From Bryopsis sp. KO-2023 (lineage: Eukaryota; Chlorophyta; Ulvophyceae; Bryopsidales; Bryopsidaceae), in contig BSYQ01000009.1 of the NCBI GenBank assembly GCA_030272585.1, forward strand, positions 4,092,001 through 4,156,000: a stretch of DNA of 64,000 nucleotides, given 5' to 3'. The position numbers and the translations under genes were made by a program. The notes under the pieces were generated by a model. It searched no databases, was not told the DNA's origin, and worked only from the letters and a program-made list of their open reading frames with translations. Below, in pieces: positions 1 to 64,000 of the stretch (within the stretch, counting starts at the first letter, position 1; each line of letters starts with the position of its first letter).

Positions 1-865
1 CGTGCATTGCCCTTTCGATGTGGGGTTGTTGCAAATTTTGTGAATTCCTTGGGCGTACATCTCTCGCTGTTTCTTGTCTGTACACACCATTTTGTCATAT
101 ATGACTTGTGTTAAGGAGCCTCCCACTCCACTAATCGCCATTTCGCCATCCATAAAATCTCCAAGGCACGGGCCCTCGGCCACAACGCGTTGTGGAGCGC
201 ACCTACGGTTGAAGGTTGTTCCGAATGAGTTGCACATTGGACAAGAAAACAGCGAACAAAAGCCATGAAGTATTCTTATTCGATTGCGGGGAGTCCTGGT
301 CTTACTGGTGCTCTCCATCCTACCTATAATTATCCCGCCCGCTCGCCAACAGGATCACAGCGATAACCCACGCTAGGGGGTATCCCGCTCCCTGTCCCAT
401 TGCGTCTATTCGTTCATACTGTGTGAGAGAAGCCTGAGTTAGCAATGTCGCGCAATGTGTTTGTGTGGGTGTCGGCCACTGAAGTCGACTTCTTTATCTA
501 CCGTTTGCCGGGTTTGTCCGACTTTTTCAGTAGCTTTGCGACTACAAACGTTGCAACGATGATCAGAACTGATTTCACCATTTGATAAGCTGTCGTCCGT
601 AAGTCAAAGAAACACACGCCAGGTTAGACAAATAAGTGAGAGTCTCAGTTTCTGTCAGTCAGACAGGAGGACTGACAGGAACATCCGGTTTTGGAAGCGT
701 TTCGATTGAGCATCACAGCGTTCAATGACTGCTTCTTTCTGCTTTGGTTAAAACGTTTTGTGAAGCTGATTTGAGATGTTTTAGTGTGGAAGAAATGAAA
801 TAAAAAGAAAACATGGATGTTCGCTAGTTGATCGAACAATTATTATTTGCCCGTTTCAAAGGTAT

Positions 866-893
866 AATTCTCCACACTATAGTGTGGAGAATT
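866..893. repeat. Perfect 28-bp palindrome
   Basis: Positions 866-879 and 880-893 are exact reverse complements with no spacer (half site AATTCTCCACACTA). It lies in non-coding sequence and could form a cruciform or an RNA hairpin. It is one of several perfect palindromes in host spacers of this window. Confidence 0.85.
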
Positions 894-1959
894 TCCTTTC
901 GATAGGAGCTTTCCTTTTCAAACCCAGGTCTGCTCTTAAACCTGCAATCACGCTTTTAAAATTTTAGCTTTTTATGGGCTGCCGAAGCCCACAGAAGTTC
1001 TGTAGTGACAGATTGATTTCTCTTCATTAACTTGCTGTCGAAACGCGGAGCTTCAACAGCAACGTTACGGTCCGAGCAACCGTATTTCGTCCATACACCC
1101 CTCCAAAATACAAAGTCCGAAAACAGCAAGTTGGTGGATGGAAAAAACATATCAAGACGCACCATGTTGTCAAGGCTAAGAAGCGTAAAAGGCCAGATGT
1201 CCACTTCCGACTGCGAACGGATGGGAGGTGTCAATGCCACACATCCGTACACTTGGAGCAACCGCGACAGCGGCAAACTCCCCCTTGCACCATGATAGCG
1301 TGCTCCAACTCAAAACCAACTCAAAACCAACGATTATCTTTCGCGACAGAGAACAGTGAAGGAGAGGAGCCAGACCGAATTCATCCCAGAAAGTTTGGTG
1401 CACCTAGTGGATGTACATCTAAAGATTGGGATTCCCTGCTCTTTGCGCTGCTTTTCCCTCATAAATTCACATGCTTTACTGTTTTCCTTCAAAGAACTGA
1501 AAGAAACCTCAAAAATATCGTCAGCTGGTATTTGATCCAAATCCCCACAGGAGCAAAAGGACTTTCATCGTCATTTGGCTTGGTGTTTTGATCGACAGTG
1601 CAAGAAATCCCAGTTGTTTCATATCAACAGGCTAAGGCTGAGGGTCAATGCATCAAACACCCTCACATATTTTATTTTCAATCCCACACTCGGATTAAAA
1701 GACCTCCCAAAGCAATTCACAACACATTTTTTTTTTTTTGAATCTAAGTCTAAGTAAAGCCATAGCACATGCAGAGGAACCCCGGGGAAAAAGCCAATCC
1801 CAAAAAGAAAAATTTTGCTTTATTATCTTGTGCACGATCCAGGCCCCACACAATAACTATTCAACATTGGCTGAAGAAGCTTCTGGCATTTCATCTACTG
1901 ACAGACCAACAAAACACTTTGATTTCCTCGAATGACCACCTCCGATTTTGGACGGGCGA

Positions 1960-1978
1960 GTGTTTCACAGTGAAACAC
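1960..1978. repeat. Short perfect inverted repeat
   Basis: GTGTTTCAC and GTGAAACAC are separated by a single A, giving a 9-bp arm on each side. It is in non-coding sequence. Confidence 0.7.
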
Positions 1979-2142
1979 GAGAAGAGGGTATGTAGGATCA
2001 AAAAAAATTTATTTCTTTTTTTTCAATTTTTTTCTGGTTTGGGGGGGGGTGGGATGGGTCAACCACAGAACCAATCGTCATAGCACATGTGCAGGTATTC
2101 CTCCCCATGCAGCCAGCCAGTATTTTTACAAATGGTCTTCTG

Positions 2143-2164
2143 ACTGCGTTTCACAAAACGCAGT
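2143..2164. repeat. Short perfect hairpin
   Basis: ACTGCGTTT and AAACGCAGT form a 9-bp stem around a CACA loop, in non-coding sequence. Confidence 0.7.
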
Positions 2165-2794
2165 AAATTTCCAATTTCAAGTTTCCAGTTTTTGTTTACA
2201 GCAAAGTGAGGGAAAAACTCACGAAACAGTTTTTGTTTTTTTTTTAAACAGAAAATTGCAGCTGACTTTTGGAAGGCAGTGTATCAAGGAATCATGATGC
2301 AATAAAATAAATTGTAACAATTGGAAAAAAAAATATGTACATAAATACCCCCCAAAAAAAATTAATCGGTTGCATGCATTGATCCACTGCTCAAAGAATA
2401 AGCATATTTTGACATGGACTTCCATACGCACACACATATATATCTATATATATATATTTTTTCTCACCAACATTTTTCCAAGTTTTCAGCCCCATGTTTG
2501 TCTAGCTGCGGGCAGCAATGGTAATCTGAAAAAACCAAAAAAAAAAAAAAAACCCAGAATATCAACCGCTCATCTTTAAACCACGCATTTTTGCAGCAGG
2601 TGTGTTTCGATTCTTGTCAGGTTGATGGACAATTCAAACAATTCGGACAATTTAATTCTGCCTTGATGTAATCCAGAAGACAAATGCCAAATTTGTTAAA
2701 AACAACCACAAATTCTCGCTGATTTGGTGGAAATCTCCTTTGCCATTTGGACAGACAACGAATTCCATCATCAAATTTGGGCCAAATTTCTCAC

Positions 2795-3215
2795 CTGAGT
2801 GACCTCCACAGTACATGTACAGAGTGTTTTCGATGTTTTCCCTGCGGGCCTTAGCGCATCTACACTCCTTTTTTTTTTGCGTCCATAGCTCCCAATCCCG
2901 GTTGTCTTTGTTCCCACTCAACAACAGGGTATCTTCCGATCCACCGTTCTCTACCTCCTCCTCCCCTCCATCATCATAGTCGTCGAAATCGCCGTCCATT
3001 ATGGCTCTCAGCGCGAAAAGCTGCAGTTTCCTCACGAAAATCTTGTCCAATTCTGGCTGTCGACCCGGAGGCGTCGACAGCGTTTGGAAAGCGAAAGGGT
3101 TGGTCTCTCTGAAATCGAACTCTGTCACGATGCCGCATATCGGCGAGGCGCCCTCCGCCACCAAACCCATGAGGGCCAGCCAGAATGCCACGATGGCGGC
3201 GCCCGATTTCTCCAT
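2795..3215 (-). CDS. First exon of a secreted hypothetical protein (partial)
   Basis: The ATG at 3215 opens a frame beginning with a classic signal peptide: MEKSG, then a hydrophobic core (AAIVAFWLALMGLVAEG) and a small-residue cleavage region before SPICG. The mature part has a strongly acidic stretch (DGDFDDYDDGGEEEVE) and then a Cys-containing segment (KKECRCAKARR, MYCGGHS). A good donor (CTCAG|GTGAGA) sits at 2795, after which the open frame looks non-coding, so I end the exon there. The protein should enter the secretory pathway. I recognise no family. Downstream exons were not found, so the product is incomplete. A single-exon 187-residue reading down to 2652 is the alternative. Confidence 0.5.
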
Positions 3216-3817
3216 GCCTGCGGAGTTCTCCGAGGCCGGAAATTTGCGGATTGCGAGAATTACTTCGCTGTTGACAAGAGATAGGACTGGGTCGATCGGG
3301 CGAGAAGAATTCCAAGTCCTTCTCGTGGGTGTGTTTCTGGTGCCGTGGGGTGTCGCATCAGTTCAGCCAACTTACAGGAACATGCGCGAGTCAATCTCCT
3401 CCGCTATGACTAATACCAAAATCTAAAAATATGACAGAACATGATTACACTTGCCAAGAACACACAGGAAGAAACAAATCAATCAGGAGGAAAAAAACAC
3501 TCATCCCTCATCCATTCTATGCCACAAAAGAAAACAGGACATAAAAACACCACTCCAGTGGAGCTTCACTGCTTGACCAGTGACTGAACTTGGCAGGAGT
3601 CATCCTGCCGCCACCACACTCACCCCCATCTCATCGAAACCCCACCAGTTTCCACAGTTTCCACAGCCATCCAATCATCATTGCGACCCACAGTGTCTCG
3701 CTTGTGCGGGGGATTCGCGGGCGTCCGTTGACTTTCCTCAAACATGCGCTGTACGTCTGATCAACTACGGGGTTGCACGGAACACTCGCTGCCAGTTTTT
3801 TTGCCACTCGCTTGGCG
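3216..3817. other. Intergenic spacer, divergent promoter region
   Basis: The spacer lies between the start of the minus-strand secreted protein (3215) and the predicted plus-strand start of the RAP-domain gene (3818). It probably holds both promoters. I see no TATA box or repeat that stands out. Confidence 0.4.
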
Positions 3818-6269
3818 ATGGGGCTGTTTCGAAGACACGCGTTTTGCTTGCTGAGGGTGAGCCCTTTGTGGAGAGGAGTGACTGGGAGCAACTACTGGAC
3901 GTCGCTACCAGCGTTTGTTGCTGATAAGTGAGTGGGCCCTTTTTTTCCCCCCCGAAAGTCTGCAGAAATCTGAGCTTGCCATTCATCCACTGATCCCCAT
4001 CCACCTGCATTGCTGTCCGCTGTGAACAGAAATCAGTGATATGGCGGTGTTTTATTGAAGTATCGACTTCAACATGCATTCAATAGCTTAGCCACCACTC
4101 CATATATCTTATATGGATGGGATTTATACCATAATGCATGCATGTCATGCATTAATAATACCCCACCCACACATCCACCCACCCAGGAGCAGCAAAAAAC
4201 CGATCAACAAATCGGAAGATAAATGAAACGATAGCTAGGGAATTTACTTGGGTAATTGCTGTGTGCAGGAATTGGGTGCATGGCTCATCCAGACAACCAA
4301 AACAGAGGGAGCGCATCAAAATCATGCTGGAGGAAGACTTGGAAAAGGTCGGTGGACCTGCTGTTGTTCTTTTTCAAATCTCGTTCGCAGAAAAAGAAAA
4401 GACAGGAAAAGACCTAAAAAGAAATCGTTCTCTAATCAACCCTCCCGTCTGGGTGATTCGTTGAAAAGAAATTGCCCTTTGGTTTAGCAACATCATGGTT
4501 ATTTGAGTGAATCTGTATATAGAAACTCTATTTGACCCCTCCCCTCCCCTTTTTATCAGGAACGAATTGCACACTTACGCCACATTGGAAAGCTCAAGAA
4601 AGCCCCCTCACCTCCCGAAGCACCCCCAAGAAAATACATGAGTGCCGACAAGCGGCTGGAAGGTGAAATCCTGGAAGCTTATGATGTAATTCACCGCGGA
4701 ATGAAACGCCAAGGGGCGCACACCGTCAAAGCCCGGATCGCCGTGAAAAAAGGCATGGAGCGAATGAGGGATTTGGTCGTTTCCCACAGACTGGTCAAAA
4801 GACCCAATGCAACATGCGTGCGAATCGCGATCAAGCGTCTTGCGGAGCTCTGTCTCTTTTCCAAAGAGGAGCTGTGGTTCGGGGACCGTTACAGCAGCTT
4901 CTTCGAGGAATTGGCCAGCATGGCGGTGGACCGAGAAACTGAGTTCGACTTGTATGGATGTGCGGTGGTGGTGTGGTCTTTTGGGAAGGTGGCTGATTTC
5001 GTGCCGAGCATCAGAGGGAAGGATTCGAACGTGAGGGTTTTTGTGACCAAAATGGTGCCTCGAATGTCGCGTCATGTTGGTGAAATGGATTCTGGGATCG
5101 TGGTGATGGCTCTGCATGGGTTGGCCAATCTGGGGTATGACCTTGATCGAGATATGTTGCACAGGGTCATGGACCAAGTGACTCGGAACATAGGGGAATA
5201 CCACAAGAAATCGCTGGCTTGTGCGATATGGGGTTCGGCGAGGGTGGGGTTTTACGACATCGTGGGGTTTACGGAGAAGGCAGCCCAGCGGGTGGACCGA
5301 GAGTTTAACAAGTTTAGCACCGATGAACTGTGCATGTCGGCGTGGGGGTTGGCAAAGTATGGAAGCCAGAATTCGCCGCTGATTCTGGAAAGGATGGCCA
5401 AGTCGATAGGCCATCGGTTGGAGGAATACACTCCGTTGGGGATATCGAGGTTTCTTTCTGCCTGCGAGTTGGCCCGGTTCGATCCGGGGGAAGAAAAACT
5501 GCTGTCTTTGTTTTGCCAGTTTTCTAAGGGGATGGCTTGGCTGACCCCCAGAATCCTGGCTGAATGTCTGTTGGTGTTTGCACATTTCGGGGTGAAATTG
5601 AATGAGATCAGAGCCCCCGTCACGAAGAAATACCTGGCGACTAGTTCCTTGATCGATGTGAAAAACACGGCGCACATAGTCGGGGCTTTCGCAATGGCGG
5701 GCTGTCTGGACCTCGCGGTGTTGGGTTTTGCCACTTCGCTGATTGCGAGGTCCAGCGGTGGATTCGACAGCGTCCAGAACGCATCAAATTCAGATTTCAA
5801 TGTCAGGTTCACCCCCGAGGCTCGCTGTGACATGCACAGGGGCTTCGTCAATTTCGATGTGGGGTCCTTTGTGGGGGGTCCGGAAGGGAAATCATTCTGG
5901 AGCAAGGTCAGGGACATGTGCAGGGAGGCTTGGTCGAAAAAGGAGCGCCACAGACCGGTCAGCCCCCTCTTCGACGAAATCACCCCTGTACTAGTTCAAA
6001 TGGGGGTCGGATTCGAGAAGTCAGTGTTGCTCGACAAAGTGGGTTTCCGGGTGGATCTTGTGCTGAAAAGAAGTCCGAAAAAGGTGGCCATCCAGGTGGC
6101 TACTGATGCCGACGGGTTTGCGAATTCAGGCAAGTTGAACGGAGACTTCTTGTGGAGGGAGAAGATAATCAGGAAACTGAACCTCAGGGTTGAAAGGGTT
6201 TCTCCAAGCCATTGGGCCAAACTGAAGTCGTACGAAGAAAAATCCAAGTTTTTGGAGACCTTCTTGTAG
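3818..6269 (+). CDS. RAP-domain protein, predicted organelle RNA-binding factor (4 exons)
   Basis: Predicted exons are 3818-3856, 3966-4021, 4269-4347 and 4560-6269. Phases close to a 627-residue protein. The N-terminus (MGLFRRHAFCLLRK) is basic and hydrophobic without acids, like a mitochondrial or plastid targeting peptide. The long last exon encodes helical, weakly repetitive sequence with recurring alanine/leucine helices (CAIWGSARVGFYD, CMSAWGLAKYGS), as in FASTK/OPR-like helical-repeat proteins. The C-terminal ~60 residues match a RAP domain: GFRVDLVLKRSPKKVAIQV, then SHWAKLKSYEEKSKFLETFL. RAP proteins bind RNA in mitochondria or chloroplasts and act in rRNA or mRNA maturation; the exact target here is unknown. 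The last exon alone gives a 543-residue frame from the ATG at 4638. The first two exons rest on splice signals only. Confidence 0.8.
4132..4154. repeat. Short perfect hairpin inside intron 2 of the RAP gene
   Basis: TAATGCATG and CATGCATTA form a 9-bp stem around a CATGT loop. It lies in the predicted second intron of the RAP-domain gene. Confidence 0.6.
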
Positions 6270-6865
6270 AAATGATGGTTGGTTGGGGACATCGAGGCAT
6301 AATTGACAGGATGGTGATGTTTTCATTCTGTTCGCTCTGCTTTTTTGGGAAGTTGCAAGCTTCACTTCAGCTTGTTGTAAATTAATGACACTTGATTTTT
6401 GAACCGCTGTGTGTATGGATGAGTTTACGTGGTTAAAAGTATTGTTACAGCCAAATTCTGTAAAGACAAGGCACCATGACATTTCGCCAACAGAGATTTT
6501 GCAATGCACCCACATCCCACCAAAGAATCCCCAATGTCGAAGGAACCAGCTGAGAAATGTACAACTCCTTCGCTTCCAAACTGCAGAGGTCCAAGGATTG
6601 AGCCGCTCTTAGAATGCCACATCCATCGTTTCATAAATAAAGTAGAAAATCCCATCCGACAGCCAACCAGGCTCATGCGGGTAAACATTTCCATGTGGTC
6701 AAACTCACCACATCAACAATCGCATAAGTCATAACCATCCTAGAATCAGTAATGGGCATGGGCACCGGAAGAATCAATCTAGGCCTATGTCAATAAATCG
6801 CACCCCGCCTTCCGAATAACAACAGATAACCACTTTGCCACAGAGTGCAGATAATCCATTAATCG
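6270..6865. other. Spacer between convergent genes
   Basis: The 3' ends of the RAP gene (+) and the COQ5-like gene (-) face each other across this stretch, so it should hold both polyadenylation regions. I see no gene or mobile element in it. Confidence 0.5.
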
Positions 6866-7768
6866 TCACAGCTTGAAACCGGAGTGTATGGCCACGATAC
6901 CTCCCATCAGGTTTTCATGGCCAACTTTCGAAAACCCAGCATCCCTGATCATCCCTGCAAACGTGGCTTGGTCAGGGAATTTCCTGATGCTCTCCACCAG
7001 ATATCGGTAGCTGTCGGTGTCCCCAGCCACCAGCCTCCCCATCAAGGGAATCACATTGAAAGAATAGGTGTCGTACAACGACCTCAACACAAAGTTATCC
7101 ACCTGGGAAAATTCCAGGCACAAAAAATGCCCCCCAGGTTTCAGCACTCGCAAGGCTTCCCCCAGGACTTGGTCCAGCCGCGTCATGTTTCTGATTCCGA
7201 AAGCCACCGTGTAGAGGTCGAAGGAGTTTTCTTCGAAGGGCAGCTTCTCGGCGTCGCCCACCCGCCAGGTCATTCTTTCTTTGGCGAAGGAGCTGGTGGC
7301 TCTCTTCTTGCCTTCCTCCAGCATTTCGCCGCTGATGTCGCACACCACCACGGATCCCTCAGGGAGGTTTCTGTCGTATCCCTTCACGCTCTCCAGAGCT
7401 TCCAGTTTGTTGAGCACCCTGAAGGCGACGTCCCCCGTTCCCCCAGCCACGTCGAGATGCGCCATCCCGGGAAAGGGGTGTATTCTCGACACGAACGCGT
7501 CTTTCCACAGCCGATGCATCCCACCACTCATCACGTCGTTCATGAGGTCATACCGACTGGCGACGTTTTTGAACACCTCCCCCACGAGCCCCGATTTCTC
7601 GTCCTCAGGGACGTCTTTGAAACCGAAAGTCGCCGTTCGCGACGACTCCTTGATCCCCTCCGCGGCGTTCGACGTCCCGGCTGTCGATAAGCTGGCGCCG
7701 CTTGCGGCGATTTCCTCTCCGACCGGGGCCCATTGCCTCGGGAGGTATTGGTTCAGCGCTCTCCACAT
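6866..7768 (-). CDS. COQ5: 2-methoxy-6-polyprenyl-1,4-benzoquinol methylase, mitochondrial (COQ5/UbiE family)
   Basis: A single-exon frame of 300 residues from the ATG at 7768; no upstream ATG exists before an in-frame stop. The first ~45 residues (MWRALNQYLPRQW...) are poor in acids and fit a mitochondrial presequence. The rest is a complete class I SAM-dependent methyltransferase of the UbiE/COQ5 family. It has family signature 1 (YDLMNDVMSGGMHRLWK), SAM-binding motif I (LDVAGGTGDVAFRVL), a motif II region (VCDISGEMLEEGKKRA), GDAEKLPFEENSFD, and signature 2 (RVLKPGG). The enzyme methylates ring carbon 2 of the ubiquinone precursor and belongs to the CoQ biosynthesis complex. A plastid MenG-type role is the alternative; the order of motifs and length favour COQ5. 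Gene and plus-strand neighbour are divergent, 251 bp apart. Confidence 0.9.
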   Translation of the reverse strand: MWRALNQYLPRQWAPVGEEIAASGASLSTAGTSNAAEGIKESSRTATFGFKDVPEDEKSGLVGEVFKNVASRYDLMNDVMSGGMHRLWKDAFVSRIHPFPGMAHLDVAGGTGDVAFRVLNKLEALESVKGYDRNLPEGSVVVCDISGEMLEEGKKRATSSFAKERMTWRVGDAEKLPFEENSFDLYTVAFGIRNMTRLDQVLGEALRVLKPGGHFLCLEFSQVDNFVLRSLYDTYSFNVIPLMGRLVAGDTDSYRYLVESIRKFPDQATFAGMIRDAGFSKVGHENLMGGIVAIHSGFKL

Positions 7769-8019
7769 TGCGAACAAGAACTGCGCCCAACTTGGGCGCA
7801 ACCTCGGACTCGAGCGATTTTATTCCTCTAGTTGTCGTACGATGTGAGGAATCCTGCCCGACATGCGGGGATGGGACGCTCACCAACAGGCCCGCGACCC
7901 TGTGAGCTTCCACGGATTCGTCGTCTTCGTGTATCTGGCATGGGGACGAAACCAAGCGAGTCGCTTTCCACGTCTTTTGCTCTTGACGCTACGAGTAAGG
8001 CGTAAACACTGTTGGTGCG
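7769..8019. promoter_or_regulatory. Short divergent promoter
   Basis: Only 251 bp separate the COQ5-like ATG (7768, -) from the ATG at 8020 (+). Both promoters and 5' UTRs must fit here, so the two genes may be co-regulated. No TATA box is obvious. Confidence 0.5.
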
Positions 8020-8787
8020 ATGGCGAAAAGCGACGCAGCGACTGGGTCGCTGTTGGACTTGCCGCATGGGGTCCTGGACAAAGAGCTGGAGTATCTCGTC
8101 GAAACGGATTTGCGCTGGGCGGTCAAGTTTTGCACGTCTTCCAAACAACTGAACGATCAGTTTCAAGGGTTGCTCTCCATGCGCGAAGATTTGGGGGCTA
8201 CCGTTAAGGAGGCAAGGCACGCGCACGTGCGCGAGGGGTTGGAGGACGCCAAGAAAATTCTGGCGAGGTCGGAACCGTGGGGCGGAGTCACGCTGTGGCT
8301 GCTCGCCTTGTTGATCGCCATCTTTAGCATTCGCGGCATTGACGAGTGGCATGCTCTGGAGCTGTACCAATGGCTCGTTCACGCGTACTCCGTCTCACTC
8401 TTTTCGCGCACTTGGTCGAAATGCACCGCCAATGTCGTCCTGTTGATCTTCGACTTCTCCCTGTCCTTGGCCGGCAACATATTCTGCACGCTTTTGGCGT
8501 CCATCGTGCGTACCAAGATATCGTCGGTGGTGGCTTTGGTGAGCGTTTTTCACGCGCTGGTGATGTCCGTGCTTTTGTTGTCGATTTCGGTCCAGCCCGA
8601 CTCTTGGCGAAGCTTGGGAGGGACGTTGCACAAAATACACAACCGCTTGGCCGTGATTCTTTACTTTTCCCTCGCAATGTACTACGACGGTTTTCCTGGA
8701 GTGTGGCGATTGGCGTCGGCATGTTGTCGTTTGTTCACTTTGGTATACATGTCCTGGCTGGCAGTCATCCCCAAGGAAGATTCATAG
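8020..8787 (+). CDS. Membrane protein with an F-box-like N-terminus
   Basis: A single-exon frame of 255 residues starting at ATG 8020. Residues ~12-50 (LLDLPHGVLDKELEYLVETD and following) resemble an F-box in spacing: LP, a hydrophobic I/V-L, then a Leu-rich second helix. The key positions are only partly met, so this is a weak match. From residue ~90 the protein has four to five hydrophobic segments (TLWLLALLIAIFSI; NVVLLIFDFSLSLAGNIF; VVALVSVFHALVMSVLLL; LAVILYFSLAMYY; LFTLVYMSWLAVI) and ends KEDS. It is an integral membrane protein of unknown function. It is transcribed away from the COQ5-like gene. The frame is GC-rich and free of the homopolymers of the flanks, which supports coding. Confidence 0.65.
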   Translation: MAKSDAATGSLLDLPHGVLDKELEYLVETDLRWAVKFCTSSKQLNDQFQGLLSMREDLGATVKEARHAHVREGLEDAKKILARSEPWGGVTLWLLALLIAIFSIRGIDEWHALELYQWLVHAYSVSLFSRTWSKCTANVVLLIFDFSLSLAGNIFCTLLASIVRTKISSVVALVSVFHALVMSVLLLSISVQPDSWRSLGGTLHKIHNRLAVILYFSLAMYYDGFPGVWRLASACCRLFTLVYMSWLAVIPKEDS

Positions 8788-10194
8788 GAATAGACTGTTT
8801 TTTTTGTATATATTTTTTTTGTCCTGTTGCTTTTTTCTTGTTGACATCACTTTTAGATTATGGTTGGGAAAGCACCCAGTGGGAGGACGGGCTGTATGGC
8901 AGTCTGGGGAAATGACTGCAGAAACTCAGCCCAAAGGTTGATAGGCGGGCGGTCCGGGTGGAAAAAGGAGCTTCAGGAGGGGTGATTTTGACAGTTGCAG
9001 CAAAATCCAGTTAATCGAGAAAAATATATCAGGAAGGGGGAAATGGGAAGGGGAGGGGTTAGCGTCCTTTCTGCATTCTTTCATGAGCATGTCCCTTTCA
9101 AGAGCCTTTTTTTTTTTTTACTTTGTCCTTTCTGCTGGAGGGGTGCAATATTTCCAAGCGGGGTGGGAGGGGCAAGTAGTAGGGAAAACACACAATAGGG
9201 TTAGCGTTGGCTAGAGGAATCGTTTAAAAAAAATTACTTGAGTTTTTTTTTTTTGGGGGGGGGGAAGCTGGCCAGCTGATCAGACAGGAAAATCGAACAA
9301 TAATGTTGATGTGGTGTTTTGACAGATTAAAGTGAGGAAAAAAGGAAAAAAAAAACTCGAAAAAATGTCGAGAGTCAGAAACTGCTCTGTGGTCAACCGG
9401 AAAGGGGACACGTGCGGTGTGGTGGATTTCCAGTTTGCGTTTTTGTTTTTTTTCTTTCTTTCCAGTTTTGAAGGGCGATTGCTGCTTGCAGTAATCCCAG
9501 GTGTCTTTTTCTGGAGGTCCCATCGTGAGCAGAATCGACAAAACGAAATATGCCAACAAGAACAAATGCTGGCTTGTGTGGATTGACTATGGCTGGAGAC
9601 TCTCTCTCTCTCTTTTTTTGGGGCAGCTGCATTGGGGGGGGGGGGGGAGGCAACTTTGTAATTGGATGGATGATGTGAATCTGGACAACAGGAGAGTATG
9701 GTTTTTGGAGGAAATAGCCCCCATGATGAGCCCACATTAATGTAAAAGGATTGTCGGTGAATGGGGAGGCCTACAAACGTTATTTTAAAGCTTCAACGAG
9801 GTCGAGAAACAATCCATCGATGCGAGGGGGAGTTGTCTTTTCCCTTTTTTGTTTCTTTTTTGTCCAGTTTGGGTTGGATAGAGTGACCTGCTGCTGAATT
9901 TTGACTCTCTGATCGGTGCCTTCTGGGAGCTTGACAAATCTATGGCCGTTGGTTTCTCAGCAGGAAACCAATTCCTACAATGGGAGGAGGGGCCACAAAA
10001 AATCACCACTGGGATTTTATTATTCATTGAACCTCCACAAAAGAAAGGCAACCATTGGGTTCAAAGCCCCACAATTCAATGCAGATGTCACCTTTCATTC
10101 ACGAAATGCCATTTCGGGCCGTTTGATAAGATCATGTCCCCAATTTTGAGAGGTGGCGGTAGAGCGGGGAACTGCTGTTGATCGCCAGCATTGC
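8788..10194. other. Non-coding spacer rich in homopolymer runs
   Basis: This 1.4-kb stretch is dominated by T-runs and G-runs (T12 then G10 near 9243-9264, G-run near 9635-9648, CT repeat near 9600). It contains a perfect 8-bp hairpin at 9949-9971. I see no gene. Confidence 0.5.
9949..9971. repeat. Short perfect hairpin
   Basis: TTGGTTTC and GAAACCAA form an 8-bp stem around a 7-nt loop in the spacer before the GNAT gene. Confidence 0.6.
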
Positions 10195-11663
10195 ATGTCG
10201 TTGGAGTTCGAAATCAAAGAGCTCCGTGGAGAAGCCTCCGTCTTGGCTGCTTTGGAGACCATCGAGAAGAAATCGTTTCCAAAGGCATACTCTTGGGCCG
10301 GTGCGGCTCGGCGAGCGCCGTCCTTGTTCAGGATTTCATGCAAATTCGAAAATAAGCATCTGCAACCATCGTTCCTTCTTTGTGGAATTTTTAAGGGTTG
10401 GGTGATTGCATGTCTTTTCCATTCAGATGTTTTGCTTTGAGGTTGAAAGCGTCCTGCAACCCATTCACTGTGAAAATGATGGCAATATTGCATGTGCAGC
10501 TCCAATGACAGCGAACCCTGTTGGAATGATAGTACCGGAATCTGTTGCTAAGCTGGATATGTTTCATTGTGTGTGTGTGTGTGTGTGTGTTTCCCCCATA
10601 GGCCAGTTTCATTTGGAGGTGAAGAGGAGAAACACGAAAGCCTTTTTTGCAAGACGGATCGACACATCCGAGGTTTGTGAAAGATTGAAAATGAAAAACG
10701 GCTTGCAGCTAAAATAATATTTTGGAGGAAATTCCTTTGCTGTTTCTTCACATCCAAGATGTATGATTTCGCCCCGAAATCCCGGCAAGAAATCCATTCA
10801 TGCACTGTCTTTGCTGCTTCTTTTCTCACTCAAAAAGACGTTTGTGAGAATCATAGCCCTGCTATATTTATTGGAATTAGGGTTCTTATATAAGGCCTGA
10901 CATGTGCTTTCGCATATCAGCCGTGCAATGTGTGGCAAATTGACTGTGTATTCGCTGTTGGGTTAGGTTGCAGGCTACTTGGTGTGCACTCTGAACAGCG
11001 ACTTCGTTTTGATCACCAGAGTTGCAGTGAAGGCCTCGTATCGGCGAAAAGGGTTGGGATTGAAGCTGGTGCTGGTGAGTTTTTCTTTTGAAAAACAAAA
11101 CAAAGCAAGATATGAATGGTGGTAATCTAGATGGCGTCCCTGGCATCTCCAGCTGATTTTTTTTCTGGCGTTGATTGGAACAAAAGGATAAATACCATTT
11201 TTTTGAAAAAAAATCTGGACTGTCAGGGAATTAATTGAAATAATCAGTCTGTTAATTATTTTAATTAATTATTGGGATCAGCAAATGGAATTGAGTGGGG
11301 TACACAGCACACTCCAACATCCTTCTGGCGAAAACGAGAATTTGAGAATCAATCGATCCCAAATATAGACTCAGCTTTCAAACCTCAAAAAACCTGGAAT
11401 GCATTCCAGACATCGATGCTTGACGGTTGACCTATCCATTTTCCTTTTTTTATATTTTTTCTCAGTTTTTCTTTTAATTTTTTTTTTAGGAAGCGATCTC
11501 ACACTTTCACGGCAAAGCCACGGACGCTTGCTTGCACGTTGAAACATCGAACAAAGCAGCCATCGCGCTCTACCTCAGAGCTGGCTTCACCATCCGTGCA
11601 GAATTGAAAGATTACTATCGCTTCGGCTCCCACGCTTACACCATGGGCCTCCCCATTCCTTAG
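10195..11663 (+). CDS. GNAT-family N-acetyltransferase (RimI/NAT-like, 3 exons)
   Basis: Predicted exons are 10195-10396, 10974-11074 and 11490-11663. Phases 1 and 0 close to a 158-residue protein ending at TAG 11661. Exon 2 carries the acetyl-CoA-binding core of GNAT enzymes: VLITRVAVKASYRRKGLGLK, with the Arg/Gln-x-x-Gly-x-Gly/Ala loop read as RRKGLG. Exon 3 carries the motif B half: ETSNKAAIALYLRAGFTI, then DYYRFGSHAYTM. The Asn-x2-Ala-x2-Leu-Tyr-x3-Gly-Phe and YY-x-Gly-x-x-Ala-Tyr-x-Met patterns are typical of ribosomal-protein or N-terminal acetyltransferases of the RimI/NAA type. The substrate is unknown. Exon 1 is less certain, because its donor (AAGG|GTTGGG) is weak. Intron 1 contains an 11-unit GT microsatellite. 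The next gene starts only 50 bp downstream. Confidence 0.8.
10569..10590. repeat. (GT)11 microsatellite
   Basis: Eleven perfect GT units inside intron 1 of the GNAT gene. Confidence 0.95.
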
Positions 11664-11712
11664 ACAATTTCCCCATCCAACGCCAGCATCGAGAGAATTT
11701 CCGAAATCCGAA

Positions 11713-13482
11713 ATGGCTTTGTCAACGCTCGCGAGGAGGTCATGGAAGCTCTGTGCTGCTGCCGAGGGATTTGGGTTCGATGCATGGAGCAAGAAACGTG
11801 GCTTCTATTTGTCGTTGGAAAGATCTGTAGGCAAGCATGAGGGGAGTGATAAAGCTCTGATCGCCAGCAGCCAATTCCATTGCTATGTGACTCCGGACTT
11901 GCCGGATGAAGCCAGCATATCGACGCCCAACATCTTCGCTCCGCCAGGGATGCTGAACGTCCGTACGGTGGCTGCCCAAGTGAGTAGTGCTTTGCATTAT
12001 GTGTTTTGCGGCCGGATTCCCTGATAGATAGAGTTGAAGTGATAGATAAAGTTGAAGGAACATAGAAATGAAAAAAAAAAACTTATGAAAAAAATGGAAA
12101 AATGGAAAAATAGAAAAATGGAAAAATGGAAATGAGGTGCTGGAAATATGGGGGGGGGGAGGTGTTGATGCATTCTTTTACAAGGTTTTGAATTGGACTG
12201 GTGACAGGTTCGGGAAGAGGATGAGTTGCTGGAGTTGATGGCGGAACGGAGTGAAGTAGCGGATGCACTCTTGCTGGTTTCGGGCAGCGATCGACACAGA
12301 CAACAAGGGTGGGGTTGGAACGAGGAATACAAACAGACATGCACATTTCAGCCAGTTGAGGGTGCTAGCAGATGTCTTTAGATGCTCCATTTTACCCGTT
12401 CGGAATTTTCAAGGGACTGGACCTTGTGTCAAAAAAGGTACACAATGTTTTCTGAAAGATATGTGAGTTGTAGACAGGAACATTGGTTTGACAGCTGCTG
12501 GATGCTGGAGCAAGCGAAATACATGAAAATGGACGGGGAAATACCAGACTGGGTGGAGCTTTGGGCGGTCGCGAACCCTATGATAGAGACGACCATCCAA
12601 AAAGTTAAATACAAGGCGAAACTGGGAGCCGAAACCATCATCACCCAGCCGCCACTCGCGTGGAAGCCGTTCAAGCGGTGGTGGGACAAGGTGCAGAAAT
12701 CCAGGACCTGTCAGTCGGTGCGATTCATCGTTGGGTTGCCCTTCATCACTTCGACCACCAATTACCAGTTTTGGACCAAGCTGTGCGAGTGCCAGGTGTG
12801 GAGGGGATTAACCAAAAAGAGTATTTTCTCGATGGTTTCTTTTTGTTATATTTTGGGTGTCGATCGTCAATTTTTGTTTTGAGCGAAAGTGTCAAGGATG
12901 GGTTAATTGGTGGAAGCTGGCCATTTGTGGTCGGTTCTTCCTCCAGGAAATTGCCCTTCTCTGTATCATTCTTGCTGGACTTGTTTTCGAGTGTGGTCGT
13001 GTTTCAAGCATTTCAAACGCTTCAGGGGTGTTTTTGTTCATAGAGCCAAGAAGATGTGAAAGGAATCCTACGGAAAGCTAACAACCTCAGCGGACAGGAA
13101 GAGGAAAAACTGTGGAGGAACTGGAACATGCAACTCATCGACCGGGTAAAAAACACAAATCGACCCAAATCATTTTTCCTCCCATCCTCCCCAAAAGTCG
13201 ACAATCCTCCTAGCAAGAATCAGGTCGGGAAACACCACACTCAACCGACACCATTGCAAAAGGAACAAGTGCAAGGATTCTGAAGCATGCATGGGTTTGC
13301 TGTTATTGCGTTTCTGGCTGCAGATTGCGGAGCTCCATGGTTTAGGTGGGGTGCACTTCATGCCGTTGAATTCGAAAGCCCACAAACTGGCTAAGGACAC
13401 ACTGAAGCACCATTTGCTGCCCGCCCTTCAACTAGATGTCGACGACGAGATTCGCGACGAGGAGCGGCCAGACTCGCTATGA
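11713..13482 (+). CDS. MetF/methylenetetrahydrofolate reductase-like barrel protein (6 exons)
   Basis: Predicted exons are 11713-11979, 12208-12308, 12352-12437, 12515-12795, 13044-13145 and 13324-13482. Phases close to 331 residues. The start (MALSTLARRSWKLCAA) looks like an organelle targeting peptide. The body resembles the FAD-linked TIM barrel of MTHFR/MetF: DALLLVSGSDR in the position of the conserved Gly-Asp loop, KLGAETIITQPPLAWKPF (the Ala-Gln-Pro/Thr-Gln strand), SVRFIVGLPFITSTTNYQF, and a last barrel strand LHGLGGVHFMPLNSKAH. Known MetF enzymes reduce methylene-THF to methyl-THF using FAD. Here the Asp of the Gly-Asp motif is replaced (SGSD), so catalysis is uncertain. Exons 3 and 4 rest on weak splice sites; exons 1, 4 (core), 5 and 6 are the best supported. 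It starts 50 bp after the GNAT stop on the same strand. Confidence 0.7.
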
Positions 13483-14016
13483 ACAGTCCCTGCAGTTCCA
13501 TCAGATTTCATGTTTTATAATCCTTAGTTTCGTTTACCCAAGGGGGTGGGAGAGAGAGGTCCTTTTTCCAAATAGATGTATCATTGCCAGTGTAAGTGAA
13601 TATGGCAAACCTACGAAAATATACGCCACTCCAATGTCTGCAGTAATTGAATCAGGAGAAATAATGGTTATCTACGATTGTATTTTATCAGGCAAATGCA
13701 TTTTGTTGCGAAGATTTGTGCCATTTGGGCGCTCATCCTCTGTCGTTGCACTCACAGGCTCCTCCAAGATCCAATGTCAAAGAATGAATGAATGATCTTA
13801 AGTGTTGCGTTAAGACATAATATTTCAAGATTAAGATTGCATTTTTCTAGATTCATCCCTTTCATCCAATGTTCCAAGCAAAAGAAAACACCACTAAGCT
13901 CTACTCTACTGATTTCCTTGGATATCGCGTCACTGGTTCCATCCCGATCGGCCAGTCCAGATCACAACAAACGAAATTTCTCCACGAAAACTGCTCAAGC
14001 CTCGACACTTTCCGAT
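13483..14016. other. Spacer between convergent genes
   Basis: This stretch lies between the MetF-like stop (+) and the tetraspan stop (-). I see no gene. Open frames that run rightwards into 14-15 kb on the + strand are antisense shadows of the tetraspan gene. Confidence 0.5.
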
Positions 14017-15099
14017 TCAGCTTTCTCCCCCGCCCTCTTCTTCATCCTCCGAGTTACCCTCCTGCTCCCGCACCCCCAGCAAACCCCACATGACGAAACC
14101 CATTCCAACCGCCGCCAGAACAAAAACACACCCGCACATTACCGCCACCACGAACGCCCACGACGCCGTCGAACCGCACATGGCTTCTGGCGAACCGCAC
14201 CCCACAACCACCTCTATCAACGAACAACTCGACGCCACTCCCTTGCACGTCACCACGTCCGCGTTGAACTCGCAGATGGCGCACTCGACACGGGATCGCA
14301 CGGAGTCGCACACGACGTTCCCGTCGCAAACGACATCGACTGCGCGACGGCTCGCCGCACTCACCCCATCCTCGACGCCTCTGACGAAGGATACGGCAAC
14401 GACGATCATCGCGACGCCGAAACCAAACCACAACCCTTGCGTGAGCATCCAAAACAGCAAAACGCAGGCTTCCGTCCACCACGCCGACCTCGCCTCATCC
14501 CCAAACATTACCTTGAACGATGCTCTGCAGCACGACGGCACCCAGATGCACAGACTAAGAGGGAACACCAGCGCGAAAACGAACAACATAGGCAACACAT
14601 GCCCAAGCTTCCCCCACTGGCCAGCGATGTCTCCAGCCCCGTCCAGGGACACCCCCTCGCACGTGTCGCAAGGATTCCAAACGACGGTCGAGTTCCCCCT
14701 TCCCCCAAACTCAACAAACTCGTATCCTGTGACGTTGCCCTTTTCCCACCCTGCTTCTATTGCCCCCCCCGACCTTGATCTGCCTTTCACCCAGCCAGAC
14801 CCCCGAGCGGACAGCGCTAGAGATGGCAGCGCGATTATCAACAGCATCAGGCCCATTCCCACAAACAGCGACGCTTTTGCCACTTGCTTTTTCCTGCAGC
14901 AGCCAGCAGTGCCCCCACACCCAAAGCCGTCGGTTTCATCGCGTGAACTGTCTGAAAGCGCATCGCCGTGTTCATCATACTTCCCGCTTCCGAAACAAAG
15001 CACAGCCCTCGAACGATTTTCCACTTGCGCGTTTTCTATTTCTCCCCCTTCAGATCCTCCGCTGTCGCCAACCTTTCCCAAAAGAGGTGCGCTGGACAT
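14017..15099 (-). CDS. Tetraspan membrane protein with Cys-rich outer loop
   Basis: A single-exon, GC-rich frame of 360 residues from ATG 15099. The N-terminal ~70 residues are hydrophilic and end in CCRKK, a possible palmitoylation site. Four hydrophobic spans follow: GMGLMLLIIALPSLALS, VLPMLFVFALVFPLSLCIW, ACVLLFWMLTQGLWFGFGVA and a last one (WAFVVAVMCGCVFVLAAVGM). The loop between spans 3 and 4 holds about nine cysteines (VVCDGNVVCDSVRSRVECAI and onwards), so it is probably disulphide-linked outside the cell or in a lumen. The C-terminus is acidic (SEDEEEGGGES). The layout resembles tetraspanins, but the CCG motif of their large loop is missing and the long loops are split differently. I call it tetraspan-like only. 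Long frames on the opposite strand are shadows. Confidence 0.7.
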   Translation of the reverse strand: MSSAPLLGKVGDSGGSEGGEIENAQVENRSRAVLCFGSGKYDEHGDALSDSSRDETDGFGCGGTAGCCRKKQVAKASLFVGMGLMLLIIALPSLALSARGSGWVKGRSRSGGAIEAGWEKGNVTGYEFVEFGGRGNSTVVWNPCDTCEGVSLDGAGDIAGQWGKLGHVLPMLFVFALVFPLSLCIWVPSCCRASFKVMFGDEARSAWWTEACVLLFWMLTQGLWFGFGVAMIVVAVSFVRGVEDGVSAASRRAVDVVCDGNVVCDSVRSRVECAICEFNADVVTCKGVASSCSLIEVVVGCGSPEAMCGSTASWAFVVAVMCGCVFVLAAVGMGFVMWGLLGVREQEGNSEDEEEGGGES

Positions 15100-17015
15100 T
15101 GCGCGTGCGAGTGCGGAACTGTACTGATGTCTTTTTCACGACTTGGAATATTATTTTGGAAATTTTGATAATGGACTGGGATGGTTGAGTTCAATTTCTG
15201 AAATAAAAACAAAATCAAGTTACGTTGTGTGAAGGCGAAAAGCCAATTTCTGAAAGGTCAATTCACATTTAGTTCGGATCATTGTGGTTTTTATGGATTG
15301 AGCACGAAGTTTGTTTTATTTCTGTTTGCTCCGATTTGTTTTTTTTCTCAGTCATTGGATTCTGCTGAATTCACAAAGTTACACTGTAGAAGCTAACCCC
15401 TGTTCCAACCAAAGTCCCTTCAAATACCTTGACCTAGAGTCCTAACTGTACAAACTGCATAGCAACCACCTGACTGAATTTCCCCTTTCCACACTTAACC
15501 AAGACGGGGATATTGCTGGAAGCCGAAATGCCCTCAAACAAAGTGTTTGAAAACGTTTGTGATGCAGAAAAGTGTCTCATTCTCGGTTTCGGTGCAATTA
15601 TTGGTGCTGTCATATTCTTGATCCCAGCTGCAGTGTGCGGCTTTCCTCCAGTGATCCTCCACGGCTTCACGAAAAAAAACAAACAAAAAAACACCTGGTG
15701 CTGCACCAAGCAGAACAGGATTGGCATTTTGACCAGGCTAAAAATATGTACGAGAATGGAACAGTTTTCCATCAAATCAAGATGCAGAAATGCATGTTGC
15801 ATCAGGAAGATCCCCCTCCCTTTAAAAAAAATAAAAATTGAAGCTCCCAGTGAAAAAGCTTTTTGAAAAATCGAGGCCTACAAACCACATGCGAAAATGT
15901 GGGCCCATCACCACCATTTCGAACGGCAAATGGGTTGGAGGAGGGGGTGTGCGAGTTGAAACGTTCGTTTCATGTCCAACCCACCCACCCCCCATGTTCG
16001 GTGTCACTTTCCACCTTCCGACCACATCTCGAGCACAGTAGTGTGACCACAAAAAATGGTCACACTATTTTTCGCCAGGTCGGTAAGAAGCGGGACGTGA
16101 GGGACGCTTTGGACGATCGAGTCCCCAGCTTCTCGCCCCCAGACAGTACGGGGAAACCTTCGCATCCTGCCCGTCGTCGCTTCTCCAGTAAATATCTCGC
16201 ACAAGCAACCAAAAAAAAACAGAAAGGAAAAAGGCCCATCGCAGAAGGCTTCCTTTTATTTTTCTTCTTTCTTTCAAACCGGGGGGGGGGTTCCGGGTTT
16301 TCGGCTCGGGCGTCGAAAAACGAAAGGTGGGGTGAAGCTTTCAGTTTTGAGGGGACACCTCAAACTTGAGACAAACGGAAAGCGCACGTGGTGGAGGGCT
16401 GACCTATCGTGTTACCCTCCAGAGGGGCTGAAAACGTGTATTCGAGCGGAGGGGTGAAAAAAAAAAAGGAAAGGCGGGTTTTACCGCTGGTTTGTGATAG
16501 GTTGGCCAATTTTTTCCTGTGCCAAAAAAACAGCTGAGGGAAGAATCTGTCGAGGAAAAGGAAAGCGTCTCGTTGTGGCTGGCGACAAACGGTGAGCTGC
16601 CAGCTCTACAGGCAGTGTTGTAGTTTGTATTTCTGGGTGGAAATTCTTTGAGTTTTTTTCAAGCCCCGTGTCAAGAAAAACTCCCTCCTTCTTTCTTTGT
16701 TTCGCCTGCGCTCCACTACAGATTTCTTGACCTACAGTGAACGAGATTTGTTTTTTTCGCTGTTCTTGATAAGCATTCGGATGTATCGTGCTTCGGAACC
16801 TTTCCCCTTTCAACGCGGCCCCTGTGGCGTTCCCCGCGAAACCCCTTAAAAACACATGTACCTTTTTTTTTCCTTCTGCAGCGTTAAAACGAGTTTCTAT
16901 CCTGGACGTTAAATAAGAATTCAAAATTCCCCCTGTAGAGGACTCGAAAAAGAAAAAAGCTGAAAAAAATGCTGTGTTTTTTTCCTTTTTTTTGGGGGGG
17001 GGGGTCTTGTAATAG
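15100..17015. other. Spacer with uncertain short open frames
   Basis: This is the divergent region between the tetraspan gene (-) and the kinase gene (+). Overlapping short frames at 15.4-15.9 kb on both strands have no recognisable domain. A perfect 11-bp hairpin followed by a T-run lies at 16039-16067. A T/G tract sits just before the kinase start (16981-17004). Confidence 0.4.
16039..16067. repeat. Perfect hairpin followed by a T-run
   Basis: TAGTGTGACCA and TGGTCACACTA form an 11-bp stem around a 7-nt A-rich loop, with TTTTT immediately after. It could be an RNA 3'-end or structured element, or a remnant of an inverted-repeat element. It lies in the spacer upstream of the kinase gene. 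Confidence 0.7.
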
Positions 17016-20000
17016 ATGTTCGCTTCGTCGGTACCTAGCACCGCCCTCAGCTATCGAGACACAGGGGGGCGCTATTCCAGGGAAGAAGATGACCTCAACG
17101 GAACTCGGCTTCTCAGGGAGTCCGACGTTGGTTGTAAGTCGAGAAGGGTGGTGTTGGTTTTTTCACACGTTTTTTTTTTTTAATTCTTACACTTTTTCTG
17201 AACCTTCAATCCTGAGTAGATATACATACAAAAATAACAAGTTTTTTTTTAAAACCCCTCGTTGCTTTTTTTCAACTTTTTTTTAGCAATGTTCGATAAC
17301 AAATTTCGATTTAACGAAGCAATAACATCCAATTTCTTTTATAGAGGAGCTAATAATTGCTGTCGGGAATTTTTTTTCGGGGGAAATTGAGGCTCTCCTT
17401 TACAACACTCCAGATTTCATTCCACCCCCCCCTAGAAAAAAAAAAGGAAAAAAAGGAAAAGAAAAAGAAAGAATGAATTCAATTAGTGGGGTACCAAGTG
17501 TCTGATGGGTGTTGAAGAGGGGGGGGGGAACCTAAATCCTTTACTGTTTTATTTTAGAAGTGTAAATGAAGTGAAAATAAAATAAAATAAAATTGTTTTA
17601 TTTTAGAAGTGTAAATTTTCTGTGGTATGCGATTTTTGTTACAGGCTTTGGCTTCAAGCACCGTCGCTGTCTGCTGGGTTTCCCCATAAAAACACTAATG
17701 TATTCAGGCAAGGAAAAATTGCAAGTTTCTTACTTTTATTGCATTATATTTTTTATATTTTCTTTTGTTTGTTTAATTCACTTAAAGTGTTTAATTCACT
17801 TTATTTATCTCTTATTTTTGAACAAAACCCAGAGAATTTGAGCATTCAAAGCATCCATCTTGAAACAAAAGAAAGAAAAAAGTAATAATGTATATTTTTT
17901 TTGCTTGGGGAAGTCGTCTTTCTGAAAAATAACATAGTTTCTTTGAAACAAGGGTTGGAACTACATGTGGTTGTCGTTGAATTCCCTTTTTTTTAGTTTC
18001 AAATTCAAGAAAAAGAGAGTGAAAAAAAGTAAAATAAAAACCAGTCATTGTTTTTCATAAAAATACATCTGATATGTTTCAAACTCAATTTTTCACTTGA
18101 AAAGAGACACCTGCTTCGAAGCTGAATTTTTTTGTTGTCTTTTTCTCTCCCCCCCCCTTTTTTTAATTTTCAAAATTCCACAGAAAACACCAAGCTTGTG
18201 TGGTGGGCTGACCGGGGGAGGTTCGTAATGCATGATGTGCGATCATCCGACACTTCGAAGACCCCCCGAAATAGAGTTCGATTCACGGTGCTGTGTGTAA
18301 CTACGTCCGTGATAAATGGGGTGGAGTTCGTGTGGACGGGGCATCGAGGGGGGGAGCTCTGTGTCTGGAATCAGCGAGGACAATTGATTACTAAACCTTG
18401 TCGAGTTTCCAAGTCACGAATAAGGTACAAAAATTAATAAAATAATTAAAAAGAAATCTCGATCGATAAGGTATGGAATCCCCAGTCGTATTTGCTTGGA
18501 TCTTGCTGTATCTTTTCCCCGCTCCGTGGATTTCTGAAAGTTTTACTTTTTTTTGTTTTTTTTTTTTCTTTTTTGAGAGGGGGGGGGGGGTTGGGGGAGG
18601 AAAAGTCGACTGGAAGGGCACACATACATCCGAAAACTAAAAGGCCCGATTTTTTTACTTTTATTTTTTTCGGATTTATCAATTGATCGCACCGTTTTTT
18701 TTCTTTTTTTTCTTTTCGAAGGGTGATTTGTATAGCGAGTCCAGAAACCGCATGGGTGGGGGGCGACAGCGGAAATATCCGGGTGGTTCAACTGGATGTG
18801 AAGAGCGTTCCTGCGGAGCTCAAGGTTCAGACCACTGTGGTGCCTGGTCTAGCCCCCGTTGGGCGAATCACTTCCTCCAGCCAATGGGTCAGACCGGTGC
18901 CCATCATGACGAGACCCAACCTAATCGACAGTGTGCCCGAGGAGCAGGAGTTGCAATCGGGGGGATCCGAACCTGGTGAGCCAATCTTGTCGGAATTCCT
19001 ATTTATTACTAAAAAAAAACAATTTTGAAAAGAAGGAAAAAAAAACCCAAAGAGATTTAACAATCCTTTTCCATCCTTTATTAGAATTGTCTAAAAAGAT
19101 TTTTTTATTTGGGGGGGAGATCCCATCGAATTTGTTTTGGGGGGTTCCTTCTCCAAATACAAACGTTGGAATTATTATTTAAAAAAAAAAAAAGACAGAG
19201 CAGAGCAAAAAAATCAAAAAATAAATCCGGAATAACCCTTCAATCGATGGCGTTTCAACTTTCTTTCTTCTTCTTTAAAAGACGTCGCTACTTTTTTTTT
19301 CCCTTAATTCACGTGCTTTTTTTTTCTCCCATTTTTCTTTCTTTTTGAAAGTGTGTGGTTATTTATTTTCTTCTTCTTCCCAAACTTCAGTGCTGGTCCA
19401 GCGATCGACTAACAGTTTTGCATCGAGGTTCATATCGGGGGTTCAAAATCTCACGTTCCATTCGCGGGCCCACAGAAGTCACGTTCGCTGCATATTTGCA
19501 AAAAGCGGCAGGGTTTGGACGGGGGCCGGAAGGGTTTTTCATTTCGGCACCATCAAGATGTGGAACGAAAGCGATAAAAGCCTCATGGGGAAATTCTTGT
19601 GCGAATCTAGAGGTGCGTTGTGTGCCTGGGTTGAATATCTCTTTCAAAGAAACAATTCGGATGGCATCGGGTCGGTAATAAGCGAGATATGGTTTTCCCA
19701 AGGAAAAAACAATAAAATTAACCACCAAAGCCCTGAGGTGAAAGCTAAAAATCTGATACAGTGTAATAATTTCCCAACGAATCACTGGAGAATATCCACA
19801 TGACTATATATATATAGACATATTTTATTTTATTTTTTTTGGGGGGGGGGAGGGAGAAGGATCTTATTGCAAGAACCAGAAAATCATTCAAACAAAAACA
19901 AGAAAAAGTCGTGATTGTCAAAACGTCAAGCACACAGTTCTTGCCAGATCATTTTTTTTTTAATAATTTCTATTTTTATTTTGGAGAGGGAATGCTCGAC

Positions 20001-23000
20001 AAAACACACCCCTTCTCAAAGATGTTCATTCGTGAAGCATTTATGCACACAACATGCTTCTTGTTTAATAAGCGTAAGGTGGGATTTTTTTCTTTTATTT
20101 CATTTTGATTTCTTCTTCTATTTTGAAAAAAACGACAGGGCCGTGCTCATGTATGAAATCCATTCCGTGGAACACCGCCCAAAGGTCCTCCTCCAGAGAC
20201 GTCGAATCGATCGAAGATTGGCGATTGTTGACTGCCCATGATTCCGGAAAAATCTTGCTGTGGGACCCTGGCTATAAGCAACTTCAACCTCTGCTGGAAA
20301 TCGAGTTCAGAAGGAGCCCCATCAGGTAACACAGAATTTCGCAAAGTAAACAAAAACTCTGCCTTTCTTCTTCTTCTTCTTTGAACGGGCAGAAATGTGG
20401 AAAATGTCGAAATCAGGGAAGCGCATGTGAAAATATCTTACGATTTATTTTTTTGAAACTGAAAAAAAAAAAAAAAGAGATCGAAAGATGGGTAATTTTG
20501 AAATGCTGCTGATTTCCTGTTTTTTTTTGTGTGTGTGATTCCGATGCGAACCCCCAGGGCTTGTGCAGTTTTTCCCAATCTAGGGTTGCTTTGCACTTGC
20601 CATGGAGACGGCTCCGTCGAGGTCGCCAGATTGCCCACTCCCCAGATGAGGAATCTTTCGGGTTCCCAGCCTGTCATGGCGGAAGATCAGCTTTACCCTT
20701 TCGTCCCCAGGACGATCAGCGAGTGCTTGCATCCCACGGGGCTGAGGTTTGCGGTGGGGGGAAACGATTGCTTGTTTACGGTGTCGAATTCTGGGAGAAT
20801 ACACTACTGGCCGAAAGACAAGCTGGAGGCCAGCCTCAAAATCTTGAGACAATCGTCGCTGAGGAGGATGCCTGTGGAGGTCGGTAAAAAAAAAAAAAAA
20901 GAAAGAAAATTTTTGATTATTTTTTTATAATTTACATCGATATTGTGTTTTCATCCATAGAGTGTGAATGATATTGATGATGATGTCAGTCAATTAAAGA
21001 AAGAAAAAGGTATTATTAGTAAAAACTGTGCATGGAAATTTACACACATGGAGATATATTTGTATTCACATTTATTGATAAATTTACAATGAATATTTTG
21101 GTTTTTGTTATTTTTTGTTTGAGAGGGGGGGGGGTTGAGAAGGGACCTATTTGTGGTTGATGCTTTGTTTTCCTTGATGAATCTAAAAACTTTTGTGCGG
21201 ACGGTGTGAGTTTCATTTTGCTCCTTCGCTGTATTTTTTATCAAGGGGATGAATCACAGTGTTTGATTTTTTAGTTTTAATTTTTTTTGGTGTAGGTGGT
21301 GAATGAATCCGTGATGGTGATTCAACACGACCAAATATCCAGCGGGGAAGTGATCTGGGAAGGAGACTTTGCAACGGTGAATTCCATTTTCCATTTTTTT
21401 ATTTTTTTTTCATTATTTTTTTTTCTCAACATACTGTGTTTTCCCTGCTTCAATATTTCCCCTTGCCCGGGTGCATGCATGAGGACAAACTCTTCAAAAA
21501 AAATAATTAATTGATGGACAACGGAGCAATGCATGTTTTTGACGAGTGATAAATTTATCAAAAGTTTTGAAATTTTTTGAAACAGTGAAGAATCCGGTCG
21601 AAAAATATGGTCAGATTCTTTGGGTTTTTTTGGTAGCAAGTTCTCATTGTGTTTTGTCTTTTGGCATCAACCCGTTATTCCACCAGGTGAAAAAGGGCAA
21701 ATTTCTGGCGAAGGAAGTGATAATAAAAGTTGCGAACGAAAACGCGGATTCGTCGAAAGCTATGCAGGCGATCGTGAAGGACGCACATATTCTGGCCACC
21801 CTGAGGCACCCCAACATCGTGAATATCATGGCGGTCGGGGACAACCCCCCTTTCGTGGTGATGCAATACTACGAGGAGGGATCCTTGTACGATGTTTTGA
21901 AACGGGCGAGGAACAACCCCCGAGTGGCCAGACGTCTGACCTGGGAAAGAAGACTCGAAATCGCCATCGGTGTGGGTTGCGGCATGCATTTCTTGAATGC
22001 CCAGAAAATCCCCATTCTGCACAGGTATTATCACCCAATAGATTTATGTTATTTTTTTTTTTTGTCTAGAAACTTGAAAAAAATTCCCACTTGCCACAGG
22101 CAATCGAAAAACGAGGAGTTTGAAAACCATAATTTCGCAATTTTTTTTTTTAATTTATTTTGCAGGGACTTGAAGTCGCCCAATCTGTTTGTGGAAAAGG
22201 ATTTCGTTTCGGCGTGTGTTGGGGATTTCAATCTTTCGAAAGACACCCCTCAATATGCAAACACGGTGGCGTCCTCATGCAAACCTTCGAATCCCATGTG
22301 GTTGGCGCCGGAGGTGGTCAAGGGGAGATCGGATTTCACGGTGGCCGCCGACGTTTATTCTTTTGGAATATGCCTGTGGGAGCTTTTCACCGGTGGGGAT
22401 TTAACCGCTCCAGGAAACCTCCTAGAGCCCCTATACTCTCCACCTTTTTTTTTTTTTTTTTTTGGGGGGGGGGGGGTAAATGAAAGCTGCCCAGCAAAGG
22501 GAATTTTATATTTTTTTTTCATATATTTTTTTTCAGAAGCGTGACATCTTGGTTGAAAGCCCTGTGTAGCCCATGCGCAATTCATGTTTTTATTTTTATG
22601 TAATTTAAGCAGTCCATTGCAATTCACAACATATATTTTTTTTCGTTCTTTTGTCTATTTTATTTAAATTAATTTGATTCCCGGGTTGCTGATTCCAGGC
22701 CTGACTCCTTGGGAACATTTGAAGACCCCTGGCAAACGCATATCGAAGGAGGCCTTCTATGGCAGAATTCGATACGAGCTGTATGAGGGTCACAGGCCCC
22801 GCATTCGGAGGGACGAATCTGGAGCACTGGTGGATGTGGCCGGCGGAAAATTTCCCCAGGCCGAAGATTTCGTGGAGTTGATCGAGGATTGCTGGTCGGA
22901 CCGGCCGGAAGGCCGCCCCTCCAATTTCGGGCAAATCGTCGACCGACTCGAAAGAATCAAGAGGAAATTGATGGAGTCCAGAATGAGTGCAGCCTCCAAT

Positions 23001-23687
23001 CGAGCGACGGAATCCAAAAAGGTGAATTGTCTGCGATTTTGTCAATTTTCCTGCCCCTTTTTATTGTTGTTCAATTTTTTCAAGGAGCTGACCCAGCAGT
23101 GGAAGATCAACAACGAAACGGTGTTGACGTTTTGAATGGGAAATTTTCAAAAACAGGTGATTCCAAAGGGGGGAGGTGGCTCCAGCGAACAAGAGATTTC
23201 CCCACCGAACAAGGAGGTCGAATTGCTGCACGTCAGGAGGCCCCTGGAGACTCAAGAAAACATCAATCAGCAAAACAACGTGGGAGGGCCCCCCCTTCCG
23301 CTCAGCCCGTTCGCTGTTCCCGAGCCAGCCCTTCCCGAACATCAACAACAGAACGTGGTTCCCGGAATGCCCCGCAGTCCCTTCGAGGAGCCCTTGATGC
23401 CGGAGGCGGAAGCTTCCCATCAGCTTCCTCCGGAAATCCCTCGAAGTCCGTTCGACATGCCGGAGGGGGGAGAAGGGGAGGGGGCCGAGCCGAGCATGAG
23501 AAACAATGGGGAGGGAGGAGGTGGGGAAATGCACACCTCGCCGCATATCCCACGGAGTCCGTTTGAAGATATGGAAAACACGGAGCCGCCGTCCGTTAAG
23601 GAAGGGGGAGAGTGCATACCAGCAGAGGATAGGCTGTACATACCTGCCGAAATACCCCGGAGTCCGTTCGACATGCCGGATGGGTAA
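17016..23687 (+). CDS. WD40-repeat / TKL-type protein kinase fusion (13 exons)
   Basis: Predicted exons: 17016-17133, 17645-17677, 18184-18424, 18722-18975, 19391-19612, 20139-20325, 20558-20879, 21296-21376, 21687-22024, 22166-22392, 22699-23021, 23085-23120, 23157-23687. Phases close throughout to 970 residues. The N-terminal ~460 residues hold degenerate WD40 blades (FVWTGHRGGELCVWN, AWVGGDSGNIRVVQL, RVWTGAGRV...IKMWNESDKS, LLTAHDSGKILLWDPG, LLCTCHGDGSVEVARL). A kinase domain follows: EGDFATVKKGKF (Gly-rich loop), EVIIKVANE (Lys), NIVNIMAVGD, ILHRDLKSPNLFV (catalytic loop), GDFNLSK (DFG with Gly replaced by Asn), MWLAPEVV, ADVYSFGICLWELFTG and DRPEGRPSNF. HRDLKSPN points to the TKL group. 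A Pro-rich tail holds four PRSPF motifs, potential S-P phosphorylation or docking sites. Probably a cytosolic signalling scaffold-kinase; partners are unknown. Exon 2 may instead end at a GC donor. Confidence 0.85.
23280..23684 (+). repeat. PRSPF short-motif repeats in the kinase tail
   Basis: The last exon encodes MPRSPFEEP, IPRSPFDMP, IPRSPFEDM and IPRSPFDMP plus a related PLPLSPFAVP. They are separated by variable acidic or Gly-rich linkers, and the final copy is almost at the C-terminus. The conserved S-P-F core suggests a linear motif under selection. Confidence 0.85.
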
Positions 23688-26600
23688 TGGGACGTAGTGT
23701 GTGGGTGTTTTGCGTGTATTTTTATAAATAGGGGTCAGGGAATCGCAATTGTGGTGGTCGATATTTTGGTTTGAAAAGGAAAGGGGTGATTTGAAAAAGG
23801 GGGGGGGGGGGGGGGGGGTTACGAGGGATGGGCTCGTTTTCACAGTCTCCAACTGGTGGAATCTTTCTTTTCTTTTTTTTTGCTTTTTAACCCATCACTT
23901 TCTTTATTCGGAGGGGAAAAAATGACGCAATCGAAAAGTGATATCCCGCTTTAAAAAAAAACAAACATAAAACTTAAAATCCAAAAAAAAGAAAAAACGC
24001 CGACCTAAAAGGAAAAATGACTCACTGGGGATGTGCGCATTGGAGGGAACTCTTTTTCGATAATGGAAATGGTGAGATTCGAAGTTTTGACCCCTCGATC
24101 GACAAATATATGCAATTGCTTTTTTTTTCAAGTCTGTGTTTATGTTTGTATATCGATGGTGAAAATTTGTGGGGAATCTGTGAAGGCCACAGTCTTTCAA
24201 ATGGGGGCCCCCAAAAACAACTGAAAAACAGGGGGGTATGTGTATATATGTGATCGCTCAGGACTCTAAAAAATAAATTTCAACAAAAAATGCTACAAAC
24301 AAAAAAAAGGAAAAACGGAATGAAAAGCAAGGAAAAAAAAAAGAAAGGGGGAAAAAGAAGAACAAGGAAAAAAAATACGGAATGGATGTTTGCAGGATTT
24401 GTGCCATAGGAAAAGAGTGAGAGAGATTTGACAGAGCAAGGGCAAACAATCAAAAAGAAAGGGGGAAAAGAAAAAGTGGAAAAAAAATGAGTTTAATGAC
24501 CTTATCTCTTTTAGGTTTGTGTTAGGTTGTGTTTTCTTTTCTTCCCCCCCCCAACCGATATTCGTTTTAATCGCTTTGTTTAGATGTATTTCTTTTTAAT
24601 GAACCTAGGGGGGGGGGGGGAAAGGTAAAAGTGTGACGATCGAACCCTTCAGTTTTCTTTTTTTTTCCGTTCTTTGCAGTTATCGTAGGGATTAAAAAAA
24701 AAAAAAATTGAAGAAGAAAAAAAAAAAGGATTTCTAGGTCAGCCTGTGTCTTTATGTGTTTTGGTTTGGTGGGATTTGATAAACCCCACCCCTGCAAAAA
24801 AAGCAAAAAAAAAGAAGAAAAAAAAAAAGTTTGTTCGTATTTATGTGAGTGTGCGCGTTTTATCCATAGGTTTGATAAATGTGTATGTACGTAGATATTT
24901 TGTATTTGATTTTCCCTTCTGTGTTTTTTTTTTTTTTTTGCTTTCATTTCCTAATGAATCCGCGTGTGCATGTGTGGTGTGTGAACCTTCATTTTGGCAT
25001 TTGACTTTTCGAACGGGTGGGTTAAATTGGGATGTGTTAAAAAAAGAAGGAAAAAAAAAGAGAAAAAAAGAGAGAAAAAAAAGGGAAATTTGAGTTGAAT
25101 GAATCTGTTTTAATCGAATTCTAGCGCTCTCTTTTTTTTCTGCATTTCCAGGGTTAATTTTCTTTTCTGGATGGTTTAGTGAGCCCCTTTTTTTTTTTAA
25201 ATCTTCTATCTCTTTTTTTTGAGGGGGGGGAGGAGGGAATTAAGTTGCAATGTCCAAAATCAACAAAAATAGGTAGAGAAATAGAGAGGAAAAAAAAAAA
25301 AGAGTGAGTGAGTGAGGTGGGGAAAAACAAAGGGGAAATTTAAAATTACGTTCCTTTTTCTCTCTGTTAATTTGTGAAGTCTTGTTAAAAGATTTTTTTT
25401 CCCCCACTTTGGATTTATACAACAATTTTTTTGTGGGGGGAATGGTGTCATGGAGATCCCGAAAAAGCAAACAAAGAAAAATGTGGATGTGTTTTTTGTT
25501 TGTTTTTACTTGCTTAGGTAAATGAACTTGCTGTGGTTCGTTAAACCATCACCCTTTCCCAGTGACAGTTGGATGAATTTTAATTTCTTGAGCGAAATTA
25601 CGGAGAAAAAATTGCATTTGGGGTGAACGAGAAGAGAGAGAGAGATCAGGAACATATTCCATTTTTTTTTTTATTCCATTTTTTTGATTAGCGACTTTTT
25701 GTTCCTTGTTTGAGGAGAGGGCACTGTTTTTGTTTTTTTTTGTTTTTTGTTTTTTTTTGGGGGGGGAGGGTCAAATTTCGACATTTCACAAGTACCAGTG
25801 GGTCATAATGACTTTTCCATTTACAGTTTTTCCGGGCTTCCGTGCCCCCTTTCTTTTTTTATAATTATTTTTGGGAAATCGATGGGTTTTTGCTCTTTTT
25901 TTTTTCGTGGTTGGTTGCGATAATGGGCTTGATTTCGTGGGAGGGAAATTTGCTTCTATTCTATTTTAGGAATTTGGGGAGGGAGAGGGGGGGGGTTTGC
26001 AAATTTCGTTTTCGAACCAACTGGTCGTTTCTTTTTTCTTTTCGAATTTCTGTTTTTTTGGGGGGGGGTAGAAACATTAAATCTTTCTAGAGAGGTCTAC
26101 CCGCCCCACTCCCCTGGCTGCACCTATGGTCATGGGGGTAATGACATGCATATGTTCCAAAAAGAAGAAAAAAATCATGAACTGAAGAGCAAAACAAGAA
26201 AAAAATATATATATATATATACATCAAGGATGACTGGATTTGATATTTGGATGTTTCCTTTTTTTTTTTCGAAAGCTTTTTTTGTGGGATAGTCTCTTTC
26301 CCAGGGGGGGGCGGTGATTTTGGATAGAGGGGGGGGGGGATTTTTAACAGAAAAGGTAGAGATTTCTGCAGGGAATTTTAATGAACTTCTAAATTTGCAA
26401 GACTAAGGACAAAAAACAAAAGACCAAAAAATGAAAAAGAAAAAAAAAATCCTCGGACAAATTTCAAGACGAAAAGAAGGGTAGAAAGGACAGAAACACA
26501 GGGTAGTTTTTTTGGGTGTTTTTTTTTTTTCATGTGCTGTTTTTCCTTTTTCTTTTTTTTTAACAAATATATATTAGCAGCTAGCATACATATATATATA

Positions 26601-28024
26601 TATATATATACAAAAGTGGAAACTGAAAGAAAAAGGGGTGTTGAGGGGGGCACAAAAGAGGTTAGTGGTTGTGGGATGGGGATTGGTTTTTGGTGCGGTG
26701 GTGCAGTGACCCGGACAAGACATGCAAAAAGGGAGGGCAAGAAAAAAAAAAAAAGCTATATATAAAAAAAAATCATTTAAAAAAAACCCTGGTATTCAAT
26801 TTGCACAGTAGAATGAGATGTTGAATCCAACAACAAATACATCGGGGTGGAATTTCGGGTGGTGTTTTTCTTTTTTTTTTTCGAGTTTTTCTTTTCATTA
26901 TGTCTGGTCATAACACAGCAAAAACTGTTATTGTTTTTCCAAGGGGGGGGGGGGGGGGAGGGGTTTTTTTTTGAAGAAAAGAGACAAAACAGAAAAATAC
27001 CATTGCATCAAATTTTCACACTTTTGAAGGTTTCGTTTTTTCGAACTTTGACCATGTAAATGGAGTAGCAAACACCGAGGGGGAAAAAAGAAAGAATTTT
27101 TCGAAAAAAAATATTTGAAAAGCAAAAGGAGGGAGGAGGGGGGGGGGAGAAGAGAGACAGACATTAGCGCTCGATCAAGCTCGCTGCTGACTGGAGGATT
27201 CATATGGTCATCTTTTAATTGTGGTTTCCTTTGCCATTGTTTTTTTCGGTGTTTTTTTTTGAGGGGGGGGGGGAGGGAGGGTTGTGAAAGAAAGACGGTG
27301 GCATTTGTTCGCTGGATCTCCTCTTGAACTGATACGAGAAACCAACTGGAGTTTTTGTCTTGGTTATGATATTTCCATCTCCTTAAATTCAAGAGCTAAT
27401 AACCGGGTTGGGCTGGGGGGAAAGGACACAGTATATATCCACAACCATTTCAGGATAAAACCAATATCAAAACAAACCGGAAGGCTCCTAATGCCACCCT
27501 GCTGTCCGGGTTGATTTCTTCCTGCAATTCTTGTATTGCTTGCGTGCAGTCATAATCGCATGACGAGAATGATGAGTTTTGCAATGTGGCTGGGGGGGAT
27601 CCATGAGATTTGTACTGGGACTGTTTTTCAAATGAAAACAGAAAAGGTTGCAACCCAAGCTATACACATAGCTGTTGGGGTATATATTATCACCACAAAG
27701 AAAAATGTGCCATGCCGATGCAATGTTCCAGAATATGAACCACCTTTACACAATCCTGTCAGAAACGAACCCTGTTGAAACTCCCCTCCCCCAGTCCCCA
27801 TCCCAACTAAAAAAGGACCACTCACAAGTCCATTTACTTTTTCCACCGAGTCTTCCACCACCATAGATTTTTTTTCGTATTTTTCCACTTTCTTTTTCTT
27901 GTCTGCAAAGCCAATACGCCACAAAGACACTTTTTCTTTTAGAATTCAGCGTTCGGCAGATTCTGAGCAACCCACAGCATCCATTCAAATGCTGAATGTG
28001 ATTTCCCCCTCTTCAAAGAACTAA
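23688..28024. other. 4.3-kb homopolymer-rich spacer
   Basis: No gene is supported. The stretch is packed with A-, T- and G-runs, including G20 at 23799-23818, several T-then-G tracts (near 25745-25768, 26045-26069, 27249-27273) and AT dinucleotide tracts (near 26205-26221 and 26589-26611). It separates the 3' end of the kinase gene (+) from the 3' end of the Trp-Gly repeat gene (-). Confidence 0.55.
23799..23818 (+). repeat. Poly-G run (G20)
   Basis: Twenty consecutive G about 110 bp after the kinase stop codon. It could form a G-quadruplex, or it could be a sequencing-sensitive homopolymer. Confidence 0.9.
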
Positions 28025-30043
28025 TCAATACCAATAATAGTTCTTGGTTCCAGATTGCTTCAGAGGAGCTCCTCTTCCTGACCTAGCCGATTGCCATTTG
28101 GGAAATCCCTTGGAGGTTCGCTCCCTCATGTTTTTTGCACCGGTGTTTTTTGGTGCCCATCCACTCTCTGTCCAGCGATCAGCCCCAGATTTTGATGGGG
28201 GTTCCCATGTGTTTTTTCCCCAGCTATTCACACCACCTTCATTGGGTTTCCAGGTCTGTACTCCCCAGCCATTTCGATCAGCATTCTTCGCCTGCCATGG
28301 GTCCTGCCCCCAGCCATTAGCATTAGCTTGATGGGACTTCCAGCCGTCCCGCCCCCATCCATTACCATCACCTGCTCCCTGGAGCCACAAACACAATCGA
28401 ACAAAAAAAAACATTACCACAAGCATTCAAGCAAGTACATTCAGAAATAATCGAACCATTCTCACGCATTTCTTTTCTTTGCAACTGGTTTTTGTGACTT
28501 CCTCAGCAAACAGGTTATTTATATGGATTGTTGCAGTGAGCAATACCTGTTGCTTGGAAGTGAGAGGGGCTCTGGCCTTTTGGTTCAAGCCGTTCCAACC
28601 CTGCGATCCTCTGGGTTTCCATGTCTGCCCCGATGGCCTCTGTCCTGTGTTCGCTGGCCACCGGTGGTCGCCCTTCCTCATGCTGTCGTCAGGAGCTGGC
28701 TTGGCACTGGGATGAACCTGGGGCCTGTGAGGTGTGGAGCTGGGTGGGGCAAATGGTCTGCTGTGGGGTGCATCCCTGCACAGCTTGCTGGGACCCCTCT
28801 GCATATAATGGGATCACATAACAATGGTTAATTTAGGTACATGCAACTAAAACAATAACCACAGTTTTGAGCCACATCAGCAAAGATATTTTGAAATGCT
28901 ACCCATGCGAAAGCCTTTTGTGACCAAGGCATTGTTTTGAGTGTTGTGCACAAAACAGATTGTGAAAGGAAACTCTGAACGAACCGTTGACTCCAGGACT
29001 TGCGCAGCACAACTGGGCAGCCCCCATCCGTCGTCGGTTTCTGGCCAAACTCCATCCCATCCTCCAACTTCGCGAGCCCTGGAGTTCGGTCCGGGAGGCA
29101 CCCTTGGGCTGGGGGGAGTCTTTGGACTTGGAGCGCTTCTCCAGCCTGCCCCAGGCGCCTTGTTGACTGCAGCCATCCTCCCACTTCACATTGTCAGCAC
29201 AAACACATCCGAATTAGTTTTCCATACACGGTTAAGACCAAAGGATCGCTCAGCGAAAGAACATGTACGATCAAAAGCCACCAGCGCGTGTTGGTTCCGA
29301 GCAACACCAAAAAAGCATGATGTTTCTTTCACGAAGGTGGAAAACATCACAGATTAGCAGACACACCTCCTCTTCGCATCCCGCCGATTCCTAATCAGGG
29401 CCCGGACGTCCACCCGCCTTCCTCTCGGCACTGGTTTTGCCTCCTCCTTTGGTTCCTCCGGGCTTTCGTCCTCTCCCAGCTCCTCCCTGCGCATCTTGTC
29501 CTCCCTGATGCGATGCCAAGGAGGCAAGCACAGACCAGGAGGAGCGAAGAAACCCTCCGGAGGTCTCCAGTCCTCAGAGTGTGGACGGAAATAGTCCTCG
29601 ATGGGGGGGCAGTACCTCCTCTGCTCCCCATTCTCGAAGATGTGCTGTTTCTTTAACCCAATTGCCGCACCATCCATCGGAAAACGCATTCCCCGCGCAA
29701 GTTCGCTCCATTTTGTCGAGCCGCCAGCGTATTCCATGTTCCTATTGACGCTATCTCCGAGGACGAGATAGACCCACTCTTTTAAACTGCCCTCCTCGAT
29801 GGGTTCAGAAATGTCGAAATTTGGAGGGCATCTCCCCACCCCGTGCTCCTCGAAGAATCTTTGTCGAGGCTGAGGAAGCTCCCACTCGATACCGACTGGC
29901 GGGGGTCTTGAGGGCAAGGAAGGCCAAGTTACCTCATCGGGCTCCGCGTAAATATCTGAAGCGTTCCCGTTAACGCTTTGATGCGTCCTCCATCTGTCGA
30001 AGGACTCCGGGAAAGGCCAGGGACTCGGCACTCGATCAAACAT
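28025..30043 (-). CDS. Trp-Gly (GW/WG) repeat protein (about 4 exons)
   Basis: Predicted exons: 30043-29367, an exon around 29185-28990 (borders and frame uncertain), 28798-28547 and 28378-28025. Donors and acceptors for the last two (CAG|GGAGCAG; ACAG|GTATTG; GCAG|AGGGG) agree in phase 0. Exon 1 encodes a Trp/Pro-rich 225-residue region of no known family (PSPWPFPESFDRW; NFDISEPIEEGSLKEWVYLV) and ends in basic sequence. Exon 3 is Pro/Trp-rich (HRWPANTGQRPSGQTWKP). The last exon holds five tandem 15-residue units of the form N-G-W-G-x3-W-x7. GW/WG repeats of this kind form Argonaute hooks in RNA-silencing proteins, so binding to an Argonaute is a testable inference. No RNA-binding domain is visible. 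ATG 30043 is the only ATG in the open frame, but an upstream exon is possible. Confidence 0.65.
28139..28363 (-). repeat. Five tandem 45-bp coding repeats (15-residue GW units)
   Basis: The units begin NGWGRDGW, NGWGQDPW, NGWGVQTW, NSWGKNTW and ADRWTESGW, each exactly 15 residues. The first four conserve Trp at unit positions 3 and 8; the fifth has Trp at 4 and 9. DNA identity between units has decayed more than the Trp/Gly pattern, which suggests selection on the protein. Confidence 0.85.
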
Positions 30044-30865
30044 CTCGACACACTCTTTACTTTTCTTTACGAATAGGACCAAGTTCTTTTGCCACGAAAA
30101 CCGTTCCGTCCTTCGAGAGAGCGCCTTCTGCCAGAAATGTTTGCTGCTGTGGTTTTTGTATCACGTGCTTACGTGTCAAGTTGCTGTGACGATTAAATGA
30201 TAAAAATGTCGCAACACTTTCAATGAACAAAACGGTTGCTGAGGAGTTTGATTGCCCAGAGTCTTGTTCGAGCGAAACTGATCAACAAGATACCAAAACG
30301 GCAGCACTCTCCACTAAGATTGCGTCTGACTCCACAACCCCTTTCTTTGCATCTATTCCACAATGCACTCACAAAAGATTAAGATAATCTTCGCTCCCCC
30401 AACATATTTATGCCGCCCTCGCTCACAGGAAGTCGATTGAATCTCAGCGCCAGAAACGAAAAGAAAAGAAAATCGGCTCCGATCTGAACTTGTGCAAACG
30501 CGACCACTGCTCAAGCGTTGTGGTCGTCACCGCAGCAATCAGGGATCCCTGATTGCCAAATCAGTTTGGGCGCAGCGCCTTCTGGAGACGCATAGGCTGG
30601 ATGGCGCCCTGTAAATACACCTCGAAGGGTGAGTTCGGTGTATCAGCCAATCACTGACGCGACGACTTCGTTGCGCCAATCCTGACGTCCGATGCCAAGT
30701 GCACGGTGCTGGCCTTTCTCTTTTCAACGCCGGATAATGTGCTGCGCGAGCTTAGTGTGAGAGTCCAGGGAAATTACAGACAAATATGTGCGGGAAACTG
30801 TCTAGGAGTCCCTAATCCCAAAATCTATCTGTGTGCCTGGTCTGGCACACGGCGCAGAACTATTG
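30044..30865. other. Divergent spacer between GW-repeat and armadillo genes
   Basis: It holds the promoters of the minus-strand GW gene and the plus-strand armadillo gene. I see no repeat or clear core promoter motif. Upstream non-coding exons of either gene could lie here. Confidence 0.4.
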
Positions 30866-32689
30866 ATGTCGAATTCACCTCTGGCAGAAAAATTGAAAGA
30901 ACTGAAATCAAATACACGCACGGCTATGAATCATACTGAAAAAAAAGATTCTTCGCATGTTCCAATCAAAAACGTTGGTGGAAGTTTGTTTGGCAGTCCG
31001 CTGGATTCTTGCAGAACACAATTTTTCTACACAGAATCCACACTTTCAATAAACAACACTGGAAAAGACGTTACTGTGTGACCAGGTTCAACGGAGCAGC
31101 GGAAAGATATCCCTGAATGTATTCGTCGGTTGAAGTCAATATCACAAAAGGAAAGGGAGACAGCTGCATCAAATTTGAACGCTATGGCCCGCGATGATAT
31201 CCTCAAACTGAACATTGCAAAAATGGGCGGCCTTCCCCTGTTGGTGGATATTTCAAGGGAGGAAGCTAGTAAAGCCAAGAACTTTGCTATTCAGGCGCTG
31301 GGCAATTTGGGGTACAATCAAGACATCGCTTTGTTGATCGGTCAGGAAGGTGCCATTCCTCCAATTTTGCAAGCTGTGGTGCTGGGTGACCCTCATTTAA
31401 GAAAAAGCAGTTTCTTTGCACTGAAAGCTTTGGCTTACACCGAGGAAACGGGGGTCGAGATTGTCCGTCAGGGAGGCATTCAAATCCTTCTGAGCGAGAT
31501 GGATGGAGATGATGTCGTGGCGAGGAGATGGTCGACGCACATTTTTGCTCGATTGGCTTACCACGACTGCATCCGCCAGTTTCTTTCGAGAGAGCTGAAC
31601 GTCATCAGTAAATTGGTGGAGTTTCTGTGTACTTGGTCGGACGATAGTCATGGTGTGGGGCTGATTGCCCTGGCGATATGTCACCTAGCATACAGAAAGG
31701 AGCATCAGGTTGCCATCACGAAAGCAGGCGCTATATTGCCTCTGGTGAAAATGGTGGGCACCTTCGACTCCCATTGCCGAAGGCACGCAACGAAAGCTCT
31801 TGCCAACGTGTCATACAATGGGCTTGTGAAAATCGCGATCCACGAACTGGGTGCAGAGGTCGTGCGTGAGAGGTTTATGTGTGTCAAGAACGAAGGCCAA
31901 AGTCACTCTGAAGATGATCCCCCGACTCTCCCCCACTGGAACAAATACATCATCGATGAAATTGTGAAGCGCGAAGGGATAGGAACGATGTTGGAACAAT
32001 TGGGGGTGGAGCAGGATGATATATGTCGGAGAAATGCCATATGCGCCCTCGCGGCATGTGCATGCGTGCCGAGACATCAAAAGTCAATAGTTAAGGCTGG
32101 AACTATTCCTAGACTGCTACCGTTGCTGAATGATAAAGACGATGGATTGATAGGGAAGAGGGCGGGGTGGGCTCTGGCGAACTTATCCTGTGCGTACAAG
32201 AGAGCGCAAGATTTATGTGGCAGTCAGCGCACCGTTGATGCCTTGACCAGGATTGTTTTGTCGGGGGATGGTGCATCGAAGGAGCGTGCGTCGCTGGCCA
32301 TAGCTAACATTGTTGCTTTTCACGAGAAGAACCGCCGTCTGTTCATTCAAAGAGGAGTGGTTCAAGGCCTTCTGGAATACATAATCGACACGGATGGTGT
32401 TGGGGCGAGAAACTGTGCTTTTGCGCTGGCGAACATGGCGGTGGATGACCCCGTTGTGCGAGAAACATCCCAGCCGAGAGTTGTCGATGCATTGCTGAGG
32501 TTGTTACTGAGCGATGATCTTTCGTGCGTAGAAGGGGGTCTTGCAGCACTCCATAACATGTCGCATTTCAAGGCTGGCAAGGATGCTGTGAATGCCATGA
32601 ACGGCACGTACATCCTGGTCGATCTGCTGGAATTAGAGGGTAATTTCAAAAGGCTAGCGATTGCTACCATGAGAAACCTTCGGTCTTGA
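30866..32689 (+). CDS. Armadillo-repeat protein (2 exons)
   Basis: Exon 1 is 30866-30977 (starting MSNSPLAEKLKELKS). Intron 1 is 30978-31085 (GTTG|GTGGAA ... GACCAG|GT). Exon 2 is 31086-32689. Phase 1 closes to 571 residues. Almost all of exon 2 is armadillo repeats of ~42 residues: ERETAASNLNAMARDDILKL, AKNFAIQALGNLGYNQDIAL, CRRHATKALANVSYNGLVKI, CRRNAICALAACACVPRHQ, GKRAGWALANLSCAYKRAQ, ERASLAIANIVAFHEKNRR, ARNCAFALANMAVDDPVVR, VEGGLAALHNMSHFKAGKD. I count about ten to twelve. Such superhelices bind peptides or partner proteins; no other domain tells the pathway. The predicted intron is needed to skip the in-frame TGA at 31079. Without it, the frame from 31082 would lack an early ATG. Confidence 0.75.
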
Positions 32690-34130
32690 GCCCGCCAGGA
32701 TGCACGTGCTTTTTGTTTTGGAACATTTTTGTTGGAGTGTGGATAAGAGAGTGGTGGGGTTACAAGCATCCATATGAAAACAAATGAAATTGTTCATATA
32801 TTAAGGACACATGTTTGTTCCTTCCTTGGCACCAAAACAAACTTCTGTAATAAGGTCGTCTGAGTTAAGCTCCTGACGTTTCCTTTGCTGGTTAGCAAAT
32901 TCCCTTCTCGTTCTGACCTTGGTGACTTTGCCAATATATCATGATGTTGAAGCTGATGAGCTTCTTAACCACAAGCGTATCAAGGGGGGGGGGGGGGTCT
33001 TACCTGATTTATAAAAAAAAATCAAAGGCCCGCCTGTGCAGTTTAGAAGGGGTTTTTTTCGTCCTATAGTTGTAGCCTTTGAAGTTAGAGTTTTTAAGGT
33101 GGAATTGTGTTTGACTCGGTTTTTTCTCTCTGTTTTTCATACAATGGGGTTTGTGGTTTCGACTTTTCTAGTTTGTGAAAACAAACTAGAAAAACATGTA
33201 GTGTTGAGTGGATTTTGGTGATAGGAGTTTTTTCTTTCTTTCTCTTTCCTTCTCGAAAGTCTGTGAATTCTTTTTACACTTTATACAGGTGGTTTTTTTG
33301 GCATCATGGGTGAGGGCCTCCTTTTGTTGTTTTGTAATTATTGCTTGTTGATTCAGAAGTTAGAGTTTTTCTGTGTGACGAAAGAGGCTTAGTTGCCCAG
33401 CGTGCGTGTCACTGGCCAGTTGAGAACTCGTCAAGTACAGATATTTTCCCCCAGGTGGTTGCCTCTTACAAATTGAATCGTGAAGTTCTTTTGCCGCAAC
33501 GGGCTGCAGACGAAACCCCTGTTCACTCCTTTAATAGCAACACCCTCCAGAAATTCACATTGACCCCACGGATCTCCATTCCGTGCCATCCCTGTTGTCC
33601 TGTGAGAAGTACAGTCTCTGAGAGCGCTAGGCCTGAGAACCGGGTCTACGATGTCAGGGCCTGCTTTCAGTAGAGATATACCTTCAATTTTCCCGAAAAT
33701 AAATCGTACCTGTTTGGAAACACGAGGTGATGAGCGAGATTTCCCTCCTCCTCCTCCTCCCCCATCAGGTTTGGTCCTTTCTTGCCGATATCTGACTTCT
33801 CTGACATTGGAAGAAGAACAAGGCTCAATTCTGATCAACTGCAACACAAGCTTTGCACCTTCCACCACCTGTATCTATTTTGCACAAGCCGGACTGAGTG
33901 AATGCCACCTTTATCAGCAAGGATTGGAACCTAGAGCTTAGAACACTACAAGACGAGCCTGATTTCACGACGATTGATTCACCGAAGTGAAAGAGTGTTG
34001 ATCCTTCAGTGTTTGTGGCGGCCCCTTTTGCCTTTAAGCACATGTATCCGCTTTAGATAAGAGGGATTCCTGTAAGCTCCTCCTAATTCCTTTCTTCTAC
34101 ATCTCCCAGATACCGCGCTCGAAAAAACAG
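32690..34130. other. Spacer with hairpin; possible early exons of the LRR gene
   Basis: It contains G-run and T-run tracts (near 32984-32998), a perfect 13-bp hairpin (33164-33193), and a weak plus-strand exon candidate at about 33463-33602 between an AG acceptor and a GTGAGA donor. I could not link that exon in phase to the genes on the right. Confidence 0.35.
33164..33193. repeat. Perfect 13-bp hairpin with GAAA loop
   Basis: TTTTCTAGTTTGT and ACAAACTAGAAAA are exact reverse complements around GAAA, a GNRA-type tetraloop if transcribed. It lies about 480 bp after the armadillo stop codon. Confidence 0.85.
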
Positions 34131-35435
34131 ATCCTACTGTCAAAGGGCTGCCTAGGTTCGTTGCCGCAGTTCGGAGTGTTCAGTTTGCCAAATCATTGAA
34201 GCCACAATACAGGGTGTTGAACAGCCAAACCCTCAGAGAATTCCACAATGCTGGGAAAACTGCAAACGACTTTTTTTCAGGCTACACCCAGGTGAGCACG
34301 TTCCCCTGCAAAATCTTATGAAAATCTTATGCGAACATTCAAAGGCTGAGTGTCGGCGTTCTTCCACAGGCGATCCTCTCGGAAGCTGAACCATCCAAAA
34401 GCGGTCCCCTTAGGAGAACAAGGATCAAGTCATCGAGCAGAATCGAATGTGAGCCACTCCGTCGACTGTCCACCTCGGAACAAGAGGAGTTCGACTGTGG
34501 TGTCGCTGAACTTGATGTATGTTACTTCCTTTCTTCTAATGTCAACAAGCAGACGTTGATCATCACCAAATCGTATTTGTTGAGGATGTACCGAAATTTC
34601 CCTTCCTGTGCAACACAAGTGCGCGTGCGGGCCATGCAAAGAAACGACAGGGAGCATGCCGTTCGCTTTTGAGACGATGTACGAGACGACAGAGGAAGAC
34701 AGCGTCGGGGTGGAAAAACTCAAAGAGAGTGAAGCTGCCGAGGTGAGCAACACTCGACGATCAAAGACTTTTGCGGTTCAGGTCGAGCTTTCATTAAACA
34801 ATCGTTCGGTTTCTTCGAGGATCACGCTTTTGTTGTTTTCAAGATGGGGTCTGCCACGACGACGACAGCCAAATCTGTGGAGCCTGGAGCACATGTGCTA
34901 GAGGAGGTGGAAGGGGGCAAGTTCAGCGTGTAAGACTATCTTGAGCACAAGCTGTGCCGCACGACCCAAAAACACATTTGATCAGTGATTCCAACCGCCT
35001 TGCAGACGGAGGTGCAACATTTGAAGAGGAGACGTGTTTTATCAGTTGGTGACTTTTGCAGGGGACCAGATTATTTTGCTTTCAAACGTTTGCCTTCATC
35101 GTCTAGAGACATCATTCAAGGCTGGGAGATAGCTGGGGTAGCTGTGGACGGAAATAGAGAAGACAAAGCGCCAGGGACCAAGCGTAAGAATTTTATGTTT
35201 TCAAGAAAACCATCCCCGCTTGAAACAAATTTGGAGACAGTACAGATGATAGAGAGGGAAACGGACGAATCACATGTCACCAGTACAGGCTACCGCTGGA
35301 ATGACGTCGCCAGGTACAGCAGAAGGACTACACGTTGTCGCGCGTTTGAACACATTTATGACTCCTAATCATAAAGGGGACATTCCTGGACTCGTTGTTA
35401 AGAAAATACTTGGAGCGAGACCTGTTTTATGTTGT
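34131..35435 (+). CDS. Candidate N-terminal exons of the LRR/DUF4476-like gene, or a separate gene
   Basis: A chain of plausible exons lies directly upstream of the LRR exons: 34131-34291 (GLPRFVAAVRSVQFAKSLK), 34370-34516 (SEAEPSKSGPLRRTRIKSSS), 34620-34742 (FAFETMYETTEEDSVGVEKL), 34844-34927, 35006-35183, and a region near 35284-35435 (LHVVARLNTFMTPNHKGDIP). Each of the first five sits between AG and GT with matching phase. The step from 35435 into the LRR exon at 35452 would need a 16-bp intron, so the true junction is different or this is another gene. The content is charged and Ser/Thr-rich with no family I recognise. No start codon was settled. Confidence 0.4.
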
Positions 35436-35451
35436 GTAACGGAGGTTTCAG

Positions 35452-38400
35452 AGGCGGTACTGCGATCAGGGAAAACCGGAAGAAATAGACCTGACAAATA
35501 CCTTGCATGGTGGGGCACGAATCAAATCGCTGATAGAGTTTCTGGACCGCAACAAGAAAATCCAAAAGCTCCGGCTTGGAAGCAATTTGCTCCTGGACGA
35601 CGATATTCCCATCCTCGTTGAATGCATGACAAAAGAAAATGCATGTTTTTCATCACTGGATCTGTCGGGCAACAAGCTGACCACCGCCGCCGGAGACGCC
35701 CTTTCCCCTTTGTTTCAGGTAGTCCTCAGTGAATTGTCCATATTACTGCCACATTTTTGGAAGCGCCAGAAGGATTGCTGAAAGCATCTTTTGCTGGCTC
35801 TCTTATACAGCCTCCAGGAAATGCACCCCAGTCTTACTCGCTCTTGACACAGCTGGACTTGTCGAACAACCCACTGGGCTGCAAGGGCTTATTATCCCTG
35901 GCAAACAGCTTGGGGTCGAAAGTTTGCCCTGTGGTGACACTACGATTGGTGAAATGTTGTCTGGGCGAACGATCTTCGTCGGCGATTCGTGAAATGCTAG
36001 CGAGAACCAAGTATGTTTGATTGGATGCTGCTTTGGTTGAATACTTGGGTTCTCTTTCCAGTTTTTTCTCCCTTCCTCTCTCATTCCCAACTAAAAGTTC
36101 TCATTCCCCAAAGCTGTTTGTAGTTTAGCTTGGGAGTGTATCTCGTTGCAGGACTTTGGAGAGATTTTTTCTGGGATGGAATGTATTTGGATCAAAGGGT
36201 GGAGCGGAAATATCTGCAGGCATGAAAGAAAACAATACGTTGAAAACTCTATCTGTTCCCTTTTGCGGTCTTGGGGACAAAGGAAGCGCAGCTCTTGCGG
36301 TAGGGCTGGAGGAAAATCAAATGGTGGAGATTTTGGATCTATCGGGAAACAGGGCCGCGAACGAAGCATGCACAGCCCTGGCGCGCTCCCTAAAAACGGC
36401 TGAACGGTTGAAACATCTGTACCTCCGAAACAATCCCCTGGGTGTAGAAGGGAGTCGAAAACTGCTAAGGGGCGTTACTTCTGGTGCGCATCCTTTCATA
36501 TCCTTTTAGCTGCCCAAAGAAATGCTGTCATTGTATTTCTAACATGATGTTGCGAATCCCAAGCTCTGAAATGCTTGCAGGCTCAAGCGTCCACCTGCAC
36601 CTCGGGGGTTGCAGCTTTCTCAGCAACGTGGAGTCAGGCGCTTCGTCAAATTTCGATGTGAATCGGCCGGCTGGGAGATACCGGCTGGACCTGTCACTTG
36701 CGGCTGACAACGCCATCGCAAAGGAGTTGGTGGCTCTAGCCAAAGACCATGGACATGAAAGTTGGAGGCACGCCTCTCTAGATGAAATTGACTTGGATGT
36801 GGGACTCGTGGTGAGCACAATCAGCAAAATCGATGAGGAAAATCAATGCTGCACTTTCCTGTTTAATATCTTCTCAATTGCAATTGATCCTACAAGTGTC
36901 TCAAAAGGTGGAGGGTCAATGGATCGTTCCCTCTGCTGGGACTCTAGTTCTGGAGTTTGTCTGGACTCGAAGCCCATCTCAACGTGATGTACCCCTGACG
37001 GATCCCCAACTGAAACAAGCGTGGTTCGAGCCAACATCCGATCAAAATGTGGAAGACTTGGGCGAGCCACTCTCAGATCGCTGGAAACTAGGTTTGCTGA
37101 GCATTCTATGCCATGACTACTTCTTCACATCCCGCCAGGTCCTCCGAATTCTCAATTGCTTTTCGTACGATTCTGAGAAGATAGATGCTGCCGTGATGGT
37201 GAGAAAACACTTTATTTCGTGGTAAAAATAATGTCTAATTAGAACGATACTATTAAATGATTTCTTTGTGACTATGATTTCTTCTGAAACCAGCACATTC
37301 GTCGGCCCTCGAATATGGATATGGCCCTCCTTTGGTTTTGATTCAAACAGATATTCACGAGGGTGATGGACCTAGACCAGTTCCACATCGTCACGGAATC
37401 CCTCCGACCAGCACAGGAGGAAATCATGCTGGAGCGTCTCGGTGTGCTTTCGCTGTTCCACTCCGAGAACCCAACTGGACGGTATGACCTGATGCTCATC
37501 CAGCAATCCCACCACTTGGTGGCAAGTCGTCTGATGGACATCTTTGCTCGGCAACTGGACAATGGGCTATGCGATTTGCCAACGGTGACTTGTTGCACCA
37601 CGTTTCGTCTCAATGGCAAAGACGTTCCAGTGAAGGACACACACTCCATGGATCTTCCACGAAAAGGCCGCTTGCAAGTATGTCCACAACTTTGAGCAAG
37701 GTGCGCGTGCTGTTCCGATGCCTGACCGAGCATCTGTGGTGCGGCTCTATTCTTGACAATCTCAGGTCGACTTCTGCGACCTGCGTCCGATACCAGAGTC
37801 GGCCAAGGCCCTTTCGAGCAATCGGTTTAATCTCCTGTTGTCGATGCTGACAACTGAAACGGCTCCGGAACCGAAGAAGCTGGTGGACGTGATGATGGAC
37901 ACCAACCTCGAAGGGAGCTTGATCGTGCTTTCACTTTTTTCAACGTGGAAGTTTGGGAAGGCGACACGCCATGGGCTTCCAGGGTTCGTCAAATATCCTA
38001 TGAGTGCCTTGACAGCACTGAAAGCGCTTGCAGACCATACGTTTTTCAAGGTGCCGCCAGTTTCTGTTGTCCGGAAAAACGCCTCTGCTCGCCCAGCTCA
38101 AAGGACACGTGTGCACACATTAATGATATTGGCTGAGGAGGTCTATTGTCTTGGGCATTGCATAGTGCAGTCAGGTCAAGCAGATTTTGGCGGCTTTGAC
38201 TGGGAGTGAGCCAAGTATCCGACTGGAGGTAGCGTCTCTGTTTTGGGGTCGTGCCATCGATCGGGATGAGAATTGGACGTCTGTGGTGGTCCAACCGCTT
38301 CCCCCCGAGGAACAAATAGAACTCTGTCAAAGGCTTGGATACCTAAACATCTTCAACCCAAAGAAACCAGCAATGCACTACTTGCTGAGAATGAACAGAC

Positions 38401-38859
38401 CGGATGAATATCAGGTGATGCACTTAGTGCTTGCCTCTTTTTAACCAGTCGCCTTACTCAGGGTCCACAGAACACCACCGGCTGGGTAACATAAGCCCGC
38501 CAAGAGTTCTTTTTCGCAGCAAAACTCTTAGATTAGCTCCTGTGCGTTTGTGGAAACGGTAACGCAGCGTCACCTGGCGTGCACTGTAGGTAGCCCTTCA
38601 GCTTTTCAACATGGCGATGACCGCCACTCACAAGTGCTACAGAAAATTGTTAGTGGATGGAGTCGAACGAAGGGCCAGACAAAACGACAGTCTATGGTCT
38701 GTGATGACCGACAACGCACGCGAAGGCTCGACTCCAAAGGCGGTGGTGGAGTTCGAATACCTCTGGCCAGGGGAGAGGAAACTGAACTATTCTGCGACTG
38801 TAGTGCAGCGGGCTTGCAGAGAATTCCAGAAACGAACGAAGGAGAAAAGCGGACATTGA
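35452..38859 (+). CDS. Leucine-rich-repeat protein with DUF4476-like C-terminal modules (9 exons, N-terminus unresolved)
   Basis: Exons: 35452-35718, 35811-36010, 36152-36483, 36581-36810, 36908-37198, 37351-37677, 37766-38050, 38184-38414, 38602-38859. Phases close to 806 residues ending at TGA 38857. The first third has ribonuclease-inhibitor-type leucine-rich repeats (KKIQKLRLGSNLLLDDDIP, SSLDLSGNKLT, LLTQLDLSNNPLGCKGLLSL, VEILDLSGNRAANEACTAL, LKHLYLRNNPLGVEGSRKLL). Next come modules with a Gly-x-Tyr-x-Leu strand (PAGRYRLDLS, PTGRYDLMLI). A helical segment (FFTSRQVLRILNCFSYDSEK then AAVMIFTRVMDLDQF) fits DUF4476. A module recurs: LERLGVLSLFHSENPTGRY and CQRLGYLNIFNPKKPAMHY. This LRR-plus-DUF4476 layout occurs in protists; function is unknown. 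At least one upstream exon is needed for a start codon. Confidence 0.75.
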
Positions 38860-39429
38860 GCCCTTAATCGAGGGTCTAACACTCGAATCCAGTAACCTCG
38901 AATCCCTTCAGAAACCAGTGCTTTGAGCTACCAGCCCTAATCAACCAAAACAGATGCAGCAAGAGTGAAACAGTGAGGTCATCAGGTGTTTGTGGGCTTG
39001 TGTGAAAGACAAGTTTTTCGTTCAACTATAGTTGATCGACATTGTGGATCGATGATGATAACGTTCGTGATGTGAACTTCTAAACTTTAAAGATCGGGGC
39101 TTGGAAAGGAATGAATTTTGAGAGTGTCTGCCTCTTCCTCAAAGTGGACTGCAGTAACGACATAGAGTCTGCCTCCCTTCAGTGGTGGAGGAGCGGGGTA
39201 TACTGCTAAGCTAGCAGTTCATGGACCCACCCCCCGCGATTTTGAAGGGTTTCGGGGATTTTTTCTTCCGGAGGGTGTTTGTGGTTTGGAGTCGAGGTGA
39301 ATATATTTTGAGCAATGTGAGGTGATTACGCACGAAAAGCATGACCACACCAAACCTTTTGGTAAACTCAAAGCTTAGAGCTTTCAAACAAAGTGTGGAA
39401 CCCATTCGTGGAAGAAGTAAACACATTGT

Positions 39430-39455
39430 TTGTGGAGGTTTGCAAACCTCCACAA
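39430..39455. repeat. Perfect 26-bp palindrome
   Basis: TTGTGGAGGTTTG and its exact complement CAAACCTCCACAA abut without a spacer. The GTGGAG/CTCCAC core is also part of the palindrome at 866-893. Confidence 0.85.
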
Positions 39456-39789
39456 TCAATTGATTGTCCCCAATCATGAAAAGGAAGCCGTCCTTGCTAC
39501 CAGGGCTGGAGGATTGCTTCAAGATAATAGAGGATTTCCCAAAATGAACTATTTCCAAGGGCCCGGTCCACGTACGAATATTTCACGCCTTGAGAAGCTG
39601 GGTTCCACAGCGGTTTGAACATGATTGATCGCATACATCACTTGAAAAAAGCAATGATTGAGTCGTACACAAGAGTTTTTGGGTTCTCCTCGCTTTATTG
39701 ACGATATAAAACGAGAATGAGCAGCCGCCATAATCCAGAGATCATGGAGGGGCCAAGTGAATCCACCCCGAGGCAACATTCTCTCCTAA

Positions 39790-39810
39790 TATGGTGTTTT
39801 CATAAAACAC
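39790..39810. repeat. Short perfect hairpin
   Basis: TGGTGTTTT and AAAACACCA form a 9-bp stem around CAT in non-coding sequence. Confidence 0.65.
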
Positions 39811-40258
39811 CACAGGGCCGACCAATTCGAAATGGAAGGGAATGGAAGCCCATCATAACAAAAAACAGGACGAACATTTCTCCCAGGAGCACTCCAAGCT
39901 CATTAGTCATCTTTATTCACCTTTGTTTAACTGTTTCATGTTTCTGTCAGTCCTCCTGTCCGATTGACACAAGCTGAACCTCCTTCTTATTCTGGCGAGT
40001 GTTTCATCGACTTGGGGTTTCGACAGCTCAGGATTGAATCTTAGCTTTAACATCGTCAACGATATATCGATCCATTTTGGTGGCAGGTTCAAGAATGAAC
40101 TGAAACTGAAAACTGAAACAAACTGAAAAAGCGATGAGGAAGAACAGTATGGCACGCTTTCAAAAGATAGGAAAGATTAAGCACATCGTTTGGCAAATAA
40201 GACAAAGATAATACCGTAAATGGGGTAATGTTTGCGCGCATGAACTTTCGCGTGTTTT

Positions 40259-40388
40259 ATTTTTGCGACACTAATTTTTGCGATTCAATCAGGTCGCAAA
40301 GGGCCCAGGGTTTACGAACCCAATTTTTGCGACACTAATTTTTGCGATTTTTCCTACTCATAATCATAATCATAATCATAATCATAAT
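40259..40388. repeat. Direct repeat pair plus (CATAAT)5 microsatellite
   Basis: A ~27-bp A/T-rich unit containing TTTTTGCGACACTAATTTTT occurs at 40259-40285 and again at 40322-40349. Five CATAAT units follow at 40359-40388. GCGA/TCGC words are frequent nearby. This looks like terminal or subterminal sequence of a mobile element at the left edge of the nest. Confidence 0.6.
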
Positions 40389-40466
40389 TACAACCCACAG
40401 CAAAAGAGAGCCATCACTGATATGAACCTCTGACTCATCAGTCCGTCCAGAAGATACAGCTGGACG

Positions 40467-40615
40467 GGGACGGTTCGAGATGTGAGATCTCGTACCGTCC
40501 CAGAGGCCATATAACGCGGACCAGCGTTCCCCACCGCAGTTCTTTCCTTTTCGCAAGTAAACTCCGTCTTCGGTCTGTGACCTCACTCCGTTCATATCAA
40601 CTGGTTTCGGAGCCA
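40467..40615 (+). promoter_or_regulatory. Putative 5' LTR end and primer-binding site of the chromodomain retroelement
   Basis: A near-perfect hairpin (40467-40501: GGGACGGT and ACCGTCCC outside, CGAGAT and ATCTCG inside) is followed by a TATA-like CATATAACG at 40508-40516. A sequence TGGTTTCGGAGCCA lies at 40602-40615. The last is the complement of a tRNA 3' end (...GAAACCA) and resembles the initiator-Met primer-binding site used by many Ty3/gypsy and Ty1/copia elements, with two differences from the plant version. I could not define the LTR borders, because the matching 3' LTR is not in the window. Confidence 0.5.
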
Positions 40616-40632
40616 ACACTTTCCCTACCCGT

Positions 40633-40833
40633 ATGAACGCGGCATCCCAAACGAACCAGAAGCCGGAGGATTTTGGAGCAGCTTTGGCGGGGCCGTGTTG
40701 GAAGGCAGCAGTATACAGACAGTACGCTTTCTGGACCTCTAACAACGATTTCGACGACGCAGAAAGCACAGCCTCAAACGACCCACAGGACGAACCGGCC
40801 AAGGACGACGAACCGGCCGAGAACGACGAATGA
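40633..40833 (+). CDS. Small upstream ORF overlapping gag
   Basis: A 66-codon frame starts at ATG 40633 and its stop overlaps the gag start as ATGA (40830-40833). The product is acidic at the end (DEPAKDDEPAENDE). Such an overlap would allow termination-reinitiation to feed ribosomes into gag. Alternatively the frame is an accidental leader ORF, or the true gag starts here after a frameshift. Confidence 0.4.
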   Translation: MNAASQTNQKPEDFGAALAGPCWKAAVYRQYAFWTSNNDFDDAESTASNDPQDEPAKDDEPAENDE

Positions 40834-42938
40834 ACCACGGGGAGTTGCAACCGTACCAGGTCGCTCAGGCCGAGGATGGGTCTTCGGATGCCATGTCTCT
40901 CGCCACGGCCGAGGACGCGTTGCCCCACGGCAATATGTACGTCCAGCAGAACGTCCAGCACTTCAACAATATCCACCACAACGTCCAGGTCGACGTGGAG
41001 CACCGGGTGGACGAGCGGCTCAACCAGATCCAGGTCGACGCAGGAGCCTGGGCCGAGAATACGCACGAAGGCCTGAAAGAAGCGCTCGACCAGATCAGAT
41101 ACGAGAACGCGGTCCTACAAGAAGAGGCCGAGCAGCGGCATCAAGCTCAGCTCGCGCAGCAACGGGCCGAGTTCAACCAGCGCTTGGAAGATCAGCGCCG
41201 CGATCTGGGCCGGCTCACCACCGAGGCCGAACATCGACTCCATCTGTCCCAGCAACGTGCTGTGACCAAAGCCGAAGTCGAGGTACAACGTGCGGCGGCC
41301 AAAGCCGAGCAAGATCTACGGGTCCTGGACGCAGTTACCGAGCGATTGGACCGAGAGTTGCTTTCTACCCGCACTGCGGTGGCCGAAGTGGACGAGAAGG
41401 TGAAGATGGACGACAAGAACCACGGCCAGAAGTTCGAAGAGCTGGTCGAGTTGTGGTCCAAGCAGGCTGTACCCGTACCGCCTCAAGCGAATGTTCCAGC
41501 CATGATGGCAGGGTCACAGACTCAGACTGTGAGCCCTCAAACAGGGACTACGGGGCAGCTGGACCAAGCCGTCCAAATACCACCGTTCACGTCCCAAGGA
41601 CCACCCGTCGCACCAGTACCACTTATCGCACCACAACCCGCACCACGACCCGTCATACCAGTTCCCGGACCATCGAGACCACCCATCGTACCAGCACCAG
41701 GACCACCACGACCACGCGCTCCACCTGTACCGAGGCCAGCCCCAAGACCATTGAACCTCGGAGGAACGCCGTCACAGCCAGTTCCAGTTCCAGTGCCAGT
41801 TCCCGTGCCAGTTCCCCAACCGTCACTGCAACCGGTCCCGTTGAACTCCGCGGCCCAAGATCCATTCGCAGCAATGGGTTCGTATGCGTCCGTAGGCCAA
41901 CAGGACCCGTCAGCCAGGCGACGGGGGAACCGCGGACAAGGAGCCGGCGCTCCAGGAGGAGGAGGCGGGGGCGGCGATGATCCGAACGATGACTATGGAG
42001 GCTTCGGACCACCACACGGTTCAGGAGGTGGCAGTGGGCCACCAGGTGGACCAGGGGGTGGCGGCGGTCCACCAGGGGGACCGGGCGGTGGGGGAATTCC
42101 ACCTCATCTTCCTGTTCCACATGGAGGACCAGGTGATCCGGACGGCGACGATGGTGATGATGATGGTGATGGTGGACCAAATCGACGCCGTGACCGCGGT
42201 GTTGGTCAGGTGTTACGTCAGCTGAAGCTTCAGATGCCGAAGCCGTTCTCAGGCGACCAGGACGTCGGACCAACTGAGTGGCTACTCCTGATGGCGCGTT
42301 GGCTTCGCGCACACGACATCGAGGAACACCACTGGCTACGCGTACTCAGTGCGCACACCAGCGGAGCCGCGAGTCGATGGATGAACCTTCAGGAGTTACG
42401 ACTCGCTGAGGGACGACGTGCGCCATTTCAGAACTGGAACGCGTGGGCCGCTGAGCTCAGGCGTCAGTTCGAACCAACCACGGTCCAGGAACGCGCTCGC
42501 ACGGAGTTACGTACCGTACGTCAGTCTGGTACGGTACACGATTATGTGCAACGTTTCCAGGGCATATGCTTCAGGATACCCGAGATGACGGAGGCCGAGC
42601 AATTCTCTGCTTTCGTCAATGGTCTCCGTGAACCAATCCGGACCCAGGTGGCTGGACACGTACGACATTCCGTGGCCGACGCTGTGGAAATGGCCGAACG
42701 CCTTGACGGCGTCCGAGCACTTCACCCCCAAGGGCACAATCCTGGTCATGGACGCAGATGGGACCGACGACCAGGCGCCAATCATCCTCGTGGACACGGT
42801 GGCCAAAACCGAGATCGTGTGAATGCTCTCGGTGCAGGACGCGGATTCCAACGAGGACGGGGACGTGGAGGCGGACGATTTGGTGGCGGACGAGGTGGCG
42901 GTGGACGATTTGGAGGACGAAACAATGGGCAGCTGTAA
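40830..42938 (+). CDS. gag: Gag of a chromodomain Ty3/gypsy retrotransposon, 3'-interrupted
   Basis: The frame has 702 codons. Order: a coiled-coil-like, Gln/Arg/Ala-rich N-terminal third (~residues 60-210), a Pro-rich middle (~230-350), Gly-rich linkers and an acidic stretch, then a retrotransposon Gag domain (~460-620; WLLLMARWLRAHDIEEHHWL, then AELRRQFEPTTVQERARTEL). It ends in an Arg/Gly-rich tail (RGRGRGGGRFGGGRGGGGRF). The frame ends just as the family A repeat starts: the terminal Leu and TAA codons belong to the repeat. The missing zinc-knuckle tail lies on the opposite strand at 52872-52764, in a frame that continues this one after removing the repeat and its GCAG duplication. Gag packages element RNA; this copy is broken. 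Confidence 0.85.
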   Translation: MNHGELQPYQVAQAEDGSSDAMSLATAEDALPHGNMYVQQNVQHFNNIHHNVQVDVEHRVDERLNQIQVDAGAWAENTHEGLKEALDQIRYENAVLQEEAEQRHQAQLAQQRAEFNQRLEDQRRDLGRLTTEAEHRLHLSQQRAVTKAEVEVQRAAAKAEQDLRVLDAVTERLDRELLSTRTAVAEVDEKVKMDDKNHGQKFEELVELWSKQAVPVPPQANVPAMMAGSQTQTVSPQTGTTGQLDQAVQIPPFTSQGPPVAPVPLIAPQPAPRPVIPVPGPSRPPIVPAPGPPRPRAPPVPRPAPRPLNLGGTPSQPVPVPVPVPVPVPQPSLQPVPLNSAAQDPFAAMGSYASVGQQDPSARRRGNRGQGAGAPGGGGGGGDDPNDDYGGFGPPHGSGGGSGPPGGPGGGGGPPGGPGGGGIPPHLPVPHGGPGDPDGDDGDDDGDGGPNRRRDRGVGQVLRQLKLQMPKPFSGDQDVGPTEWLLLMARWLRAHDIEEHHWLRVLSAHTSGAASRWMNLQELRLAEGRRAPFQNWNAWAAELRRQFEPTTVQERARTELRTVRQSGTVHDYVQRFQGICFRIPEMTEAEQFSAFVNGLREPIRTQVAGHVRHSVADAVEMAERLDGVRALHPQGHNPGHGRRWDRRPGANHPRGHGGQNRDRVNALGAGRGFQRGRGRGGGRFGGGRGGGGRFGGRNNGQL

Positions 42939-43422
42939 CCCCAAACCACGTCGCCTTAACCGATTTGGTCACCTCCACGGGAGGAGTGCTGCCACAGAAC
43001 TGGAACTGTGGCAGCAGTGCAGTAATGATTGTGGTGAAGGAGCAGTCCTGCCACAGCAGGGTTTTTTATAATAATTTGTCAAGGTTTCTAAGGGCAGTTG
43101 GGTAGTAGTTAGACCGTCCATTTGTTAGGTTCAATAAGGGTTAGTAAGGGTTATTATAGGTCAAAGAGGTAGCTAGGTTGTAGCTGAAGTCCATTGGGGC
43201 TGAAGCTACAGTTTTTGTATTTATAAAGCACCTCTGAACATATTCGATGTAAGCTCTCTTTTTGTTCGAGTGTTTGTCTTCCCCTATCCGACCTTTGCAC
43301 ACTACCACGTTCAACCACGAGCCCTTAGGCTCTTTTCCGTTCTCCCCACGATCAGTCCCTCCGCAGGGGTGACCCAATAGGGAGAGACGACGTCATTTGT
43401 TGGTTTCGGAGCCAGGTTACAG
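42933..43422 (+). mobile_element. Family A repeat, copy 1 (solo LTR or MITE-like)
   Basis: It starts CTGTAACC and ends GGTTACAG, an 8-bp terminal inverted repeat inside longer imperfect inverted ends that share ACGTCG and GGTCACC/GGTGACC blocks. Internal marks are an 11-bp hairpin (TGCTGCCACAG/CTGTGGCAGCA), a second hairpin CCTGC-CACA-GCAGG followed by T6, a TATA-like TATTTATAAAGC and TTTTTGTTCGAGTGT downstream. Unlike the other copies, 14 bp identical to the retroelement primer-binding site (TGGTTTCGGAGCCA, 43401-43414) stand just before the terminal octamer. It interrupts gag. Confidence 0.8.
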
Positions 43423-43522
43423 CGTTCTGGAGAACTTAAGTTTTCGTGGGAGACTACTCCAAAGACTACAAGGAAGAATGGCGGGGATACCATCACCATC
43501 TCTGGATAAGATATGTCGATAT
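43423..43522 (+). mobile_element. Retroelement leader fragment between repeats A and B
   Basis: About 100 bp follow the primer-binding-site-like 14-mer and include an ATG with a short open frame (MAGIPSPSLDKICRY). They look like the leader and gag start of an LTR element, cut by the family B repeat. Confidence 0.4.
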
Positions 43523-44128
43523 GTGTAACCCCAAACCACGTCGCCTCGACCAATTTTGTCACCTCCAGGGCTAGAGTGATATCAGGGGAGGGAATGCTGC
43601 TTGAGGCAGTCCCAGACGGATTACGTAGGGCTAGCAGTCACCCCGGGACAGTTCTGCCATAGCAGTTCCGCCACAGTTTAGAGGTAGCAGTTCAGCTACA
43701 GGGTTGACTAGGTTGGACAGTCCTAGGGATTGGTACTGAGGGAGTGGACTTAGGGTGGTTAGAAAGATCAGTTAGGCTTGATGGGTTAGGTTGTCTTAAT
43801 CAGTAGGTGGGATCCTAGGCGATCAATGGGACAAGGGTGAGTCAGGCTGCAGCCTATTTAAACGGCTGATCTTAGGGTATTGTACTTCTTGGTGCGGATC
43901 TTCTGGGTTAGGTTCTTGTGTTTTGTTCGAGTGTGGACCTTTTGATTGTTGTAAGAAAGCTTTTGGGAAGAGACCTGGGTAAAGTGCCTTGCAAAGGCCG
44001 TGTGATCAAGTTCAAGAGGGGCTGTCCCCACTTCTGCCGTTCCATTCCTGCAAAAACGCCTCCACAACCGTTAAGTCCAGCTGCAGGGGTGACCCCAGCG
44101 GTCAGGACGACCCCATTTGTGGTTACAC
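43523..44128 (+). mobile_element. Family B repeat, copy 1 (606 bp)
   Basis: It is bounded by GTGTAACC and GGTTACAC. Its ends align with those of family A (CCCCAAACCACGTCGCCT at the start; GGTGACC, then ACGACC and TTTGTGGTTACA at the end), while the interior differs. It carries CTATTTAAACGG (TATA-like, near 43854) and TTTTGTTCGAGTGT, a 14-mer shared with A. A reverse-oriented copy is at 60132-60738. I see no target-site duplication here. Confidence 0.75.
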
Positions 44129-44261
44129 CTGTTAAAAAACGGAAAAACCAAGACTGAACCCTCCACAAAAACCCCTGCCAAACCATGGAATCTGGAACAG
44201 ATCCAATTTGCATCAGAAACAGATTCAGATCCAGGTTGCAGAAAAAAAGAAGGGAACCACA

Positions 44262-46901
44262 CTAAATCATATCCAGATTGTCCCGTATCAGTGTCAGATC
44301 CCGCACCTTGGAAACCTGAATCCGCCTCCTGCGCTTATTCAACTGATGCCCGTTAATACTGAACATCCGTTCCACAGATGCACTGGACGCTGGTATGCAC
44401 AAATACTCGGCTGCCAGAACTGCTACAGCTGGGTACAGAGCCTGATTTAACCGCCACCACTCCAGACCTGAAGTCAGTACAGATGTGAGGGGGGTTGCCC
44501 TCACTGCACAGTACCGTTCCCACTCATCTGTTCCTGAATCGGTTGGATCCCCTGATGGATGGACAACTGTGAGCCAGTCATACGTGGAATGCACCGGGCT
44601 TTTTTCTGGTCCTCTGAAGGTGCCGCATGCATCTGCTCCTGCCTCCTGATCCGGTCTCTCTTTGATGCACATTATGAGCTTGTTGCACTCCTCTAGCACA
44701 TCATTCACCCACAGATCGCACCGAGACCACCGAGATTTGAATTCATGGAACTGGTCCGATCCCCACAGATACCGAGTGATAACAGGATCATCCAATCGCA
44801 AACGTGACGGATCCAGTTGTTGCATGCATCCGACGGCCAGGAGCCAGTTTGGATCATCGAATTCCTCATCCATATTGCTTCTGAGCTGCTTTCTGAACTG
44901 ATCCAAGTCCTGACAGGGTAAATCCATTTTGTCGATGATGTCACTGACCCGGGCCATGACCATCAGAACCAGCGAACAGGTGACCGTTTTTTCAGCCTCC
45001 ATGCGCTTGGTAGCTTCCTTGTATGGCTGTAAGATCGAATGCAGGTGCCGGAGTTGTATCCATTCCAATTCTGTCAACCGATCCTCTTCAGACATGGTCT
45101 GCAGCATTTTACGCATATCCTCCTTCAGGATCAGGAACCGATGCAGCATGTACCACACAGAGTTCCACCTGGTTTCAACGGGCAGGGTCAATCTCAGGAT
45201 CCGCTGCGATCTCCTGACTGGTCCAGGGCAGTCTTCTGTTTCCTCCATCAACCAGTCATCATCAGGACATTCCTCCTCATCAGAGGAGTACATGGGGAAG
45301 GGCCCATCCTCCTCAGCCTGGTTCTGATCCTGATTCTGGTCGGAGGTGCCAGCCTGACTTCGATTCTGACTCTGGTTCTGACTGCCAACCTGGTTCCGGC
45401 TGGCCTGGCTCTGCATATCCGCATCCGCTGCAGCCCGGTCCCGGTCATAATCTTCCTTGTATATGCGCGCTTCTTGGATTGTCTTGAAACTTTCCCACAG
45501 GTTGGCAGATCCCATGACACGGACACAGATCTGACGGACCTTCTTGATCAGGAATTCCAACGGCTCAGGTGCCTGGTTCAGGGCTTTTCTGACTCCGAGA
45601 TTGATCCGGTGAGTGCAGCATCCGTGCCAGTCGTATTCACCTTTGCGTTCACAGGCCGCACCCATTCTTGATTCATGATATGTGACAATGCTTGCCCGGT
45701 AATCGCCCAGGTTGTACCGATCCCGAATTTCTGCCATTTTTTTTTTGATGTCCTCAGCATCACAATTTCCCTTCAGGTCCCAGGTTCCCAAGCTGATCCG
45801 CTTCAGTTCAAACAGATCCTGTTCAGCGTCCCGGTGGATATAAACAGCTCCCATGGCAAACCAGTGCTTCGGTTCCTGCGACCAGCCATCTGCAACGAAG
45901 CAGGGTCTGAATTTTCCGAGGTCCTCTTCTCGGATCCTTTTGCTGAGCCGTTTCGCTGAAAGCTTAACGTTGGTGGAGATGGTCTTTGCACTCAGACAAG
46001 GTGCAGATGCATTAAGGGAGGAGCACATGGCTCTGAAATGTTTGTCCTCCACACACCTGAAAGCTGCACCGGTGCTGACCACGAATTTCATGACATGATC
46101 CCGGAAGTTTTTGTACTCTTTGGTCAGGCAGCCCCATCTAGACACGAAAGGCAACGTTCTCTGGTTTCCGAACGAAACGATCCGTTCCCCCCCCTGCTCC
46201 TGATGATGTCCCACAAATCCGTTGTGGACAGCGATCTGCATCTGCTCCGGGGTGGTGAGACCATGCCTCTTAGCATGGGTCAACAACGAGGTGCGGCCTC
46301 CCTTGCTGTAGACCAACTGACTCCTGCATATCCTACAGGTCACTACTTTCCTGTTCCATTCATCCACAAATCGCTCCATTTCTCCTGCACTGTTCTGTAC
46401 ATACATGGAGTCCACCCAAGTGTGGATTCCGGTCCGTTTCTGGTTCTGTGCCTGCGTCCGAGCTGATGTTTGGAATGTGAGATCCACTACAAGACAACCA
46501 GCATGAGGCCCAAGGCCATATCTTCTGAAGCATATCAAAGCCCACAGGTGACATGTCCCTACCTGGAGGCAGATGCAAGGAAACACCAACACCCCAAGAG
46601 TGCCCCACCAAGACAATCACATCTGATGAGTTCACTGCACAGCAAATTTGCCACACTCACCGGTTTCTGTTCCAGATCGTGTTCCTGCTCCTCCTGTTTC
46701 CGTTCCAGTTCCAGATCCTCTTCCCCCTCCGCGTGCAACCCCCTTTGGGTTCACAGAATCAGAGCTCCAGCGGTGTGGCGTCGGCTGAACTGCGTTCGGT
46801 TCGCCTCGCAAGTCATCCCCGGACAGCTCGACGGGAGGTAAGATACGGTGCAGCGCTCGCGGTTGCGCTCGCGGTTTCGTCTTTCTCCTGTTGCCTCTCA
46901 T
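44262..46901 (-). CDS. hAT-family transposase (2 exons)
   Basis: Exon 1 is 46901-46661 (ATG 46901, MRGNRRKTKPRA...), with donor ACCG|GTGAGT. Exon 2 is 46462-44262 after acceptor AACATCAG. Phase 1 closes to 813 residues. Exon 1 is basic then Gly/Thr-rich. Exon 2 begins with a BED-type zinc finger (TCRICRSQLVYSKGG, then SLLTHAKRH). hAT catalytic regions follow: CFVADGWS (first Asp), a CCTHRINLGVRKAL motif, LPVETRWNSVWYMLH (the RW motif), and the C-terminal dimerisation region CIPASSASVERMFSINGHQL (Glu in SVE). An acidic Gln-rich insert lies mid-protein. The frame is intact, so recent activity is possible, but one transposon end is missing, so this copy should not move by itself. The single-exon alternative would start upstream of the zinc finger without exon 1. 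Confidence 0.85.
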
Positions 46902-46949
46902 GTTCACGGAAACACGGATAATCCGACGCCACGGGCTTTGATGTGGTGC

Positions 46950-47294
46950 CGATCAGGGGAATCGGTAGCCGGACCAGCGATTTGATCGTTGTCGAGTGAT
47001 AATGCGTCGCCGATCATGATCGGCGACGCGCCGATCAGATCGGTCAATTTCCGATCTGATCGGAAACCGCCGATCCCGATCCCGATCCGATCTGGTTTCC
47101 GAGGCAGAACTGGGTGATCGGCCGATTTTGATCGGAAAAGTCGGACCGTTTTTTTTTTATCGGTCCGATTTTGATCGGCGATCGGTCTGATCGGACCGAT
47201 CTTATCGGTGATCGGCTTGATCGGAAACTGCAGGGACCGATCTTGATCGGAGATCGGTTTGATCGATGACCGACATGTCGGCATCGGATCCCTA
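46950..47294. repeat. GATCGG-rich subterminal repeats of the hAT element
   Basis: About two dozen GATC sites, mostly as GATCGG or CCGATC in both orientations, fill this stretch up to the TAGGGATCC terminus. hAT elements commonly carry such subterminal motifs as transposase binding sites. Confidence 0.75.
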
Positions 47295-48503
47295 GTATGT
47301 ACGCGAGTCCTGAAGGATGTCCTCCGGTTCCGGGAAAAACCCGTCCTGACGGTGGAACCGTACGGCGCGCGCGGCCAGGCGGAGGCCGGCGTTATGGGAA
47401 AGGCACGTGAGGTGCTTCCCACAACCGATCACGCGGTCGTAGAGCTCCCTCACCGGCCTCCCCGTGGCCGAGCACGCAGGACATATGGGGATGCCTCCCC
47501 CATCCGCTGGTCCTCCAGTAACCTGGGTTGGAGTCCGGGTCGTCGTGGTCGCCGTTGGGGTGCTTGGAAGTGCCTTTGGGGTATTCGCCGGTTGTGGCGT
47601 GGAGGTTGTGTCGACTGACGTTCCTCCACTTTCGTCCTGGATGACCGTCTCAGTAGCCACTGGGACCGGTGTGACGAACTTCCCATGGCGCAGTGGAACC
47701 CTGCTGGGGTCCAAAATGCGATTGCGCTTTGTCCTGGGGCGGTTTGGAACTGGAGACGTCACTGGAAGTGGCTGTCCCAATTCCGCTGGTGGTCCCTCGT
47801 CGTCACTGCTGGCGCATGTGTCGGGACGAGGTACTGGCGTCACTGGACGTGGCTTGGTGGTGGTCTCGGGTGGTGGAAGGATGCGCGGAGTAGCCAGGAA
47901 GCCGGAGAGTTCCGTTGGTGACAGAAGAGATCTCTCATTGCTCACGTCGCCACTGGGTTGTAATGGCTGGGACGGTGGAACCGTCGGCGCAACCCCGGAA
48001 GCTTCCTGCGCGGGTCGTCCGACCGAAAGGGCATCTGTGCCTGTGGAGAGGGTGACGTCGATGCTGGTCCAAGCCTCCTCGAGGGTCCTGCGAATGCTGG
48101 CCACTCGCTAGTTATCCACCTCGCCTGCGGCTTGTACCACGAGTTTCATCCTCTCCTGGGCGTCCTTCGCGTCGGACTGTCTCAATTTCTTCTCTCGGTT
48201 CTCCCTGTCGAGCGCTCCGCGTTGCAGCATACTCGCCAGCTCCGCCTCCTTCTTTGCGCCCTCGAGCTGACGCTTGACCGTTTCCAATTCCGTCTCGGCC
48301 ACATCTTTTTCTCCTTTGATCTTTTCCAGCTCGGTTTTCAGCTCGTCGACCGTCTTGTCCGCTTTAACCTTCGCCAACTCGGCTTCCAATTCCGTGATCT
48401 TTTTCTCCGCTGATTCCGCCCTCGCAGTTTCCTCCGCCAACTTGCGTTCCAACTCCTCCTTCTCCGTCTGCATATTCTGAGCCATTTCCAGGAAGGTCGC
48501 CAT
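47295..48503 (-). pseudogene. Coiled-coil ORF with in-frame TAG, truncated by the hAT insertion
   Basis: The ATG at 48503 opens 131 codons, almost wholly one coiled coil (EELERKLAEETARAESAEKK; TVDELKTELEKIKGEKDVAE). They end at a TAG (48110-48108) and the same frame continues for 271 codons. The second part is Pro/Thr/Ser-rich and ends with a Cys/His-rich segment (ICPACSATGRP, then CGKHLTCLSHN), before DSRTY and a stop made by the hAT terminus. It may be the Gag-like or extra ORF of a retroelement. It lies 320 bp downstream of the chromodomain Pol on the same strand and could be that element's third ORF or part of another element. The TAG may be a mutation or a readthrough site. Confidence 0.5.
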
Positions 48504-48822
48504 TGCTGCTGTGATTCTTGTCCGAACACGCCTTCTTTTTCGGTTTCCTGCTGTCCCTTTTGCTCTCCGATCTGGTGCTGGTTGATAACAAAGTGCTGGT
48601 AGGTAACCTCCCCGGTTACCCTTCTCTTATTCCCTTACTTTCGCATACGTCACCTCACGGTACGTCTTGACGTGTCGTCCGTCCATGACAGTTCGTACGA
48701 GCTGGAGACACCTCGTCAGACTCGTGGCAGTGAACTCGTTCCGTCCCATACCGGCCATTCACTGGGACGAGCTGACTTTGCACTCAATCCGTCTCCACCC
48801 TCCTCGTACGGGTATCGCTGCT

Positions 48823-51800
48823 TCAGGTACGGTTACGACCACGCGTGCGTCGCGTACGAGCCTCCTTGACGATGAAGTCGGCCAGTAGGTCAGCCGCACT
48901 CGTGAAGTTCTCCTCTGGCTCCCACGTCGCCTCATGTAATGGGTACCCCTTCCATAGTACGAGGTACCTCTTTCGCTTGCCCGTTCCTTTTGATCGAAGT
49001 ATGCTTTCCACCTCGTACTCAAGCTGTCCCGTCAACTCGTCCGTGAAAACTGGTCCTGGTTCGACGTCACGTACGAACTCGGACGAACGACGGAACTCCT
49101 TCAGCTTTGAGATGTGGAACGTAGGATGCAGGCGCCATGTACTCGGTAGCGTCAAACGATAAGCCACCGGAGAGATCACCTTCTCGATCTTGAATGGCCC
49201 CACATACTTTCTTCGAATCTTCGAGGGCAGGTGCTTTGTAATCGCCAGTGGGATGTGTGATGAACGAAGACAGACTTCCTGGCCGACTTGGAACTCGACA
49301 TGTCTGCGCTTCCTGTTCGCGTTCTCTGCCATGCGGTCCTGGGCCAGTTTGTAGTTCTTCTTCGCTTCGTTCATCTCCTCATCCATTCGCGCCACCATTG
49401 CGTCCGCCGCTTCCACAATCGACTTCGGACGGTACACTTCGAGGGCACGAGGGTGCTGGCCGTACATGAGGTAGAACGGCGAATAGCCAGTCGAAGCGTT
49501 CGTAGCGTTGTTAGCTGCGAACTCGGCCGTGTTCAGTAGTTTCGCCCACCCGTCCGGCCTTGCTTCCACGTAGGGACGTAGAAAGTTCTCCAAGGTCCGG
49601 ATTGTAACCTCGGACTGTCCGTCAGTCTGAGGATGGAACGCTGTTGACATCTTCAACGAGGACCCAAGCAACCGGAACAGCTCCTTCCAGAACTGGCTGG
49701 TGAACCTCGGGTCTCGGTCCGAGATGATCACGCTCGGTATTCCGAACGTGGGGAACACATGTTTGAAGAACATGTCAGCGTATCCTTGGGCCGTCACTTC
49801 CTTGGAACACGGGACGAACTTGCAGAACTTCGTGAGCCTATCGACGAATACAGCCACGGCCGTGAACCCCTGGGACTCTGGAAGGTCCGTCATGAGGTCC
49901 GTGGTGACCTGTTCCCACTTGTAGGTGGGGACGGGCAATGGGTTCAGCAACCCCTTCGCCTTGGCGTTGTCCGTCTTCATCACCTGGCACGTGCTGCATG
50001 TTCGAACGTAATGGTCCACGGCCCTTCTCCATCCGCGCCACCAGTACTTTCGGCTCACCAAGTCGGCCGTACGAGCCACCCCAGGGTGACCGGCCATTGG
50101 TATGTCGTGGTGATCGTGTAGAATCACCTGGCGTTTCGTTCGTGGCACCACCACCTTTGGTAGTGCTCCTGGGTTCGGACTGGTGTAGAGAAGCAACCCG
50201 TCCTGACTAAGGGAATAATCAGAAACGGATCCACCAGCCTGCAGTTTGGTACGAATAGAGCTCAGGATCGGGTCTTCCGCCAGTGCATCCTGCCAAGCTT
50301 GAGCCTCCCCGGGCGAGATTTTGGCCTCCGAAATTGCCGAGATGTGGGTGCGCCTGGAAAGCGCGTCCGCGACCACATTACTTCGTCCTGGGATGTACTT
50401 GATGACTGGCATGATGGACTGGAAATACTTGAGCCACCGTGTCTGGGTACGAGACAACACCTTCTGCTGGAGAAAGTGGGTAGCCGGCTGATGGTCCGTG
50501 AGGACGGTGACCCCTCCTGGAGCGCCCTCGAGATAGTGACGCCACTGAGCCAGGGCGTACGAGATCCCGAGTAGTTCGCGCTCGTAAGCCGAGTACTTCT
50601 TCTCGGCCGGGTTGAGGCCGCGACTGAGAAAAGCAACGGGCTGGAGGCCGTCGTCCCCCTCCTGCATCAATGTCGCACCCAACGCGATGTCCGACGCGTC
50701 CGTGACGACCGTGTACGCCTTGGCTGGGTCCGGGATCCTCAGAACTGGGGCCGAAGTGAGCTTCATCTTCAGTTCCTCGAACGCCTGCTGCTGAGGAGGA
50801 CCCCATTGCCATGCGACGTCCTTCTTGACCAACATCTGAATCGGGGCCGCGATGCGTGCGTATTCCCGAATAAAACGCCTGTAGTAGGATACCAGGCGGA
50901 GGAAGCTCCTGACTTCTGCCACGTTCTGTAACGGCTGCCAGTCGCGGACCGCGGAGGTCTTGCTGCGATGCGGCGAAATGCCATTTGCAGTGACCCAGTG
51001 CCCTACGAAGTCCAACTCGGACACAGCGAATGCGCACTTGGACGCTTTCGCAAACAGTCCATGCTCCCGCAGCTTCTCCAGGACGAGTCTCAGATGCTCC
51101 TCGTGTTCTTCCATCGTTTTCGAATAAACGACTAGGTCGTCCAGGAACACGACGAGGAACTGGTCATGGAAGTCCCGGAATATGTCATTTATCATCGACA
51201 TAAACTGGGGCGGAGCGTTTGTCAACCCGAACGGGACTACCTTATATTCGTAATGCCCGTACCGCGTTCGAAACGCAGTTTTTGGTTGGTCCTCCGTTCG
51301 GATTGGCATCTGCCAGTAACCCGAACGGAGGTCGAGTCGACTAAACACCCGTGCGCCTTGGAACCTGTCGAGCAACTCGTCCGGCAAGGGCAGGGGGTAG
51401 CGGTTCTTCACGGTCTTTTGGTTCAGCCATCGGTAATCGATGCAGAACCGCAACCCCCCGTCCTTCTTGGCCGCAAATAAGATGGGGGCTCCCCAGGGGC
51501 TCTTCGACGGCCGGATAATTTCTCGGTCGAGCATGTACTCGGTCTGCTTCTTCACTTCCGCCAGTTCCGCTGGCGAGAGTTTGTACATCGGTCGAAATAT
51601 CGGCTTCGTCCCTGGTTCGAGTTCAATCTCGAATTCGTGCCCGTTTCTTATCGGCGGCGTGCCTTTTGGCAAGTCGGACGCGAAGACTCGTCGGTACATG
51701 TTGAGGAGTCGCTGGATCCCGTCCGGCTGGTCCGGGCGTAAAACTTTGGCCACATCATCGCTGTCATGAACGTCTTTCTTGGTACTGGTTGCTTTGGGCT

Positions 51801-52653
51801 CTGGTCCGGGCTGGTTAGCATCATCTTCATCGTCGACATCGTTGACTACCACCATTACGGCTTCACATTCGCCTCGCTGCATATCTCGTAGAATGAGTGA
51901 TGACGAAGTGGGTATGGCGGTTCCCACACTCAACACCTGTGCCGGCTTGGGCCGCACTGAAAATTTCAGCGGAAGTGTGAGGGTGGCTTGTCCGCGCTTG
52001 ACGCTGATGGTACGATGTCGGAAGTCCAGTGTGGGGTTCTCTGCTACTAGCCAGGGAAGGCCAAGAATGACGTCGTACGCCATGTTCGGGAAGACATCGA
52101 AGTCCGAGCGGAACTGCGTTTCGCCACTCCGGAACTTCGCCCCCGTAATGCGTCCCAGCGTACGTCGCTCCGTCCCGTCCGCCATCACGAGTCGTTTGGT
52201 GTTGGCTCCGTCCATCTTGAGGTCCAGTTCCGCTTGAACTCGTCCACTTACATAATTTTCCCAACTGCCGGAGTCCACATACGCGATTAGTGGACTCCCT
52301 CCTATTTTGATTTTGATCTCAAACCCAGTAAATCGCCCTTGGGGTCCGTCACAGGCTGCTCGTCCCATAAAGTCAAAATTGTCGTCCTGTACGGATCGTC
52401 CCTCGTCCCCAGTTGACGTATCGTCATGGGGTTCCATTCCATTTTCGCTATCGGATACGTCCTGCTCGCCACTTGAAGACGTCTGCAGGTGTGCACTCGT
52501 GTCCGCTTCGCCTGTAGCAACTTCTGTCGCCATTGGCGGTACTTCGGAGTCGGACGGCGTCCATGCTCGCCTCTGCCGCGTCCCTGTGGGACATTCTGGC
52601 TGCTCGAAGTCTAACTCATCATTGTCATCGTCTTGTCGTTCCTCATGGTCCAT
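48823..52653 (-). CDS. pol: Pol polyprotein of a chromodomain Ty3/gypsy retrotransposon
   Basis: An uninterrupted frame of 1,276 residues. After an acidic N-terminus come an aspartic protease (~110-230; [22 protein letters not shown]), reverse transcriptase (~350-540; [41 protein letters not shown], catalytic [11 protein letters not shown]), RNase H ([40 protein letters not shown]), and integrase. The integrase has its HHCC finger ([18 protein letters not shown]) and catalytic D,D,E ([30 protein letters not shown]). The C-terminal chromodomain ([38 protein letters not shown]) marks a chromovirus, whose chromodomain directs integration to marked chromatin. All active-site residues are present, so the enzyme looks intact although its gag is split. 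Its gag tail is 110 bp upstream on the same strand. Confidence 0.95.
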
Positions 52654-52763
52654 ATTTGTTTGTTTGCTCCCATATCTTTGCCTTATTCCCTGGTCCCCTC
52701 CTGCCGTCCCGCTTGCATCGTCGTATCGTCCGTCCGGGACTGACGATGCAGCGTCCCGGACGG

Positions 52764-52872
52764 TCAGTTTATCGCCTTCTTCGCGGCATCATATTTGGGA
52801 CACTCCCTGATCCCATGTCCGCGTTGATTGCACAAAAAACACTGTATGGTACGATTTCGCCCTTGTTGCTGC
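52764..52872 (-). pseudogene. Detached Gag C-terminus with zinc knuckle
   Basis: Read on the minus strand from the family A end, this encodes about 35 residues with a CCHC knuckle (CFLCNQRGHGIREC, C-x2-C-x4-H-x4-C) and a TGA stop. It is the missing end of the Gag at 40830-42938. The frame matches, and the first four bases (GCAG) repeat the last four of the other piece. Confidence 0.8.
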
Positions 52873-53348
52873 CTGTAACCACAAATGACGTCGTCTCTCC
52901 CTATTGGGTCACCCCTGCGGAGGGACTGATCGTGGGGAGAACGGAAAAGAGCCTAAGGGCTCGTGGTTGAACGTGGTAGTGTGCAAAGGTCGGATAGGGG
53001 AAGACAAACACTCGAACAAAAAGAGAGCTTACATCGAATATGTTCAGAGGTGCTTTATAAATACAAAAACTGTAGCTTCAGCCCCAATGGACTTCAGCTA
53101 CAACCTAGCTACCTCTTTGACCTATAATAACCCTTACTAACCCTTATTGAACCTAACAAATGGACGGTCTAACTACTACCCAACTGCCCTTAGAAACCTT
53201 GACAAATTATTATAAAAAACCCTGCTGTGGCAGGACTGCTCCTTCACCACAATCATTACTGCACTGCTGCCACAGTTCCAGTTCTGTGGCAGCACTCCTC
53301 CCGTGGAGGTGACCAAATCGGTTAAGGCGACGTGGTTTGGGGTTACAG
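52873..53348 (-). mobile_element. Family A repeat, copy 2 (476 bp, inverted)
   Basis: A full-length copy with both octamers (CTGTAACC at 52873, GGTTACAG at 53341), in the opposite orientation to copy 1 and nearly identical to it. One side abuts the detached Gag tail; the other abuts the RNase H end of the reverse transcriptase ORF, forming GGTTACAGCTGTAACC. Confidence 0.85.
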
Positions 53349-54845
53349 CTGTAACCCACTTCGTTTCCACTGTGAAGTACTCCGAATTTCATACCATCTA
53401 CTCAAATGATCAGCCACAAAATTGGCTTTCCCATCTATGTGTTGTACGGAGATACTCGAACAACCGCTGAACTGCAAAATTTCTTTGATTCCCGTTACCG
53501 CTCTCAAAGTTCTCAAATCCTGAATAGGTGCTGCTTCTTTCCCCTCTTGGGTGAGGTGAGCCCATAGACTTTTCACTGCCGCCCAATTATCGGAAAAAAT
53601 CTGAACGGCAGTTCCCCTCCACAAATCTGTGGGTATTTCCTTAACGGCGCTCATAGCTGCCAATACTTCCCCCAAGAAACTTGAATGTTGTCCACTTATT
53701 TTTCCGTGTCCGAGGTATAAAATCCTTCCCGATCCATCTGTCAAAATATATCCAAAATACTCTGATGTATCAATAGAAGCCCAATCAACAAACAACTTCC
53801 GTTGAGTATCGCCGGCAGAAAATGCACGGCAATAGCAACGACTCAGCCATTGCGATACCTTACTTTGTAGTTCCGCCTTTATCTCCTGTGGCGGTACTTG
53901 ATTGGCTTCCATCCTGGATAGCAAATGTTGCATGTCCCATTCCAGAGTCGAGTTCTTGAAGGCGTTCAGCAGACCGCGGAGCTGCTGAATTTCCCTCAGT
54001 TCCGCCGTTCCAACCAGTTTAGCAATAGTTTCATTCACTTTTTCCCAAGGTATATCCGGATGAAACTTTCCTTGTTGAATGTGGAATCCGAGAAACTTCA
54101 CCTCAGTTCCACTGACGATTTTCCTTTGGTTGATTTGAAGTCCGTATTCCTTGCATCGAGAAACTATTCTACCGAAGTTCTGGAAGCACTCCTCCACAGT
54201 AGCGCCGCCAATGAGCAGATCATCCATGTAGCGGCGGAACTCCTCCAAACCTTCGAATACCCGGCACATCTTGTCGTTGAATACCCTCACGGACCACGAA
54301 GTGCCGTGGGGAATGGTGCTGTTGACAAACTCTTTGCTCCCCACTTTGAACGCCGTCAATGCCTTGACCTCCTTCTTGATCGGCACTTTATTGTATGCCT
54401 TGGCTATGTCCACGACGATGAAGTACTTCCACTTGCCCGGGATAGATCGCACCAGTCTTCTTGCGTCTTGAATGCCCGGTTGGTGCTCATCGCTGCCGTA
54501 GGTGTTGAGCTTCCTGAAGTCTATTATCGGCCTCGGTCCCTTTCTCCTTTCGCAGTAGCTTATCTGGGATGGATTCCAGTATACGCCGCGAGGATAGTCC
54601 TTCCGTTGCAAAGGTTCTATGAACCCGAGTTCCACCTGTTCCTTTAACCACTCCTTCACTTGTTCCTCGGACAATCTCTGGTCTTGGATGCTCCTTTGGG
54701 GGACGTTCGACTTTGGCGGCTCTCTCCTATAGCCGCACTCCTCCATCGATACCGCTAGTTCCTCCATTTTCGTTTGCTGCGGAGGTATGATCGGGCCGAA
54801 TACCTCCGGGTGTTTCCTCACCATATCCTTTAGTGCTTCTGCCAT
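53343..54845 (-). CDS. Reverse transcriptase/RNase H ORF, 3'-truncated by a family A repeat
   Basis: A frame of 500 residues from ATG 54845; its last two codons lie in the repeat. Reverse transcriptase motifs are clear but not chromovirus-like: RPIIDFRKLNTYG, YFIVVDIAKAYNKVPI (motif A), STIPHGTSWSVRVF (motif B), YMDDLLIGG (catalytic, with Met). RNase H follows: FVDWASIDTSEYFGYILTDG, SFLGEVLAAMSAV, IFSDNWAAVKSL, NFVADHLSRW, with Asp-Glu-Asp-Asp in order. No integrase or further pol follows, because the repeat begins there. It sits 62 bp after the Gag-protease ORF on the same strand and is probably its Pol. The C-terminal third is duplicated at 59252-59644. Confidence 0.8.
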   Translation of the reverse strand: MAEALKDMVRKHPEVFGPIIPPQQTKMEELAVSMEECGYRREPPKSNVPQRSIQDQRLSEEQVKEWLKEQVELGFIEPLQRKDYPRGVYWNPSQISYCERRKGPRPIIDFRKLNTYGSDEHQPGIQDARRLVRSIPGKWKYFIVVDIAKAYNKVPIKKEVKALTAFKVGSKEFVNSTIPHGTSWSVRVFNDKMCRVFEGLEEFRRYMDDLLIGGATVEECFQNFGRIVSRCKEYGLQINQRKIVSGTEVKFLGFHIQQGKFHPDIPWEKVNETIAKLVGTAELREIQQLRGLLNAFKNSTLEWDMQHLLSRMEANQVPPQEIKAELQSKVSQWLSRCYCRAFSAGDTQRKLFVDWASIDTSEYFGYILTDGSGRILYLGHGKISGQHSSFLGEVLAAMSAVKEIPTDLWRGTAVQIFSDNWAAVKSLWAHLTQEGKEAAPIQDLRTLRAVTGIKEILQFSGCSSISVQHIDGKANFVADHLSRWYEIRSTSQWKRSGLQL

Positions 54846-54907
54846 GGCTTCTTTGTCTTGTTCGGATCTAGTTAGGCCCGTCCGAAGTCCCCTTTCGACG
54901 GGCCTTT

Positions 54908-56890
54908 CTAGTTTGATACCTCCCGGTCATTGAACTTGACGGGTCCCTCGTGCACGAAAGTCGCAACCTTGTAGTTGCTCGGCAATTGGACGGGCAGGTC
55001 ATTCCAATTGCTGATTTGGACGCGGAGGTACTGACCCTTATAATTCAATCCTGCATGAATGGCGATACTGCCATTCGGAACGACTGGACTGAGCTCGATC
55101 TCCTTGGATGTCTTGATCGGTATCCAAATCGTGGAGAGTGAATGCGGCTTGAGCACCAAGTTTCTCCCCAGAGGTACAGAATAGCGATCCTTTGCAACGT
55201 TGACAATCTTGAGATGTCGTTTGGCGGAAGTCAGCTCCACACTCTCTTCGTCCGTTTTCTCCCTTTCTGGAAGCACTACTTCCTCAGGCAATCTTGTGAC
55301 CATGCATTGGAGAGTTTTTCCAGATCCTATGTGGATCTTCTTCCTTCGAACATCGATCACGGCGTTCAACGAGTTGAGAATAGGCATGCCGACCAACAGC
55401 TCGTATCCGGGCTCCTTCATCACGTAAAAATCCGCGGAAACCTTCTTCCCCTCGGTTCCTATCTTGATGGAAGAAATGCTGCCTTCAGTGTCCACAGTCC
55501 GGCCATCAGCCGTTCGAATTTTACTGGGTGCTCCTTCTTGCTTTGGCGACACCCCCAATCTTTTTGCCAGATCCGTGGAAATCACATTGACGGCTGCTCC
55601 CGTGTCGATAATAGCGAATTCTTCCACACTTTCTGCGGCTGTAGACACGAGAGACATCTTGGTTGTCAGGAGTCCTGCTGATTTTCCCACAGTCAAAACT
55701 TCCTTGTAAGTTTTGGTCTTCAAAATCCCTCCGGTTTCAGGACTCTTGGAACTCCTTGTTTGCTTTGGTCCACTGGTTGGGTTCCCACGGCGGTACTGGG
55801 TTCTCTCGGACTTCTTCCATTTCCTCGTCGGCACTTTTGCCACAGGCACGGCAGAAATGGTCCCGACATAGTTTGTCTCGGGCTGATAGAGATCTTCTTC
55901 TTCCAATCCTTCAAACTCGTTGTTGTCTTCGAATTGGGGTTCATCGAATTGAACGGTTCTCGTAGGCATTCCACGATACGGCGTTCCTCCTCTTCTGAAT
56001 CCACCTCCGTTGTTCCTGAATCCGCTGTTGCCTCCGCTTCCGCCGCCGCCGCTCTTTGCCAACCAGCTCAAAAACCCTTTGAATCTTCGATCTCTCTTAC
56101 TCAATTGAGTGATGAAAAACTTGAGAGAGCCAAACGGTACCTCTTTCAGCTTTTGTTGCCAATCGGTCTGCGGAAGTTCTCCTTGTCTCACCGGCGATTC
56201 CTTTTCTGCAGGTGCTGTAGTCTCGCCTACCGCTCCAATGTCCATTGCGTCCCCTTGGAGTTTCGCTGTTGTATCTTCGAGGCGAAACACGTTGATGATC
56301 CATTCCTTTGCGTTTGCGATAGCGTCTACATATGTGGCGGTCACCATTGCTGCCGTTCCGACTCTGCAATCCTTTGGAAGTAGTTTGAAGAAAATTTCTT
56401 TTATTTTCGCATCATCCACATCCTGTTCCACTGCCATTGCTTCTTGGCGAAACTGCTCGATCCACTGCAGCCACGTTTGCCCCTTTTTCTTGACACATTT
56501 GCGAAGGACTGCTTCCTTTTCTGAAGGACTCTCCAAGATAGCTCTTTCCGTTACGAGAAATCCTGCCACGTTCATCTTTAACGCATCAATATTTCCAGCC
56601 ACTGCTGCTGGAGAAGCTGCGGGCCTCCCGTGTGATCCTGGAGGATACGCTGCGTCGAAGTCGGCCATCAGAACATTGTTAACTTCGTACAGTATTGCCA
56701 AAATATTCTCTCCGGGTCCTTCTGGGACATAGTGGTCCACCACTGATGCGCAGAACTGCTGATATGTCGCGTAGATCCTTGAGCGCTGAAACGCATACCG
56801 AAAATTTCTGGAAGTGATAGTCTCATATCTGTAACCACTCCCCTCCTCCCTTGACTTTTGTCCCCAAAAGTTAAACTCAACCTCCCCCAC
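54908..56890 (-). CDS. Gag-protease ORF of an LTR retroelement
   Basis: An open frame of about 660 residues. Gag-like N-terminal half (SRIYATYQQFCASVVDHY; QTWLQWIEQFRQEAMAVEQD), then a Gly/Arg-rich basic linker (SGGNSGFRNNGGGFRRGG) instead of a zinc knuckle, and a retropepsin-type aspartic protease (FAIIDTGAAVNVISTDLAKR; YELLVGMPILNSLNAVID). No ATG lies at the start: the frame is open from a TAA upstream and the first usable codons are GTG or other non-AUG codons, or a 5' exon is missing. It contains a natural GGTTACAG (56829-56836) at codons ~18-20, the site where the second copy at 60739 is broken. Confidence 0.75.
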   Translation of the reverse strand: MGEVEFNFWGQKSREEGSGYRYETITSRNFRYAFQRSRIYATYQQFCASVVDHYVPEGPGENILAILYEVNNVLMADFDAAYPPGSHGRPAASPAAVAGNIDALKMNVAGFLVTERAILESPSEKEAVLRKCVKKKGQTWLQWIEQFRQEAMAVEQDVDDAKIKEIFFKLLPKDCRVGTAAMVTATYVDAIANAKEWIINVFRLEDTTAKLQGDAMDIGAVGETTAPAEKESPVRQGELPQTDWQQKLKEVPFGSLKFFITQLSKRDRRFKGFLSWLAKSGGGGSGGNSGFRNNGGGFRRGGTPYRGMPTRTVQFDEPQFEDNNEFEGLEEEDLYQPETNYVGTISAVPVAKVPTRKWKKSERTQYRRGNPTSGPKQTRSSKSPETGGILKTKTYKEVLTVGKSAGLLTTKMSLVSTAAESVEEFAIIDTGAAVNVISTDLAKRLGVSPKQEGAPSKIRTADGRTVDTEGSISSIKIGTEGKKVSADFYVMKEPGYELLVGMPILNSLNAVIDVRRKKIHIGSGKTLQCMVTRLPEEVVLPEREKTDEESVELTSAKRHLKIVNVAKDRYSVPLGRNLVLKPHSLSTIWIPIKTSKEIELSPVVPNGSIAIHAGLNYKGQYLRVQISNWNDLPVQLPSNYKVATFVHEGPVKFNDREVSN

Positions 56891-58278
56891 TGAACTTCTT
56901 CTGTCCCTGGTCTTTTAGTTGTTAGCTAGTTGTTCCCAGAACTTTTCCAAAAAGTATCAACAAGAAAATCTTTCTCTTAACTGCCTGACTGGCTACTATG
57001 TCTGTAGACGTAGTGCTCAGAAACACAAAACAAGTGCCCACTGTTACTTTTTTTCCACAACAAAACTATCCAAGGATATCAGAATGTGAACTAACAATGT
57101 TGTTCCTCAAACAGGTCCCCCCCTTTCTTCTTAATCACAGCCATCAGCTGTTCTTTGAACCCAGCGGGACTGTTCAAAGAGCACTCGAATGTAAACCAGT
57201 GGTGCTGTACTTCAATCAGTTCCCCCTTTCTTTTTTTTTTTCTCATAGCCATCAGCTGTTCTTTCACCCCTATAGGTCAAAGTGACCGGTTTGTCCCTAT
57301 TTGTCCCTTGTTTATCCCCCTTTTCTTTCCCAGTTCTCTATTGAGCTCAAAAAGTATCAAAAGAAAAATCCTTTTCTTTATCGACTGACTGACTGAATAC
57401 TATTCCTGCAGAAATAATACTCACTAAACGAGATAGAACAAAAACAGAATAAAAACCCACCCACTGCTGCTGCAGAAATACAGCAATACCAAACAAAACA
57501 AACAATACAAGACAAAACACAACAAACCACAAAATACCATATTGTATTTCGCAATCCATCCGTACCACCAGTCAATTGGTCTCCGGATGGTATGGTCGTC
57601 CTTTCCTTAGTTGAACGCCCCACTTCTGTAGAAGTTCTGCCACTTCATTTCTTTCCCCTTTTTCCGCTGTCTTGTTTTCTCCCAAGCTCTCAACGGTATA
57701 TGCTGCCGAAGTGGATGAAGTTCCTTAGGCGCTTTCTCTCTCTCATGCTGCCGTAGCGGATATAGTTCCTTAGGCGCTTTTTAACTCTCTCTGCAGTTAT
57801 GGCACGTCTGCCACACTTGCTCTTCCTCTTTTTGATATATATAACTCTTGCTGCTGTGCAGCTGCTGCACTCTTCTGGCTTAATCCTCTCCCGCCGATGT
57901 GCGCATTCTGTCTGTGGATATCTCGAACCACAGACTATCGTTGTTCCTCATTTGGCACCTGTCGCCATTCTCTTTCTCTGCTCAAGTACTTGAGTGGGTG
58001 AGCATCTCCTGCTACCCTTCAATATCGTCGACTTCTTCTATGCACTTTTGCCTCAGCTTGTCTCCCAGCAGGCAAATCCTTTCTTTCCAAATATTTCATC
58101 TGATCCTTATCCATCCATTGATCCACTTTTTCCCCCTTGACCTTTTGCAACAACAATGGTAGGCAAGAAATATGCAAAAACCTCACAAAATTCAAGTGTC
58201 CCCTACCACTGTTGAGTACTTCCATTGGGACAACAATGGTTGCACCTTGTCAGCTCTGATCTGGGGTTCCATAGTAAA
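56891..58278 (-). other. Leader/degenerate region between pol tail and Gag-protease ORF
   Basis: Minus-strand reading after the pol stop shows traces of an integrase zinc-finger region in broken frames (VWQTCHNCRE, then two PLRQH copies near 57.7 kb). Nearer gag are two polypurine tracts (complements at 57117-57135 and 57222-57244). Each is followed on the + strand by the same 18-mer AGCCATCAGCTGTTCTTT at 57139 and 57247. A second diverged repeat relates 56950-57030 to 57352-57430. LTR borders probably lie here, but I could not fix them. Confidence 0.5.
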
Positions 58279-58624
58279 TCATGGACGAAGCGCTGTGGAA
58301 CCACTGACTATTGGATGGTCCAGCGGAACTGGAAGCCTTGTCAGTGCATCCGCATTTGCGTTACTCTTCCCAGCGCGGAACTCAATCGTAAAATCAAACT
58401 CTTGTAGGCGGAGTGCCCACCTCATCAGTTTCCCCGTCAGTTTGGTACCCGTCATCAACCATTGTAAGGCTCTTTGATCAGTCTGCAGCACAAATTCCGT
58501 TCCGTAGATGTATGGCCGAAATAAGGTGCAAGCCCACACCACTGCTAGGCACTCCCCTTCCACTGCAGAATAATTCCTCTCAGCAGGATTGAGTCTTTTG
58601 CTGGCATAAGCCACCACATGCTCT
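58279..58624 (-). pseudogene. Truncated gypsy pol 3' end (RNase H), left copy
   Basis: About 115 codons starting at HVVAYASKRLNPAERNYSAV and ending at the same stop as the longer copy at 62188. It contains the distal RNase H (FVLQTDQRALQWLMTG, SNANADALTRLP). The upstream part is cut off by the family A-derived module M1 at 58625. Confidence 0.85.
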
Positions 58625-58767
58625 CTGTAACCCCAAACCACGTCGCCTTAACCGATTTGGTCACCTCCACGGGAGGAGTGCTGCCACAGAACTGGGACTG
58701 TGGCAGCAGTGCGGTAATGATTGTGGTGAAGGAGCAGTCCTGCCACAGCAGGGTTTTTTGGTTACAG
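58625..58767 (+). mobile_element. Module M1: 143-bp internally deleted family A repeat
   Basis: It runs CTGTAACC to GGTTACAG. It matches the first ~135 bp of family A through the hairpin and the T6 run, then jumps to the terminal octamer. This looks like an internal-deletion derivative. Confidence 0.85.
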
Positions 58768-59243
58768 CTGTAACCCCAAACCACGTCGCCTTAACCGATT
58801 TGGTCACCTCCACGGGAGGAGTGCTGCCACAGAACTGGGACTGTGGCAGCAGTGCGGTAATGATTAAGCTCAAGGAGCAGTCCTGCCACAGCAGGGTTTT
58901 TTATCATAATTTGTCAAGGTTTCTAAGGGCAGTTGGGTAGTAGTTAGACCGTCCATTTGTTAGGTTCAATAAGGGTTAGTAAGGGTTATTATAGGTCAAA
59001 GAGGTAGCTAGGTTGTAGCTGAAGTCCATTGGGGCTGAAGCTACAGTTTTTGTATTTATAAAGCACCTCTGAATATATTCGATGTAAGCTCTCTTTTTGT
59101 TCGAGTGTTTGTCTTCCCCTATCCGACCTTTGCACACTACCACGTTCAACCACGAGCCCTTAGGCTCTTTTCCGTTCTCCCCACGATCAGTCCCTCCGCA
59201 GGGGTGACCAAATCGGTTAAGGCGACGTGGTTTGGGGTTACAG
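58768..59243 (+). mobile_element. Module M2: 476-bp family A repeat with perfect 41-bp inverted ends
   Basis: Positions 58768-58808 and 59203-59243 are exact reverse complements, from CTGTAACCCCAAACC to GGTCACC. Other A copies have a diverged right end, so here the right end has been replaced by a copy of the left end. Loop bases of the internal hairpin also differ slightly from copy 1. Confidence 0.85.
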
Positions 59244-59652
59244 CTGTAACCGAGCTTTGACAGATGGATCGGGGAGGATTTTATACCTCGGACACGGAAA
59301 AATAAGTGGACAACATTCAAGTTTCTTGGGGGAAGTATTGGCAGCTATGAGCGCCGTTAAGGAAATACCCACAGATTTGTGGAGGGGAACTGCCGTTCAG
59401 ATTTTTTCCGATAATTGGGCGGCAGTGAAAAGTCTATGGGCTCACCTCACCCAAGAGGGGAAAGAAGCAGCACCTATTCAGGATTTGAGAACTTTGAGAG
59501 CGGTAACGGGAATCAAAGAAATTTTGCAGTTCAGCGGTTGTTCGAGTATCTCCGTACAACACATAGATGGGAAAGCCAATTTTGTGGCTGATCATTTGAG
59601 TAGATGGTATGAAATTCGGAGTACCTCACAGTGGAAACGAAGTGGGTTACAG
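59244..59652 (+). mobile_element. Module M3: captured RNase H fragment bounded by the octamers
   Basis: It starts CTGTAACCGAGC and ends GGTTACAG. Between them is a ~400-bp fragment nearly identical to the C-terminal RNase H of the ORF at 53343-54845 (ALTDGSGRILYLGHGKISGQ to ADHLSRWYE), here on the + strand. The right junction with family A is identical to that at 53348, so the two junctions share one origin. The left joint lies in mid-codon context. Confidence 0.85.
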
Positions 59653-60131
59653 CTGTAACCCCAAACCACGTCGCCTTAACCGATTTGGTCACCTCCACGG
59701 GAGGAGTGCTGCCACAGAACTGGGACTGTGGCAGCAGTGCGGTAATGATTGTGGTGAAGGAGCAGTCCTGCCACAGCAGGGTTTTTTATCATAATTTGTC
59801 AAGGTTTCTAAGGGCAGTTGGGTAGTAGTTAGACCGTCCATTTGTTAGGTTCAATAAGGGTTAGTAAGGGTTATTATAGGTCAAAGAGGTAGCTAGGTTG
59901 TAGCTGAAGTCCATTGGGGCTGAAGCTACAGTTTTTGTATTTATAAAGCACCTCTGAATATATTCGATGTAAGCTCTCTTTTTGTTCGAGTGTTTGTCTT
60001 CCCCTATCCGACCTTTGCACACTACCACGTTCAACCACGAGCCCTTAGGCTCTTTTCCGTTCTCCCCACGATCAGTCCCTCCGCAGGGGTGACCCAATAG
60101 GGAGAGACGACGTCATTTGTTTGCTCCTTCA
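59653..60131 (+). mobile_element. Module M4: family A repeat with altered right end
   Basis: It is collinear with family A from CTGTAACC to GACGTCATTTGT. The terminal GGTTACAG is missing and is replaced by TTGCTCCTTCA before the next CTGTAACC. Confidence 0.8.
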
Positions 60132-60738
60132 CTGTAACCACAAATTGCGTCGTCCTGACCGCTGGGGTCACCCCTGCAGCCGTACTTAACGGTTGTGGTA
60201 GCGTTTCTGCAGAACTGGAACGGCAGAAGTGGGGACAGCCCCTCTTTAACTTGATCACACGGCCTTGCAAGGCACTTTTCACTCAGGTCTCTTCTCAAAA
60301 GCTTCCTTACAACAGTCCAAAGGTCCAAACTCGAACAAAACACAAGAACCTAACCCAGAAGATCCGCACCAAGAAGTAGAATACCCTAAGATCAGCCGTT
60401 TAAATAGGCTGCAGCCTGACTCACCCTTGTCCCATTGATCGCCTAGGATCCCACCTACTGATTAAGACAACCTAACTCATCAAGCCTAACTGATCTTTCT
60501 AACCACCCTAAGTCCACTCCCTCAGTACCAATCCCTAGGACTGTCCAACCTAGTCAACCCTGTAGCTGAACTGCTACCTCTAAACTGTGGCGGAACTGCT
60601 ATGGCAGAACTGTCCCGGGGTGACTGCTAGCCCTACGTAATCCGTCTGGGACTGCCTCAAGCAGCATTCCCTCCCCTGATATCACTCTAGCCCTGGAGGT
60701 GACAAAATTGGTCGAGGCGACGTGGTTTGGGGTTACAG
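60132..60738 (-). mobile_element. Module M5: family B repeat, inverted copy (607 bp)
   Basis: A reverse-oriented copy of the B repeat at 43523-44128, bounded by CTGTAACC and GGTTACAG. Point differences are scattered, for example in the 3' end where ACGCAATTTG replaces ACCCCATTTG. Its right side joins the retroelement gag at the natural octamer (60739). Confidence 0.85.
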
Positions 60739-62534
60739 CTGTAACCACTCCCCTCCTCCCTTGACTTTTGTCCCCAAAAGTTAAACTCAACCTCCCCCAC
60801 TGAACTTCTTCTGTCCCTGGTCTTTTAGTTGTTAGCTAGTTGTTCCCAGAACTTTTCCAAAAAGTATCAACAAGAAAATCTTTCTCTTAACTGCCTGACT
60901 GGCTACTATGTCTGTAGACGTAGTGCTCAGAAACACAAAACAAGTGCCCACTGTTACTTTTTTTCCACAACAAAACTATCCAAGGATATCAGAATGTGAA
61001 CTAACAATGTTGTTCCTCAAACAGGTCCCCCCCTTTCTTCTTAATCACAGCCATCAGCTGTTCTTTGAACCCAGCGGGACTGTTCAAAGAGCACTCGAAT
61101 GTAAACCAGTGGTGCTGTACTTCAATCAGTTCCCCCTTTCTTTTTTTTTTTTCTCATAGCCATCAGCTGTTCTTTCACCCCTATAGGTCAAAGTGACCGG
61201 TTTGTCCCTATTTGTCCCTTGTTTATCCCCCTTTTCTTTCCCAGTTCTCTATTGAGCTCAAAAAAGTATCAAAAGAAAAATCCTTTTCTTTATCGACTGA
61301 CTGACTGAATACTATTCCTGCAGAAATAATACTCACTAAACGAGATAGAACAAAAACAGAATAAAAACCCACCCACTGCTGCTGCAGAAATACAGCAATA
61401 CCAAACAAAACAAACAATAAAATACAAAACACAACAAACCACAAAATACCATATTGTATTTCGCAATCCATCCGTACCACCAGTCAATTGGTCTCCGAAT
61501 GGTATGGTCGTCCTTTCCTTAGTTGAACGCCCGGCTTCTGTAGAAGTTCTGCCACTTCATTTCTTTCCCCTTTTTCCGCTGTTTTGTTTTCTCCCAAGCT
61601 CTCAACGGTATATGCTGCCGTAGTGGATGAAGTCCCTTAGGCGCTTTCTCTCTCTCATGCTGCCGTAGCGGATATAGTTCCTTAGGCGCTTTTTAACTCT
61701 CTCTGCAGTTATGGCACGTCTGCCACACTTGCTCTTCCTCTTTTGATATATAACTCTTGCTGCAGTGCAGCTGCTGCACTCTTCTGGCTCAATCCTCTCC
61801 CGCCGATGTGCGCATTCTGTCTGTGGATATCTCGAACCACAGACTATCGTTGTTCCTCATTTGGCACCTGTCGCCATTCTCTTTCTCTGCTCAAGTACTT
61901 GAGTGGGTGAGCATCTCCTGCTACCCTTCAATATCGTCGACTTCTTCTGTGCACTTTTGCCTCAGCTTGTCTCCCAGCAGGCAAATCCTTTCTTTCCAAA
62001 TATTTCATCTGATCCTTGTCCATCCATTGATCCACTTTTTCCCCCTTGATCTTTTGCAACAACAATGGTAGGCAAGAAATATGCAAAAACCTCACAAAAT
62101 TCAAGTGTCCCCTACCACTGTTGAGTACTTCCATTGGGACAACAATGGTTGCACCTTGTCAGCTCTGATCTGGGGTTCCATAGTAAATCATGGACGAAGC
62201 GCTGTGGAACCACTGACTATTGGATGGTCCAGCGGAACTGGAAGCCTTGTCAGTGCATCCGCATTTGCGTTACTCTTCCCAGCGCGGAACTCAATCGTAA
62301 AATCAAACTCTTGTAGGCGGAGTGCCCACCTCATCAGTTTCCCCGTCAGTTTGGTACCCGTCATCAACCATTGTAAGGCTCTTTGATCAGTCTGCAGCAC
62401 AAATTCCGTTCCGTAGATGTATGGCCGAAATAAGGTGCAAGCCCACACCACTGCTAGGCACTCCCCTTCCACTGCAGAATAATTCCTCTCAGCAGGATTG
62501 AGTCTTTTGCTGGCATAAGCCACCACATGCTCTC
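60739..62534 (-). repeat. Right copy of the 1.8-kb direct repeat
   Basis: The second copy of 56829-58624. On the minus strand it runs from inside RNase H of the pol at 62188-64000, through the leader with the twin polypurine tracts, to the first ~20 codons of the Gag-protease ORF, where module M5 begins. Confidence 0.9.
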
Positions 62535-64000
62535 TCCCTTGCTCATCCTTTTGACAGAGTACTGCCCCCACAGCCTGGCTGCTCCAGTCTGTTTGCAGAA
62601 TGTATGGTAGGTGTGGCTGTGGTGGAGCCAGGACTGGTTGATCGGTAATGCTTTTCTTCAGCCTCTCAAATGCTTGTTGGTGGCGTTCCCTCCATTCAAA
62701 TGGCACATCCTTCTTCAACAACTCCGTCAGAGGTGCAGCGATCCTTGCATAGTCGCGCACAAATCTCCTGTAGTAAGAAGTAAGGCCCAGGAAGGACCGC
62801 AAAGTAGACACATCCACCGGTGGCTCCTGCATCTCCACTGTGGCTACCTTCTTCGGGTTCATTTTGATTTCCCCTTTCCCCACGATGTGGCCCAAGTACA
62901 GCAGCTCCTCGAACCCGAAGTCCGATTTCCTCGGGCTGATCCTCAGGTTGGCCTCCTTCAACCGCTGCAGCACTTCTGCCAATATCTCCTGATGCTTCTC
63001 CCAGGTTTCCGCATAGATGATGATATCATCTAGATACACGATCACTCCCTTCCAAAGCATTGGACCTAGCACCTCGTTCATCATCCTCTGGAAGGTCGCT
63101 GGGGCGTTACTGAGCCCGAAGGGCATCACCACGAACTCATAAAGCCCCTCCTGAGTGATGAATGCCGTCTTTTCTGCTGCAGCAGGACTCATCCTGACCT
63201 GCCAGTACCCCGACCGCAGATCCAGTGCGGTAAAGTATTTGGCCTCCGAAAACTGGTTGATCGCGTCCTCTATCCTTGGGAGGGGAAAGCTATCCCGGGT
63301 GGTCACCTTGTTAAGCTTGCGGTAATCGACGCAGAACCGCACCGACCCATCTGGCTTTGGGACTAGGACGATCGGTGAGGCCCATGGGGACTTCGACTTC
63401 CGCACCACTCCGTCCAGGAGCATCCTCGCCACCTCCGATTTTACCACCCGGTTCTCCGCGTAACTGAACCTGTAGGGGTTCTGCCTGATGGGGGGATGAT
63501 CTCCGGTGGGGATCTCGTGGTATAGGATGTTGGTTTGCCCGACTTGATCCGAGGACCAAGCACAGGCATCCGGGTATTGCTGCAGAAGATCCAGCAGCTC
63601 TTTTTTTTGGTGGGGGGTAAGATGGGGACTAATTTTCAGTTCTTCCAGTTTTTCTCTAAGTGACACCTTTTCTTTTCTTTCCTTTTCTGTGGCAAACGTT
63701 TTATTTTCTACATCAGAAGTCCCAAGGGGAACCACCCCTGCCCAAATCTGGTTTTCCTGCAGCTGAACTGCTGTCTGTCCCATTTCTTTCAACCCAAACT
63801 TTTCTTTTCTTTTTCCTTTTTCTTTCTTTTCTCTTCCCAATTCTTTTTCAGCTGCTTCCCCTTCCCTTGAATTTTCCCTTCTTTTCTTTTCTTCTTCCCC
63901 TTTTATCTCTTGTCTCACCAGAATTTCTGCTTCCACTGTTTTACTATGGTTCAAACACTGCATGGCCCATGAGTCTGGCCACAGACTTCTGGCCCTTTCT
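62188..64000 (-). CDS. pol: Ty3/gypsy Pol (reverse transcriptase-RNase H), continues past the window
   Basis: Open from the right edge to the stop at 62188, about 604 codons; the 5' part is outside the window. A very charged Lys/Glu-rich linker (EEKKRRENSREGEAAEKELG) precedes the reverse transcriptase: [52 protein letters not shown], catalytic VIVYLDDIIIYAETW, then the connection (SFLGLTSYYRRFVRDYARIA) and RNase H (LQTDWSSQAVGAVLCQKDEQ; YSAVEGECLAVVWA; LQTDQRALQWLM; NADALTRLP). The integrase that normally follows is absent or degraded beyond 62188. It differs from both other reverse transcriptases in the window, so three lineages are present. Confidence 0.9.
   Translation of the reverse strand, partial: ERARSLWPDSWAMQCLNHSKTVEAEILVRQEIKGEEEKKRRENSREGEAAEKELGREKKEKGKRKEKFGLKEMGQTAVQLQENQIWAGVVPLGTSDVENKTFATEKERKEKVSLREKLEELKISPHLTPHQKKELLDLLQQYPDACAWSSDQVGQTNILYHEIPTGDHPPIRQNPYRFSYAENRVVKSEVARMLLDGVVRKSKSPWASPIVLVPKPDGSVRFCVDYRKLNKVTTRDSFPLPRIEDAINQFSEAKYFTALDLRSGYWQVRMSPAAAEKTAFITQEGLYEFVVMPFGLSNAPATFQRMMNEVLGPMLWKGVIVYLDDIIIYAETWEKHQEILAEVLQRLKEANLRISPRKSDFGFEELLYLGHIVGKGEIKMNPKKVATVEMQEPPVDVSTLRSFLGLTSYYRRFVRDYARIAAPLTELLKKDVPFEWRERHQQAFERLKKSITDQPVLAPPQPHLPYILQTDWSSQAVGAVLCQKDEQGREHVVAYASKRLNPAERNYSAVEGECLAVVWACTLFRPYIYGTEFVLQTDQRALQWLMTGTKLTGKLMRWALRLQEFDFTIEFRAGKSNANADALTRLPVPLDHPIVSGSTALRP

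Follow-up and report, generated by a model that had tools for sequence, protein, structure and literature searches.

The left and right LTRs of a group of gypsy-like retrotransposon families in Bryopsis sp. KO-2023 end differently, the right one closing with seven bases, GGTTACA, that the left one lacks. We take the octamer that recurs at module ends in a repeat array of this genome to mark an unusual way of finishing retrotransposon ends, of which a joined-end mechanism is the best reading. In full, the LTR ends would be joined, most likely in a 2-LTR circle, the palindrome formed at the junction would be cut by the integrase of one family (C), and two further elements, G1 (with LTRs of family A) and H (with LTRs of family B), would be mobilised in trans; to this whole explanation we give a probability of about 0.6. 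The window that we analysed is a stretch of 64,000 nucleotides (C9:4092001-4156000), and the genome searched comprises 91.1 Mb in 28 contigs.

The LTR sample consisted of the best 40 of 210-220 candidates per family, from genome searches with A, B and C, together with the palindrome loci described below. Counted once per genome position, these are 95 distinct LTRs, 90 with both ends readable; one end is unreadable in M1 (cut), L006 (diverged), L023 and L039 (locus ends) and the B piece in L085. Forty of the readable LTRs start from flanking DNA, and 39 of these (16 A/A', 13 B and 10 C) run through ...ATTTG(T/G) into a putative primer binding site (PBS; TGGTTTCGG), with B43524, ending GGTTACA, as the sole exception. 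Fifty start after GGTTACAGC, the 9-base tail of the internal region, and 49 of them (19 A/A' including M2, 16 B and 14 C) end in GGTTACA followed by flank; here the sole exception is M4, which has no GGTTACA end. Both exceptions lie inside the window, and none of the sampled LTRs combines the tail with the PBS. These are not the two LTRs with the same TG...CA ends of Ty3/gypsy elements, and since the 5' LTR is without the terminal GGTTACA, every new copy must acquire it. The A LTR measures 467 bp plus 7 and the B LTR about 597 plus 7. Genome-wide, U5/PBS borders of the form ATTTG(T/G)TGGTTTCGGAGC number 108, and a PBS-like site starting with TGG is conserved across the borders of these families; two patterns matched no tRNA gene for it in the genome. 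Ordinary solo LTRs, common in other genomes as products of recombination, are absent among the sampled copies. At L085 604-761 a B-type LTR, with GGTTACA at its end, directly follows the PBS of an A' element.

On the other side of the element, tail and LTR start together form the palindrome GGTTACAGC-TGTAACC, with 123 matches genome-wide and none for the reversed pattern used as control. All 15 palindrome loci that were read, with at least five LTR types among them, have a purine-rich tract ending in GGTTACAGC adjoining an LTR that starts TGTAACC. The palindrome is the boundary of the 9-base internal tail and the 3' LTR in a group of gypsy-like families. The first 22 LTR bases are common to A, B, C and two further LTR types, one base being different in some B copies. 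A further LTR type, at L003 1501-1516, has another purine tract (GGGGGGGAAAA) ahead of the same GGTTACAGC.

Target site duplications (TSDs) show to which side of the insertion border GGTTACA belongs. We compared the six bases before the 5' LTR with the six after GGTTACA, in pairs picked by position and orientation, and found perfect 6-bp TSDs in 31 of 32 LTR pairs and one differing base in the remaining pair; among non-partners there were 6 matches in 992, where the same 6-mer, such as GTCGGG, recurs. Perfect duplications outside GGTTACA mean that these seven bases are part of the inserted DNA. LTR bodies are identical in 28 of the 32 pairs (the difference count of the pair L030/L019 was not used, two neighbouring LTRs both having the flank GTCGGG); the insertions are therefore recent, and the asymmetry is recent and renewed. 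The TSD pattern is symmetric, approximately S-Y-Y-R-R-S; position 4 is a purine in 31/31, and GTCGGG is found at several insertions. The only sampled copy with flank before and GGTTACA after it, B43524, is flanked by two different 6-mers. Retroelements with a tyrosine recombinase (DIRS, Ngaro, PAT) are not known to make a target-site duplication, and the 6-bp duplications found here rule out a split-direct-repeat (DIRS/PAT-like) reading; Pfam detected no tyrosine recombinase domain in the ORFs scanned. Nor do the modules move as units bounded by terminal inverted repeats with a TSD of their own, as cut-and-paste transposons or MITEs do: the LTRs pair around internal regions, and the 476-bp repeat of the array is an LTR paired around a protease-RT body, which rules out a MITE or TIR-transposon identity for it.

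The base before GGTTACA tracks the U5 end of each family: T in A, B and C, and G (ATTTGG-GGTTACA) in subfamily A', whose 5' LTRs end ATTTGG. Among 48 ordinary 3' ends (M2 and M4 left out), six have one extra base at the joint, which is T in four (L044, L002, L059 and L075), C in L008 and A in L004; the B piece in L085 has an extra T as well. Together, the constant U5 end and the occasional extra base indicate that GGTTACA is added at a fixed joint, the U5/PBS border, in each copy. During reverse transcription the U5 of the right LTR is copied from that of the left LTR, where the PBS follows directly. The extra T is identical to the first PBS base, and in L044 the A tail is excluded as its source, having G at that position. 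A second GGTTACAGC follows the PBS in family A (43415-43423); the A', B and C copies read are without it, which rules it out as the origin of the right-hand GGTTACA.

Two routes to the right-hand GGTTACA other than joined ends have to be weighed here. By fold-back priming, the plus-strand 3' end would anneal to the LTR start through an imperfect terminal inverted repeat and copy TGTAACC, with no joining of ends. In A, B and C the two ends of the LTR do complement each other, imperfectly, over some 41 bp, and the right end of M2, an inverted LTR start, indicates that such copying can happen. However, this route gives no reason for keeping GGTTACAGC before U3, where it precedes 49 of the 50 start-readable LTRs ending GGTTACA (the other is B43524) and all five LTR types. 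Moreover, the last 13 U5 bases match the LTR start at 6 (C), 10 (A) or 8 (B) positions and yet the added end is identical, and at ordinary ends the LTR's own U5 sequence extends as far as GGTTACA; we consider fold-back priming unlikely. We judge equally improbable a jump of reverse transcriptase from the U5 end to the far cDNA end, leaving a linear substrate with an extended right end and no ligation into a circle. In favour of such a jump, the joint is precise and its occasional extra base would fit terminal base addition by reverse transcriptase; on grounds of economy, though, integrase would then have to remove nine bases at one end and two at the other, whereas a joined palindrome needs one symmetric cut.

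The 5' LTR of G1, A1 (42934-43400, + strand), has a U5 ending ATTTGT and is immediately followed by the PBS-like TGGTTTCGGAGCC (43401-43413, +). Its 3' LTR, A2, carries the terminal GGTTACA (52874-53347, -) and directly follows the tail GGTTACAGC (53348-53356, -), with the palindrome at 53341-53356. The RT ORF (53343-54926, -) runs into the 3' LTR and contains RVT_1 by Pfam and an RNase H part by position and motif alone. In the gag-protease ORF (54908-56829, -) the protease is identified by Pfam and gag by position, and the gag start was read at 43478, on the other side of an inversion treated below; the labels gag and RNase H are tentative, assigned from position and motif. Pfam found no integrase domain in the G1 ORFs. 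The H element is represented by R, a 3' part whose tail GGTTACA is fused directly to GATATG with no 3' LTR (56830-58625, -), by an RT-RNase H ORF with 97% identity to family C over 458 aa (62188-63999, -) and by a broken integrase remnant (61454-62038, -, with a second at 57542-58129). In all nine H bodies looked at with tblastn this remnant contains stops, and the region of the second catalytic aspartate is missing.

Family C is a different matter. Five paired C LTRs enclose 12.2-13.1 kb, with the domain order RVT_1, RT_RNaseH, then H2C2 and rve (Pfam), and a single open frame of the integrase includes D152, D211 and E246. PFV integrase is its best match among solved structures (E 4.8e-23). 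Thirty-seven integrase matches share one score. Eighteen of them lie on contigs C1-C5, for which the list of palindromes is complete, and every one of these has a palindrome 1.5-4.2 kb downstream. A long extension with no Pfam match continues the C integrase ORF (L067 2957-6100). Among the elements examined only C has a whole integrase; other integrase-bearing gypsy elements exist in the genome and are possible alternative sources of the enzyme. A gypsy-type RT and RNase H followed by integrase (family C) and the constant 6-bp length of the TSD are as in Ty3/gypsy elements, which the Bryopsis families also resemble in the PBS-like site, the purine-rich tract and a short TSD as such. In contrast to Ty3/gypsy, their 5' LTR has no CA end and is 7 bases shorter at the right than the 3' LTR, and between the purine tract and U3 they have a conserved spacer of 9 bases.

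In the cycle that we propose, plus-strand synthesis would start nine bases before U3, giving raw DNA that begins GGTTACAGC-TGTAACC on the left and finishes ...ATTTGT on the right. Joining of these raw ends, most likely in a 2-LTR circle, would produce ATTTGT-GGTTACA-GC-TGTAACC, and the simplest source of GGTTACA would then be the nine bases before U3, reached across the LTR-LTR junction. The family C integrase would cut after CA on both strands of the junction palindrome (GGTTACA^GC^TGTAACC), GC would be removed and both ends would be inserted with a 6-bp stagger, with the net effect that GGTTACA is acquired on the right and GGTTACAGC is lost on the left. 3' processing by integrase usually leaves a 2-base 5' overhang beside CA. 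G1, which has no integrase, and H, whose integrase is broken, would make use of the enzyme of family C, as the shared ends suggest for A and B, C being the only examined element in which the enzyme is whole. We infer the end joining, the cutting of the palindrome and the mobilisation in trans from sequence, and the circle as intermediate from the integrated copies alone. A search of the genome gave 0 matches to an integrated LTR-LTR junction, so the intermediate left no direct trace there. A joined-end cycle of this kind would also give a simple reason for the conserved palindrome. A stronger form of the proposal, in which the LTR-LTR junction is an obligatory substrate, the right-end bases are taken from the left end, the internal palindrome is usable and leads to inversions, and families with no integrase share the enzyme in trans, has in our estimation slightly less than an even chance.

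Joined LTR ends as the direct precursor of integration were debated in the 1980s. According to the account available in PMC11054761, the circle-junction model of Panganiban and Temin for spleen necrosis virus (Cell 1984) had integration proceed from the LTR-LTR junction and claimed use of an internal copy; the same account has the debate settled for linear DNA, which, and not the circle, was shown to be active in the retroviruses studied, displacing the model. The circle reading is weakened to that extent. The Bryopsis families are like the spleen necrosis virus model in their putative use of the junction; in Bryopsis it is the copied ends themselves that point to a joined precursor, and the palindrome has a natural internal copy. 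HIV-1 integrase has been reported to cut its own junction palindrome (in the text available of PMC1905944), and a foamy-virus proposal kept the joined-end question open: in vitro, PFV integrase was reported to cut the 2-LTR junction palindrome on both strands after CA (Delelis 2005, available text of PMC1180852). The likeness to PFV is twofold, since its integrase is the closest solved relative of the family C enzyme and LTR-LTR palindrome cleavage was proposed for it (PMC1180852); the end structure in Bryopsis would fit a foamy-virus-like 2-LTR circle integration with the palindrome cut after CA. The available part of PMC1180852 does not describe integrated LTRs with a 7-base end difference, whereas the right end in the Bryopsis families has bases that the left LTR lacks, and PFV cleavage was tested in vitro while the Bryopsis system is known from sequence alone. 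Searches of mostly open literature for circles, LTR-LTR junctions and asymmetric ends of retrotransposons turned up no description of LTR pairs that differ at their ends in this way. If the joined-end reading is true, its evidence is written in the genome, nearly every sampled copy carrying end bases that its left LTR lacks, and the families offer many young copies together with a testable enzyme.

The window also contains an event in which an internal palindrome may have been put to use, namely the inversion of 43524-56829. Its extent is inferred from pairs of duplications, and the inverted segment comprises B43524, hAT, pol2, the 3' part of gag2, A2 and the G1 body. The host of G1 is a chromodomain gypsy element, in whose gag it lies between two TSD copies of GGCAGC, the left at 42928-42933 (+) and the right at 52868-52873 (-). 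When the short flanks of G1 are joined the gag frame stays open, and it includes a zinc-knuckle-like motif. The chromodomain element (40743-42933, +; 48823-52873, -) is split by the G1 insertion and by the inversion. A second 6-bp duplication, GATATG, marks the inversion target in the G1 gag, with its first copy at 43518-43523 (+), before B43524, and its second at 56824-56829 (-), after the H tail that has no 3' LTR; among 11 further 5' LTR loci of A type, 10 have an unbroken GATATG site and L032 has no exact match. B43524 itself, at the left breakpoint, is a B-type LTR (43524-44127, +) with terminal GGTTACA at 44121-44127. It is identical over 597 bp to the 5' LTR L046 (ending C9:4176276), and CCTGTT, which follows it (44128-44133, +), has its other copy before L046. 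A simple solo-LTR insertion is ruled out for B43524, whose flanking 6-mers differ and each match another distant site. Within the inverted segment, a hAT-type transposase ORF with a C-terminal dimerisation domain occupies 44262-46616 (-).

All four joins would be accounted for by one H provirus at CCTGTT whose internal palindrome was cut and whose two new ends went into GATATG, some 13.3 kb distant, so that 43524-56829 was inverted. This suggests that the internal palindrome once acted as an integration or attachment end. Homologous recombination between the LTRs of two H elements, with loss of a 3' LTR by deletion between its GGTTACA copies, is a serious competitor, possible though on the doubtful side. 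As it predicts, the far side holds another B LTR (M5) and another partial H body. However, no difference separates B43524 from L046 over 597 bp, M5 departs from either of them at 18 of 596 positions, and recombination needs an extra precise deletion where one integration-like event explains both GATATG and CCTGTT. A further point against it is that the exact tail sequence with no GC-TGTAACC after it occurs at only two places, the joint of R with GATATG and C7:5444972, where a B LTR start follows; the patterns were exact, so that diverged tails escape, and the backward control pattern itself gave one match. By the same count, internal-palindrome events look rare. As far as the text available of PMC8225341 and PMC3744419 describes it, alternative transposition of Ac/Ds is similar to the internal-palindrome integration in that non-standard end pairs lead to rearrangements, including inversions; Ac/Ds are DNA transposons, whereas in Bryopsis the proposed pair would be the tail and the 3' LTR start of one retroelement.

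The array at 58625-60738 can be read against this background. An earlier note on this DNA had described five abutting segments of 143, 476, 409, 479 and 607 bp, and re-reading the window confirms them: all five start with CTGTAACC, four end with GGTTACAG (M4 ends TTGCTCCTTCA instead), and their contents differ as it had said, being a truncated A, an A with an altered end, a G1 pol fragment, an A without its last bases and an inverted B. Exact palindromes lie at 53341, 58760, 59236, 59645 and 60731; a search of the window with up to two mismatches gave five matches, all exact, against 0.01 expected. M1 (58625-58767, +) is an A LTR cut at LTR position 134 and fused to GGTTACAGC, and M2 (58768-59243, +) an A LTR in which the LTR start, copied in inverted orientation, forms the right end. 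M3 (59244-59652, +) joins the tail GGTTACAGC to 397 bp from the end of the G1 pol gene, presumably RNase H, a name taken from position and motif, with RVT_1 alone found by Pfam in that ORF. M4 (59653-60131, +) is an A 3' LTR ending ATTTGT+T and joined to inverted A-LTR interior. M5 (60132-60738, -) is a B LTR, the 3' LTR of an H element; the H tail GGTTACAGC precedes it (60738-60746, -), and this end of R' is a tail/3'-LTR boundary of H on the minus strand. Two retrotransposon families, A/G1 and B/H, have supplied all the modules, as LTRs or as broken pieces. Since 59256-60120 is an inverted copy of 52881-53745 (99.3% identity), M3 and M4 are not independent and represent one duplicated element end.

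The M1|M2 and, inverted, the M2|M3 joint break exactly at GGTTACAGC, with a preceding base that differs from that of the A tail, and a third aberrant joint falls at ATTTGT+T in M4. Such positions are what raw ends would give, and it looks as if raw ends had been joined elsewhere. In the array, copies of families A and B have piled up locally, nested, cut short or joined aberrantly. The earlier note had instead seen modules assembled like cassettes by a recombination that recognises mainly the octamer, a view that we now hold to be close to untenable. Four of the five modules do share both octamers, and the internal palindrome was seemingly used once as an integration end. But every module is an LTR or an LTR-retrotransposon fragment, which leaves nothing resembling integron cassettes, all the palindrome loci read are tail/3'-LTR boundaries, 6-bp TSDs surround complete insertions and M3-M4 is a single duplicated end. 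The outcome that the note itself had set against its view, an octamer that just ends one ordinary LTR family with normal TSDs at its nested insertions, is largely what the genome-wide data show. What survives is that the octamer behaves as a recombination end, with GGTTACA added at a fixed joint and one inversion; the assembly from cassettes does not. An assembly chimera comprising the array and its neighbourhood is very unlikely. It would draw on the repeats at 96-100% identity that lie close together in the region; several kinds of joint in the array, however, also occur in unlinked copies, and the genome-wide end asymmetry would remain unaffected.

Two copies of one 1.8-kb gypsy segment, absent from the earlier description, flank the array (56829-58626 and 60739-62535, 98.9%). 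To the right of the array, a deletion has apparently fused two H bodies. Just beyond the right edge of the window lies a complete H-type element, L083/L084 (extended coordinates 66318-74997), with the TSD GGTAAT and diverged LTRs that are 78% identical to B.
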